DNA from: Zhihengliuella salsuginis | GTDB lineage: Bacteria; Actinomycetota; Actinomycetes; Actinomycetales; Micrococcaceae | Length of the DNA stretch: 43,861 bases | Assembly: GCF_014651715.1 (NCBI RefSeq) | Contig: NZ_BMXK01000014.1 | Span: 1-43,861 of the forward strand | Direction of reading: 5' to 3' | Shown: positions 1 to 43,861 of the stretch, in pieces | How positions within the stretch are numbered: the stretch's first letter is position 1 | Layout: every line of letters begins with the position of its first letter | The notes under the pieces: generated by a model | Seen by the model: the letters and a program-made list of their open reading frames with translations, nothing else | What the model was told of the DNA's origin: nothing | Database searches by the model: none | Program-made: the position numbers and the translations under genes

Positions 1-53
1 GAGGCGGGCGCCGTCGTCGTGCCGTGTCTGCAGCGCAGACGTGGGAAGTTTGG

Positions 54-59
54 GATAAT
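54..59 (+). promoter_or_regulatory. -10 element for leaderless recO
   Basis: GATAAT lies with exactly 6 nt between it and the ATG at 66, which would put the transcription start on the A of the start codon. There is no Shine-Dalgarno sequence before this ATG. The same 6-nt geometry recurs at nine other genes in the window. Confidence 0.5.
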
Positions 60-65
60 CGGCAG

Positions 66-815
66 ATGCCCCGCTCCAGTTTCGCGTCCAAGTCGTATCG
101 CACGCCTGCGATCGTCCTGCGCACCCACAAACTGGGCGAGGCCGATCGGATCGTGGTGCTGCTGACGCCCAGCCACGGGCAGGTCCGCGCCGTCGCCAAG
201 GGCGTCCGCCGGACGAGCTCCCGACTCGGTGCCACACTGGAGCCGTTCATGCTGGTAGACGCCCAGCTCTCCACCGGGCGCAGCCTGCACGTCGTCACGC
301 AGGCCCAGATCCGCGCGCCGTACGGGCAGCGGCTGGCCGCGGACTACCGGTCCTACACGGCCGCGCACGCCATGGCCGAGACGGCGGAACGCCTGACCGA
401 GGACGACGTCGACGCCGCCGCGCAGTACCGCCTCCTGCACGGGGCGTTCGCGGCGCTGGCGCGCGGCGAGCAGGACCCCTCGCTGATCCTGGACTCGTTC
501 CTCCTGCGCTCCGTCGCGACGGCCGGCTGGACGCCGAGCTTCTCCGGATGCGTGCGCTGCGGGGCGCCCGGTCCCCACGTCGCGGTCAACGTCCCCCTCG
601 GCGGCGTGGTCTGCGCCGCCTGCCGGCCGGCCGGGTCGCTGTCGCCCGCGCCGGAGTCGATCGACCTGCTCGACGCCCTGCTCACGGGCGACTGGGCGCG
701 CGCCGCCTCGTCCGAAGCGGCCGCGAGGCGGGAGGCCGCCAACATCGTCTCGGGGTACCTGCAGTGGCACCTCGAGCGGGTAGTCAAGTCACTCAAACAC
801 GTGGAAAGAGCATGA
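66..815 (+). CDS. recO: DNA repair protein RecO
   Basis: RecO works in RecF-pathway recombinational repair. It anneals single strands and helps RecR load RecA onto SSB-coated DNA. The protein (249 aa from the ATG at 66) begins with the family's N-terminal OB-fold signature ([21 protein letters not shown], then [18 protein letters not shown]). It has the C-terminal zinc-type cysteines in a CVRCGAPG...CAACR pattern. An in-frame GTG at 24 would add 14 unlikely residues; the ATG at 66 fits both the family start and a leaderless -10 at 54-59. The stop overlaps the uppS start (ATGA), so the two genes are translationally coupled, the usual actinobacterial recO-uppS arrangement. Confidence 0.95.
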
Positions 816-1684
816 TGGCCGGACCGACTCACCGCACCCCGGAGCCGCCGCAGCGGGATCCGCACCCGGGCCGTCCGGCCCCGCACCCCAGCGGAGCCCG
901 ACCGCCGGAGATCCCCGCCCGGTTCGTCCCGCGCCACGTCGCCATCGTCATGGACGGCAACGGGCGGTGGGCCAACCAGCGGGGTCTGCCGCGCACGGAG
1001 GGCCACCGCGCCGGCGAGGCGGCGCTGCTCGACGTCGTGGCCGGGGCCATCGAGATCGGCGTCGAGTACGTGTCCGTGTACGCGTTCTCTACCGAGAACT
1101 GGCGGCGCAGCCCGGACGAGGTCCGGTTCCTCATGGGTTTCTCCCGCGACGTCCTGCGCTCCCGGCGCGATCAGCTCGACGCCTGGGGTGTGCGCGTGCG
1201 GTGGGCCGGACGCGAGCCCCGGCTCTGGAAGAGCGTCGTGAACGAGCTGAAGGCGGCCGAGGAGCTGACGCGGGAGAACCGCGTCTGCCAGCTGACGATG
1301 TGCGTGAACTACGGCGGCCGTGCCGAGATCGTCGACGCGATGCAGGACATGGCGGCGGACGTCTCGGCCGGCCGGCTCAAGCCGAAGGGCATCACGGAGC
1401 GGACACTGGGGAAGTACCTGTACGCGCCCGAGCTGCCCGACGTCGACCTGTTCCTGCGAAGCTCCGGCGAGCAGCGCACCTCCAACTTCATGCTGTGGCA
1501 GGCGGCCTACGCCGAGATGGTATTCATGGATGTGCTCTGGCCCGACGTGGACCGGCGGACGCTCTGGGATGCGATCGAGATCTACGCCCAGCGGGACCGC
1601 CGGTACGGGGGAGCGGTGGACGAACCGGCGGCCGAGGGGACGGCGCCGGACGGTCAGTCGGGTGCGGAGAGCCCGCTGACGTAG
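812..1684 (+). CDS. uppS: Isoprenyl (undecaprenyl/decaprenyl) diphosphate synthase
   Basis: This is a cis-prenyltransferase that condenses isopentenyl diphosphate onto an allylic diphosphate to make the C50/C55 lipid carrier for peptidoglycan and mannolipid synthesis. The protein is 290 aa. It has the catalytic Asp48 in [11 protein letters not shown], the following GHRAG motif, [10 protein letters not shown], and the C-terminal [17 protein letters not shown] signature (family consensus is RTSGEQR; the Thr is a Ser here). The start is the ATG at 812, overlapping the recO stop, with GGAAAGAG just upstream. The first ~35 residues are a Pro/His-rich extension common in actinobacterial homologues. 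The 3' end overlaps the convergent hydrolase gene by 31 bp. Ppm1 at 23.7 kb would use the polyprenyl phosphate product. Confidence 0.95.
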
Positions 1685-2757
1685 CCGGTGGCCCAGCGGC
1701 GGATGGCTGAATAGGCCGCCGCCCGGGGAGCCGGCTTCGAGGCGAAGAGGTCGTGCGTCGCGTCGGGGACGGACACCACGGTGACCTCCGGGCCGAGCCG
1801 CAGGGCGCGCTGCCGGGTGACGTCCACCTCGATCACGGAGTCTCCCTGCAGGTGCTCGGGGGTGAAATGCGTGCTGATCACGGTGTGATCGCTCGTCAGC
1901 ACGAGGATCGGGACGTCGATGTGCAGGCCGGCGGCGACGCGCGCGTGCCCCTCGAGGATCGCGGCCATCCATCCGGCCCGGATGGGGAACGCGTAGCGGG
2001 GGCGCCACAGCGGGTGCAGGTCCCACTGGCCTGACGCCTGTCTGCTGAGCGACTGCCAGTAGAAGTCGACATCGGGCAGCGGGACGAGTGCCTTGGGCCG
2101 CCGCCGGGCGACCCTGTCCACGATGCCGGCGGCGGCGAGCCGCACCACCCAGCTGCCGTGCGTCTCGAGCCAGGGCGAGTTCAGTACCAGTGCATCGACG
2201 CGACCGGGGTTCCGGTCGACCCAGAGGCTCGCGATCAGGCCCCCGGTGGAGTGTCCGGCCAGGATGATCCGTTCGACGTCGGCGAGGTCTTCGCGGATGG
2301 TGCGGAGGGCCGATTCGAGGTCGCTGTCGTACTCCGCGAGGTCCGTGGTGAATCCGGGCGTCTGCCACGGCCGGAGGCTGCGGCCGTAGCGGCGGAAGTC
2401 CAAGGCATAGAACCGGGCGCCGAGCCCGTCCCAGAAGTCGGCGATTTCCGTGTTGTAGAAGTAGTCGCTCCATCCGTGCACGTAGAGCACGGCCGTCCGG
2501 GGACGACGGCGGGCGAAAGGCCAGCGCGGCAGTTCGAAGAGCTCGGGCTCGGGACGGTACCGCACCAGCGTGGCCACCAGGTCGGCCGGGCCGTCGACGT
2601 CGACCCCGGGCTCGTCGGCCTCGGGATCGCGCCCGTGGTGGAGGCTCGTGTAGGAGTACCCGCGCCCGAGGTGGTCCGCCACCCACGTTCCCTCGGGAAC
2701 GGTCCGAGCGTAGTCCGCCGGCTCGTGGTGGGCGCTCTCGGTATCGCGGATCGGCAT
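1654..2757 (-). CDS. Alpha/beta hydrolase (lysophospholipase-like)
   Basis: A 367-aa alpha/beta-hydrolase of the serine aminopeptidase/monoacylglycerol lipase type (Hydrolase_4). An oxyanion HG sits near residues 94-95 ([10 protein letters not shown]). The nucleophile elbow is GHSTGG with Ser170. A late Asp (VLTSDHT) and His (PDATHDLF) complete a plausible triad. No signal peptide is seen, so it is probably cytoplasmic. The substrate cannot be told from sequence; an ester or monoacylglycerol is a guess. A longer frame opens at 2820, but the ATG at 2757 is preferred because a TATGCT -10 hexamer lies exactly 6 nt upstream (2764-2769). It runs convergent to uppS with a 31-bp overlap and divergent from pyrD. 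Confidence 0.85.
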
Positions 2758-2763
2758 GACGCG

Positions 2764-2769
2764 AGCATA
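2764..2769 (-). promoter_or_regulatory. -10 element for leaderless hydrolase gene
   Basis: On the minus strand, TATGCT is followed by 6 nt (CGCGTC) and then the ATG at 2757. There is no ribosome binding site between. This supports the ATG at 2757 over the upstream in-frame start. Confidence 0.5.
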
Positions 2770-2870
2770 TCGACTGCCCGGTGCGAAGCCGAGGCGAGCG
2801 ACCCGGCGTGCCGGAAGCATCGACGTGTCGAAGTTGGTTGCCGGCGCCCCGCCGGGGGAAACTTGTCTGC

Positions 2871-3938
2871 ATGCGCATCTATCCCGCCGTCTTCCGTCTC
2901 GTCTTCTCCCGCATGGATCCCGAGAAGGCGCACCACCTGGCCTTCGGAGCGATCCGGGCCGCCGAGCGCGTCGGGGCCTCCGGCGTGCTGCGCCGGCTGA
3001 CCCGTCCCGCGCCGCAGCTGGCGCGCACGGTCATGGGGATCGAGTTCCCCTCGCCATTCGGACTGGCTGCCGGCTTCGACAAGCAGGGGCACGGCGTCTC
3101 CGCGCTGGCGGACCTCGGCTTCGGCCACGTGGAAGTCGGTACGATCACGGGGCGCGCCCAGCCCGGCAACCCGCAGCCGCGGCTCTTCCGCCTGATCGAG
3201 GACCGCGCGGTCGTCAACCGCATGGGATTCAACAACGACGGCGCCGCAGCGGTGGCGCCGCGCATCGAAGCGGTCCGCCCGGTGCTCGGGAAGCGCTTCG
3301 GCGGCACCCGCCCGGTCGTCGGCGTCAACATCGGCAAGACCAAGGCCGTCGAACTCGAGGACGCGGTCGACGACTACCGGGCCAGCACCCGCCAGCTCGC
3401 CCCGCACGCCGACTATCTCGTCGTCAACGTGAGCTCGCCCAACACCCCGGGCCTGCGCCTGCTGCAGAGCGTCGAGACCCTGCGGCCGCTGCTGGAGGCC
3501 GTGCGCGCCGAGGCGGACTCCGTGACGCAGCGTCACGTGCCGCTGCTGGTCAAGATCGCGCCGGATCTCAGCGACGACGACGTCCGCGACGTGGCCGGCC
3601 TCGTCAAGGACCTCGGGCTCGACGGGGTCATAGCGACCAATACGACCATCTCCCGCGAGGGCCTGCGCTCCGAGGCGGCGCAGGTCGAGGGGATCGGCGC
3701 GGGCGGCCTCTCCGGCGCCCCGCTGAAGACACGGTCGCTGCAGGTCCTGCGGAAGCTGCGCGCCGAGCTGGGGGAGGGCACCGCGATCATCTCGGTCGGC
3801 GGCGTCGAGACCGGTCAGGAGGTCCACGCCCGGCTGCGCGCCGGGGCGGACCTGGTCCAGGGCTACACGGCGTTCCTCTACGAGGGTCCGCTGTGGGCCT
3901 CCCACGTCAACCGGTACCTGTCGAAGCACCTCGCGTAG
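2871..3938 (+). CDS. pyrD: Dihydroorotate dehydrogenase (quinone), class 2
   Basis: Oxidises dihydroorotate to orotate in pyrimidine synthesis and passes the electrons to membrane quinone through FMN. It is 355 aa, typical for class 2. The N-terminal amphipathic membrane-binding stretch is residues 1-35 ([20 protein letters not shown]). FMN-binding FGLAAGFDK is near residue 62, and [12 protein letters not shown] carries the class 2 catalytic Ser. [18 protein letters not shown] and SVGGVETG follow in order. The start is the ATG at 2871 with GGGGGAA upstream. It stands alone, with a strong terminator at 3969-4000. Confidence 0.96.
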
Positions 3939-3968
3939 AGGGAACCGTCTACGGCGGCTCAACGCGAA

Positions 3969-4000
3969 GGCGGCCCGTCACCGGTTGGTGACGGGCCGCC
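3969..4000 (+). terminator. Terminator between pyrD and the DUF3043 gene
   Basis: A perfect 14-bp stem (GGCGGCCCGTCACC with its complement) closes a GGTT tetraloop. It is 30 nt past the pyrD stop and 30 nt past the stop of the convergent DUF3043 gene, so it probably ends both transcripts. There is no clear T-run. Confidence 0.75.
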
Positions 4001-4030
4001 GTCGTGCTGCGGAGCGGGAACGGGGAGGAC

Positions 4031-4630
4031 TCAGTCCCGGGGCCCCTCGCCGCGCTTGACCTGCGGCTTCGGCAGGCGCATCTTGCGGAACTGCAGGCCG
4101 CGCATGGACGCGTACCAGAGGACGCCGCGCTCGGACTCGCCGAACCTGGCGACGAGGCGCTTCTTCAGCATGCGGGTCATGATGAAGGCGTCGATGATGG
4201 TGATCAGGAGAATCGCCCAGAGGGCGATCGTGATGTTGGCCTGGACGACGAGGTTGTTCGCCATCGTGAACGAGACGATGAGGAACGCGAAGATGATGAT
4301 CATCAGGAACTCGCCGATCATCCAGCGTGAGTCGACGAAATCGCGCGCGAACCGCTTCTGCGGGCCCTGGTCGCGCGGCATCATGTAGCGCTCGTCGCCG
4401 GTCTCGTTGGCCAGCCGCAGACGCTCCTGGGACTCGATGCGGCGCTTGCGCTCGGCCTCCTTGCGGGCCTTCTTGTCCGACGAGACGAGCGGGCGCTTGT
4501 TGAGTGCCTCCTGCTCGCTGCGCTTCGGCGTCGGGCCCTTCTTGCCCTCGGGGGGCGCCTCAGTCGATTCGTATGGGTTGTCTACGGCCGCATCTTCGGC
4601 GGCGGCTTCATCCTTCTTGCGTCCAAACAC
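4031..4630 (-). CDS. DUF3043 membrane protein
   Basis: A 199-aa actinobacterial protein of unknown function. It begins with a ~100-residue charged cytoplasmic region (MFGRKKDEAAAED, then a Lys/Arg-rich coiled-coil-like stretch with KKARKEAERKRRIESQERLRLA). Two adjacent membrane spans follow at about residues 104-124 and 131-152, then a basic C-terminal tail. Domain layout and the motif around RDFVDSRWMIGEF are those of DUF3043. The GTG start at 4630 is supported by a TAGACT hexamer exactly 6 nt upstream. Its role is not known, and nothing in its neighbours points to one. Confidence 0.85.
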   Translation of the reverse strand: MFGRKKDEAAAEDAAVDNPYESTEAPPEGKKGPTPKRSEQEALNKRPLVSSDKKARKEAERKRRIESQERLRLANETGDERYMMPRDQGPQKRFARDFVDSRWMIGEFLMIIIFAFLIVSFTMANNLVVQANITIALWAILLITIIDAFIMTRMLKKRLVARFGESERGVLWYASMRGLQFRKMRLPKPQVKRGEGPRD

Positions 4631-4636
4631 CAGAGC

Positions 4637-4642
4637 AGTCTA
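4637..4642 (-). promoter_or_regulatory. -10 element for leaderless DUF3043 gene
   Basis: On the minus strand TAGACT is followed by 6 nt (GCTCTG) and the GTG at 4630. No Shine-Dalgarno sequence is present. Confidence 0.5.
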
Positions 4643-4730
4643 TCCGGCCCGGACGTCAGGACCGAATGCGGCCGTGGGGTCCGACACGTTCGGGCGGCGG
4701 GCGTTCATGTTCGCCTGCGGCGCCCGGCGT

Positions 4731-4736
4731 TAGGGT
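4731..4736 (+). promoter_or_regulatory. -10 element for leaderless M20 dipeptidase gene
   Basis: TAGGGT, then GAAGGC, then the ATG at 4743. The same 12-nt string occurs before the PAC2 gene at 42828-42839. Confidence 0.55.
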
Positions 4737-4742
4737 GAAGGC

Positions 4743-6134
4743 ATGACTACACCAGTTGACAGCATCGACGTGGAGGCCATCGCAACCCGCGTCCGCCAGG
4801 AGTTCTCCCGCACACTGGGCGAGCTCAAGGACCTCGTGACGATCCCGAGCGTCGCGTGGGAGGCCTTCGACCCTGCGGAACTGGCCCGCAGCGCCGAGGC
4901 CGTGGGCGAGCTGGTCAGGAGCACGGGCGTCGACGACGTGCGGATCCTGACCGCCGAGACGGACTCGGGCAGCCAGGGTAGCCCCGCCGTCGTCGCCCGC
5001 CGCCCTGCCGCACCGGGCAAGCCGACGATCCTCCTCTACGCGCACCATGACGTGCAGCCGCCGGGGGACGAGGCGCTGTGGGACACGCCCCCGTTCGTGG
5101 CCACCGAGATCGGTGAACGCCTCTACGGCCGCGGCGCCGCGGACGACAAGGCGGGCATCATGGTCCACATCGCCGCCCTGCGAGCGGTGCTGGACGCCGT
5201 CGAGGACTTCGGGGTCGGCGTGACATTCTTCTTCGAGGGGGAGGAGGAGGCCGGCTCGCCGAGCTTCCGCAACTTCCTGGAAAAGTACCGCGACCTGCTG
5301 GCGGCGGACGTCATCGTCGTGGCGGACTCCAGCAACTGGAAGGTTGGCACGCCCGCGCTGACCACGAGCCTCCGCGGCGTCTGCGCCGCCGAGGTCGAGA
5401 TCCGCGTCCTGGAGCACGCCGTCCACTCCGGCATGTTCGGCGGTCCCGTGCTCGACGCCCCGACGGTCGCGGCACGCCTGATCTCCACGTTCCACGACGA
5501 CGACGGCGCCGTCGCCATCGAGGGGCTGGTTGCGCGCGAGGTCGCGGAGGTCGACTACCCGGAGGAGGATTTCCGGCGGGATTCGTCCGTCGTCGACGGC
5601 TACCGGCTCGCCGGGTCCGGCCCCTTGGCGGACCGGCTGTGGAATAAACCGGCCCTCTCCATCATTGGGATGGATGTACCGACGGTGGGCATGTCGTCCA
5701 ACACCCTCGTGCCGGCAACACGCTTCAAGGTGAGCATCAGGCTGGCGCCGGGCCAGGACGCCGAGTCCGCCGGCGAGGCGCTGCGCGCCCATATCGCGAA
5801 GCAGGACGTCTTCGGGGCGGAGGTGGAGGTGGCGGTCACGGAATCCGGAAGCCCGTTCGCCGCCGACACCGGCAGGCCCGCGGCGCAGGCGAGCCTGTGG
5901 GCGATGGAGCAGGCCTGGGGCGTCGTGCCGGTGGAGACCGGTATCGGGGGATCGATCCCGTTCATCGCGGATCTCATGGAGGTGTTCGACGGGGTGCAGA
6001 TCCTCGTCACGGGCGTCGAGGACCCCGACTCGAGAGCCCACAGCGCGAACGAGTCGCTGCACATCGGCGATTTCGAGCGGGCGATCACCGCCGAGGCGCT
6101 CCTGTTGGCGCGGCTCGATTCACACGGGATGTAA
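4743..6134 (+). CDS. M20 family dipeptidase (di-zinc)
   Basis: A 463-aa cytosolic metallopeptidase of the M20/CNDP-like dipeptidase group. Metal and catalytic positions are visible in order: HHDVQP with His102 and Asp104, GRGAADDKAG with the bridging Asp near 134, FEGEEEAGS with the general-base Glu167 and ligand Glu168, VADSS, and the late RAHSANE with the last His ligand. The lid/dimerisation domain lies between about residues 205 and 330. It probably hydrolyses dipeptides or acylated amino acids; the exact substrate cannot be read. It is monocistronic, and the leaderless -10 at 4731-4736 fixes the ATG at 4743. Confidence 0.9.
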   Translation: MTTPVDSIDVEAIATRVRQEFSRTLGELKDLVTIPSVAWEAFDPAELARSAEAVGELVRSTGVDDVRILTAETDSGSQGSPAVVARRPAAPGKPTILLYAHHDVQPPGDEALWDTPPFVATEIGERLYGRGAADDKAGIMVHIAALRAVLDAVEDFGVGVTFFFEGEEEAGSPSFRNFLEKYRDLLAADVIVVADSSNWKVGTPALTTSLRGVCAAEVEIRVLEHAVHSGMFGGPVLDAPTVAARLISTFHDDDGAVAIEGLVAREVAEVDYPEEDFRRDSSVVDGYRLAGSGPLADRLWNKPALSIIGMDVPTVGMSSNTLVPATRFKVSIRLAPGQDAESAGEALRAHIAKQDVFGAEVEVAVTESGSPFAADTGRPAAQASLWAMEQAWGVVPVETGIGGSIPFIADLMEVFDGVQILVTGVEDPDSRAHSANESLHIGDFERAITAEALLLARLDSHGM

Positions 6135-6150
6135 TGGGCGCCAGCGCACG

Positions 6151-6156
6151 TAGAAT
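6151..6156 (+). promoter_or_regulatory. Likely -10 element for erpA
   Basis: TAGAAT sits 62 nt before the erpA ATG in an AT-richer patch after the dipeptidase stop. No good -35 match is present. It would give a leader of about 55 nt that contains the strong GGAGGA ribosome binding site. Confidence 0.4.
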
Positions 6157-6218
6157 AGACGACAGAGGGGCCTGCAGTTCCACCAGCAGGTCTCGACACC
6201 AGTAATTGGAGGAAAACG

Positions 6219-6593
6219 ATGACCGCAACGACCAACGAGTCCATCGCTGACGCCACGGAGCTCCCGGCCCACGAGGTTCAGCTGTCCGACGTCGCCGCTG
6301 AGAAGGTGCGCAGCCTGCTCGAGCAGGAGGGGCGCACCGACCTCCGCCTGCGCGTCGCCGTCCAGCCCGGCGGCTGCTCGGGTCTGATCTACCAGCTGTA
6401 CTTCGACGAGCGCATCCTCGACGGGGACGCGGTCCGCGACTTCCAGGGTGTGGAGGTCGTCGTCGACAAGATGAGCGTCCCCTACCTGGGCGGCGCCTCG
6501 ATCGACTTCGAAGACACGATCTCTAAGCAGGGCTTCACGATCGACAATCCGAACGCCGGCGGCTCCTGCGCCTGCGGCGATTCGTTCCACTAG
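6219..6593 (+). CDS. erpA: Iron-sulfur cluster insertion protein ErpA
   Basis: An A-type carrier (124 aa) that holds a Fe-S cluster and hands it to apo-proteins. The three cluster-binding cysteines of the HesB/IscA/ErpA family are all present: Cys53 in QPGGCSGLIYQ, and Cys117 and Cys119 in the terminal SCACGDSF. A strong ribosome binding site (TTGGAGGAAAA, 6206-6216) fixes the ATG at 6219. It lies directly before the cytochrome oxidase genes but is separated from them by a terminator. A nearby client is the Rieske protein QcrA at 12.6-13.6 kb, though this link is inference. Confidence 0.95.
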   Translation: MTATTNESIADATELPAHEVQLSDVAAEKVRSLLEQEGRTDLRLRVAVQPGGCSGLIYQLYFDERILDGDAVRDFQGVEVVVDKMSVPYLGGASIDFEDTISKQGFTIDNPNAGGSCACGDSFH

Positions 6594-6610
6594 ACCGACT
6601 CACGACTCGC

Positions 6611-6660
6611 GAAACCCCGGTGGACCCACCCGCTCAACAAAGTGGGCCCACCGGAGTTTC
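6611..6660 (+). terminator. Terminator after erpA
   Basis: The 19-nt arms (6611-6629 and 6642-6660) pair with two mismatches around a 12-nt loop. The left arm begins GAAACCCCGGTGG and the right ends CCACCGGAGTTTC. It lies 17 nt after the erpA stop. Confidence 0.7.
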
Positions 6661-6711
6661 AGTCGGCAAAGATCGCCGTCACAAGGTAAGCTCTACAGCG
6701 GGTAGTAAAAC

Positions 6712-6717
6712 TATGCT
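6712..6717 (+). promoter_or_regulatory. Possible -10 element for ctaC
   Basis: TATGCT in an AT-rich patch (GTAGTAAAACTATGCT) about 105 nt before the chosen ctaC start. No clear -35. It would give a ~100-nt leader for the ctaC-ctaD-ctaF transcript. Confidence 0.35.
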
Positions 6718-6821
6718 TGCTTCAGCGAGGCCGGAGGTGTGTCCGAATGGCGAATGAGCCGCACGGCGCCGGGGCCGGACTGAAGAGTCATTCAGCACTA
6801 GAAGAAGAGGAAGGGCCGTCT

Positions 6822-7694
6822 GTGAGTTCGCAAGACCGAACCAGCAGCCGCCGCGGGACAAGGGCCAGAGTCGTTGCCCTCGGTGCTGCGGGAGCGTTGT
6901 TGTTGACGGGTTGTTCGGAGCAAGTTCAGCGTGGCTGGCTCCCGAATGAAGTTCGAGACACCACCAATCACACGGGGATGCTGCAGGACCTATGGGTCAA
7001 CTCGTGGATTGCCGCTCTCGCCATCGGGATCCTGACGTGGGGTCTGCTCATCTGGTGCATCGTCGCCTACCGTCGTCGCAAGAACGACACGGGCTACCCG
7101 CGCCAGCTCAGCTACAACCTCCCGCTGGAGATCTTCTACACGGCCGTTCCCCTGATGCTTGTCGTGACGCTGTTCGTCTTCTCGGACGCCACGCAGCGCG
7201 ACATGGACGAGCCGGTCGATTCCCCGCTCGTGGTCGACGTCCGCGCCAAGCAGTGGTCGTGGGACTTCAACTACTCCTATGAGGGCCAGGAGGCCTACTA
7301 CTCGGGCGTCCAGGCCCACCTGACCGGTGAGGAGGGTGTCGAGGAGGATCTCCCGACCCTGTACCTGCCGGTTGATGTCCCCGTCACCTTCGAGCTCAAC
7401 AGCCGCGACGTCATCCACTCGTTCTGGATCCCGGCGTTCCTGCAGAAGCTCGACATGATCCCGGGCAAGACGAACCACATCTACCTCACCCCGCAGGTCG
7501 AGGGCACCTTCCAGGGGAAGTGCACGGAGCTCTGCGGCGAGTACCATTCGGAAATGCTCTTCAACGTCGAGGTCGTCTCCGAAGCCGAATTCCGGGCACA
7601 CCTGGATTCGCTGCCCGAGGGCCACCTCGGCGAGGAATACGACCGCAAGCCGGGCCAGGTCGCCCAGCTGTCCAGCCACGGCGAAGGGGAGTAG
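6822..7694 (+). CDS. ctaC: Cytochrome c oxidase subunit II (lipoprotein)
   Basis: Subunit II of the aa3 oxidase; it takes electrons from the bcc complex through its CuA centre. From the GTG at 6822 the protein is 290 aa. A lipoprotein signal ends in LLLTGC (Cys31). Two membrane helices lie at about 60-82 and 103-121. The cupredoxin domain carries the CuA ligands His199, Cys234, Cys238, His242 and Met245 ([14 protein letters not shown]). The GTG is chosen because GGAAGG lies 8 nt upstream and the signal peptide then starts normally; in-frame ATGs at 6717 and 6747 would precede it with unrelated sequence. ctaD follows after 5 nt. Confidence 0.93.
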
Positions 7695-7699
7695 GACGC

Positions 7700-9418
7700 A
7701 TGACCACCTACGAGTACGCCACGGATGAGGCGAAGGCCGTCGCGCCGAGCGTGGTCCCGGTCTCCAAGGGGCGCATCGTCGTCAACTGGATCACCTCCAC
7801 CGACCACAAGACGATCGGTTACATGTACCTGATCGCCTCGTTCATTTTCTTCTGCATCGGCGGCGTCATGGCGCTGCTGATCCGTGCCGAGCTCTTCGAG
7901 CCGGGCATGAACATCCTGCAGTCCAAGGAGCAGTACAACCAGCTGTTCACGATGCACGGCACCGTGATGCTCCTGATGTTCGCGACGCCGCTGTTCGCCG
8001 GTTTCGCCAACGTGATCATGCCGCTCCAGATCGGTTCGCCCGATGTGGTGTTCCCGCGCCTGAACGCGCTGGCTCTGTGGCTGTTCATCTTCGGCTCGAC
8101 CATTGCCGTCGCCGGCTATCTCACCCCGCAGGGTGCGGCCTCCTTCGGCTGGTTCGCCTATGCGCCGCTGTCGAACACCACGTTCAGTCCGGGCGTCGGT
8201 GGAGACCTCTGGGTCTTCGGCCTCGCGCTCTCCGGTTTCGGTACGATCCTCGGCGCCGTCAACTTCATCACCACCATCATCTGCCTGCGCGCACCGGGCA
8301 TGACCATGTGGCGGATGCCGATCTTCAGCTGGAATGTCCTCATCACGGCCATCCTGGTCCTGATGGCGTTCCCGCCGCTGGCAGCCGCCCTGTTCGCACT
8401 GGGCGCCGACCGCCGCTTCGGCGCGCACATCTTCGACCCCGAGGCCGGCGGTCCGATCCTGTGGCAGCACCTCTTCTGGTTCTTCGGCCACCCCGAGGTC
8501 TACATCATCGCGCTGCCGTTCTTCGGCATCGTCTCGGAGATCTTCCCGGTCTTCAGCCGCAAGCCGATCTTCGGCTACAAGGGCCTGGTCTACGCGACCA
8601 TCGGCATCGCCGCGCTGTCGGTGGCCGTGTGGGCGCACCACATGTACGTCACCGGCTCGGTCCTGCTGCCGTTCTTCGGCTTCATGACGATGCTGATCGC
8701 GGTGCCGACGGGCGTGAAGTTCTTCAACTGGATCGGCACGCTCTGGCGCGGCTCGATCACGTTCGAGACGCCCATGCTGTGGAGCATCGGCTTCCTGGCG
8801 ACCTTCCTCTTCGGTGGGCTGACCGGCATCATCCTGTCGGCGCCGCCGTTGGACTTCCACCTGTCGGACACCTACTTCGTTGTCGCCCACTTCCACTACG
8901 TGGTCTTCGGCACCGTGGTGTTCGCGATGTTCGCCGGCTTCTACTTCTGGTGGCCGAAGTGGACCGGGAAGATGCTCAACGAGCGTCTCGGCAAGATCCA
9001 CTTCTGGATGCTGTTCATCGGCTTCCACGGCACGTTCCTCATCCAGCACTGGCTGGGCGTCATGGGCATGCCGCGTCGCTACGCGGACTACCTGGTCGAG
9101 GACGGTTTCACCACGATGAACCAGTTCTCCACGGTGTTCGCGTTCATCCTCGGTCTGTCCATGGTGCCGTTCTTCTGGAACGTCTGGGTCACCCACCGCA
9201 ACGGCCGCAAGGTCGAGGTCGATGACCCGTGGGGCTTCGGTGCCTCGCTCGAGTGGGCGACGTCCTGCCCGCCGCCGCGCCACAACTTCCACTCGATTCC
9301 GCGCATCCGTTCCGAGCGTCCGGCCCTCGACCTCCACCACCCGGAGCTCTCCGGACGCACGACGCCGGGGAATCTCGTGGGCAAGGTGTTCGGCCCGGCT
9401 GACCAGAAGGACAAGTAA
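7700..9418 (+). CDS. ctaD: Cytochrome c oxidase subunit I
   Basis: Catalytic subunit of the aa3 terminal oxidase, binding haem a, haem a3 and CuB and pumping protons. It is 572 aa with twelve hydrophobic spans. Visible motifs include [14 protein letters not shown] (haem a His), [15 protein letters not shown] (CuB His with the His-Tyr crosslink pair and the conserved Glu), the K-channel Lys in PTGVKFFNW, and [10 protein letters not shown] (haem a3 and haem a His). The ATG at 7700 has AGGGGAGTAGGA before it. The frame is open further upstream, but that part overlaps ctaC and does not resemble the family. ctaF follows after 2 nt. Confidence 0.97.
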
Positions 9419-9420
9419 CC

Positions 9421-9822
9421 ATGAAGATTGAATCCTGGCTGTTCCTCGGTGGGACGCTCTTCTTCCTCCCGATCGCCATCGTCTACGGCTTCATGACCGG
9501 CTGGAGCGAGTGGGTGGGCATCCCGGCGCTGTTCATGCTCGTGGCACTCGCCCTCATGCTCGGCGGCTACCTGATGTTCACCGCCAAGCGCGTCGGCCCC
9601 CGTCCCGAGGACCGCAACGACGGGGAGATCCACGAGAACGCCGGCGTCGTCGGCGCCTTCTCGCCGTGGAGCTGGTGGCCCATCGTCGTCGCCGGTTCGG
9701 CCGCCATCGGCTTCCTCGGGATGGCGATCGGCTGGTGGATCCTGTACATCGGAGCCGGCCTCTCCGTCATCGCCATCATCGGCTGGACCTACGAGTACAG
9801 CCGCGGCGACCACGCGCACTAG
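9421..9822 (+). CDS. ctaF: Cytochrome c oxidase subunit IV (actinobacterial CtaF)
   Basis: A 133-aa small subunit of the actinobacterial aa3 oxidase with four predicted membrane helices in two pairs (about residues 7-25, 33-52, 80-100 and 103-122). A polar loop between the pairs contains GPRPEDRNDGEIHENAG, typical of this family (cyt_c_ox_IV). It starts 2 nt after the ctaD stop, so it is the last gene of ctaC-ctaD-ctaF, and a strong terminator follows. It supports assembly and stability and is not catalytic. Confidence 0.93.
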   Translation: MKIESWLFLGGTLFFLPIAIVYGFMTGWSEWVGIPALFMLVALALMLGGYLMFTAKRVGPRPEDRNDGEIHENAGVVGAFSPWSWWPIVVAGSAAIGFLGMAIGWWILYIGAGLSVIAIIGWTYEYSRGDHAH

Positions 9823-9864
9823 GCGGAAGGGCGCCCGCCCGCAACGCGGGAAGGTGCTCACCGC

Positions 9865-9911
9865 GGCGGGTGGGACGGTACACATTGCGTGTACCGTCCC
9901 ACCCGCCTTTT
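9865..9911 (+). terminator. Intrinsic terminator after ctaF
   Basis: A perfect 19-bp stem (9865-9883 with 9889-9907) closes a 5-nt ATTGC loop and is followed by TTTT at 9908-9911. It is the clearest intrinsic terminator in the window and isolates ctaCDF from the downstream gntR. Confidence 0.9.
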
Positions 9912-10028
9912 CACGTTGAGGCGCGGCCCGTAGCCGCCTGGCCCGCGCAGCCGCCCGGGCCGCGCGGGCGGGGGCCTATGCTGGGGTACGGAAGAATTCG
10001 CCTCGACGCCGGCCGGCAAAGGAGCCCC

Positions 10029-10814
10029 GTGGCCACGAAGAACGCACATCAGATCGAGGGTCGGCTCGACGATTCCTCGGCAGTGCCGAAACACGCGCAG
10101 CTCCGCGAAATCCTGCGGCACCATGCGAAGAGCGCCTGCAGGCCGGGGGAGGGACTCCCCTCGGAGCGGGATCTCACGACCCGATTCGGCGTTGCCCGGA
10201 TGACACTGCGCCAGGCCATCGACGCGCTGGTCGAGGACGGGACCCTCGAACGCGTTGTCGGCCTGGGAACGTTTGTCGCACGGCCCAAGATGGACCTCCA
10301 GGTCAAGCTCACCTCCTACAGCGAGGAGATGCAGCGCCGCGGCATGGTGCCCGCGGCGCGAGTGCTCAGGTTCGACGAGGTCCCGGCCGTAGGAAACCTC
10401 GCCCGCGAGATGGAACTGGCCGACGGGACGCCCGTCGTGCGGTTCCGCCGGCTGCTCCTGGCCGACGGCATGCCGATGAGCCTCGACGAGAACTTTCTGC
10501 CGGCGCACCAGGTGCCCGGATTCCTCGACGAACCCGCCCCCAGCAGCCTCTACAGCAGCCTCGAGGAGCGGTACGGGCTCGTGATGCAGTGGGGAGAGGA
10601 CCAGATCGAGGCGACGGCCGCCAAACCCGAGTACGCACAGCTGCTCGCCGTCGACGCCGGAGCGCCACTCCTCCGCATCCAGCGGCACGCCTACGTGCGC
10701 CGCGAACTCGTCGACTACTCCATCTCCTACTACCGGGCGGACCGCTACAAGCTCTGGGTGCCGCTGCAACGTCCGGGGACGCGGAGGTCGAGCTCCCGTG
10801 ACTACAACCGCTGA
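10029..10814 (+). CDS. GntR family transcriptional regulator (HutC/NagR-like)
   Basis: A 261-aa repressor-type regulator. A winged-helix domain spans residues 20-85 (LPSERDLTTRFGVARMTLRQAIDALVEDGTLERVVGLGTFV). A UTRA ligand-binding domain spans about 100-250. This is the layout of the HutC/NagR/DasR subfamily, whose members sense sugar phosphates, histidine derivatives or similar small molecules. The ligand is not evident here. The GTG at 10029 follows AAAGGAG; the longer open frame to 9510 is a shadow of ctaF. The gene is alone between two perfect 19-bp hairpins, so it is transcriptionally insulated from both respiratory units. A possible -10 (TATGCT) is at 9977-9982. Confidence 0.9.
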   Translation: MATKNAHQIEGRLDDSSAVPKHAQLREILRHHAKSACRPGEGLPSERDLTTRFGVARMTLRQAIDALVEDGTLERVVGLGTFVARPKMDLQVKLTSYSEEMQRRGMVPAARVLRFDEVPAVGNLAREMELADGTPVVRFRRLLLADGMPMSLDENFLPAHQVPGFLDEPAPSSLYSSLEERYGLVMQWGEDQIEATAAKPEYAQLLAVDAGAPLLRIQRHAYVRRELVDYSISYYRADRYKLWVPLQRPGTRRSSSRDYNR

Positions 10815-10863
10815 AAACGCTGTCAGGGGGCCTGTAGGGGCTTCCAGAAGGCCATAGACGCAA

Positions 10864-10907
10864 ACGAGGGCCGCGGCACCGAATCGAATCGGTGCCGCGG
10901 CCCTCGT
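10864..10907. terminator. Bidirectional terminator between gntR and qcrB
   Basis: A perfect 19-bp stem (10864-10882 with 10889-10907) with a 6-nt loop. It lies between the convergent ends of gntR (10814) and qcrB (10934) and so can serve both. Confidence 0.85.
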
Positions 10908-10933
10908 TCTAGAGTGAAACGCTCGCGGTCAGG

Positions 10934-12601
10934 CTACTGCTCGAGTTCCTTGTCGTCGTGTCCCTCGACGGCGTGGTGGCCGTGGTGGGAACGAGCTTCC
11001 TCGAGTTCGGACTTCGTGACCGGGGCGACGCGGTCCTCGAAGAAGAACTTCGAGACGGAGCCGCGCAGCTTCTCCGAGCGTGTGACGTGTCCCGCGCGAT
11101 CGGCCTGGGCCGGCAGGACCTCGGGCGACTCGAACGCGGTCAGCTTGTACAGCTTGTACTCGTCGACCTGCTCGTGGCGCTCGGTGAACGCACCCTCCGG
11201 CGACATCTCGATGATGCCCGCTTCGCGGCCATGAAGGACGATGTCGCGGTCCTTGCGCTGGAGCGCCAGGGCGATGCGGCGGGCGATGATGAAGCCGAGG
11301 ATCGGGCCGAGGAAGAACAGCGCCCGCAGCCAGTAGGTGACATCGTTCAGCGCGACATGGAAGTGCGTCGCAATCAGGTCGGAGGATGCCGCCGCCCAGA
11401 GGACGCAGTAGAAGACGACGCCGGCTACGCCGACTGCGGTACGGAACGGCGCATTACGCGGACGGTCTAGCAGGTGGTGTTCGCGATCGTCCTTGGTGAT
11501 CCAGCGCTCGACCCATGGCCAGACGAACATGCCGCCGAGGAGGGCGACCAGGACGACGGCCGGCACGAGGACGCCCATCGCCAGGAGGTTGTCGCCCCAC
11601 GGGAACGGGATGATCCAGTCGAAGCTGAAGTCCCACAACTGACCCGGCATGAGACGCAGCGCGCCATCGGCCCAGCCGATGTACCAGTCGGGCTGGGTGC
11701 CCGCGGAGACCGGCGACGGATCGTATGGCCCGTAGTTCCAGATCGGGTTGATCGTGAAGAACGCGGAGATCGCGGCGACGACGCCGAAGACGATGAAGAA
11801 GAATCCGCCAGCCTTGGCCGCGTACACGGGTCCGACCGGGAAGCCGACGACGTTCTCCTCAGTACGGCCTGGGCCCGACCACTGGGTGTGCTTGTGCACG
11901 ACGACCATGAAGAGGTGCACGGCGACCATCAGCAGGATGAGGGCCGGGACCAGCATGATGTGCAGCATGTAGAGGCGCCCGATGATGGCCGTCCCCGGGA
12001 ACTCGCCGCCGAAGAGGAAGGCGGAGATGTAGGTGCCGACCACCGGGATGGCTTTGATGATGCCGTCGATGATGCGCAGGCCGTTGCCGGAGAGCAGATC
12101 GTCCGGGAGGGAGTAGCCGGTGAAGCCGGCGGCCATCGCCAGAACCAGCAGGGTGCTGCCGACGACCCAGTTCAGCTCACGCGGCTTGCGGAACGCGCCG
12201 GTGAAGAACACGCGGAGCATGTGAACAGAGACGGAGGCGACGAAGAGCAGCGCCGACCAGTGGTGGACCTGGCGCATGAACAGGCCGCCGCGGACGTCGA
12301 AGCTGATGTCCAGGGACGTGTGGTATGCCACGGACATGCCGATGCCCTTGAGCGGGTTGTACGAGCCGTCGTAGGTCGTGTGCGCCATGGACGGGTCGAA
12401 GAACAGCGTCAAGAACGTACCGGAGATCAGCAGGATGACGAAGGTGTAGAGCGCCACCTCGCCGAACATGAAGGACCAGTGGTCCGGGAAGATCTTGCGC
12501 CCGAACTCCTTGACCATGCCCGAAGCGCCGGTGCGCTGGTCGACGAAGTCCGCGATGCGGCCGGTTTTGGTTTTGGGCTGGTAGACGGTGTCAGTTGTCA
12601 T
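10934..12601 (-). CDS. qcrB: Cytochrome bc1 complex cytochrome b subunit
   Basis: Cytochrome b of the bcc complex (555 aa); it oxidises menaquinol and holds the two b-type haems. The paired haem His residues can be seen (QVHHWSALLFVASVSVHMLR and GRLYMLHIMLVPALILLMVAVHLFMVVVHKH). The quinol-oxidation site reads TQPDWYIGW, with the PDW form characteristic of Actinobacteria in place of PEWY. The protein has the usual actinobacterial C-terminal extension after the last helix. Its start overlaps the qcrA stop by 4 nt (ATGA). It is the last gene of ctaE-qcrC-qcrA-qcrB. Confidence 0.96.
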   Translation of the reverse strand: MTTDTVYQPKTKTGRIADFVDQRTGASGMVKEFGRKIFPDHWSFMFGEVALYTFVILLISGTFLTLFFDPSMAHTTYDGSYNPLKGIGMSVAYHTSLDISFDVRGGLFMRQVHHWSALLFVASVSVHMLRVFFTGAFRKPRELNWVVGSTLLVLAMAAGFTGYSLPDDLLSGNGLRIIDGIIKAIPVVGTYISAFLFGGEFPGTAIIGRLYMLHIMLVPALILLMVAVHLFMVVVHKHTQWSGPGRTEENVVGFPVGPVYAAKAGGFFFIVFGVVAAISAFFTINPIWNYGPYDPSPVSAGTQPDWYIGWADGALRLMPGQLWDFSFDWIIPFPWGDNLLAMGVLVPAVVLVALLGGMFVWPWVERWITKDDREHHLLDRPRNAPFRTAVGVAGVVFYCVLWAAASSDLIATHFHVALNDVTYWLRALFFLGPILGFIIARRIALALQRKDRDIVLHGREAGIIEMSPEGAFTERHEQVDEYKLYKLTAFESPEVLPAQADRAGHVTRSEKLRGSVSKFFFEDRVAPVTKSELEEARSHHGHHAVEGHDDKELEQ

Positions 12602-13641
12602 GGTCGCTCCCAGTATCCGGGTCCAACAGGTTCATGGAAGTCGCTCTGGGCAACCAGGAAGCCGTCAGCATCGACCGTGATCGGCAGCTGCGGCAGCGCG
12701 TGTGCGGCGGGGCCGAAGATGACCTCGCATTCCTGCGTGAGGTCGAAGGTCGACTGGTGGCAGGGGCACAGCAGGTGGTGCGTGTGCTGCTCGTAGAGTG
12801 CCACGGGGCATCCGACGTGCGTGCAGATCTTCGAGTAGGCGACGATTCCGTCGTGGTGCCAGTCCTCGCGCTCCGGCGAGACGTTGAGATCCTCGGGGTT
12901 CAGGCGCATCAGCAGGACGACGGCCTTGGCCTTCTCGTTGAGGGGATCCTCGGTCTCGTTCAGCCCATCCGGGATGACGTGGAAAGCGGAGCCGATCTGG
13001 ACGTCGGACGCCTTGATCGGGGTACCGGAGGGGTCGCGCGTCAGTCGGACGCCCTTGTCCCACATGGTGTGGCGCAGGCGGTCGACGATCTCACTCGCGC
13101 TCGCCTTGGTGAGGTCGAGGTCGCGCAGGATGACGATTCCCGGCAGAGGGGCCAGAGCCAGGGCCCCGATGAGGCTGTTCCTGATCAGCGGTCGACGGCT
13201 GATGCCGGACTCGTCGACGATCGTGTTGACAATCTCCTCGGCCTCCTGGCGGCCCTCTTCGGTGCGGACCTCATGGCGGGATTCCGCGATCTCGTGGTCC
13301 GGCATCAAGGTGCGCGCCCAGTGGACGATGCCGACGCCGATGCCCAGCATCGCGAAAGCCGTACCCGATCCGAGCAGCATGTTCTGCAAGCGGATTTCCG
13401 CGATCGACTCGGGATGTCCCACCGCGAAGTAGCCGACGAAGAAGAGCACGGTGCCGATCATCGAGATAGCGAAGAGAATCGCTACCTGGCGCTCGGCGCG
13501 CTTTGCTGCCCGCGGATCCGTATCGGTCAGTCGAGCCCGATGCGGCGGAAGGCCCGGATCCTGGATCTTGTCCAGGGAGTCATCCTGAGCCTTAGCAACG
13601 GTGCCCGACTCCTGCGGACTGCCGTGACTATGGTCGCCCAT
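12598..13641 (-). CDS. qcrA: Rieske iron-sulfur subunit of the bcc complex
   Basis: Carries electrons from menaquinol to the dihaem cytochrome QcrC through a 2Fe-2S cluster. It is 347 aa from the ATG at 13641. Like other actinobacterial QcrA proteins it has three membrane helices (two near 60-115, one near 165-185) before the C-terminal Rieske domain. The cluster motifs are CTHVGC and CPCHQS (the second usually reads CPCHGS elsewhere). An ATG at 13653 is also in frame, but it has no spaced ribosome binding site; GAGAG sits about 5 nt before 13641. It overlaps qcrB by 4 nt. Confidence 0.94.
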   Translation of the reverse strand: MGDHSHGSPQESGTVAKAQDDSLDKIQDPGLPPHRARLTDTDPRAAKRAERQVAILFAISMIGTVLFFVGYFAVGHPESIAEIRLQNMLLGSGTAFAMLGIGVGIVHWARTLMPDHEIAESRHEVRTEEGRQEAEEIVNTIVDESGISRRPLIRNSLIGALALAPLPGIVILRDLDLTKASASEIVDRLRHTMWDKGVRLTRDPSGTPIKASDVQIGSAFHVIPDGLNETEDPLNEKAKAVVLLMRLNPEDLNVSPEREDWHHDGIVAYSKICTHVGCPVALYEQHTHHLLCPCHQSTFDLTQECEVIFGPAAHALPQLPITVDADGFLVAQSDFHEPVGPGYWERP

Positions 13642-13712
13642 GTTGTCTCTCATCCTCTATCTAAAGTGTTCGGTACGAATGTGGTGCGGTGCTTGAGCCC
13701 ACCGCACGAGGC

Positions 13713-14501
13713 TCAGGACGGACGCGAAGTCAGCCAGATGGTGAAGGCGATGATGATGCCCAGACCGGCGGTCCACACGAAGAGGCCCTCGGAAACGGGT
13801 CCGAGGGAGCCCAGCTTGGCGCCACCGGGGGAGCCCTGCGCTTCGATCTCCTTGAGGAAGGTGATCACATCGCGCTTGTCCTCCGGGCTGATGTTGGAGT
13901 CGTTGAAGACGGGCATGTTCTGCGGGCCGATCACCATGGCCTCGTAGATGTGCTTCTCTTCGACGCCTTCGAGCGACGGGGCGAACTTTCCGCGGGTCAG
14001 CGCGCCACCGGCGGCGGCGGCGTTGTGGCACATCGCGCAGTTGACGCGGAAGATCTCGCCGCCCTGACCCGAGTTGCCGAGCGAGGTGTCCAGGTATTCG
14101 GCTTCCGGCACTGCGGGGCCGGCGCCGAGGGACGCAACGTAGGCGGAGAGCTGCTGGACCTGTTCGTCGTCGAACTGAACCGGCTTCACCTGGGCCTGCG
14201 GGCCCTGCATCTGCATCGGCATGCGCCCGGTTCCGACCTGGAAGTCGACCGAGGCCGCACCAACACCAATGAGGGACGGACCGGCATCAGTGCCCTCGGC
14301 ATTCATGCCGTGGCAGGTGGCGCAGTTCGCGAGGAAGAGCTTGTTGCCCTCCTCCACGTCGCTGGCGCTGTAGGCGCTGGCGGCCTGCGCTTCGTTCACG
14401 CTGCTCGCGGCTGCATACAGGCCGCCTGTGACGAGCAGACCCATTAGGAGCAGCGCTACAGCGGCGAGCGGATGCCGGCGCTTTTGCGAAAGTGCCTTCA
14501 C
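13713..14501 (-). CDS. qcrC: Dihaem cytochrome c subunit of the bcc complex
   Basis: Actinobacterial QcrC has two c-type haems and replaces a soluble cytochrome c by linking the bc1 part directly to the aa3 oxidase. Both CxxCH motifs are present: NCATCHGMNAEG and NCAMCHNAAAAG. There is an N-terminal anchor helix (PLAAVALLLMGLLVTGG) and a C-terminal one (LFVWTAGLGIIIAFTIWLTS). I start it at the GTG at 14501 (262 aa) because GAGGAA lies 7 nt upstream. A GTG at 14516, 15 nt earlier, has no ribosome binding site. It lies between ctaE and qcrA in one operon. Confidence 0.95.
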   Translation of the reverse strand: MKALSQKRRHPLAAVALLLMGLLVTGGLYAAASSVNEAQAASAYSASDVEEGNKLFLANCATCHGMNAEGTDAGPSLIGVGAASVDFQVGTGRMPMQMQGPQAQVKPVQFDDEQVQQLSAYVASLGAGPAVPEAEYLDTSLGNSGQGGEIFRVNCAMCHNAAAAGGALTRGKFAPSLEGVEEKHIYEAMVIGPQNMPVFNDSNISPEDKRDVITFLKEIEAQGSPGGAKLGSLGPVSEGLFVWTAGLGIIIAFTIWLTSRPS

Positions 14502-14560
14502 TTGCTGGTTCCTCACTAGTTATCTTGGAAGTTGGTGATGCGGTGGTGGCCGGTGCCGGT

Positions 14561-15199
14561 CTACTTCAGGAAGTAGATGATGGCGAAGAGGGCGATCCAC
14601 ACGACGTCGACGAAGTGCCAGTAGTACGACGTGACGATCGCCGAGGTGGCCTCGAAGTGGCCGAATTTCTTCGCGATGTAGGCGCGGCCGATGATCAGCA
14701 GGAACGCGATCAGCCCACCCGTGACGTGCAGGCCGTGGAAGCCGGTCGTCATGTAGAAGGCGGAGCCGTACGGGTTCGAGTCCAAGGCGATGCCGTGGTG
14801 GACGAGTTCGGTGTACTCGTACGCCTGGACGGAGACGAAGATCGCGCCGAGGATGAAGGTCAGGATGAACCACTCGATCATGCCCCACTTCTTCATGTTC
14901 CACATCCCGCCGGTGCGGCGCGGCTGAAGGTTTTCAGCAGCGAAGACGCCGAACTGGCAGGAGAAGGAACTCGAAACGAGGATGATCGTGTTGATCAGCG
15001 CGAACGGAACGTTCAGCTTGTCGGTCTCCGTCGCCCACATCTCCGGCGACGCCGCGCGGAGTGTGAAGTACATGGCGAAGAGCGCGGCGAAGAACATCAG
15101 CTCGCTGGCAAGCCAGACGACAGTTCCCACCGACACCATGTTGGGACGGTTCGGTGCAGCGTGCACCGGGGCATTGAGGGCATGAGTCGCAGTTGTCAC
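14561..15199 (-). CDS. ctaE: Cytochrome c oxidase subunit III
   Basis: Subunit III of the aa3 oxidase, 212 aa with five to six membrane helices. It shows the usual [21 protein letters not shown] start region, the conserved [14 protein letters not shown] and the C-terminal [14 protein letters not shown]. It is the first gene of ctaE-qcrC-qcrA-qcrB, separated from qcrC by about 60 nt. The GTG start at 15199 is preceded by CATAAT with a 6-nt spacer, so it is probably leaderless. It is divergent from trpD. Confidence 0.95.
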
Positions 15200-15205
15200 A
15201 GCCCC

Positions 15206-15211
15206 ATTATG
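15206..15211 (-). promoter_or_regulatory. -10 element for leaderless ctaE-qcrCAB operon
   Basis: On the minus strand CATAAT is followed by GGGGCT and then the GTG at 15199. It is one of the closest matches to TATAAT in the window. Confidence 0.55.
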
Positions 15212-15334
15212 TCCAAAAATGAGGCCACTTCACCAATGGGTCGAGCGTGATCTTGCCCGTTTTCACGCCCCTCGAGCCGTCTAGCCCCGGAATGACGGGG
15301 GAGAAACAATTCCGCGCTTTCTACAAAACGTAGA

Positions 15335-15340
15335 TAACCT
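15335..15340 (+). promoter_or_regulatory. -10 element for leaderless trpD
   Basis: TAACCT, then GTAGGC, then the GTG at 15347. No ribosome binding site is present. Confidence 0.5.
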
Positions 15341-15346
15341 GTAGGC

Positions 15347-16402
15347 GTGTCTACGTTCAGCGCCGCCCAAGAGTTCCCGAATTGGCCCACGATCCTCTCC
15401 ATGCTGATCGCCGGGGAGAGCCTCCCGCGCGATGCCGCAGCCTGGGCGATGGGGGAGATCATGTCCGGAAACGCCACCGACGTCCAGATCGCCGGATTCC
15501 TCGTCGCGCTCCGCTCGAAGGGCGAAACGGTCGACGAGCTGGCGGGCCTCGTCGACTCCATGGTCGAAGCCGCCCGCCCGCTGGAGATCGCCGGCGAGAA
15601 GCTGGACATCGTCGGCACGGGCGGAGACCGGCAGAATACAGTGAACATATCGACGATGGCCGCGCTTGTATGCGCCGGGGCCGGGGCGCGCATCGTCAAG
15701 CACGGAAACCGCGCCGCGTCGTCGACCTCCGGCTCAGCGGACGTGCTCGAGGCCCTCGGAGTGAAGCTCGACGCGGACATCGAATCCCTGCCGGCGATGG
15801 TGGACACGGCGGGGATCGTCTTCTGCTTCGCGCAGGTCTTCCACCCGTCGATGCGCTACGCGGCCGTCGCCCGCCGCGGCCTGGGTACGGCGACGGTGTT
15901 CAATTTCCTGGGCCCGCTGACCAACCCGGGCAATCCGACGGCGTCCGCCATCGGGTGCGCCGACTCCCGCATGGCGCCGCTCATGGCCGGCGCACTCGCC
16001 AGCCGGGGCCGGCGCGGTCTCGTCTTCCGCGGCGACGACGGGCTCGACGAGATGACGACGACGGCCGGCAACAGGGTCTGGGAGGTCCGCGACGGGGCCA
16101 TCACAGAGCATGCCGTGGACCCGACCGAGTTCGGACTGGCCCGCGTGACGATCGAGCAGTTGCGCGGCGGTGACGCGGACTACAACGCCGGCGTCGTCCG
16201 CGACGTCCTGTCGGGGCGGCGGGGGCCGGCGCGCGACGCCGTCGTCCTCAACGCGGCGGCCGGGCTGGTGGCCTACGACACCGACGCGGTCGGAACCCTC
16301 GAGGAGCGGCTGGCCGCGGCGATCGAACGGGCGGAGCGGTCCATCGACGAGGGCTCGGCCGCCGCGGCGCTCGAGGGCTGGGTCGCCGCGACCCGCGGCT
16401 GA
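15347..16402 (+). CDS. trpD: Anthranilate phosphoribosyltransferase
   Basis: Transfers phosphoribose from PRPP to anthranilate, the second step of tryptophan synthesis. It is 351 aa. It contains the PRPP/Mg loop [17 protein letters not shown] near residue 88, [21 protein letters not shown], the mid-domain [11 protein letters not shown] and the second metal site (RGDDGLDEM). It is not with other trp genes; the position beside ctaE and an Lrp-type gene is common in this group. The GTG start is supported by the leaderless -10 at 15335-15340. Confidence 0.96.
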
Positions 16403-16403
16403 C

Positions 16404-16458
16404 GCGGCACTGCCCCACGTACGGCTGCGGCCTGCGGCGCCTCGAACGTGGGTGCCGC
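16404..16458. terminator. Possible terminator between trpD and the RAM-domain gene
   Basis: GCGGCAC and CCACGT (16404-16420, split by a 4-nt bulge) pair with ACGTGGGTGCCGC at 16446-16458 in the 83-nt gap between two convergent genes. The bulge and 25-nt loop make it a weak call. Confidence 0.35.
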
Positions 16459-16485
16459 CGGCCGCCGTCGTGCCGTCCAGGGGGC

Positions 16486-16764
16486 CTACTCGAGGCCGAG
16501 GGAGAACGCCGCGTCGAGATCGTGCTGCGAGAACGCGCGGAAGGCGAGGTGCGTGGTCGTCTCGACGACGCCCTCCACCTTGTTCACGCGGTTCGAGATG
16601 ACCTCGGCGAGGTCCTCGTAGCGCTTGATGCGAACGATGGCGATCAGGTCCCAGTCGCCGGCGACCGAGTACACCTCGCTGATGCCGTCGAGCTCGGAGA
16701 GCTTCTGCGCGCACTCCGGGATGCTGTCTGTCTGCGCCTGGATCATGACGAATGCTGTGACCAT
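16486..16764 (-). CDS. Stand-alone Lrp/AsnC ligand-binding (RAM) domain protein
   Basis: A 92-aa protein consisting only of the RAM domain of Lrp/AsnC regulators (MVTAFVMIQAQTDSIPECAQ through VEGVVETTTHLAFRAF). The helix-turn-helix half is absent. Such stand-alone RAM proteins may bind amino acids and associate with full-length Lrp proteins. Its place beside trpD is conserved in many Actinobacteria, but a role in tryptophan control is only a guess. AGGAGA lies 8 nt before the ATG. Confidence 0.88.
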   Translation of the reverse strand: MVTAFVMIQAQTDSIPECAQKLSELDGISEVYSVAGDWDLIAIVRIKRYEDLAEVISNRVNKVEGVVETTTHLAFRAFSQHDLDAAFSLGLE

Positions 16765-16844
16765 GGATGTCTCCTAGCGTGGAAGGGGCCCCGACTGCGA
16801 GGGACCGGCGGGGGAGTGCGGTCGAACCGCACCCGCTTGCTCGC

Positions 16845-17237
16845 CTACAGCTTATGCGACGTCGGCTCGTCGCCGCGGCCCCGGGGTCGGGCGATCAGGC
16901 GGGACACCGCGCGCCGGCCCATCAGGAGGACGCCCAGGGTGATCACTGTGACGATGACGAAGGGCGTGGCGGCGGTGGCTCCGAAGATCACCCGGAGCGC
17001 CAACCCGAACGCGACGACGCCGAGCCACGTCATGACGCCCTGCGGCCAGAAGCGCAGGTGCGTCTCGGGGTAGCGCGTCATCGAGGCCATGGCCAGCAGT
17101 GCGAGGAGGAACGGTGCCGCGGTCTGGGCGATGCCGGCGAGGGTGAGCCCGTGCTCGTGGGTCTGGCGCCCGAGCAGCGCGAACACGATGATCAGGGCGG
17201 CGTCGACGGCGAGGCTGATGATCCAGGAAGTGCGCAT
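16845..17237 (-). CDS. DUF3054 membrane protein
   Basis: A 130-aa integral membrane protein with four predicted helices (about residues 4-22, 36-52, 67-85 and 88-108) and a basic C-terminal tail (RRAVSRLIARPRGRGDE). Pattern and length match DUF3054, found in Actinobacteria and haloarchaea, function unknown. The ATG at 17237 follows a TAGGAT hexamer by exactly 6 nt, so it is probably leaderless. Nothing in the context suggests a job. Confidence 0.8.
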   Translation of the reverse strand: MRTSWIISLAVDAALIIVFALLGRQTHEHGLTLAGIAQTAAPFLLALLAMASMTRYPETHLRFWPQGVMTWLGVVAFGLALRVIFGATAATPFVIVTVITLGVLLMGRRAVSRLIARPRGRGDEPTSHKL

Positions 17238-17243
17238 GGAACC

Positions 17244-17249
17244 ATCCTA
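17244..17249 (-). promoter_or_regulatory. -10 element for leaderless DUF3054 gene
   Basis: On the minus strand TAGGAT, then GGTTCC, then the ATG at 17237. Confidence 0.5.
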
Positions 17250-17300
17250 GGGAGTCCCACGGGGACTCCGGGCCGCACCGCGGGAGACAAGGGCCGGGGC

Positions 17301-17329
17301 TTGTAACCTCTGACACAAGGTTTTAGACT
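17301..17329 (+). promoter_or_regulatory. -35/-10 promoter for the leaderless satD-like gene
   Basis: TTGTAA (17301-17306), a 17-nt spacer, and TAGACT (17324-17329), then 6 nt (TGTCGC) to the ATG at 17336. It is the only leaderless promoter here with both hexamers and ideal spacing. Confidence 0.6.
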
Positions 17330-17335
17330 TGTCGC

Positions 17336-17968
17336 ATGCTCGTGTTGACGATAGACCAGCGCCACTCGCGGTCGAGTCCCGACCTCGTGGGGGAGCTCAT
17401 CGACTGGATCGACGGGGCCTGTGAGGCGCTCCGCCCCTTCGAGCGTACCGCCGGTGACGAGGTGCAGGGAGTGCTGCCGACGGCCGAGTCCGCCGTGCAG
17501 CTGGCCCTCGACATCGTGAAGTCCGGCGAGTGGAGCGTGGGCATCGGGGTCGGGGCCGTCGAGGAGCCGCTGCCGGCGCAGACGCGCGCCGGCAGGGGAG
17601 AGGCGTTCGAACGGGCGCGCGACGCCGTCGAACGGGCGAAGACCTCCAGCGGCCGGGTGGCCGTGACGGGACCGCCTCTGGAGACCGAGCGCCTGGAGGC
17701 GGAGCTGCAGATGATCGCGGCGGTCAATCTGCGCCGCACCAAGACGTCCGAGGAGGCCGGGCAGATGATCCGCTCGGGCATGACGCAGCAGGAGGTCGCG
17801 GTGAAACTGGGCATCAGTCAGCAGGCGGTGTCGAGCCGGCTGTCCTCGGGCCTCTGGTACGAGACCCAGCGTCTGACGGAGTCCGCGATCCGCGCCCTCG
17901 AGGAACTCGATGGAACACCGGGCGGGCGCCAGCGCCAGCCCGCAGGACGACGGGAGGCGAACCAGTGA
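17336..17968 (+). CDS. SatD-like protein with C-terminal helix-turn-helix
   Basis: A 210-aa protein resembling the SatD family. The N-terminal ~130 residues have the look of a nucleotidyl-cyclase-like fold: MLVLTIDQRHS start, RTAGDEVQGVLP at 37-48 in the place of a GGDEF/GGDEFQ loop, and a GIGVG strand at 69-73. A clear helix-turn-helix follows at 149-173 (MTQQEVAVKLGISQQAVSSRL). No membrane segment is seen. The combination suggests DNA binding controlled by a nucleotide-binding or degenerate cyclase domain, but neither activity is proven by sequence. The stop overlaps the start of the next membrane gene (GTGA), so the two are co-translated. Confidence 0.7.
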   Translation: MLVLTIDQRHSRSSPDLVGELIDWIDGACEALRPFERTAGDEVQGVLPTAESAVQLALDIVKSGEWSVGIGVGAVEEPLPAQTRAGRGEAFERARDAVERAKTSSGRVAVTGPPLETERLEAELQMIAAVNLRRTKTSEEAGQMIRSGMTQQEVAVKLGISQQAVSSRLSSGLWYETQRLTESAIRALEELDGTPGGRQRQPAGRREANQ

Positions 17969-18546
17969 TCTGGACCGCGTGGGCTCTACTGATCGGCGTG
18001 ACGGGGTTGTCCCTGTTCACGGTGCTGCGCACGTGGCGACCTGGGGCGACGGCGCGGCGCACGCCCCTGGCGATCGCGCTGGCCGTACTGCTGTCGCTGG
18101 CCGCGGGCGCCGGCGTGATCGGCGGAGCGCTGGCGGCCGCGGCCGTGCCCGCCGCGCTGGCGATCGTCGTCTCCGTCGGCGCAGCCACGCTCGGCGGCGG
18201 CCCGGTCGCTGAGGCGATGTTCCGCTGGGCCTCGTTCAAGCACGACGGCGGCGCGCTGCTCACCGTCGGTATGCCGGCCGACGCCGTCGCCCGGGGCGGG
18301 GAGCCCGAGCCGGGCGGGGCGGTCCTGCGCGGCGGGCTCTGGATCGGCATGCTGGAACGCGGGGCCATCGCCTCCACGCTCTGGGCGGGCTGGCCGGAGG
18401 GGCTCGCCATCGTGCTGGCGGTCAAGGGCCTGGGCCGCTTCACGGAGCTGAAGCAGCACGCGGCAGCCGAGCAGTTCATCCTCGGCACCTTCGCGAGCGT
18501 GTTGTGGGCCTGCGCGGCCTACGGCGTCGGGCGACTGCTGATCTGA
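17965..18546 (+). CDS. Membrane protein coupled to the SatD-like gene
   Basis: A 193-aa membrane protein of unknown function. Hydrophobic spans are at about residues 2-20, 36-78 (probably two helices), 136-154 and 170-192. The C-terminal third is the distinctive part: GMLERGAIAST, LAIVLAVKGLGRFTELK and AEQFILGTFASVLWA. I associate this pattern with small membrane proteins found beside SatD-like genes. The GTG at 17965 overlaps the SatD stop by 4 nt. It is probably the membrane partner of the SatD-like protein; the function of the pair is unknown. Confidence 0.75.
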   Translation: MIWTAWALLIGVTGLSLFTVLRTWRPGATARRTPLAIALAVLLSLAAGAGVIGGALAAAAVPAALAIVVSVGAATLGGGPVAEAMFRWASFKHDGGALLTVGMPADAVARGGEPEPGGAVLRGGLWIGMLERGAIASTLWAGWPEGLAIVLAVKGLGRFTELKQHAAAEQFILGTFASVLWACAAYGVGRLLI

Positions 18547-18608
18547 TCCGGTCGGAGTCCGGTTGCGAGGAGCCCGCGCGGGGGAGTCGAAGGGTGCGGG
18601 GGAGCGGC

Positions 18609-19046
18609 CTACGGCTCCCAGCGGACGTCCGTCGTGCAGGCGGACGTCCGCGCGGCCTCGAGCCCGGTCGCGCACTGGCCGTCGACCAGACGCCGGTCTC
18701 CGAGGGGCTCTGCCAGCTCGAACGTGGCCGGGACCTCGGGATTGCCCGGGCATGTCGCGGCGTCCAGCCCGAGATCCTCGACCGTGTAGGAGACGACGAC
18801 TTCCGCCGGGCCCTCGTCGATCGTCGGTTCGCCGACGTCGCCCGTGACGCCGCCGCTGCACTCGAGGCGCGTGACCAGCACGTCGACGTGCAGCGATTCG
18901 GCCTCGGGTGGCGACGCGTCGTCGATGCGCCAGGTGGCCACCGGAAGATCCTCGGGCGACGGCGTGCACCCGGACAGCACGACGACGGCGCACGCGGCCA
19001 GCCCGATCAACCCGCGGCGCGGGCAGGCAGCGGAGTCGGTCGTCAT
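18609..19046 (-). CDS. Hypothetical lipoprotein
   Basis: A 145-aa predicted lipoprotein. The N-terminal signal (PRRGLIGLAACAVVVLSGC) has an LSGC lipobox with the acylated Cys near residue 29. The mature part is acidic and contains three further Cys (ECSGG, ATCPG, GQCATG) plus CTTDVRW near the end, so disulfides are possible. I do not recognise a family. The ATG at 19046 gives a normal signal peptide; a TTG 36 nt upstream is less likely. It is convergent with the SatD-like operon and the nearest gene left of the dif site. Confidence 0.65.
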   Translation of the reverse strand: MTTDSAACPRRGLIGLAACAVVVLSGCTPSPEDLPVATWRIDDASPPEAESLHVDVLVTRLECSGGVTGDVGEPTIDEGPAEVVVSYTVEDLGLDAATCPGNPEVPATFELAEPLGDRRLVDGQCATGLEAARTSACTTDVRWEP

Positions 19047-19155
19047 GGGCTCAATCGTCCTCGGCGCGGTGCCGACCGGCAAGACTCTGCGGCGGCTTCA
19101 GGCCTTCGGCGGGGAAGCGGGCCGCGGACCGCCCCGGGTGCGTCCTCGATCTCTT

Positions 19156-19183
19156 AGTTGACATAATGTACATTATCGGCTTG
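19156..19183 (-). other. dif: dif site (XerC/XerD chromosome dimer resolution)
   Basis: Read on the minus strand this 28-bp element is an 11-bp arm (CAAGCCGATAA), a 6-bp centre (TGTACA) and an 11-bp arm (TTATGTCAACT). It matches the actinobacterial dif pattern as I remember it (CCGATAAT, two variable bases, ACATTATGTCAA) and agrees with E. coli dif at 20 of 28 positions. The core ATAATGTACATTAT (19163-19176) is a perfect 14-bp palindrome and is sharply AT-rich against its surroundings. It lies in the 263-nt gap between divergent genes, as expected for dif. XerC/XerD should recombine here under FtsK control, marking the replication terminus. Confidence 0.88.
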
Positions 19184-19272
19184 ATATCGGGTTGTGGGGG
19201 AAGGCCGTGATTCTGCTGCTGACAACCCGGCTCGGCGGCAGAACCACCCTCGTCAACGTGGCCGCGGCGATC

Positions 19273-19278
19273 TAGACT
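19273..19278 (+). promoter_or_regulatory. Likely -10 element for the reductase gene
   Basis: TAGACT, giving a start near 19285 and a ~25-nt leader with GAGGAAAGGGA before the GTG at 19310. The -35 region is poor. Confidence 0.4.
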
Positions 19279-19309
19279 CGGGCGAAAGGACTGAGGAAAG
19301 GGAATTGCC

Positions 19310-19891
19310 GTGCGCCAGCTCATCGCGACCGCGTTCATCTCGCTCGACGGAGTCATGGAAGGACCGGGCGGAGAACCGGGCTACCGGAACTCCGGCTGGA
19401 CCCAGACGAGTGTCGAGTTCGATCCGTCGGCCTACGAGCTCAAGGGCCGGGAGCAGGACGAGGCCGGCGCCATGATGCTGGGGCGCCGCAGCTACGAGGC
19501 GTTCTCGGGCGTCTGGCCCAGCATGACCGAGGAGTTCCCCCGCTACAACGAGATGCCCAAGTACGTCGTGTCGACGACGCTGGAGGAAGGCGAGCTCGTC
19601 GACAACTGGGGCGAGACGCGCATCCTGCGCAGTACCGAGGATGTCGCCGCCCTCAAGAACGCCGCGGGGCCGCCGATCTCCATCCACGGCAGCGGGGAGC
19701 TCGTACGATCGCTCACCGACGCGGGGCTCGTCGACCGATTCCACCTCCTGGTGTTCCCGGTGCTCCTCGGTGCGGGCAAACGCTACTTCAGCGACGCCGA
19801 CAAGGCGGCCCAGCGACTGCGGCTGGTGGAGCAGTCGAGCTACGGCAACGGCGTGCAGATGCAGATCTTCGACTACCTGGGCAGCGAGTAG
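19310..19891 (+). CDS. Dihydrofolate reductase-like (RibD C-terminal domain) protein
   Basis: A 193-aa single-domain protein of the RibD_C/DHFR-like family. It begins RQLIATAFISLDGVMEGPGG, has MMLGRRSYEAF for NADPH binding, and ends with ISIHGSGELVRSL and LLVFPVLLGAGKRYF, all standard for the stand-alone group often annotated as dihydrofolate reductase family. These enzymes are expected to be NADPH reductases. True folate activity is usually not demonstrated, and riboflavin synthesis is equally unproven. The GTG at 19310 follows GAGGAAAGGGA. It is the first gene right of dif, and def follows 79 nt later. Confidence 0.9.
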   Translation: MRQLIATAFISLDGVMEGPGGEPGYRNSGWTQTSVEFDPSAYELKGREQDEAGAMMLGRRSYEAFSGVWPSMTEEFPRYNEMPKYVVSTTLEEGELVDNWGETRILRSTEDVAALKNAAGPPISIHGSGELVRSLTDAGLVDRFHLLVFPVLLGAGKRYFSDADKAAQRLRLVEQSSYGNGVQMQIFDYLGSE

Positions 19892-19970
19892 TCCGGCCCC
19901 GGCCGACCCCCCGACGATGCCCAGCCCCGCCGAGAGGCGAGGAACCGCAGACCAACCAGGGAGACCCTCC

Positions 19971-20597
19971 ATGCAGCGTCCCATCGACACCGCCCGCACC
20001 CTCATCGACGCCGGCGAGGACGGACCTCTTCCGGCGATCGTCCAGATGGGGCACCCCGCCCTGCGCACGCCGGCGGCGCCCTACGACGGCGAGCTGACGG
20101 ACCACGAGCTGCTGGCCCTGCTCGGCGTCATGCGCAGGACCATGCACGCGGCTCCCGGCGTCGGTCTCGCGGCGCCCCAGATCGGCCTCGGCTGGCAGCT
20201 GGCCGTCATCGAGGACTCCGCCGACGTCGTCGAAGCGGTGGCGGCCGAACGGGAGCGCACGCCGCTGCCCTACTTCCCCGTGCTGAATCCCAGCTACTCC
20301 CCCATGGGCGAGGAGACGGCGGGCTTCTTCGAGGGATGCCTGTCGATGGCCGGATACCAGGCCGTGGTCGAACGGCCCCGTGAGATCGCCGCCACCTACT
20401 ACTCGACCGATGGGGAGCAGGTCAGCCGCGAGCTCACGGGCTGGCCGGCGAGGATCTACCAGCACGAGACAGACCACCTCGCCGGCACGGTCTACATCGA
20501 CAGGGCCGAAACGCGCAGCCTGACCTCCGCCGGGGAATACCTGGCACGCTACTCGACGGCGGACATCCAGGACGTTCGTCAGGCCCTCGGCTTCTGA
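19971..20597 (+). CDS. def: Peptide deformylase
   Basis: Removes the N-formyl group from new proteins. It is 208 aa. All three metal/catalytic motifs are present: GVGLAAPQIG at 63-72, EGCLSM at 121-126 (Cys ligand) and HETDHL at 165-170 (two His ligands and catalytic Glu). A ~20-residue insertion (DSADVVEAVAAERERTPLP) lies between motifs 1 and 2. The gene is not with fmt, so another copy may exist elsewhere in the genome. The ATG at 19971 follows an AGGGAGA ribosome binding site; the frame open back to 19641 is a shadow. Confidence 0.95.
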   Translation: MQRPIDTARTLIDAGEDGPLPAIVQMGHPALRTPAAPYDGELTDHELLALLGVMRRTMHAAPGVGLAAPQIGLGWQLAVIEDSADVVEAVAAERERTPLPYFPVLNPSYSPMGEETAGFFEGCLSMAGYQAVVERPREIAATYYSTDGEQVSRELTGWPARIYQHETDHLAGTVYIDRAETRSLTSAGEYLARYSTADIQDVRQALGF

Positions 20598-20677
20598 GCG
20601 GGCCGGTAAAGTTGTCGGGTCCGCCGCCGCGATGCGCGGCGGACGGCCAGCAGACGACGACCGGCAGGAGTGACGGC

Positions 20678-21571
20678 ATGAACGTCGAATCGAACCCCGA
20701 CGTCGGGGCGGCGCCGTCGGGCGTCGGATGGGAGCACCTGCGCTGTCCCGTGTGCGCCGCACGGCTCGTCCGGCGCGACCGGACGCAACTCGCCTGCTCG
20801 AGCGGACACCGGTTCGACGCGGCGAAACAGGGATACTTCAACCTGCTCACCGGCCGGGGAACATCGTTCCGCGAGGACACGGCCGACATGGTCGCCGCCC
20901 GGGCCGACTTCCAGGCAGCGGGCCACTACGAGTCCCTGGCCGACGCGATCGCCGAAGCCGTCGGGGCACACGGGCGCCTGCCCGGCGACGGGGAACCCCT
21001 GCGCCTGCTCGACGCGGGCGCAGGGACCGGCTATTACCTCGACCGGGTCCTCGGCCGAAGGAAACCGGGAGCCGCCGAAGCGGTCGCCGCGGACATCTCC
21101 CGCTACGCCATGCGTCGGGCCGCGAAGCTGGCGGACACGCTCGCCCTCGTCTGGGACGTCTGGAAGCCGCTGCCCCTGGCCGACGCCAGCATCGACGTCC
21201 TGCTCAACGTCTTCGCGCCGCGCAACGGGGCCGAGTTCCGGCGCGTCGTGCGCCCGGGCGGCATCGCCGTCGTCGTCACTCCCCTGCCGGAACACCTCCG
21301 CGACGTCGCCGAGACCCTGCAGCTGCTGGAGATCGCCGGCGGCAAGGAGGCCGCCGTCGCCGAGACGCTCGGCGACGCGTTCGCACCCGTGTCGAGCGGG
21401 ACGGTGCGCACCACGCTCGAGCTCTCGCGGGATGATGCGCTCCGCCTGGCGGTCATGGGTCCGGCCGGGCACCATCTCGACGCCGACGGCCTCCGGGCGC
21501 GGCTCGCCGACGGCCCCGCGGTGCTGGAGACGACGGCGGCCTTCCGCGTCCAGGTGCTGCGCCGCCGCTGA
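20678..21571 (+). CDS. 23S rRNA (guanine-N1) methyltransferase, RlmA family
   Basis: A 297-aa SAM-dependent methyltransferase. The N-terminal zinc knuckle has Cys23, Cys26, Cys40 and His44 (CPVCAARL...CSSGHRFDAAKQGYFNLL), the hallmark of RlmA. The SAM-binding motif is LLDAGAGTGYYL at about 109-120. In Gram-positives RlmA(II)/TlrB methylates G748 of 23S rRNA and contributes to tylosin/mycinamicin-type macrolide tolerance; the paralogue acting on G745 is Gram-negative. Which position is modified here is inferred from lineage. GGCAGGAG lies before the ATG at 20678. Confidence 0.88.
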   Translation: MNVESNPDVGAAPSGVGWEHLRCPVCAARLVRRDRTQLACSSGHRFDAAKQGYFNLLTGRGTSFREDTADMVAARADFQAAGHYESLADAIAEAVGAHGRLPGDGEPLRLLDAGAGTGYYLDRVLGRRKPGAAEAVAADISRYAMRRAAKLADTLALVWDVWKPLPLADASIDVLLNVFAPRNGAEFRRVVRPGGIAVVVTPLPEHLRDVAETLQLLEIAGGKEAAVAETLGDAFAPVSSGTVRTTLELSRDDALRLAVMGPAGHHLDADGLRARLADGPAVLETTAAFRVQVLRRR

Positions 21572-21674
21572 AGATCCTCCTTCAGGGGGACGCCGAATCG
21601 CCCGGCGATCAGGCAGGATGGAGGGTAACGAGGGCGGCAAGGGCCCTCCCGAGCGAACGTGTGGTGACCTGCGG

Positions 21675-22136
21675 ATGATCGAGTGGATCGTCGCCAACGG
21701 CTGGGTGTTCTGGCTGGCCCTGTTCCTCGTCCTGGCGATCATCGAGGTGATGTCGCTGGACCTCTACTTCATCATGCTCGCCACCGGCGCTCTGGCCGCG
21801 GTCTTCACCGCTCTGGCCGGTGGGCCGTTCTGGCTGCAGACGCTCGTGTTCTGCGTGATCGCGCTGCTGATGATCCTCTTCCTCCGGCCGATCGCCCTGC
21901 GGCACCTCAGACGAAGTCCGGCAGACCGCTTGACGAACGTGGACCGCCTGGTCGGACTCGACGCGCTGGTCCTGGAGCCGACCACCCGGCTGAGCGGCCG
22001 CGCGAAGATCGGCGGGGAGACCTGGTCGGCACGCGTCGACGGCGACGCGACCCTGGAGCCCGGAACCTACGGCCGGGTGACGCGGATCGTCGGGGCCACG
22101 GCCTACATCACGGAGCGGACGCCGACAGAAACGTAG
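21675..22136 (+). CDS. NfeD family membrane protein
   Basis: A 153-aa short NfeD. Two to three membrane helices (about residues 8-25, 29-46 and 51-70) precede a C-terminal OB-fold domain (NVDRLVGLDALVLEPTTRLSGRAKIGGETWSARVDGDATLEPGTYGRVTRIVGATAYI) with the typical VDG turn. NfeD proteins are partners of SPFH proteins in membrane microdomains, and the next gene is an SPFH protein 56 nt downstream. The ATG at 21675 has only a weak ribosome binding site. Confidence 0.88.
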   Translation: MIEWIVANGWVFWLALFLVLAIIEVMSLDLYFIMLATGALAAVFTALAGGPFWLQTLVFCVIALLMILFLRPIALRHLRRSPADRLTNVDRLVGLDALVLEPTTRLSGRAKIGGETWSARVDGDATLEPGTYGRVTRIVGATAYITERTPTET

Positions 22137-22192
22137 TTCAGGCCGCACCCGACCATCCAGCCCCACCCCACATCACACCAGAGGGGAAACAC

Positions 22193-23137
22193 ATGTCCGA
22201 CACATCGAATCTCGGGACGGCCATCGTCCTGATCGTCCTGGCGGCTTTCGTCATCATCGTGCTGTTGCGATCGATCAGGATCGTGCCGCAGGCCCGCGCC
22301 GGCATCGTCGAGCGCCTCGGAAAGTACCAGCGGACCCTCGGGCCCGGCCTGACACTGCTGATTCCGTTCATCGACCGCCTGCTGCCGCTGCTGGACCTGC
22401 GCGAGCAGGTCGTCAGCTTCCCGCCGCAGCCGGTTATCACCGAGGACAACCTGGTCGTCTCGATCGACACGGTCGTCTACTTCCAGATCACGGAGCCGCG
22501 CGACGCGACGTACGAGATCGCCAACTACATCCAGGCAGTCGAACAGCTGACGACGACGACGCTGCGCAACGTCGTGGGCGGGCTGAACCTGGAAGAGGCT
22601 CTGACGAGCCGCGACCAGATCAACGGCCAGCTGCGCGGCGTCCTCGACGAGGCGACGGGCAAGTGGGGCATCCGCGTCTCCCGCGTCGAGCTCAAGGCCA
22701 TCGACCCGCCCCTGTCGATCCAGGACTCGATGGAGAAGCAGATGCGCGCCGAGCGCGACCGTCGCGCCGCCATCCTGACGGCCGAGGGTACCAAGCAGTC
22801 CGAGATCCTCACGGCTGAAGGCGAACGCCAGGCCTCGATCCTCGCGGCCGAGGGCGATGCCAAGGCCTCGATCCTCCGCGCGGACGGCGAGGCCCAGGCC
22901 ATCCAGAAGGTGTTCGACGCGATCCACGCGGGCAACCCGGATCAGAAGCTGCTGGCCTACCAGTACCTGCAGACGCTCCCCAAGATCGCCCAGGGATCGG
23001 CGAACAAGCTGTGGATCATCCCCAGCGAGGTCGGCGAGGCGCTCAAGGGCATCGGCGGCGCGCTCGGCAATATCCAGCCCGGCGGCGGCGACGCCGACGG
23101 CGGGGCCGCTGCGGGCGAAAACCCGGCAAACCAGTAG
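22193..23137 (+). CDS. SPFH/Band 7 (stomatin-like) membrane protein
   Basis: A 314-aa stomatin/QmcA-type protein. One N-terminal membrane helix (residues 7-27) is followed by a Band 7 domain (IVPQARAGIVERLGKYQRTLGPGLTLLIPF through VELKAIDPP). An alanine/glutamate-rich helix has four near-repeats of about 11 residues, each with an A-E-G or A-D-G turn (AEGTKQSEILT, AEGERQASILA, AEGDAKASILR, ADGEAQAIQKV), consistent with a coiled coil for ring assembly. The tail is Gly/Ala-rich. It likely organises membrane domains with the NfeD protein upstream. AGAGGGGAA precedes the ATG at 22193. Confidence 0.93.
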   Translation: MSDTSNLGTAIVLIVLAAFVIIVLLRSIRIVPQARAGIVERLGKYQRTLGPGLTLLIPFIDRLLPLLDLREQVVSFPPQPVITEDNLVVSIDTVVYFQITEPRDATYEIANYIQAVEQLTTTTLRNVVGGLNLEEALTSRDQINGQLRGVLDEATGKWGIRVSRVELKAIDPPLSIQDSMEKQMRAERDRRAAILTAEGTKQSEILTAEGERQASILAAEGDAKASILRADGEAQAIQKVFDAIHAGNPDQKLLAYQYLQTLPKIAQGSANKLWIIPSEVGEALKGIGGALGNIQPGGGDADGGAAAGENPANQ

Positions 23138-23145
23138 GTTCTGCG

Positions 23146-23151
23146 TATACT
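23146..23151 (+). promoter_or_regulatory. SigA-type -10 element upstream of rbpA
   Basis: TATACT, one of the closest matches to TATAAT in the window, about 100 nt before the rbpA start. No good -35. Confidence 0.5.
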
Positions 23152-23180
23152 GGTTAGTCGGGTCGTATCAGTGGCGGTCG

Positions 23181-23206
23181 GGAATCATTCCGACCGCTCT
23201 GACGTT
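23181..23206 (+). promoter_or_regulatory. SigR/SigH-type promoter for rbpA
   Basis: GGAAT (23181-23185), exactly 18 nt, then GTT (23204-23206). This is the consensus of the thiol-stress ECF sigma factors SigR/SigH. It would start transcription near 23213 and leave a ~37-nt leader containing GGGAGAG. rbpA is a known SigR target in Streptomyces. Confidence 0.65.
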
Positions 23207-23249
23207 AAGCCGAATGTCGTGAAGCGTTACTGACGCAGTAGGGAGAGTA

Positions 23250-23591
23250 ATGAGCGATCGCAGTCTGCGCGGAATGCGCTTGGGCGCACAGAGCATGGAG
23301 TCCGAGGCCGGGGTCGAGCCGGCGCCGCGTCAGCGCGTCGAGTACCGGACCGAAGGCGGCGAGCAGGTGTTCGTCACGTTCGCCTCCGAGGCCGAGATCC
23401 CGGCGACGTGGGTGTCCAAGAGCGGCAAGGAGGCCCTCCTCGTCAACGGCCACAAGCCCGACGAGGACAACTCCAAGCCGGTGCGCACCCACTGGGACAT
23501 GCTGCTGGAGCGCCGCTCCGAGGAGGAGCTCGAGGAGATCCTCGAGGAGCGTCTGAAGAAGATCCGCGCTGCACGCGGCGAGAACGTCTGA
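23250..23591 (+). CDS. rbpA: RNA polymerase-binding protein RbpA
   Basis: RbpA binds the principal sigma factor and RNA polymerase and stabilises open complexes in Actinobacteria. It is 113 aa. It shows the N-terminal SLRGMRLGAQSMESE tail, the core domain (RVEYRTEGGEQVFVTFASEAEIPATWVS) and the C-terminal sigma-interaction domain THWDMLLERRSEEELEEILEERL. The core has no cysteine at all, so the zinc site seen in some family members is absent. Its promoters suggest control by SigA and a SigR-like factor. It is convergent with ppm1 across a shared terminator. Confidence 0.96.
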   Translation: MSDRSLRGMRLGAQSMESEAGVEPAPRQRVEYRTEGGEQVFVTFASEAEIPATWVSKSGKEALLVNGHKPDEDNSKPVRTHWDMLLERRSEEELEEILEERLKKIRAARGENV

Positions 23592-23614
23592 TCTGACGCC
23601 TCCTGCTGGATCGA

Positions 23615-23650
23615 AAAGGCCGGACCACCCCCGCGGGTGATCCGGCCTTT
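23615..23650. terminator. Bidirectional terminator between rbpA and ppm1
   Basis: AAAGGCCGGA (23615-23624) pairs with TCCGGCCTTT (23641-23650). Inside, CACCC pairs with GGGTG across one mismatch, with a CCGC loop. The A-run and T-run at the two feet suit termination in both directions. Confidence 0.85.
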
Positions 23651-23679
23651 CGCATGCCGCCGAGGCGGCCCTGCGGGCT

Positions 23680-24408
23680 TTAGCGGGTGCCCGCGGAGAG
23701 CTTCTTCCAGCGCGCCGCCAAGCCCCACCGCGTGACATTGAGGACGGCCTCGACCACGATGTTGCCGCTCATCTTGGAGACGCCCAGCTCGCGCTCGACG
23801 AACGTGATCGGCACCTCGGCGATCGTGAAGCCCTGGCGTGCCACGCGGAAAGTCATGTCCACCTGGAACCCGTAGCCCACCGACTCGATGGCGTCGAAAT
23901 CGATGGCCTCGAGAGTCTCGCGGCGGAAGGCCCGGAAGCCCGCGGTGATGTCGCGGACCGGGAGACCGAGCATCGTCCGCGAGTAGAAGGAGCCTGCCCG
24001 GGAGATGAGTTTGCGGTGCAGCGGCCAGTTGACGACGCTGCCGCCCGGAACCCACCGGGAGCCGATGACGAGGTGCGCCTCGGGAACCTCGGCGAGCAGG
24101 CGGGGAAGGTCCTCCGGCCGGTGCGAACCGTCTGCGTCGAGTTCGACGATCACGTCGTAGTCGCGCTCCAGGGCCCAGCGGAACCCGGCGATGTAGGCCG
24201 CCCCCAGCCCCTCCTTGCCTCGCCGGTGCATCACGTGGATGTTCTGGTCCTCCGCGGCCATGCGGTCGGCCAGGTCCCCGGTCCCGTCCGGGCTGTTGTC
24301 GTCGGCGATGAGGACGTCGGAGTACGGGACAGCGGCCCGGAGGCGGTCCACCGTGACGGGAAGCGCTTCGAGCTCGTTGAAGGTGGGGATGATGGTCAGT
24401 ACGCGCAC
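23680..24408 (-). CDS. ppm1: Polyprenol-phosphate mannosyltransferase (Ppm1/DPM1 domain)
   Basis: A 242-aa GT2 glycosyltransferase that moves mannose from GDP-mannose to polyprenyl phosphate, making the donor for extracytoplasmic mannosylation and lipoglycan synthesis. Motifs include the N-terminal LTIIPTFNELEALP, ADDNSPDGTGDLAD, GLGAAYIAGF, the metal site DADGSHRPED (91-100), and GFRAFRRETLEAI. There is no fused N-acyltransferase domain as in mycobacterial Ppm1 and no obvious membrane helix, so it resembles the soluble DPM1 type. The GTG at 24408 is the start. A TATAGT hexamer (24453-24458, minus strand) is a possible -10. Confidence 0.92.
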   Translation of the reverse strand: MRVLTIIPTFNELEALPVTVDRLRAAVPYSDVLIADDNSPDGTGDLADRMAAEDQNIHVMHRRGKEGLGAAYIAGFRWALERDYDVIVELDADGSHRPEDLPRLLAEVPEAHLVIGSRWVPGGSVVNWPLHRKLISRAGSFYSRTMLGLPVRDITAGFRAFRRETLEAIDFDAIESVGYGFQVDMTFRVARQGFTIAEVPITFVERELGVSKMSGNIVVEAVLNVTRWGLAARWKKLSAGTR

Positions 24409-24538
24409 GGAGCTGTGGTGCCCTTCTGAACGGGGGTTGATGCCAGTCCCCCACTATACGGTGGCATTCCTGTCAGTGCGCTGAACGCGCTGCCGTGCGC
24501 GGCGCGCTCGACCGGCGTGAGAGGGCGTCCGCGCCCGG

Positions 24539-24624
24539 GACAGGGAAAAACCCCGATGACTTCGGACCAATGGCGGCGTGCGTGTCCCCATTGTTTTCTA
24601 ATGCCATCGGGGTTTTCCCCTGTC
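24539..24624. repeat. 20-bp inverted repeat around a 46-nt loop
   Basis: Arms 24539-24558 (GACAGGGAAAAACCCCGATG) and 24605-24624 are complementary at 19 of 20 positions. Inside the loop CAATGG and CCATTG pair as a second hairpin. Each arm also contains an A/T tract between G and C runs, so either strand ends its stem in GGGGTTTT. It could be a bidirectional terminator or the 3' part of a structured RNA. Confidence 0.7.
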
Positions 24625-24703
24625 GTTGTTGCCGGTCGCCCGGCGCGGCAGGCGAGGGATCGCGTGAAGCGGGAAGCCCGTCGGCGACTGCCGGTGATTC
24701 ACC

Positions 24704-24731
24704 AGCCTAGTGGCTCATCCCACACTGTCAA
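24704..24731 (-). promoter_or_regulatory. Candidate minus-strand promoter in the noncoding gap
   Basis: TTGACA (24731-24726 on the minus strand), a 16-nt spacer and TAGGCT (24709-24704). It would start near 24697, inside the palindrome GGTGATTCACC, and read through the large inverted repeat at 24539-24624 towards ppm1. Confidence 0.4.
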
Positions 24732-24764
24732 CCGTCTTGTGACCAGTGTGAATCGAGATAGAAC

Positions 24765-26417
24765 CTAGTCAGTGCCGAGGCTGGGCCGCGACGCCGGATT
24801 CGCGTCCGGCGCGGACGGGTCGTCCACCGCGAAGAGGACCTCTCCGGCGCGCACCGTCCGCAGGCAGCGGGGAAACTCGTTTTCCAAAACGGGGAGCAAC
24901 GGCGTGCCGGCGCGTGCATCCGTGCTCCAGGAGGCCACGCGGGTGTCCGGCGTCTGCACCATCATCTCGGACGGGCTCCAGACCGCGAACGTGGCCTCCC
25001 CGCCGGGGACGAGCTGTCCGCCGAAGGGGATGTCGACCCCCGCGGCCCGGTAGCCGGAGCGGGTGTGGGCGAGGAAGGCTGCGCGCGCCGAGATCCGCGC
25101 GGACTCCGTCGACAGGTTCAGGCACGCTTTGACGCCCGCCCACGGGTCGACGACGGTCACCGGAGCGTCCGATCCCAGGCAGACCGGTATGCCGGCCGCC
25201 AGGAACCTGCCCGCCTCGTTCATGCTGAGGGACCGCTCGGGGCCCAGCCGCGACGCGTACAACCCGCCGGGACCGCCCCAGAGCGCGTCGAAGGCCGGTT
25301 GCAGGGAGACCGTCACACCGGACGCGAGAAGCGCGGCGATGACGTCGTCGTCCACCATCTCCGCGTGCTCGAGGCGGTGTCCCAGGCGCTGCAGGGCGTC
25401 CTCGCCGACGACCGCCGCCGCACGGCGGAATCCCTCGGCCGCGGCATCGGCACCGGCATCGCCGATGACGTGGAAACCGGCCTGCACCCCCGCCCGGGTG
25501 CAGGCGACGACGTGGGCGGAGATCTGCTCCGGCGAGAGCAGGAGGGTGCCCCGCTCCCCCGGCGCGTCCGAGTAGTCGGACCGCAGGGCGGCCGTCCGCG
25601 AACCGATCGACCCGTCGATGTTCAGGTCGCCGCCGAGGCCGGCGAAGTACGGCCCGAAGCCCTCCGCGAGCGCCTCGGCGTCGGCGGCCGTCGCCGCGAG
25701 TTCCGCCCAGTAGATGCGGACCAGCGGATAGGCGGCCGGGTCGGCTGCGACGAGCTCCTGCAGCAGTTCGGCATCGCGCCGGCCGCTGATCTGCGGAGCC
25801 GCCATCTCGGCGACGCCCGCGTAGCCGTTTCGCGCGAAGTGCCCGAGCGCCGCGCGGAGGTAGCGCCGCCGCGTGGCGTCGTCGTAGTCCGTCGCCCGAT
25901 CGCGGATCGACCGGTGGGCGTCGCCGGTGACGTGGGCCGTCGCCGTGCTGCGCAGGCCGTCCGCCTGCGGCCCGGCCACGAGTGCGGAGTGGACGTCTAC
26001 GCGCGCCAGGTAGACCTCGGCGCCGGCGGCCGCCGCCTCGAGCTCGCCGACGGAGGGCAGCCGGGGCTCGTCCCACAGCGTCTCGTCCCAGCCGAAGCCG
26101 AGGACGGCCTCGCCCGGTGCCTGCTCTGAGGCCGCGCGGACGGCTCCGAGCACCTCTTCCGCCGAGCGCGCCGTCCGCAGATCGAGCTGCTCGAGGGAGG
26201 CGCCCACCTCGGTGAGGTGTACGTGCGAGTCGAAGAACGCGGGCGCGACGAGGCCGCCGTCGAGGTCGACGACGGTCATCCGGTCGTCGATCAGCGCGGC
26301 GGCGGCCGCCTCCTGGCCGATCCAGGCGACGGTCCCGCCGTCGACCAGCATGGCCGTCGCGAGTGGGTCCGCCGGCGAGTAGACGGAGCCGTTGCGGTAC
26401 ATGACCAGCGAAGACAC
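24765..26417 (-). CDS. Amidohydrolase family protein (YtcJ-like)
   Basis: A 550-aa metal-dependent hydrolase of the amidohydrolase-3/YtcJ group. The N-terminal beta-sandwich (MYRNGSVYSPADPL) leads to the first metal motif FFDSHVHL. Further features are LNIDGSIGSRTAALRSDY, GFHVIGDAGADAA, LEHAEMV and the late Asp in PVCLGSDAPV, all normal for the group. It is probably cytosolic; the substrate is unknown (N-acyl, carbamate or formamide compounds are typical for the group). It lies 34 nt downstream of helY on the same strand and may be the end of that transcript. Confidence 0.88.
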   Translation of the reverse strand: MSSLVMYRNGSVYSPADPLATAMLVDGGTVAWIGQEAAAAALIDDRMTVVDLDGGLVAPAFFDSHVHLTEVGASLEQLDLRTARSAEEVLGAVRAASEQAPGEAVLGFGWDETLWDEPRLPSVGELEAAAAGAEVYLARVDVHSALVAGPQADGLRSTATAHVTGDAHRSIRDRATDYDDATRRRYLRAALGHFARNGYAGVAEMAAPQISGRRDAELLQELVAADPAAYPLVRIYWAELAATAADAEALAEGFGPYFAGLGGDLNIDGSIGSRTAALRSDYSDAPGERGTLLLSPEQISAHVVACTRAGVQAGFHVIGDAGADAAAEGFRRAAAVVGEDALQRLGHRLEHAEMVDDDVIAALLASGVTVSLQPAFDALWGGPGGLYASRLGPERSLSMNEAGRFLAAGIPVCLGSDAPVTVVDPWAGVKACLNLSTESARISARAAFLAHTRSGYRAAGVDIPFGGQLVPGGEATFAVWSPSEMMVQTPDTRVASWSTDARAGTPLLPVLENEFPRCLRTVRAGEVLFAVDDPSAPDANPASRPSLGTD

Positions 26418-26451
26418 AGATATCCTCTTTCGTAACGGGGTGGCGCGTCGC

Positions 26452-29274
26452 CTAGTCGGCGACGCTGGAGTAGGCGACGACGCCGCGGCGGACCAGGTCG
26501 ACGGCGTCGCGGCACGTCGCCGAGAAGCCCTCCGGGGCGTTCGGGACCTTGGCCAGCTGGTCGAGCGAGTCGATGACCTGCTTGGCCCAGCGCACGAAGT
26601 CCCCGGCAGCGAAGTCGACCCCGCGCAGGCACTCCTTCAGGTCCCGGCCCTGCGCCCACTTGAACATCGGCCAGATCAGACCCGACTCCGGTTCGGCCGT
26701 TTCGGGCAGGCGGTGCTCGTTCTCGGCATCGGAGAGCTCGCTCCACCGCCGGACGGCCGTGTCCCAGGCCGCCGACATGGCCTTGGTCGGCAGCTTGGGA
26801 TGGACCGTGTTGTCCTCCCGCTTGGCCTGGTAGACGAGCGCCGTGACGAAGCCGGCCAGCTCCGCGGCGTCCAGAGCGTAGAGCGCACCGGATTCCAGCA
26901 CGAGCGAGGAGAGCAGGTCACGTTCGCCGTAGATCCGGCGCAGGCGGTCTCCGGCCGGCGTGGTGTAGATCTGGCCGGTCTCCGGCTCGGTGTGCAGGTA
27001 GTCGTAGGACTCGAGGACCGTGCACACCCTGTCGAACGTCTTGGCGATGGTGTTGGTCCGGCCGCGGATCTGGCCGGTGAGCTTGTCCGTCTCGGCGCGC
27101 AGCTTGGTCCAGCGCTCCCCCCACCGGGCGTGGTCCTCACGATCGGAGCACCCGTGGCAGGGGTGCCGCTTGAGCTTGCGCCGGAGGTCGGCGATGCGCT
27201 GCTCCTGCTGGGCGTTCCCGCCGTATTCGAAGCCCGCGGCGTTGCGGCGCGGTGGCCGGCCGTCGTGGATGGCGTTGCGCAGGCTGGAGGCCAGGTCGCG
27301 GCGTTCCTTCGGCGACTTGCCGGTGAAGTGCTTCGGAACGCGGATGCGGGAGACGATCTCCACGGGGCCGTCGAGGTCGTTGCTTCCCAACCTCCTGATC
27401 TGCTTGTCCTCCGTCAGAACGGTCGGGCGGGGGTCGCGGTGCGAGTCGGAGAGCTCGATCACGACGCAGCGTCCCAACCGCCGGGGCCCTCCGACGTCCA
27501 GCACGTCGCCGACCGCGACCTGGTGGAGGGACTCGTCCGCCGCGCTGTGCCGTGCGCGCGACGCGGTCCGGGAGGCCTCCTTCTCGGCCGCCGAGAGATC
27601 GCGCCGCAGGCCGGCGTACTCGGTGAAGTCGCCCAGGTGGCACTGCATGGCCTTCTCGTATCCGGCCAGGGACTCCTCCCGGCTGCGGACCTGCCGGGCC
27701 AGCCCCACAACGGACCGGTCCGCCTGGAACTGGGCGAACGACGACTCGAGGATGGAGCGTGCCCTGTCCCGGCCGAACTGGGAGAAGAGGTTCAGGCTCA
27801 TGTTGTAGGTCGGGCGGAAGCTGGAATTCAGCGGGTAGGTGCGCCGCGAGGCCAGGCCCGCCACGGCGGCCGGGTCGGTTCCCGGCTGCCACTGCACGAC
27901 GGCGTGGCCCTCCACGTCGATCCCGCGTCGGCCGGCGCGCCCGGTCAGCTGCGTGTACTCGCCGGCCGTGACAGTCACGTGCTGCTCGCCGTTGAACTTC
28001 TCGAGCTTCTCCAGCACCACGCTGCGTGCCGGCATGTTGACGCCGAGCGCCAGCGTCTCCGTCGCGAACACGGCCTTGACCAGGCCGCGGGCGAACAGCT
28101 GCTCGACCACCTCCTTGAAGATGGGCAGCATGCCGGCATGGTGCGCGGCGAATCCGCGCATCAGGCCCTCGCGCCAGCTCCAGTAGCCGAGGACTTCGAG
28201 GTCCTCCTTGGGCATCTGGTGCGCCGCCCGCTCGACCGCCTGGGCGATCTCCTCGGCTTCGGGGCCCGTGGTGAGGGCGAGACCGCTGCGGACGCACTGG
28301 TCGACGGCGGCGTCGCAGCCCTTGCGCGAGAAGATGAAGACGATCGCGGGAAGCAGTGCGGCCCGGTCCAGCGACAGGACCATGTCGGGCCGGGTGACCT
28401 TGTGGCTGACCTGCGGGCGCTCGCCCCGGGGGTGGCCGTGGCTGTTGCCGCCCCGGCCGCGTCCGCGGCGCGGTCCCCCGGACCGGAATCCCGTGCGCAT
28501 GTCCCGCTGGGCGAATTTGACGAGTTCCGGGTTGACCTTGACGTCGTCCTCGTCGGCCGGGCCGTCCGCGGCCGCGGCCTCGTCGAAGGAGACGTCGCCG
28601 GCGAAGAGGTCGACGATGCGGCCGTTCGCCATGACGTGCTGCCACAGCGGGATGGGCCGGTGCTCGGACACCACGATGGCGGTGTCCCCGCGGACGGTGT
28701 CGAGCCAGCCGCCGAACTCCTCGGCGTTGGAGACGGTGGCGCTGAGGGAGATGACCTGGACGTTCTGCGGGAGGTGGATTATGACCTCCTCCCACACCGC
28801 TCCGCGGAACTTGTCGGCGAGGTAGTGGACTTCGTCCATGATCACGAAGCCGAGCCCCGCGAGGGTGTCCGACTCCGCGTAGAGCATGTTGCGCAGCACC
28901 TCGGTGGTCATCACGATGACGTCGGCTTCGCCGTTGATGCTGGTGTCGCCGGTGAGCAGACCGACGCGGTCGTGGCCGTAGCGCTGGCAGAGTTCCGCGT
29001 ACTTCTGGTTGCTGAGGGCCTTGATGGGGGTCGTGTAGAAGGCCTTCTGCTGCCGTGACAGCGCGAGGTGGACCGCGAACTCGCCGACCACGGTCTTGCC
29101 CGCGCCGGTCGGCGCGGCCACGAGGACGCCGCGGTCGGCCTCCACGGCCTGGCACGCCTCGATCTGGAAGGGGTCGAGCTCGAAGGCGAGGGTTTGACGG
29201 AAGCCGTGGAGCTCCGTCTTGGCGTCGGCAGCGCGTACTTTCGCGGCCGCGTACTTTTCAGCGGGCGAAGACAT
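26452..29274 (-). CDS. helY: Ski2-like DEAD/DEAH-box helicase HelY
   Basis: A 940-aa superfamily 2 RNA helicase of the Ski2/Mtr4 type. Motifs in order: Q-like DPFQ at 34-37, Walker A APTGAGKT at 54-61, TTPIKALSNQK, DEVH at 147-150, SAT at 178-180, then domain 2 with FATETLALGVNMPAR and QLTGRAGRRGID. An Arg/Gly-rich insertion (RSGGPRRGRGRGGNSHGHPRGE) precedes domain 2. The C-terminal half holds the DSHCT-like region and a CHGCSDRE cysteine pair. Its likely role is RNA unwinding or decay. Its position after tatA-tatC is conserved in Actinobacteria. Confidence 0.93.
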   Translation of the reverse strand: MSSPAEKYAAAKVRAADAKTELHGFRQTLAFELDPFQIEACQAVEADRGVLVAAPTGAGKTVVGEFAVHLALSRQQKAFYTTPIKALSNQKYAELCQRYGHDRVGLLTGDTSINGEADVIVMTTEVLRNMLYAESDTLAGLGFVIMDEVHYLADKFRGAVWEEVIIHLPQNVQVISLSATVSNAEEFGGWLDTVRGDTAIVVSEHRPIPLWQHVMANGRIVDLFAGDVSFDEAAAADGPADEDDVKVNPELVKFAQRDMRTGFRSGGPRRGRGRGGNSHGHPRGERPQVSHKVTRPDMVLSLDRAALLPAIVFIFSRKGCDAAVDQCVRSGLALTTGPEAEEIAQAVERAAHQMPKEDLEVLGYWSWREGLMRGFAAHHAGMLPIFKEVVEQLFARGLVKAVFATETLALGVNMPARSVVLEKLEKFNGEQHVTVTAGEYTQLTGRAGRRGIDVEGHAVVQWQPGTDPAAVAGLASRRTYPLNSSFRPTYNMSLNLFSQFGRDRARSILESSFAQFQADRSVVGLARQVRSREESLAGYEKAMQCHLGDFTEYAGLRRDLSAAEKEASRTASRARHSAADESLHQVAVGDVLDVGGPRRLGRCVVIELSDSHRDPRPTVLTEDKQIRRLGSNDLDGPVEIVSRIRVPKHFTGKSPKERRDLASSLRNAIHDGRPPRRNAAGFEYGGNAQQEQRIADLRRKLKRHPCHGCSDREDHARWGERWTKLRAETDKLTGQIRGRTNTIAKTFDRVCTVLESYDYLHTEPETGQIYTTPAGDRLRRIYGERDLLSSLVLESGALYALDAAELAGFVTALVYQAKREDNTVHPKLPTKAMSAAWDTAVRRWSELSDAENEHRLPETAEPESGLIWPMFKWAQGRDLKECLRGVDFAAGDFVRWAKQVIDSLDQLAKVPNAPEGFSATCRDAVDLVRRGVVAYSSVAD

Positions 29275-29308
29275 CAGTTGCTGCCCGTCTCCTTAAGCAT
29301 TGGGGGCG

Positions 29309-30112
29309 TCAGTCCGGAAGCGAACTGGCGTTCTTGGCGTTCTCCTCGTTCTCGCGCTCACGGGCTGCGGCGAGCTTGGCCCGGCGCTTGTCGTTGTAGA
29401 GGCAGAACCCCGTGGCGGCGGCGAAGAGGATGAGCAGGGGGCCGGCCAGGACGAACATGGTGAGGGCATCGCCGCCCGGGGCCGCCATGGCCGCGACCAG
29501 CGCGATCAGGAAGACCGTGATGCGCCAGTTCTTCAGGATCAGCTTTCCGGGCAGGATGCCGATCATGTTGAGCCCGACGAGCAGGACCGGAAGGAGGAAG
29601 GCGATGCCGAACGCCAGGAACAGGCGCAGGACGAAGTCGAGGTATTCGGGCGCGGTGACGTAGTTGACCGCACCGCCGGGCGTCAGCCCGACGAAGAAGA
29701 TCAATGCGTAGGGAAGCGCCCAGAACCCGAGGAGGATCCCGCCGACGAACAGCGGCACCGCGGCACCGATGAAACCGACGGTGGTCCACTTCTCCTTCTT
29801 GTGCAGCCCGGGCACGATGAACGCCCACAACTGGTACAGCCACACCGGCGAGGACATGACCAGGCCGAGGAAGACCGAGACCTTGATCAGCATGTCCAGC
29901 GGGGAGACCGCCGAAGCGAAGTTGGCCTGGCCGCCAGCGTCGATCAGCGGCTCGACGATGATCTCCATCACCGGGTTGTAGAGGAAGAACCCGCCCACGG
30001 TCGCGAGGAAGAGCGCGCCGAGGGCGATGAACAGCCTGTTCCGGAGCTCGATCAGGTGTTCTTTGAGGGACATCCGGCCCTCGGAGTTTTTGCGTCCTGC
30101 TGTCAGTGCCAC
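29309..30112 (-). CDS. tatC: Sec-independent translocase TatC
   Basis: The multispanning receptor of the twin-arginine pathway, which exports folded proteins. QcrA in this window may be a client. It is 267 aa with six helices. It carries the cytoplasmic N-terminal signature MSLKEHLIELRNRLF and the conserved FVVPGLHKKEK region (here AFIVPGLHKKEKW). The C-terminal tail is basic and acidic mixed (NDKRRAKLAAARERENEE). The GTG at 30112 gives a 13-residue lead; an ATG at 30073 directly before SLKEHL is an alternative start. It lies 24 nt after tatA. Confidence 0.95.
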   Translation of the reverse strand: MALTAGRKNSEGRMSLKEHLIELRNRLFIALGALFLATVGGFFLYNPVMEIIVEPLIDAGGQANFASAVSPLDMLIKVSVFLGLVMSSPVWLYQLWAFIVPGLHKKEKWTTVGFIGAAVPLFVGGILLGFWALPYALIFFVGLTPGGAVNYVTAPEYLDFVLRLFLAFGIAFLLPVLLVGLNMIGILPGKLILKNWRITVFLIALVAAMAAPGGDALTMFVLAGPLLILFAAATGFCLYNDKRRAKLAAARERENEENAKNASSLPD

Positions 30113-30136
30113 GTCGGGTTCGATGTCACTTCTCGG

Positions 30137-30382
30137 CTACGCGTTGTCGCGGTTCTGCGGGTCGTCGCCCTTGGGGTTGACGACCTTGCCCTCGACCGGC
30201 GCCTCGTCGTCCGAGGCGGACGACTCCTTGTCGCCGCCCTCGTCCTTCATGTGGCGGACCTCGGTCTTGAAGATGCGCAGCGACTGGCCCATCGAACGCG
30301 CCAGCCCCGGGAGCTTCGGAGCCCCGAAGAGCAACAGCACGAGAGCGATGATGATGAGCCACTGCCAGCCCTGAATACCCAT
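30137..30382 (-). CDS. tatA: Sec-independent translocase TatA
   Basis: Forms the protein-conducting element of the twin-arginine translocase. It is 81 aa: an N-terminal helix (WQWLIIIALVLLLFGAPKLPGLARSMGQSLRIFKTEV) with the hinge FGAPKLP, an amphipathic helix, and an acidic unstructured tail. A strong ribosome binding site (GAAAGGAAAG) precedes the ATG at 30382. A TAGACT hexamer at 30410-30415 gives it its own promoter. tatC follows directly. Confidence 0.95.
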   Translation of the reverse strand: MGIQGWQWLIIIALVLLLFGAPKLPGLARSMGQSLRIFKTEVRHMKDEGGDKESSASDDEAPVEGKVVNPKGDDPQNRDNA

Positions 30383-30409
30383 GTGGTTCTTTCCTTTCGT
30401 TGGCTTACA

Positions 30410-30415
30410 AGTCTA
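30410..30415 (-). promoter_or_regulatory. -10 element for tatA-tatC
   Basis: On the minus strand TAGACT gives a start near 30403 and a ~21-nt leader holding GAAAGGAAAG. It lies immediately beyond the stop codon of the upstream small membrane gene. Confidence 0.45.
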
Positions 30416-30417
30416 CT

Positions 30418-30768
30418 TCACAGGCCGTAGAGATCCCCGTAACGCTGGGGCTGCCCACGTAAACGTTTGTTGTCGATCCGGCGACGCCTCCGTGCTTCGC
30501 GGCCGGCCTCCCGGGATTCCGCGTAGATCTCGCGGGCGTGCTCGGGATCGACGAAGAGGGCGCCGACTCCGGCGGAGTCCGCCCCCGCGACCTCTCGGGC
30601 GGCACGGTCCTTCTCGTCCAGCAGGGACGAGAACTCGCCGCCGGCCTCCAGTGCGGCGTCGTACACGCGTTTGCCCTTCAGGCCGACCCGGAACAGGACC
30701 ACCGCATGGAAGATCAGGGCGGCGAGAACCAGGACGGTCCAGAGCAGAATCCAGGACCCAACGCTCAC
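30418..30768 (-). CDS. Small membrane protein downstream of pafBC
   Basis: A 116-aa protein with one N-terminal membrane helix (SWILLWTVLVLAALIFHAVVLFRV) and a charged cytoplasmic tail predicted helical (DEKDRAAREVAG...AREIYAESREAGREARRRRRIDNKRLRG). I do not recognise a family. The GTG start overlaps the pafBC stop by 4 nt (GTGA), so it is co-translated with pafBC; that suggests a functional or at least regulatory link. It lies just upstream of tatA. Function unknown. Confidence 0.75.
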   Translation of the reverse strand: MSVGSWILLWTVLVLAALIFHAVVLFRVGLKGKRVYDAALEAGGEFSSLLDEKDRAAREVAGADSAGVGALFVDPEHAREIYAESREAGREARRRRRIDNKRLRGQPQRYGDLYGL

Positions 30769-32777
30769 GTCGCATTCCCACTTTCCGTATCGATCGAGTA
30801 CGCCTTCAACGCACGCCGCAGCCAGGCCCCGGTCTCACGGGCCAGCTCCTGCGGCTCGGTGACGAACACGTCTCCGCCGTGCGCGGCGACGAGCCGGTGC
30901 ACATGGGTGGAGCCCGCGACGCGCACCTCCCCCATCCTAAGGTCCTTCTCCGCGCCGCGGCCCGCGGCCACGCGCGACGGCGAGTAGTCCCGCAGCAGCC
31001 CGTCCAGGCGCGACGCGAACGCCAGGACGACCGCGCCGTCGTCGTCCTGCGGCGCGTAGAGGTTCCGGGAGAGGTCCCGGGCCTCGGCGGCATGCCGCTC
31101 GCCCGGGGTGAACGTCTCCTCCGACTGCGCGTGTCCGACGATCCGGTCGAGGCGGAAGAGGCGCATCCCGCGCCGTTCGCGGCAGTAGGCCTGGACGTAG
31201 GCGGTGGGACCGGACTCGAGGAACCGGACGGGCTCGACGGTCCGGGCGGTGACCTCGTCCCGGGTGGGGCTGTAGTAGTCGATGGCCAGTGCGCGGTGTT
31301 CGGCGACGGCCCTCTTGATGGCACCGCTGAGCTCCGGGTCGTCGTCGGCGCGGCTCTGCAGGGCGATCGCGTCGAGCACCGGGAGGTGCTCCGTCGCCTC
31401 CTCGAGCTTGGCCAGCGCGCTGACAGCGGCCTCCGTGGAGGTGCCCGGGACCTGGCTGAGCATCCTCAGCCCGATCACCATGACGAATGCCTCCGTCAGG
31501 CTGAGCACGAGCGGCGCCTCGAGCTCGGGCGGGGTGCTGATCTGCACCGGGTCGGCCTCGAAGTCCAGGTCGATGCGCGTGCCCAGGCTGATGTCGTCGG
31601 GGCCGAGCAGGCTGATGCGCTGCAGGTCGGTGGTGAGTGTGTGCTCGCTGATGCCGAAGTGCTCGCGGATCTCCGCCCGCCCTGCCGTGCCGCGGTGCTG
31701 CACGAACGCGACGATGCTCAACGCGCGGGCCGCCATCGCCACGCCGGAGCTGCGCCCGGCGCCGACGGTCTTCTTCAACGAGTACTCGGGCACCGCACCC
31801 GTCTGGGCCGCCAGAGCGCCTGTCAGGCGGCGGACGACGGCGTCGCGCAGCTCGGCGGGTCCCGTCACCTCGACGTCCGCGCCGAGGGAGGCCAGCCGTT
31901 CCGACGTCGCCTCGGCGTCGTGGTAGTCGAACTCGACCTCGTCGAAGCCCTCGCGCGGGGACGACCCGATGCGGACGGCCGCGGCGCGCAGGTCCTGGCC
32001 GCGACCGGCCGCGAGGCGGACGCGCGCCGTCGTCGTCGCTTCCCGGGGCGAGAGCCGCGCCAGGTAGTCGCGGGCCGAGAACCCGGCGGGGCGCGGCGGG
32101 GTGCCCACGGCGTCCGTCGCGTCGATGGCGCTGACGATCCGGGAGAGGCGGAACATGCGCTCCTGGCGGCGCTCGAGATCGAAGGCGATCAGGTACCAGA
32201 GCCCGAAGCGGGAACCGAGGCCCCAGGGGGCGACGCGGCGCACGGACTCCTCCCCCGTCACTTTGCGGTACGCGAATGCGACCGGCTCCCCGCGCAGGGC
32301 CGCATGGGTCAACGGGGTCAGCACCGACTCGCCCACCGTCAGGCGGGCCGCGAACGGGCTCGCGTCGACAGCGAGTGCGTCGGCGCTCGTCAGGCGGGCC
32401 AGCGCGCGGCCGGCCGCCCCGCCGAAGCCGGGGTCCGCCCACAGCCGCGCGGCCAGGGTGAGCGCCATGGTCTCCTGCGAGGTGAAGGCGATCTCGGGGA
32501 TCTGCGTCTGGCCCGGGTCGACCCTGTACAGCGCGCCGGACTCGTAGAACGAGTCGTTCGCGGCGCCGGCGTCGGCTGTGATCTCGATGCCCAGCTCGCG
32601 GAGGTGCGCCTTGTCCCGCTCGAACTTGGATTCGAAGTTCTTGTCGTCGAGGTCGCGGTAGCCGTCGATCGCATGGCGAAGCTGCGCCTTGGTGAGTCCT
32701 CGGCGCGGCGCTTGCAGGAGCGTCACGAGCAGACTCACGAAGCGTTCCGTCTGATCAACCTTGGTTTGGGCAGCCAC
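30765..32777 (-). CDS. pafBC: PafBC, fused WYL-domain transcriptional activator
   Basis: In most Actinobacteria PafB and PafC are two adjacent genes forming a heterodimer that activates the RecA-independent DNA damage response. Here one 670-aa chain carries both, as in Arthrobacter. It has two copies of HTH-WYL-WCX: the first HTH at about 10-65 (RFVSLLVTLLQAPRRGLTKAQLRHAI), a first WYL region with FAYRK and WGLGSRFGLWYLIAFDLER, a second HTH near 340-390 (RAEIREHFGISEHTLTTDLQRI), and a second WYL with IDYYSPTRDEV and RRGMRLFRLDRI. I start at the GTG at 32777, with TAACGT 7 nt upstream. It is beside the pupylation genes. Confidence 0.9.
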   Translation of the reverse strand: MAAQTKVDQTERFVSLLVTLLQAPRRGLTKAQLRHAIDGYRDLDDKNFESKFERDKAHLRELGIEITADAGAANDSFYESGALYRVDPGQTQIPEIAFTSQETMALTLAARLWADPGFGGAAGRALARLTSADALAVDASPFAARLTVGESVLTPLTHAALRGEPVAFAYRKVTGEESVRRVAPWGLGSRFGLWYLIAFDLERRQERMFRLSRIVSAIDATDAVGTPPRPAGFSARDYLARLSPREATTTARVRLAAGRGQDLRAAAVRIGSSPREGFDEVEFDYHDAEATSERLASLGADVEVTGPAELRDAVVRRLTGALAAQTGAVPEYSLKKTVGAGRSSGVAMAARALSIVAFVQHRGTAGRAEIREHFGISEHTLTTDLQRISLLGPDDISLGTRIDLDFEADPVQISTPPELEAPLVLSLTEAFVMVIGLRMLSQVPGTSTEAAVSALAKLEEATEHLPVLDAIALQSRADDDPELSGAIKRAVAEHRALAIDYYSPTRDEVTARTVEPVRFLESGPTAYVQAYCRERRGMRLFRLDRIVGHAQSEETFTPGERHAAEARDLSRNLYAPQDDDGAVVLAFASRLDGLLRDYSPSRVAAGRGAEKDLRMGEVRVAGSTHVHRLVAAHGGDVFVTEPQELARETGAWLRRALKAYSIDTESGNAT

Positions 32778-32799
32778 GGTGCACACGTTACTACGAAGA

Positions 32800-32837
32800 A
32801 TGCCGGTGTGCTCCGCTGTTGCGGAACGCACCGGCAT
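32800..32837 (-). terminator. Terminator after the cytosolic FKBP gene
   Basis: 17-nt arms (32800-32816 and 32821-32837) pair with one wobble and one mismatch around a TGTT tetraloop. On the minus strand it lies 34 nt past the FKBP stop and just before the pafBC promoter. Confidence 0.7.
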
Positions 32838-32871
32838 CCTGAATGCTGCGCCGGGAGGGCGCGAGGGGCGG

Positions 32872-33267
32872 CTAGCGGGCGCCCATCAAGTCGATCACGA
32901 AGATCAGGGACTCGTTGGGGGCGATCGCCGAGCCGGCGCCACGCTCGCCGTACGCCAGGGCGGACGGGATCTCCAGACGACGGCGGCCGCCCACCTTCAT
33001 GCCCAGCAGGCCCTGGTCCCAGCCCTTGATGACCTGTCCGACGCCGACCGTGAAGTCGAGCGGGGCGCCGCGGTTCCAGGACGCGTCGAACTCCTCGCCG
33101 GTGGACCAGGAGACGCCGACGTAGTGCGCCGAGACGACCGTGCCCGAGACGACCTCGGCGCCGGTGCCCTCGACCAGGTCCTCGACGGCGAGCTCCTCCG
33201 GCGGGGTGTCCCCCGGGAAGTCGATCTCCGGCTTGGTGCGGTCGTAGTCGCGCTGACCAAATGACAT
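32872..33267 (-). CDS. FKBP-type peptidyl-prolyl isomerase (cytosolic)
   Basis: A 131-aa single-domain FKBP without a signal peptide. Typical elements are VSAHYVGVSWSTGEEFDASWNRGAPLDFTVGVGQVIKGWDQGLLGMKVGGRRRLEIPSALAYGERG, including the active-site Tyr, Phe/Trp and the AYGERG loop. It catalyses cis-trans isomerisation of prolyl bonds. The ATG at 33267 is preferred because GAGGGA lies just before it; an ATG at 33279 is also in frame. It is separated from the FKBP lipoprotein upstream by a hairpin. Confidence 0.93.
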   Translation of the reverse strand: MSFGQRDYDRTKPEIDFPGDTPPEELAVEDLVEGTGAEVVSGTVVSAHYVGVSWSTGEEFDASWNRGAPLDFTVGVGQVIKGWDQGLLGMKVGGRRRLEIPSALAYGERGAGSAIAPNESLIFVIDLMGAR

Positions 33268-33304
33268 GGGTTCCCTCATCTTTCGTCTGGGTGGGCGGAT
33301 GACG

Positions 33305-33365
33305 ACGGGCGGCAGGCCGGGAGCCGGCTGCGCCTCGCGCGTCCTGGTCCCAGCCTACCGCCCGT
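33305..33365 (-). terminator. Hairpin after the FKBP lipoprotein gene
   Basis: ACGGGCGGCAGG (33305-33316) pairs with CCTACCGCCCGT (33354-33365) with one mismatch. The 37-nt loop contains a further GC-rich hairpin. It lies 16 nt past the stop of the gene ending at 33382. The large loop makes the terminator call moderate. Confidence 0.45.
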
Positions 33366-33381
33366 GCGGACGTGCCTGCTT

Positions 33382-34368
33382 CTACTCGGCGGAGCCGGCC
33401 GCCTTGGCATCCTTGATCTCGACCACGAAGACCAGCGTTCCGGCCGGTCGGCCCTGGGCCTCCGCTTCTTCGCCGTAGGCCAGATCGGCGGGGATGGTCA
33501 GCTGGACGGTGGAGCCGACCTTCTGACCGGTCAGGCCCTTGGTCCAGCCCGGGATCACCTTGTTCAACTCGAACGGGACGGGCTCGCCCTTGGCGTAGGA
33601 GCCGTCGAACTTCTCCCCGTCGTCCCACCGGACCCCGAGGTAGTGCGCGGTGACCTCGTCCTCGGCGGCGACCTCGGCGCCGTCGCCCTCCTTCAGCACC
33701 TGGACGGCCAGGCCCTCGGGGGGCTCGGTGTCCTCCGGGATGGTGATCGTCGGGACGCCCGCGTCGTCGAATTCGGCGGTCGGCAGCTTGCCGGCGTCCT
33801 CGAGCTCCTTGACCTCGTCCTCGCTCAGCGTCGGCGAGGCCGGCGCTGGTTCGGGGATGTCCTCGGCCTTGACGACCTTCATCACGAGGATCTCCGCCGC
33901 AGGCGCAGGCTCGGCCGGCGCACCCGTGGACCCCTCCTCAGCCGGTGCCGCGGGCTGCTCGGGAACGAAGGCGATCAGCGAACCGACCTTGGTCCCGATC
34001 AGCACGTCGTACACGACGGGAAGGTTGGTCTCCAGGTCCTCCGTCGTCGGCAGCGGCTGCGGGTCCTGATCGAAGTCGTGGCCGAGCATCTCGCCGTTGG
34101 ACGTGTCGAACCCGGCGATGTTGACGAAGACGTTCTGGTCCTCGGCGATCTCTTCGCCGTCGCCCTCGGAGACGACGCGCGCGCCGGTCTCGGTGGCGGT
34201 CAGCGGGGTGTCGAAGGTGACCTCGGGAGGGGTGGCCTCCTCGGAGCTGTCCGTCGCGGAGACGGAGGACAGGGGTTCGGCGTTGCCCGCGGTGTGTTCG
34301 GCGGTGCTGCCGCAGCCGGCCAGCGCCACGACGGACGCGACCAGGACGGCGGGAAGGAGCTTGCGCAC
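33382..34368 (-). CDS. FKBP-type peptidyl-prolyl isomerase lipoprotein
   Basis: A 328-aa secreted lipoprotein. The signal ends in VALAGC with Cys19. The C-terminal FKBP domain (about 210-328) is complete: VTAHYLGVRWDDGEKFDGSYAKGEPVPFELNKVIPGWTKGLTGQKVGSTVQLTIPADLAYGEEA. A first, degenerate FKBP-like domain lies at about 45-150 (VNIAGFDTSNGEMLGHDF, VGSLIAFVPEQ). The two are joined by a Pro/Ala/Glu-rich linker. It probably helps fold exported proteins at the outer face of the membrane. The GTG at 34368 gives a normal signal peptide; the frame opens at 34428. Confidence 0.9.
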   Translation of the reverse strand: MRKLLPAVLVASVVALAGCGSTAEHTAGNAEPLSSVSATDSSEEATPPEVTFDTPLTATETGARVVSEGDGEEIAEDQNVFVNIAGFDTSNGEMLGHDFDQDPQPLPTTEDLETNLPVVYDVLIGTKVGSLIAFVPEQPAAPAEEGSTGAPAEPAPAAEILVMKVVKAEDIPEPAPASPTLSEDEVKELEDAGKLPTAEFDDAGVPTITIPEDTEPPEGLAVQVLKEGDGAEVAAEDEVTAHYLGVRWDDGEKFDGSYAKGEPVPFELNKVIPGWTKGLTGQKVGSTVQLTIPADLAYGEEAEAQGRPAGTLVFVVEIKDAKAAGSAE

Positions 34369-34492
34369 AGATACAACTTTCTTCGTCTCGACAGTTCTCT
34401 TCACCACCGGAGAGCAGCGAAAATCCACCCACCAGCGTATGGGGGCCGCCTGTGAATTTCCTGCAGGCAGGCCGCAGTCCGGTAATCTCCCG

Positions 34493-35863
34493 TCAGGCGC
34501 GTGCCATCCCGGCGATCATCGCCTCGACGTGCTCGTCCTCCGTCGCGAAGGGGTCCTTGCACGCGACCGTGCGCCCGGAGTCGTCGTTGAGCTTCATGTG
34601 GACCCAGTCCACGCTGAAGTCACGTCCGGCCTCGCGGGCGGCGCGGACGAAGTCGCCCCGGAGCTTGGCCCGGGTCGTCTGGGGCGCGGTCGTCCGCGCC
34701 CGTTCGATCTCCGCGTCGCTGACGACAGTCGCCACTCGGCCGCGCTGCTTGAGCACGTCGAAGAGGCCGCGGCCGGGCGCGATGTCGTGGTAGGTCAGGT
34801 CGAGCTGGGCGATGCGCGGGCTGGCGAGCGGCAGGGCCGCGCGCTCGGCGTACCGGTTGATCAGCTGGTGTTTGATCGCCCAGTCGACTTCGGTGCCGAT
34901 ACCGGAGAAGTCCTGCTTCTCGACGGCCTCGAGGCTCCGCTTCCACAGGTCCAGAACGCGCGGCAGGTGCCGGTTGTGGTGGCCTTCCCGGTCCACGAAC
35001 GCGCTCGCCTTCTCCCAGTAGACCTGCTGGAGCTCGAGGGCCGTCATGCTCCGCCCGTCCGAGAGGGTGATGAGGGCCCGGCCCGTCATGTCGTGGGAGA
35101 CGTCGCGGATGGCCGCGATCGGATTCGCGATGCTGAAGTCGCGCATCGGCATCCCGGCCTCGATCATGCGCAGCAGCAGGTCGGTCGAGCCGATCTTCGC
35201 CAGCTGCGTGGTCTCCGACATGCTCGAATCGCCGACGATCACGTGCAGGCGCCGGTAGTGCTGGGCGTCGGCGTGCGGTTCGTCGCGGGTGTTGATGATC
35301 GGGCGCGAGCGCGTGGTCGCGCTCGAGACGCCCTCCCACATGTGGTCCGCCCGCTGGGAAAACACGAATTGCGCCTGGCCGTCGACCTCGCGCACCTGCC
35401 CGGCCCCCGTGAAGAGCTGGCGGGTGACCAGGAACGGGATCAGGATCTCCGCGAGCCGGGCGAACTCGACCCGGCGCGGGATCATGTAGTTCTCGTGGCA
35501 GCCGTAGGAGTTCCCCGCCGAGTCGGTGTTGTTCTTGAAGAGGTAGACGCTGCCCTCGTACCCGTCGGCGGCCAGGGCGCGCTCCGCACGCTCGGCGAGG
35601 TCCTGCATGATGAGCTCGCCGGCGCGGTCGTGCGCGATGAGCTGGGCGACGTCGTCGCATTCCGCCGTGGCGTACTCGGGGTGCGACCCCACGTCCAGGT
35701 AGAGACGCGAGCCGTTCGTCAGGAAGACGTTGGAGCTGCGGCCGAACTCGATGACGTGCCGGAAGAGGTACTTGGCCACCTCCTCCGGCGTCAGCCGGCC
35801 GGGGCCCGACGGCGAGTAGGCCAGGCCGAATTCCGTTTCGATCCCGAAGACGCGACGATCCAC
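34493..35863 (-). CDS. pafA: Pup-protein ligase PafA
   Basis: Joins the C-terminal glutamate of Pup to lysines of target proteins using ATP. It is 456 aa, glutamine-synthetase-like. Visible residues include the N-terminal metal-binding FGIETEFG (Glu9), the catalytic Asp57 in [45 protein letters not shown] and [14 protein letters not shown]. The C-terminal domain ends [15 protein letters not shown]. The GTG at 35863 starts 2 nt after the pup stop, so no gene lies between pup and pafA; in proteasome-bearing relatives prcB and prcA usually sit there. The frame stays open upstream across pup and dop, but that part is not coding. Confidence 0.96.
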
Positions 35864-35865
35864 CG

Positions 35866-36075
35866 CTACTGGCCGCCCTTTTGCACGAACCCGCGCACGA
35901 ACTCCTCGGCGTTCGTCTCCAGGACGCCGTCGATCTCGTCGAGCAGGTCGTCGACCTCGTTCAGCTGCGCCTGCTGCTGGGCGCTCGTGCTCTTCTCCGC
36001 CTGCAGGGCCTCCTGCGCGGTCTGCTCCCGGCTCGCGCCCTGCTGCTGCTGGGACTGCCGCTGTTCCTGTGCCAT
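35866..36075 (-). CDS. pup: Prokaryotic ubiquitin-like protein Pup
   Basis: The protein tag for pupylation, 69 aa. It is Gln-rich and disordered at the N-terminus ([18 protein letters not shown]). The coiled-coil region that binds ARC is about 35-55 ([20 protein letters not shown]). It ends [11 protein letters not shown], so the last residue is Gln and must be deamidated to Glu by Dop before PafA can use it. GAGGAG precedes the ATG. It lies 45 nt after dop and 2 nt before pafA. Confidence 0.97.
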
Positions 36076-36120
36076 CCGTGGCTCCTCGCTTCCTGTCGTG
36101 CCCGTGGGCCTGGTTCGACT

Positions 36121-37830
36121 CTACGCCGACGTGTCGACGCTCGCGGCGAGCTGGTCGACGAATTCGGCGACGTCCAGCTGTGCGTCGAACAGCGCGCCGA
36201 TGTCCCGCCGCGTTCCCGCGCCCGGCTCGAGCAGGGGGATCCGCTTCACCCCGCGACGCCCGGGAACGGCGAAGACGACCGAGTCCCAGTTCGCCCCGAC
36301 CACGTGCCGGCGGTAGCGCTCCAGGGCGCGTCCGCGCACGTAGGCGCGGGTGTCCTCGGGCGGTACGACGACGGCGCGCGCGATCCGCTCCTCGGTCACC
36401 AGGCGCTCGACGCGCCCGCGGGCCTCGAGCCGGCGGAAAAGGCCCTTCTCGGGGCGCAGGTCGGCCCACTGCAGGTCCATGGCCGCGATCCTGGGGTCGT
36501 CCCAGGCGAGGCCGTGCCGGTCGCGGTACTGGTTCATCAGGTGGTGCTTGGCCACCCAGTCCACGGTCGAGGCCATGGAGGAGACGTCGCGGCGCAACCC
36601 GTCGAGGGTGGCCCGCCAGCGCTTCAGGACGTCCGCGGTCTGCGGGTCCGCGGTCGCGCTGCCGGTCTCCGCGCACCAGGCGGTCGCCGCGTCGAGGTAG
36701 ATCTCCTGGATCTCGAGGGCGGTCAGGCGGCGGCCGTCGGCGAGTTCGACGACGGTCCTCAGGCCGGGATCGTGGCTGATGCGGGCGACCGCGGCGACGG
36801 GATCCGCGAGGGCGACGGCCGGGGCGCGGCCCGACTCGATGAGCGAGAGCACCAGCGCGGTGGTGCCGACGCGCAGGTACGTGGAGACCTGGCCCAGGTT
36901 GGCGTCGCCGGCGATGACGTGCAGGCGGCGGTACTTGCCCCACTCGGCGTGCGGCTCGTCGCGGGTGTTGACCAGGGGGCGGCGGATGGTCGTCTCGAGG
37001 CCGACCTCCGCTTCGAAGAAGTCGGCGCGCTGGCTGATCTGGAAGCCGGTCTCCGTCCCGGCGATCCCGAGCCCCACGCGCCCGGCGCCGCAGATGATCT
37101 GCCGGGTCGCGAAGAACGGGAGCAGCCCGGCTGAGATGGCGTCGAAGGCGACCGCCCGGGGCATGAGGTAGTTCTCGTGCGCGCCGTAGCTGACGCCCTT
37201 GTTGTCGGTGTTGTTCTTGTAGAGCAGGACCTCGTCGCCGTGCTCGGCGGCGATCTGCTCCATGGCGGCCAGTGCGACCCGGTCCCCCGCCTGGTCCCAG
37301 AGAACCGCGTCCAGCGGGTTCGTCACCTCGGGCGACGAGTACTCGGGGTGGGCGTGGTCGACGTAGAGCCGGGCGCCGTTGCCGAGCACCATGTTCATCA
37401 CCACGTGCTCGCCCTCGAGCCGCCCCCCGGCGTCGTTCGCGGACTCCGGCTCCTCGCGGTACAGGGCGTCGCCGAGGTGGTCGACGGCCCGGGACGACGG
37501 CCGCGCCGCAGGCGCCTCGTCGTCGTACAGCGCGTTCTGCGGGACCGCGTCGATGAGCGCGATCTCCTCGGCGGTCAGCTCGCGCGGGGCGTCGGTCAGT
37601 TGCGTCGGATCGGCCTCGCTCCGGCGCACCCGCCACCCGCGCGCGTCGAGGAGCGGCGACTCGTCGGAGTAGTCCCACGGCGTCCCCGCGAGCTGCCCGC
37701 CGCCCGCCCGCACGACGTCGGCGTACGCGTTCACGATCCGCGCGGAGAGCACCGTCGAGTTCGCCCGCGGCGCCCCGGGGGCCAGGACGCCGTACTCGGT
37801 CTCCAGCCCCATCACCCGGTTGACGCTCAC
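36121..37830 (-). CDS. dop: Pup deamidase/depupylase Dop
   Basis: Deamidates the C-terminal Gln of Pup and also removes Pup from substrates. It is related to PafA. It has VMGLETEYG (Glu10), [15 protein letters not shown] with the catalytic Asp158, [46 protein letters not shown]. At 569 aa it is longer than the ~500 aa usual for Dop. The extra length is between [14 protein letters not shown] (52-65) and GNGARLYVD (150-158), where the Dop-loop lies. The GTG at 37830 overlaps the arc stop (GTGA). Confidence 0.95.
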
Positions 37831-39557
37831 GCCCGCTCCCCCGCGCGCTCGTGGACGACCGGCCGGATGTGGGTGACGCGCTCGCCGCGCTGGCCGGAGA
37901 TGCGGGCCCAGTCGTCCGGGTTGGACGTGTTCGGCAGATCCTCGTGCTCGTGGAACTCCTCGATCACCCCCTCGCGGAGGTGGGACGCGGTGACCCCGCG
38001 CTCCCCGCCGGTCAGCAGGTCCTTGATGGCGGCCTTCTTGGCGCGGTCCACGATGTTGCGGATCACCGCGCCGGACGCGAAATCGCGGAAGTACAGCATC
38101 CGCGACACCCCGTTGGCGAAGGTCAGCTCGAGGAACTCGTTCTCCGGGCCGGAGGCGTACATCTGCTCGACGGTCGTCGCGATCAGGCGGCGCACGCACG
38201 CGGACGCGTCGCCGCCGTCGCGCTCGACCTCGCTGCGGTGCAGCGGGACCTGCTCGGTGAGGTATTTCGCGAAGATCTCGGACGCCCCGGTCCGGGTGGG
38301 GCGCTGGACCCGGATCTTCACGTCGAGGCGGCCCGGGCGCAGGATGGCCGGGTCGATCATGTCCTCGCGGTTGGATGCGCCGATGACGATCACGTTGTCC
38401 AGCTTCTCGACGCCGTCGATCTCCGTCAGCAGCTGCGGGACGATCGTGGTCTCGACGTCGGAGGAGACCCCCGAACCGCGGGTGCGGAAAAGGGCGTCCA
38501 TCTCGTCGAAGAACACGACGACGGGGTCGCCGGTCGCCGCCTTCTCCCGGGCGCGGGCGAAGATCAGGCGGATGTGGCGCTCGGTCTCGCCGACGTACTT
38601 GTCCAGCAGCTCCGGGCCCTTGATGTTCAGGAAGTAGCTGCGCGAGGAGGGCGTCCCCGTCAGCTCGACGGCGCGGTCCGCCAGGGAGCGGGCCACGGCC
38701 TTGGCGATCAGCGTCTTGCCGCACCCGGGCGGGCCGTAGAGCAGGATGCCCTTCGGTGCGCTCAGCCCGTGCTCGGCGAAGAGCTCCTGGTGGATGAACG
38801 GCAGCTCGACGGCGTCGCGGATCTGCTCGATCTGCGGCCCGAGCCCGCCGATGTCCTCGTAGGAGATGTCCGGGACCTCCTCGAGGATGAGCGACTGCAT
38901 CTCGGTCAGCTGCACGCGCTCCATCGCCAGCGAGGTGCGCGCGTCGAGGACGACGGCGTCGCCGACGCGCAGGCGCTCGGAACGCAGCGGCGCCCCGATG
39001 CGGACCACGCGCTGGTCGTCGCCGCGGCCGATCGCGACGACGCGGTCCTCGTCCAGGATCTCCTTGACCGTCACGATCTCCCCGGTGGCCTCGAACCCCA
39101 GGGCGGCCACGACGACGAGGGCCTCGTTGAGCAGCACCTCCTGCCCGACGCGCAGCGACTCGATGTCGAGCAGCGGGCTGACCGAGACGCGCATCTTGCG
39201 CCCGCTGTGCAGGATGTCGACGCTGGCGACGTGCGTGGTCGAGATCGCCGACTGGCTCCCGGAGCCCTCGGCCGCGGCGGAGGTGGCGGCCGAGAACCCC
39301 GAACGCGGGTGGACCTCGACGATCGTGGCGAAGTTGAACGGCGTCTCCCCGTCGCGGTCGAGGCCGGCGCGCAGGGTCGCGATCTCACCGCGGGTGCGCT
39401 CGAGCAGGTCGACGAGCTTGCGGTTGTTCGCCGCCGCGGTGGCGAGCTGCCGGTCGAGGGAGCGGGCCTTCTCGCGCTGGACGTTCACCTCGCGTTCGGC
39501 CTGCGCGATCGCGTTCCGGTCCTGATCGGGTCCGGTTGCTGGTGAGTCGTTCTGCAT
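37827..39557 (-). CDS. arc: AAA ATPase ARC (Mpa/ARC family)
   Basis: Ring-forming unfoldase that recognises pupylated proteins. It is 576 aa: an N-terminal coiled coil (15-65), tandem OB domains (about 72-225), then one AAA module with Walker A GPPGCGKT (275-282) and Walker [11 protein letters not shown] (346-355). A Ser/Ala/Gly-rich insertion (85-105) lies in the first OB domain. It ends [18 protein letters not shown]; the C-terminal GQYL-type motif that docks on the 20S proteasome is missing. This fits the absence of prcBA here. The ATG at 39557 follows GGAGGGAA; an ATG at 39599 is less likely. Confidence 0.95.
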
Positions 39558-39607
39558 CGTGCTTCCCTCCTGACGCCGGCTACCGTCGCTGGCTGCCATC
39601 GTTCATG

Positions 39608-40693
39608 CTAGTCACCGTCGGGTGTCTCACCCAGTTGCGTGACCGAGGTGGCGGCGCCGTCGCTGATGGCCGCGGCGTCGCGTGCGGCCCGCCGCAGTTT
39701 CTTGCCGCTGGAGCCGCGCTCCCCGAGAGCCTCGGGCGTCCACTCCTCGTCGCTGTGGTCCCTGGTCCAGGCGCTGACGTCCTCGGCCGCGAACTGCGCC
39801 GACTTCGGGCGGCGGGACCCGGGGATGCCGACGGCGTCGTCGGCCAGACGCCGGCAGACGATCAGGAACGCCGTGTGGGCGACCATCCGGTGGTCCGGGC
39901 GCACGGCCAGGCCGTCGACGTGCCAGCCGCGCACCATGGTCTCGAAGGACTCCGGCTCTGTGAAGAGCCCGGTCGCGCGGATCGCCTCGACGACACGGGA
40001 CATCTGGGTCACGGCGGCCACGTAGTTGATCCAGACTCCGCCCGGGGCCAGCACGGTGGACACGGCGTCGACGCACTCCCAGGGTGCGAGCATGTCCAGG
40101 ACCACCCGGTCGACGGAGCCCGGCTCCTCCGTGGCGAGGACCTGCTCCTGGAAGTCGCCGAGGGTGATGCGCCAGGCCGGGTGGGCGCCGCCGAAGACGG
40201 CTTCGACGTTGTCGCGGGCGATCGTGGCGAACTCCTCGCGGCGCTCGAACGAGTGCAGGTAGCCGGAATCCCCCACCGCGCGCAGCAGCGACATGGACAG
40301 GGCGCCGGAGCCCACGCCCGCCTCGACGACGCGGGCCCCGGGGTAGATGTCGCCCATCTGCACGATCTGGGCCGCGTCCTTCGGGTACACGACCGTGGCG
40401 CCGCGGGGCATCGAGAGCACGAAGTCCTTCACGAGCGGGCGCAGGACCTGGTAGCGGTGGCCGACGGAGTTCTCGACGACGGAGCCCTCCGGCTTTCCGA
40501 TGAGCTCGTCGTGGTGCAGAACGCCCTTGTGCGTGTGGAACTCGCCGCCGGTCTTGAGCGTGATGGTGTTGATCCGGCGCTTCTCGTCCGTCAGCTGCAC
40601 GCGATCGCCCGGCCGCAGGGGCCCCCGCCGCATCTTGGCCCCCTGGGCGTCGACGGTGCTGCGGGGCTGCTGCGGGGCTAGGAATTCGGTCAT
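39608..40693 (-). CDS. trmI: tRNA (adenine-N1)-methyltransferase TrmI
   Basis: Methylates A58 in the T-loop of tRNAs using SAM. It is 361 aa. The N-terminal domain (RRGPLRPGDRVQLTDEKRRINTITL, FHTHKGVLHHDELIG) leads to the Rossmann domain with VVEAGVGSGALSMSLLRAVG, HSFERREEFATIARDN and LDMLAPWECVDAV. The C-terminal ~80-residue tail is polar and basic, as in actinobacterial members. Its place immediately before arc is conserved in Actinobacteria, and the gap is 50 nt. GAAGAAACGAG precedes the ATG. Confidence 0.94.
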   Translation of the reverse strand: MTEFLAPQQPRSTVDAQGAKMRRGPLRPGDRVQLTDEKRRINTITLKTGGEFHTHKGVLHHDELIGKPEGSVVENSVGHRYQVLRPLVKDFVLSMPRGATVVYPKDAAQIVQMGDIYPGARVVEAGVGSGALSMSLLRAVGDSGYLHSFERREEFATIARDNVEAVFGGAHPAWRITLGDFQEQVLATEEPGSVDRVVLDMLAPWECVDAVSTVLAPGGVWINYVAAVTQMSRVVEAIRATGLFTEPESFETMVRGWHVDGLAVRPDHRMVAHTAFLIVCRRLADDAVGIPGSRRPKSAQFAAEDVSAWTRDHSDEEWTPEALGERGSSGKKLRRAARDAAAISDGAATSVTQLGETPDGD

Positions 40694-40806
40694 CGTGCTC
40701 GTTTCTTCGTCGTGTCCGCCCCGGTTCGGAGGCGTCTGTGGTCAAGGTGTTCCCGGTATGGATTCTCCCGCACGTCGGCGGGATTCCCGAATACTCCGGC
40801 GCCGCC

Positions 40807-41952
40807 TCAGCGGCCGGTGATCGCGCGGACGACCGTCTCCTGGCGCAGCAGCCCCGTGACGCGTCCCGCCAGGTCGACGACGGCGTACTCGCTGCCCTTC
40901 AAGGAGGCGAGGTACTGGATGAGCGGCTGGCCGGCGGCGTCCTCGCGGACCACCGCGCCAGGAGCGAGGGCGCGCGCGACGCTGGCGGCCGCCGTCGTGC
41001 CGTGCAGTTCGCGGGGGACGGAGGCGAACGACGGCGGGTCGATCACGGCCTCCGGCTGCCCGCCGGCTCCGACCAGCAGGAACTCGGTCCCGGCGGCCAG
41101 GCCCCGTCCGCGTTCGACGACGTCGGCCACGCTCGCGTCGGCGCGCAGGCCGACCGCCGGGGTCGCCAGCGCGCCCGCCGCCAGTTTCGGCAGCCGGAGC
41201 CGCATCCGGGCGTCGCGCATCGAGGCGTTCGCGCCCACGAAGAGGAAGCCGGCGACCAGGAGGCCGACGATCCCGAGTGAGAAGTCGACCGTCCCGAACC
41301 GGTAGAGCGGCCAGCCGATGAACGCGACGACCAGGCCGACGGCGATGATGCGGCCCGCCCAGCCGGCGGCGATCGTTCCGCGCTCCTGGGAGCCGGTCAC
41401 CCGCCAGACCAGCGATTCGACCAGGCGCCCGCCGTCGAGGGGCAGGCCCGGCAGGATGTTGAAGACGGCGACCAGGAAGTTGGCGAGCACGAGGATGTTC
41501 AGCAGCAGGCCCGCCACGCCCCCTGGCGCGAGCAGTGTCTGCACGAGCAGGCCGAGCCCGGCGATGATGAAGTTCGCCGCGGGGCCGGCCAGCGCCACCG
41601 CGAGCGACCGGCCCGGTGTGGCGTGGAAGCTCCCGAACTGGGTGTGCCCGCCCCAGAGCGTCAGGACGATGCGCGCGCCCGGCCACCCGTACGCCTTGGC
41701 CAGCCAGGCGTGCGCGAGCTCGTGCACGAGGACGGAGAGCAGCAGGAGCACCGCGTAGGCGAGCGCGACACCGTAGGCCCCGTAGCCGATGCCCGGCAGC
41801 GCGCGGGCCACGTCGGGGCCGAACGCGAACACGACGAACGCGGCGATGATGAACCACGACCACGCGAGCGTGACCGGGACGCCGAGGATCGATCCGAGCG
41901 GGATCCCGGAACGGGCGGAGGACTCCTCGGGTGCGGCGGGCCGGGCGCTCAC
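40807..41952 (-). CDS. Site-2 protease, M50 family (Rip3-like)
   Basis: A 381-aa intramembrane zinc metalloprotease. The zinc motif HELAH is at 77-81 in a membrane helix, and the third ligand is Asp172 in NILPGLPLDGGR. Further helices run to about 245. The C-terminal cytosolic part (about 260-380) resembles paired CBS domains (LRADASVADVVERGRGLAAGTEFLLV and IQYLASLKGSEYAVVDLAGRVTGLL), as in the Rip3/SpoIVFB-like group. Substrates are unknown; anti-sigma factors are typical for site-2 proteases. The GTG at 41952 overlaps the HAD gene stop by 4 nt. Confidence 0.9.
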   Translation of the reverse strand: MSARPAAPEESSARSGIPLGSILGVPVTLAWSWFIIAAFVVFAFGPDVARALPGIGYGAYGVALAYAVLLLLSVLVHELAHAWLAKAYGWPGARIVLTLWGGHTQFGSFHATPGRSLAVALAGPAANFIIAGLGLLVQTLLAPGGVAGLLLNILVLANFLVAVFNILPGLPLDGGRLVESLVWRVTGSQERGTIAAGWAGRIIAVGLVVAFIGWPLYRFGTVDFSLGIVGLLVAGFLFVGANASMRDARMRLRLPKLAAGALATPAVGLRADASVADVVERGRGLAAGTEFLLVGAGGQPEAVIDPPSFASVPRELHGTTAAASVARALAPGAVVREDAAGQPLIQYLASLKGSEYAVVDLAGRVTGLLRQETVVRAITGR

Positions 41953-42701
41953 GCGCTGGTCCCGGCGCACCGGCTCCGGACCAGCTCGTCGAGATCGGCG
42001 GCCGTGCGCCCGGCCAGCGTCTCCCACTCGGTCCAGTTCGACGGCGGCGGCAGCTCGATGAAGTGCGGCACGGCGATCGTGGTGGCGCCGCTCGCCGCGG
42101 CCGAGGCGACGCCGGGCACCGAGTCCTCGATGGCCACGACCCGGCGCGGATCCAGGCCCGGCACGATCTGCTCCATGCGGTCCAGGCCCTGCAGGTAGGG
42201 CTCCGGGTCCGGCTTGCCGCGGGCGACCATGTCGCCGGTGACCTTGAAGCGCATCGTCCCGGGCGGCAGGGCGTCGACGACGAGCGTGGCCAGGGGCCCC
42301 TCCGACATCGTCACGAGGGCGCAGGGGACGCCGGAGGACGACAGCTGCTCGAGCAGCTCCCGCGCCCCGGGGCGCCACGGCACCTCCTCGCGGACGCGCG
42401 CCATGACCTCGGCGGAGAGTGTGTCGATGATGTGGCGCGGCTCGAGGGCCGGGCCTCCCCCGGCGACGATCGCGTCGCGGATGATGGCGGCGCTGTCGGT
42501 CAGGGCATTGCCGACGAGCTTCATCGCGTCCTGATGCGTCCACTCGCACCCGTACCCGTGCACCAGGTCCTCCTCGGCGCGGATCCAGTACGGCTCCGTG
42601 TCGACGATGGTCCCGTCCATGTCCCACAGCACAGCCTGCAGGCCGTCGCGGGCGTCGAATCGATGGTCGGGCAGGGCAACCGTGGAGTCAGTCGAAGGCA
42701 T
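41949..42701 (-). CDS. HAD family phosphatase (beta-PGM-like)
   Basis: A 250-aa haloacid-dehalogenase-type hydrolase. Motif I is WDMDGTIVDTEP (nucleophile Asp27, acid/base Asp29), motif II is ALVTMSEG, motif III Lys is in MVARGKPDPEPYLQ, and motif IV is VAIEDSVPGVASA. A helical cap lies between motifs I and II, as in the phosphoglucomutase/phosphoglycolate phosphatase subfamily. It is probably a sugar-phosphate or similar phosphatase; the substrate is not clear. It is translationally coupled to the M50 gene, and the start is supported by the leaderless TAGACT at 42708-42713. Confidence 0.9.
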   Translation of the reverse strand: MPSTDSTVALPDHRFDARDGLQAVLWDMDGTIVDTEPYWIRAEEDLVHGYGCEWTHQDAMKLVGNALTDSAAIIRDAIVAGGGPALEPRHIIDTLSAEVMARVREEVPWRPGARELLEQLSSSGVPCALVTMSEGPLATLVVDALPPGTMRFKVTGDMVARGKPDPEPYLQGLDRMEQIVPGLDPRRVVAIEDSVPGVASAAASGATTIAVPHFIELPPPSNWTEWETLAGRTAADLDELVRSRCAGTSA

Positions 42702-42707
42702 GCGCCA

Positions 42708-42713
42708 AGTCTA
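42708..42713 (-). promoter_or_regulatory. -10 element for leaderless HAD-M50 operon
   Basis: On the minus strand TAGACT, then TGGCGC, then the ATG at 42701. Confidence 0.5.
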
Positions 42714-42827
42714 TCGGGAGGGCACCGGGTTCCCCGGTCCGGCAGGCGGGCCGACAGCGAACGCTTCACCGCCGCCGTCGTGCCCGGACTGCCGACGGCA
42801 TTGCGCGCGCCCCGCGACGGGTCGCGC

Positions 42828-42833
42828 TAGGGT
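42828..42833 (+). promoter_or_regulatory. -10 element for leaderless PAC2 gene
   Basis: TAGGGT, then GAAGGC, then the GTG at 42840; identical to the 12 nt before the M20 dipeptidase ATG. Confidence 0.55.
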
Positions 42834-42839
42834 GAAGGC

Positions 42840-43826
42840 GTGGTTGAGAATTCGCATGGACAGCAAGATCCCGACGAACCGGGGCACGACGGCGCCGGCG
42901 ATCCGCACGAGGCCGCCGGCAGCCCGCCCGCCCAGCGCGGCAGCCTGCTCGAGGCGATGGACAGCATCGAGGGCGGGGGCGGACGGCCCTGCGTCATGGT
43001 CGTGGCGTTCGAGGGGTGGAACGACGCCGGCGGAGCCGCCAGCGATGCCGCCCGGCTGCTGGCCCGGGAATACGACGCGCAGAAGTTCGCGACGATCGGC
43101 GAGGACGACTACTACGACTACCAGTTCTCCCGCCCCTCGGTGAAGCGCAATGCCGCCGGGCAGCGGATCGTGCACTGGCCCGCCACGCACTTCTACCGGG
43201 CGGCGCTGGACGACCACGACTTCGACCTGATCCTGGTGCGCGGGGTCGAGCCCACCTACCGCTGGAAGGCGTTCTGCGCGGAGCTGCTGACCCTCGCCGA
43301 GGCCCACGGCGTCAAGGCGCTGGTGCTGACGGGGGCGCTGCTCGCCGACACCCCGCACACGCGCCCGATCCCCGTCACCCGGACGAGCGAGCACGACGAG
43401 CTGCGGTCGATCCTCAAGGCCGAGCGCCCGAGCTACGAGGGGCCGACGGGTATCGTCGGCGTCCTCGCCGCGCTCGCAGAGGCGGCCGGCGTGCCGACGG
43501 TTTCGGCGTGGGCGGCGGTGCCCCACTACGTCGGGCAGTCCCCGTCCCCCAAGGCCACCTACGCGCTCATGCGCCATCTCGAGGACCTGCTGCACCTCTC
43601 CCTCGATCTGCGCGCCCTGTCCGAGGACGCGGACGCGTGGGAGCGCGGGGTCGACGAGTTGGCGGCCGACGACGAGGAGATCGGCGAGTACGTCAAGCAG
43701 CTCGAGGAGGCCCAGGACGCGACCGACCTGCCGGAGGCGAGCGGTGAATCGATCGCCCGCGAGTTCGAGCGCTACCTGAAGCGGCGCGATCAGGGGCGCG
43801 GCGACGGACACACCGGCGCCCCCTGA
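42840..43826 (+). CDS. PAC2 family protein
   Basis: A 328-aa member of the PAC2 family, named after a eukaryotic proteasome-assembly chaperone but of unknown role in bacteria. After a ~40-residue disordered lead it has VMVVAFEGWNDAGGAASDAARLLA, the DYYDYQFSRPSVKRN motif, LILVRGVEPTYRWKAFC, LTGALLADTPHTRPIPV and VSAWAAVPHYVGQSPSPKATYALM, all conserved in actinobacterial PAC2 proteins. The C-terminus is a charged helical tail. The GTG at 42840 is fixed by the leaderless -10. It is divergent from the HAD-M50 genes. The stop codon lies inside the left arm of the terminator. Confidence 0.92.
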   Translation: MVENSHGQQDPDEPGHDGAGDPHEAAGSPPAQRGSLLEAMDSIEGGGGRPCVMVVAFEGWNDAGGAASDAARLLAREYDAQKFATIGEDDYYDYQFSRPSVKRNAAGQRIVHWPATHFYRAALDDHDFDLILVRGVEPTYRWKAFCAELLTLAEAHGVKALVLTGALLADTPHTRPIPVTRTSEHDELRSILKAERPSYEGPTGIVGVLAALAEAAGVPTVSAWAAVPHYVGQSPSPKATYALMRHLEDLLHLSLDLRALSEDADAWERGVDELAADDEEIGEYVKQLEEAQDATDLPEASGESIAREFERYLKRRDQGRGDGHTGAP

Positions 43827-43861
43827 CCCTGCGGGCCGCCTCTGACGGTCCGCAGGGTCAG
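43823..43861 (+). terminator. Terminator hairpin after the PAC2 gene
   Basis: CTGACCCTGCGG (43823-43834) pairs perfectly with CCGCAGGGTCAG (43850-43861). The window ends at the foot of the stem, so any T-run cannot be seen. The TGA stop (43824-43826) is part of the stem. Confidence 0.7.

Follow-up and report, generated by a model that had tools for sequence, protein, structure and literature searches.

The question raised by this locus is whether a short AT-rich element at positions 19156-19183 is the chromosomal dif site, or whether it merely resembles one, as a promoter, a repressor operator or a site borne by a mobile element might do. The window, i.e. the whole stretch of DNA that was analysed, is 43,861 nucleotides long and represents all of contig 14 of a draft genome of 32 contigs and 3,368,429 bases. 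An earlier note, made without database searches, had called the element dif and had suggested that the window spans the replication terminus. Our analysis gives a probability of roughly 97% that 19156-19183 is an ordinary chromosomal dif site. The 28-bp element was, on this assessment, correctly recognised from sequence alone, and it marks the terminus region of this draft genome. The element, its parts and its neighbours are as follows.

19156..19183, minus strand: dif site (very probable) of 28 bp, reading CAAGCCGATAATGTACATTATGTCAACT on the minus strand; unique in the genome, 25/28 to Frankia alni dif, core in 371 of 395 family genomes
19173..19183, minus strand: putative XerC-binding arm CAAGCCGATAA, read from the sequence and assigned by analogy with E. 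coli dif
19167..19172, either strand: central 6-bp exchange region TGTACA, palindromic, read from the sequence
19156..19166, minus strand: putative XerD-binding arm TTATGTCAACT, read from the sequence and assigned by the same analogy
18609..19046, minus strand: left neighbour, ORF of 145 amino acids, putative lipoprotein by the reading of its N-terminus, no Pfam match; context
19310..19891, plus strand: right neighbour, RibD_C-domain protein (PF01872, E 1.1e-27); context

The minus strand of 19156-19183 is CAAGCCGATAA-TGTACA-TTATGTCAACT and thus has the claimed sequence and 11-6-11 layout. The other properties ascribed to the element were likewise found: it has 64% A+T in surrounding DNA of about 63-74% G+C, it contains the perfect 14-bp palindrome ATAATGTACATTAT (19163-19176), and it lies between the minus-strand ORF and the plus-strand RibD_C gene. 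This intergenic position depends on the choice of genes, as other listed frames overlapping the site were treated as chance. For the left ORF we chose the ATG at 19046 as the likely start, where the ORF list has a TTG at 19082.

Agreement with E. coli dif is 20 of 28 positions, exactly as had been stated, and the next best 28-mer of the window on both strands reaches 16. E. coli dif with its XerCD-FtsK system shares with our locus the layout, these 20 bases and the combination of a XerC-like and a XerD-like recombinase with an FtsK gamma domain; it differs in that the outer arms of our site have diverged and that the orienting motif here looks like GGGGGAG rather than GGGNAGGG. The likeness to an actinobacterial pattern, which the earlier note had also pointed out, is closer still: the site matches the dif of Frankia alni (sequence from PMC3025954) at 25 of 28 positions, with 18 for the next best 28-mer of the window. 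Both sites are 28 bp long with an 11-6-11 layout, single in the genome and located at the terminus; the arms in F. alni are GCCGATAA and TTATGTCAA. Our site differs from it at 3 bases, and the centre TGTACA of our site is a palindrome. According to the same paper, a chromosomal dif was predicted in 66 of 66 actinobacterial genomes.

As predicted, the site occurs once. The exact 28-mer has one copy in the 3,368,429 bases of the genome, and the genome has no other match at a tolerance of 3 mismatches. A search of the genome that ignored the centre and tolerated up to 2 mismatches gave a single further match (G000:C5:25565), whose arms differ at 2 positions and whose centre is unrelated. The window itself contains no second dif site, and 100 shuffles of it gave 0 matches to the 23-bp core when up to 3 mismatches were allowed.

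Comparison with related Micrococcales, which had been proposed as a check, agrees with the dif reading. Although the full 28-mer at up to 3 mismatches is restricted to 7 of 39 genomes (our own included), the 23-bp core at the same tolerance is present in 371 of 395 family genomes, again including our own, and in all 32 of 32 genera, against 0 matches for the reversed control; it is absent from the other 24. By hand counts, the core is single in 334 of the 371 genomes that have it and present in more than one copy in 37 of the 395. A two-arm pattern with free centre was found in 40 of 40 genomes; these include our own and 11 genomes that represent eleven other families of the order. In this search, some 2-mismatch matches look like chance and the reversed control also matches a few genomes. 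An exact match of 25 bp occurs in seven actinobacterial records, including named genomes of Kocuria, Haematomicrobium, Geodermatophilus and Phytoactinopolyspora. An alignment of our own sequence around dif with those of G002, G003 and G004, which together make up four of the five genomes of the genus, has a single long stretch without variation, a block of 24 columns inside dif, AGTTGACATAATGTACATTATCGG. The genes adjoining dif are mostly unconserved beyond the closest genomes. This pattern is what a site maintained for its own sake leaves behind, and not the trace of a single gene's promoter.

Within the site, the outermost bases of the putative XerC arm differ between relatives. The inner 8 bases of the putative XerD arm are strongly conserved among the matches listed, which were themselves found by their likeness to that arm. 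The same-genus genomes seen share the palindromic centre TGTACA; among the matches listed, TGTAGA, which is not palindromic, or TGTGGA takes its place in many relatives outside the genus. With a palindromic centre, the polarity of strand exchange would rest on the arms alone. Genomes with several core matches include G383 (C1, C2 and C3), G402, G388 and G399. Among the matches listed, the extra sites differ in the central 6 bp (e.g. TCTCCA vs TGTAGA), which would limit their recombination with the chromosomal dif.

A dif site should be accompanied by signs of the terminus, and the earlier note had expected an extremum of cumulative GC skew near 19 kb. No such extremum exists: past 19 kb the curve drops a little, from 0.61 to 0.54, before climbing to 1.04 where the window ends. 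For G003, a complete genome of the same genus, mean skew is +0.013 vs -0.008 on the two replichores (one-third sample, p 0.001), and the best switch lies at 1.26 Mb, about 190 kb from dif at 1.07 Mb. This fit, with the origin fixed at dnaA and a weak and noisy skew, has a bootstrap range of 0.12-2.28 Mb that covers most of the chromosome. We therefore set GC skew aside as a locator of dif; it is uninformative here, too blunt to count for or against the site.

The distance of dif from dnaA supports a position at the terminus. Measured the shorter way round, it comes to 0.40 or more of the chromosome length in 57 of 59 relatives. In a first set, for which 49 genomes were searched and 44 used, 43 of 44 lie at or above this value (median 0.478); G000, G001, G004 and G404, whose dif and dnaA lie on separate contigs, were dropped, as was G129 for being an assembly of 8 contigs, though both loci are on its C1. 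As this first choice leaned to large dif coordinates, a further 21 genomes were searched, of which six had dif and dnaA on different contigs and 15 were measurable, 14 of these giving at least 0.40. The exceptions are G292, an assembly of 3 contigs, and G358, in both of which dif is 0.293 from dnaA. Single fractions are approximate since many lengths are given to two digits only and some of the 59 assemblies have 2-9 contigs. In the single-contig chromosomes of the same genus, the distance is 0.46 (G003) and 0.50 (G002). In our draft genome, dif and dnaA are on separate contigs, and the position of the terminus is seen only indirectly, via the polarity of a motif described below. It should also be mentioned that dif and the inferred terminus do not coincide in every case, according to PMC13342612.

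The strand of dif that carries TTGACA is the dnaA strand in 16 of the 59 relatives, including both single-contig same-genus genomes, and the opposite strand in the rest. A fixed orientation of dif relative to dnaA can thus be rejected, and the mixed orientation implies inversions across ori or ter in the history of the family.

A sharper sign of the terminus is the heptamer GGGGGAG, which is distributed in the window as follows.

1607..18604, plus strand: 11 GGGGGAG pointing at dif (starts 1607, 3770, 5237, 10145, 13827, 15297, 15451, 16810, 17389, 18580, 18598)
20297..42461, minus strand: 7 GGGGGAG pointing at dif (low ends 20297, 25554, 27115, 30927, 32250, 37836, 42455)

The 11 copies to the left of dif and the 7 to its right are all directed toward it (18 of 18). 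The window has 1,241 7-mers that occur 18 times or more, and of these GGGGGAG alone is fully dif-directed. The switch of polarity brackets dif to 18598-20297 and, taken together with the dnaA distances, supports the proposal that the window spans the terminus region. In G003, 109 of 109 copies within 200 kb point toward dif and the flip falls between -563 and +396 bp. Among all octamers in the one-third sample of this genome, oriented by dif and dnaA, CGGGGGAG has 156 leading-strand copies against 4 on the lagging strand; GGGGGAG is the core of this octamer and the most strand-biased 7-mer of the sample at 255:9 (255/264). Its abundance falls with distance from dif (Spearman -0.49, p 5.9e-5, 60 stretches), from 0.275/kb with 0 of 55 copies on the wrong strand at up to 100 kb to 0.171/kb with 5 of 53 beyond 1.2 Mb.

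The polarity extends well beyond the genus. In 30 relatives from 11 families (20 of the family and 10 from ten other families, hand-chosen among genomes with known dif position and mostly with space on both sides), 528 of 537 copies in flanks of up to 20 kb each side point toward dif and 9 away; contig ends shortened the flanks to 7.2 kb in G010 and 13.5 kb in G021. The top-ranking 7-mer is GGGGGAG in 24 of these 30 genomes; in one, G044, it falls outside the top four. Seven named 8-kb loci, two of which (L039 and L044) also belong to the 30-genome set, gave 35 copies toward dif and 0 away. In our own draft, the nonamer CGGGGGAGA has 123 places vs 11 for its reversed control, and 98 of the 100 places listed, which cover contigs C1-C8, follow the majority strand of their contig. 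The E. coli KOPS GGGNAGGG is less biased, with 105 vs 61 in the G003 sample and, in the 30-genome flanks, 169:83, an excess due almost entirely to the form with N=G, GGGGAGGG (88:8), the other three together giving 81:75. An E. coli-type KOPS valid for all N was therefore rejected, as it is weakly biased apart from GGGGAGGG. GGGGGAG also differs from the FtsK-orienting motifs of Bacillus and Lactococcus.

The string itself is not new to actinobacteria. PMC2830990 describes (T/C)GGGGGAG and G(A/T/C)GGGGGA as architecture-imparting sequences (AIMS) of Corynebacterium aurimucosum that converge on an actinobacterial dif, and GGGGGAG and the term AIMS recur together in four other Corynebacterium genome papers. 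The core heptamer, its leading-strand bias and its convergence on dif are the same in our genomes; what goes beyond Corynebacterium is the occurrence in 20 Micrococcaceae-family and ten other-family genomes and the polarity down to about 1 kb of dif, seen in one genome. With its strand bias and with abundance and bias rising toward the terminus, the motif fits traits that form part of the AIMS definition in PMC5993296. No designation of GGGGGAG as a KOPS, in connection with FtsK or with the replication terminus, was found in the literature searched, which mostly excluded subscription papers. By analogy with E. coli and mycobacteria, GGGGGAG is probably the FtsK-orienting signal. We consider it reasonably likely, if well short of secure, that GGGGGAG, or the looser RGGGGAG, serves as the FtsK-orienting sequence across Micrococcales and probably much of Actinomycetota, unlike the E. 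coli motif, and that it locates dif to about 1 kb in drafts where GC skew fails. While the dif finding is correct and ordinary, the sharp polar motif in the sampled Micrococcales is the part that a specialist might use: as a cheap test of terminus and contig orientation for high-G+C actinobacteria with weak GC skew, and as a candidate ligand for the actinobacterial FtsK gamma domain.

A different explanation accepts the site as dif but takes the polarity of GGGGGAG as a mutational bias of the leading strand and not as a steering signal for FtsK. The skew of the complete relative G003 given above would agree with this, as would the bias of other G-rich 7-mers such as GGGGGAC (118:44) and GAGGGGG (112:64) in the 30-genome flanks or GGGGGTG (91:55) in the G003 sample. 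However, none of 19 other 7-mers compared in the 30-genome flanks comes near 528:9, the next by ratio being AGGGGAG with 139:15, and GGGGGCG (187:224) and GGGGGTG (107:131) are not biased toward dif in these flanks. Moreover, copies of GGGGGAG become more frequent nearer to dif while those on the wrong strand vanish, as described for selected AIMS in PMC5993296. A purely mutational origin is therefore unlikely, but it is the one alternative to which we give some weight.

The two other alternatives concern the identity of the site and are both highly improbable. The plus strand reads TTGACA at 19158, and the neighbouring genes diverge around a 14-bp palindrome; on this basis, the element could be taken for a promoter or a repressor operator of the RibD_C gene or the lipoprotein gene, a reading that the earlier note had already called naive. 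Our consensus scan of 18900-19500, which covered sigma-70-like promoters only, found no such pair, and a TTGACA promoter was rejected on these grounds. In addition, dif is kept where the neighbours differ: among 32 dif-flanking regions, the lipoprotein gene was matched in G001 and G003 only, and a RibD_C gene at no more than about 1.3 kb from dif was limited to G001, G003, G004, G014 and G041. The core is also single in most of the family genomes that have it, and distant from dnaA. A dif mimic borne by a plasmid or phage (pdif or an IMEX attachment site) might be considered instead, given that relatives carry dif-like sites on other contigs. Yet the window aligns collinearly over almost its full length with the complete relative's chromosome, at 82-86% identity on both sides, and a mobile insertion at dif was rejected for this reason; the absence of any other site in the window, or in the genome at up to 3 mismatches, and the switch of the polar motif at this very place also argue for the chromosomal dif.

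If the site is the chromosomal dif, its recombinases should be present, and our genome encodes one XerD-like (C8) and one XerC-like (C12) protein, both full-length. Of the XerC and XerD equivalog families, each protein scores higher with its own, at values just below the strict NCBIfam equivalog cut-offs (XerD-like 327.5 vs 329.6, XerC-like 325.2 vs 335.15), and both carry the expected catalytic motifs. We infer that they are cognate to this dif. An FtsK gamma domain scores above its cut-off and gives weak matches to the solved gamma domains 2j5p, 2j5o and 2ve8/2ve9 (E about 5e-5). The xerC-like, xerD-like and FtsK-gamma genes are located elsewhere in the genome, away from dif. By analogy with E. 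coli and mycobacteria, the site would act on sister chromosomes that recombination has fused into a dimer. FtsK would read GGGGGAG on the leading strand and be steered toward dif from both replichores, XerC and XerD would bind the two 11-bp arms of both dif copies at the division septum, FtsK would switch on XerD, and strand exchange across the 6-bp centre would release two monomers. Binding and recombination by XerCD and activation by FtsK at this dif are thus deduced from these other systems. In mycobacteria, cassettes flanked by dif are cut out by endogenous XerCD in marker excision (PMC5364183 and PMC4789726); so far as can be judged from the primers printed in PMC5364183, the arms of the mycobacterial dif are similar to those of our site.

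Finally, paired dif-like sites were observed in some relatives. Locus L184 (G023:C2:36000-46000, on an 82.7-kb contig) has two direct dif-like sites at 2191 and 7114, 4.9 kb apart and with different centres. They enclose genes for an ABC ATPase, a putative ABC-2 permease (below the Pfam cut-off), a nitroreductase-family protein, putatively SagB-like by its context, and a YcaO cyclodehydratase. The locus has the look of an actinobacterial pdif module with a modified-peptide cassette as its cargo; judged by title, no literature on actinobacterial dif/pdif modules, Arthrobacter included, was evident. Further pairs occur at 2391 and 5202 in L183 (G022:C13), at 2681 and 7848 in L182 (G013:C15) and at 2777 and 2845 in L185 (G039:C14), in all three cases on a contig other than that of the best dif match. 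A Phd/YefM antitoxin gene lies just outside one of the dif-like sites of L183.
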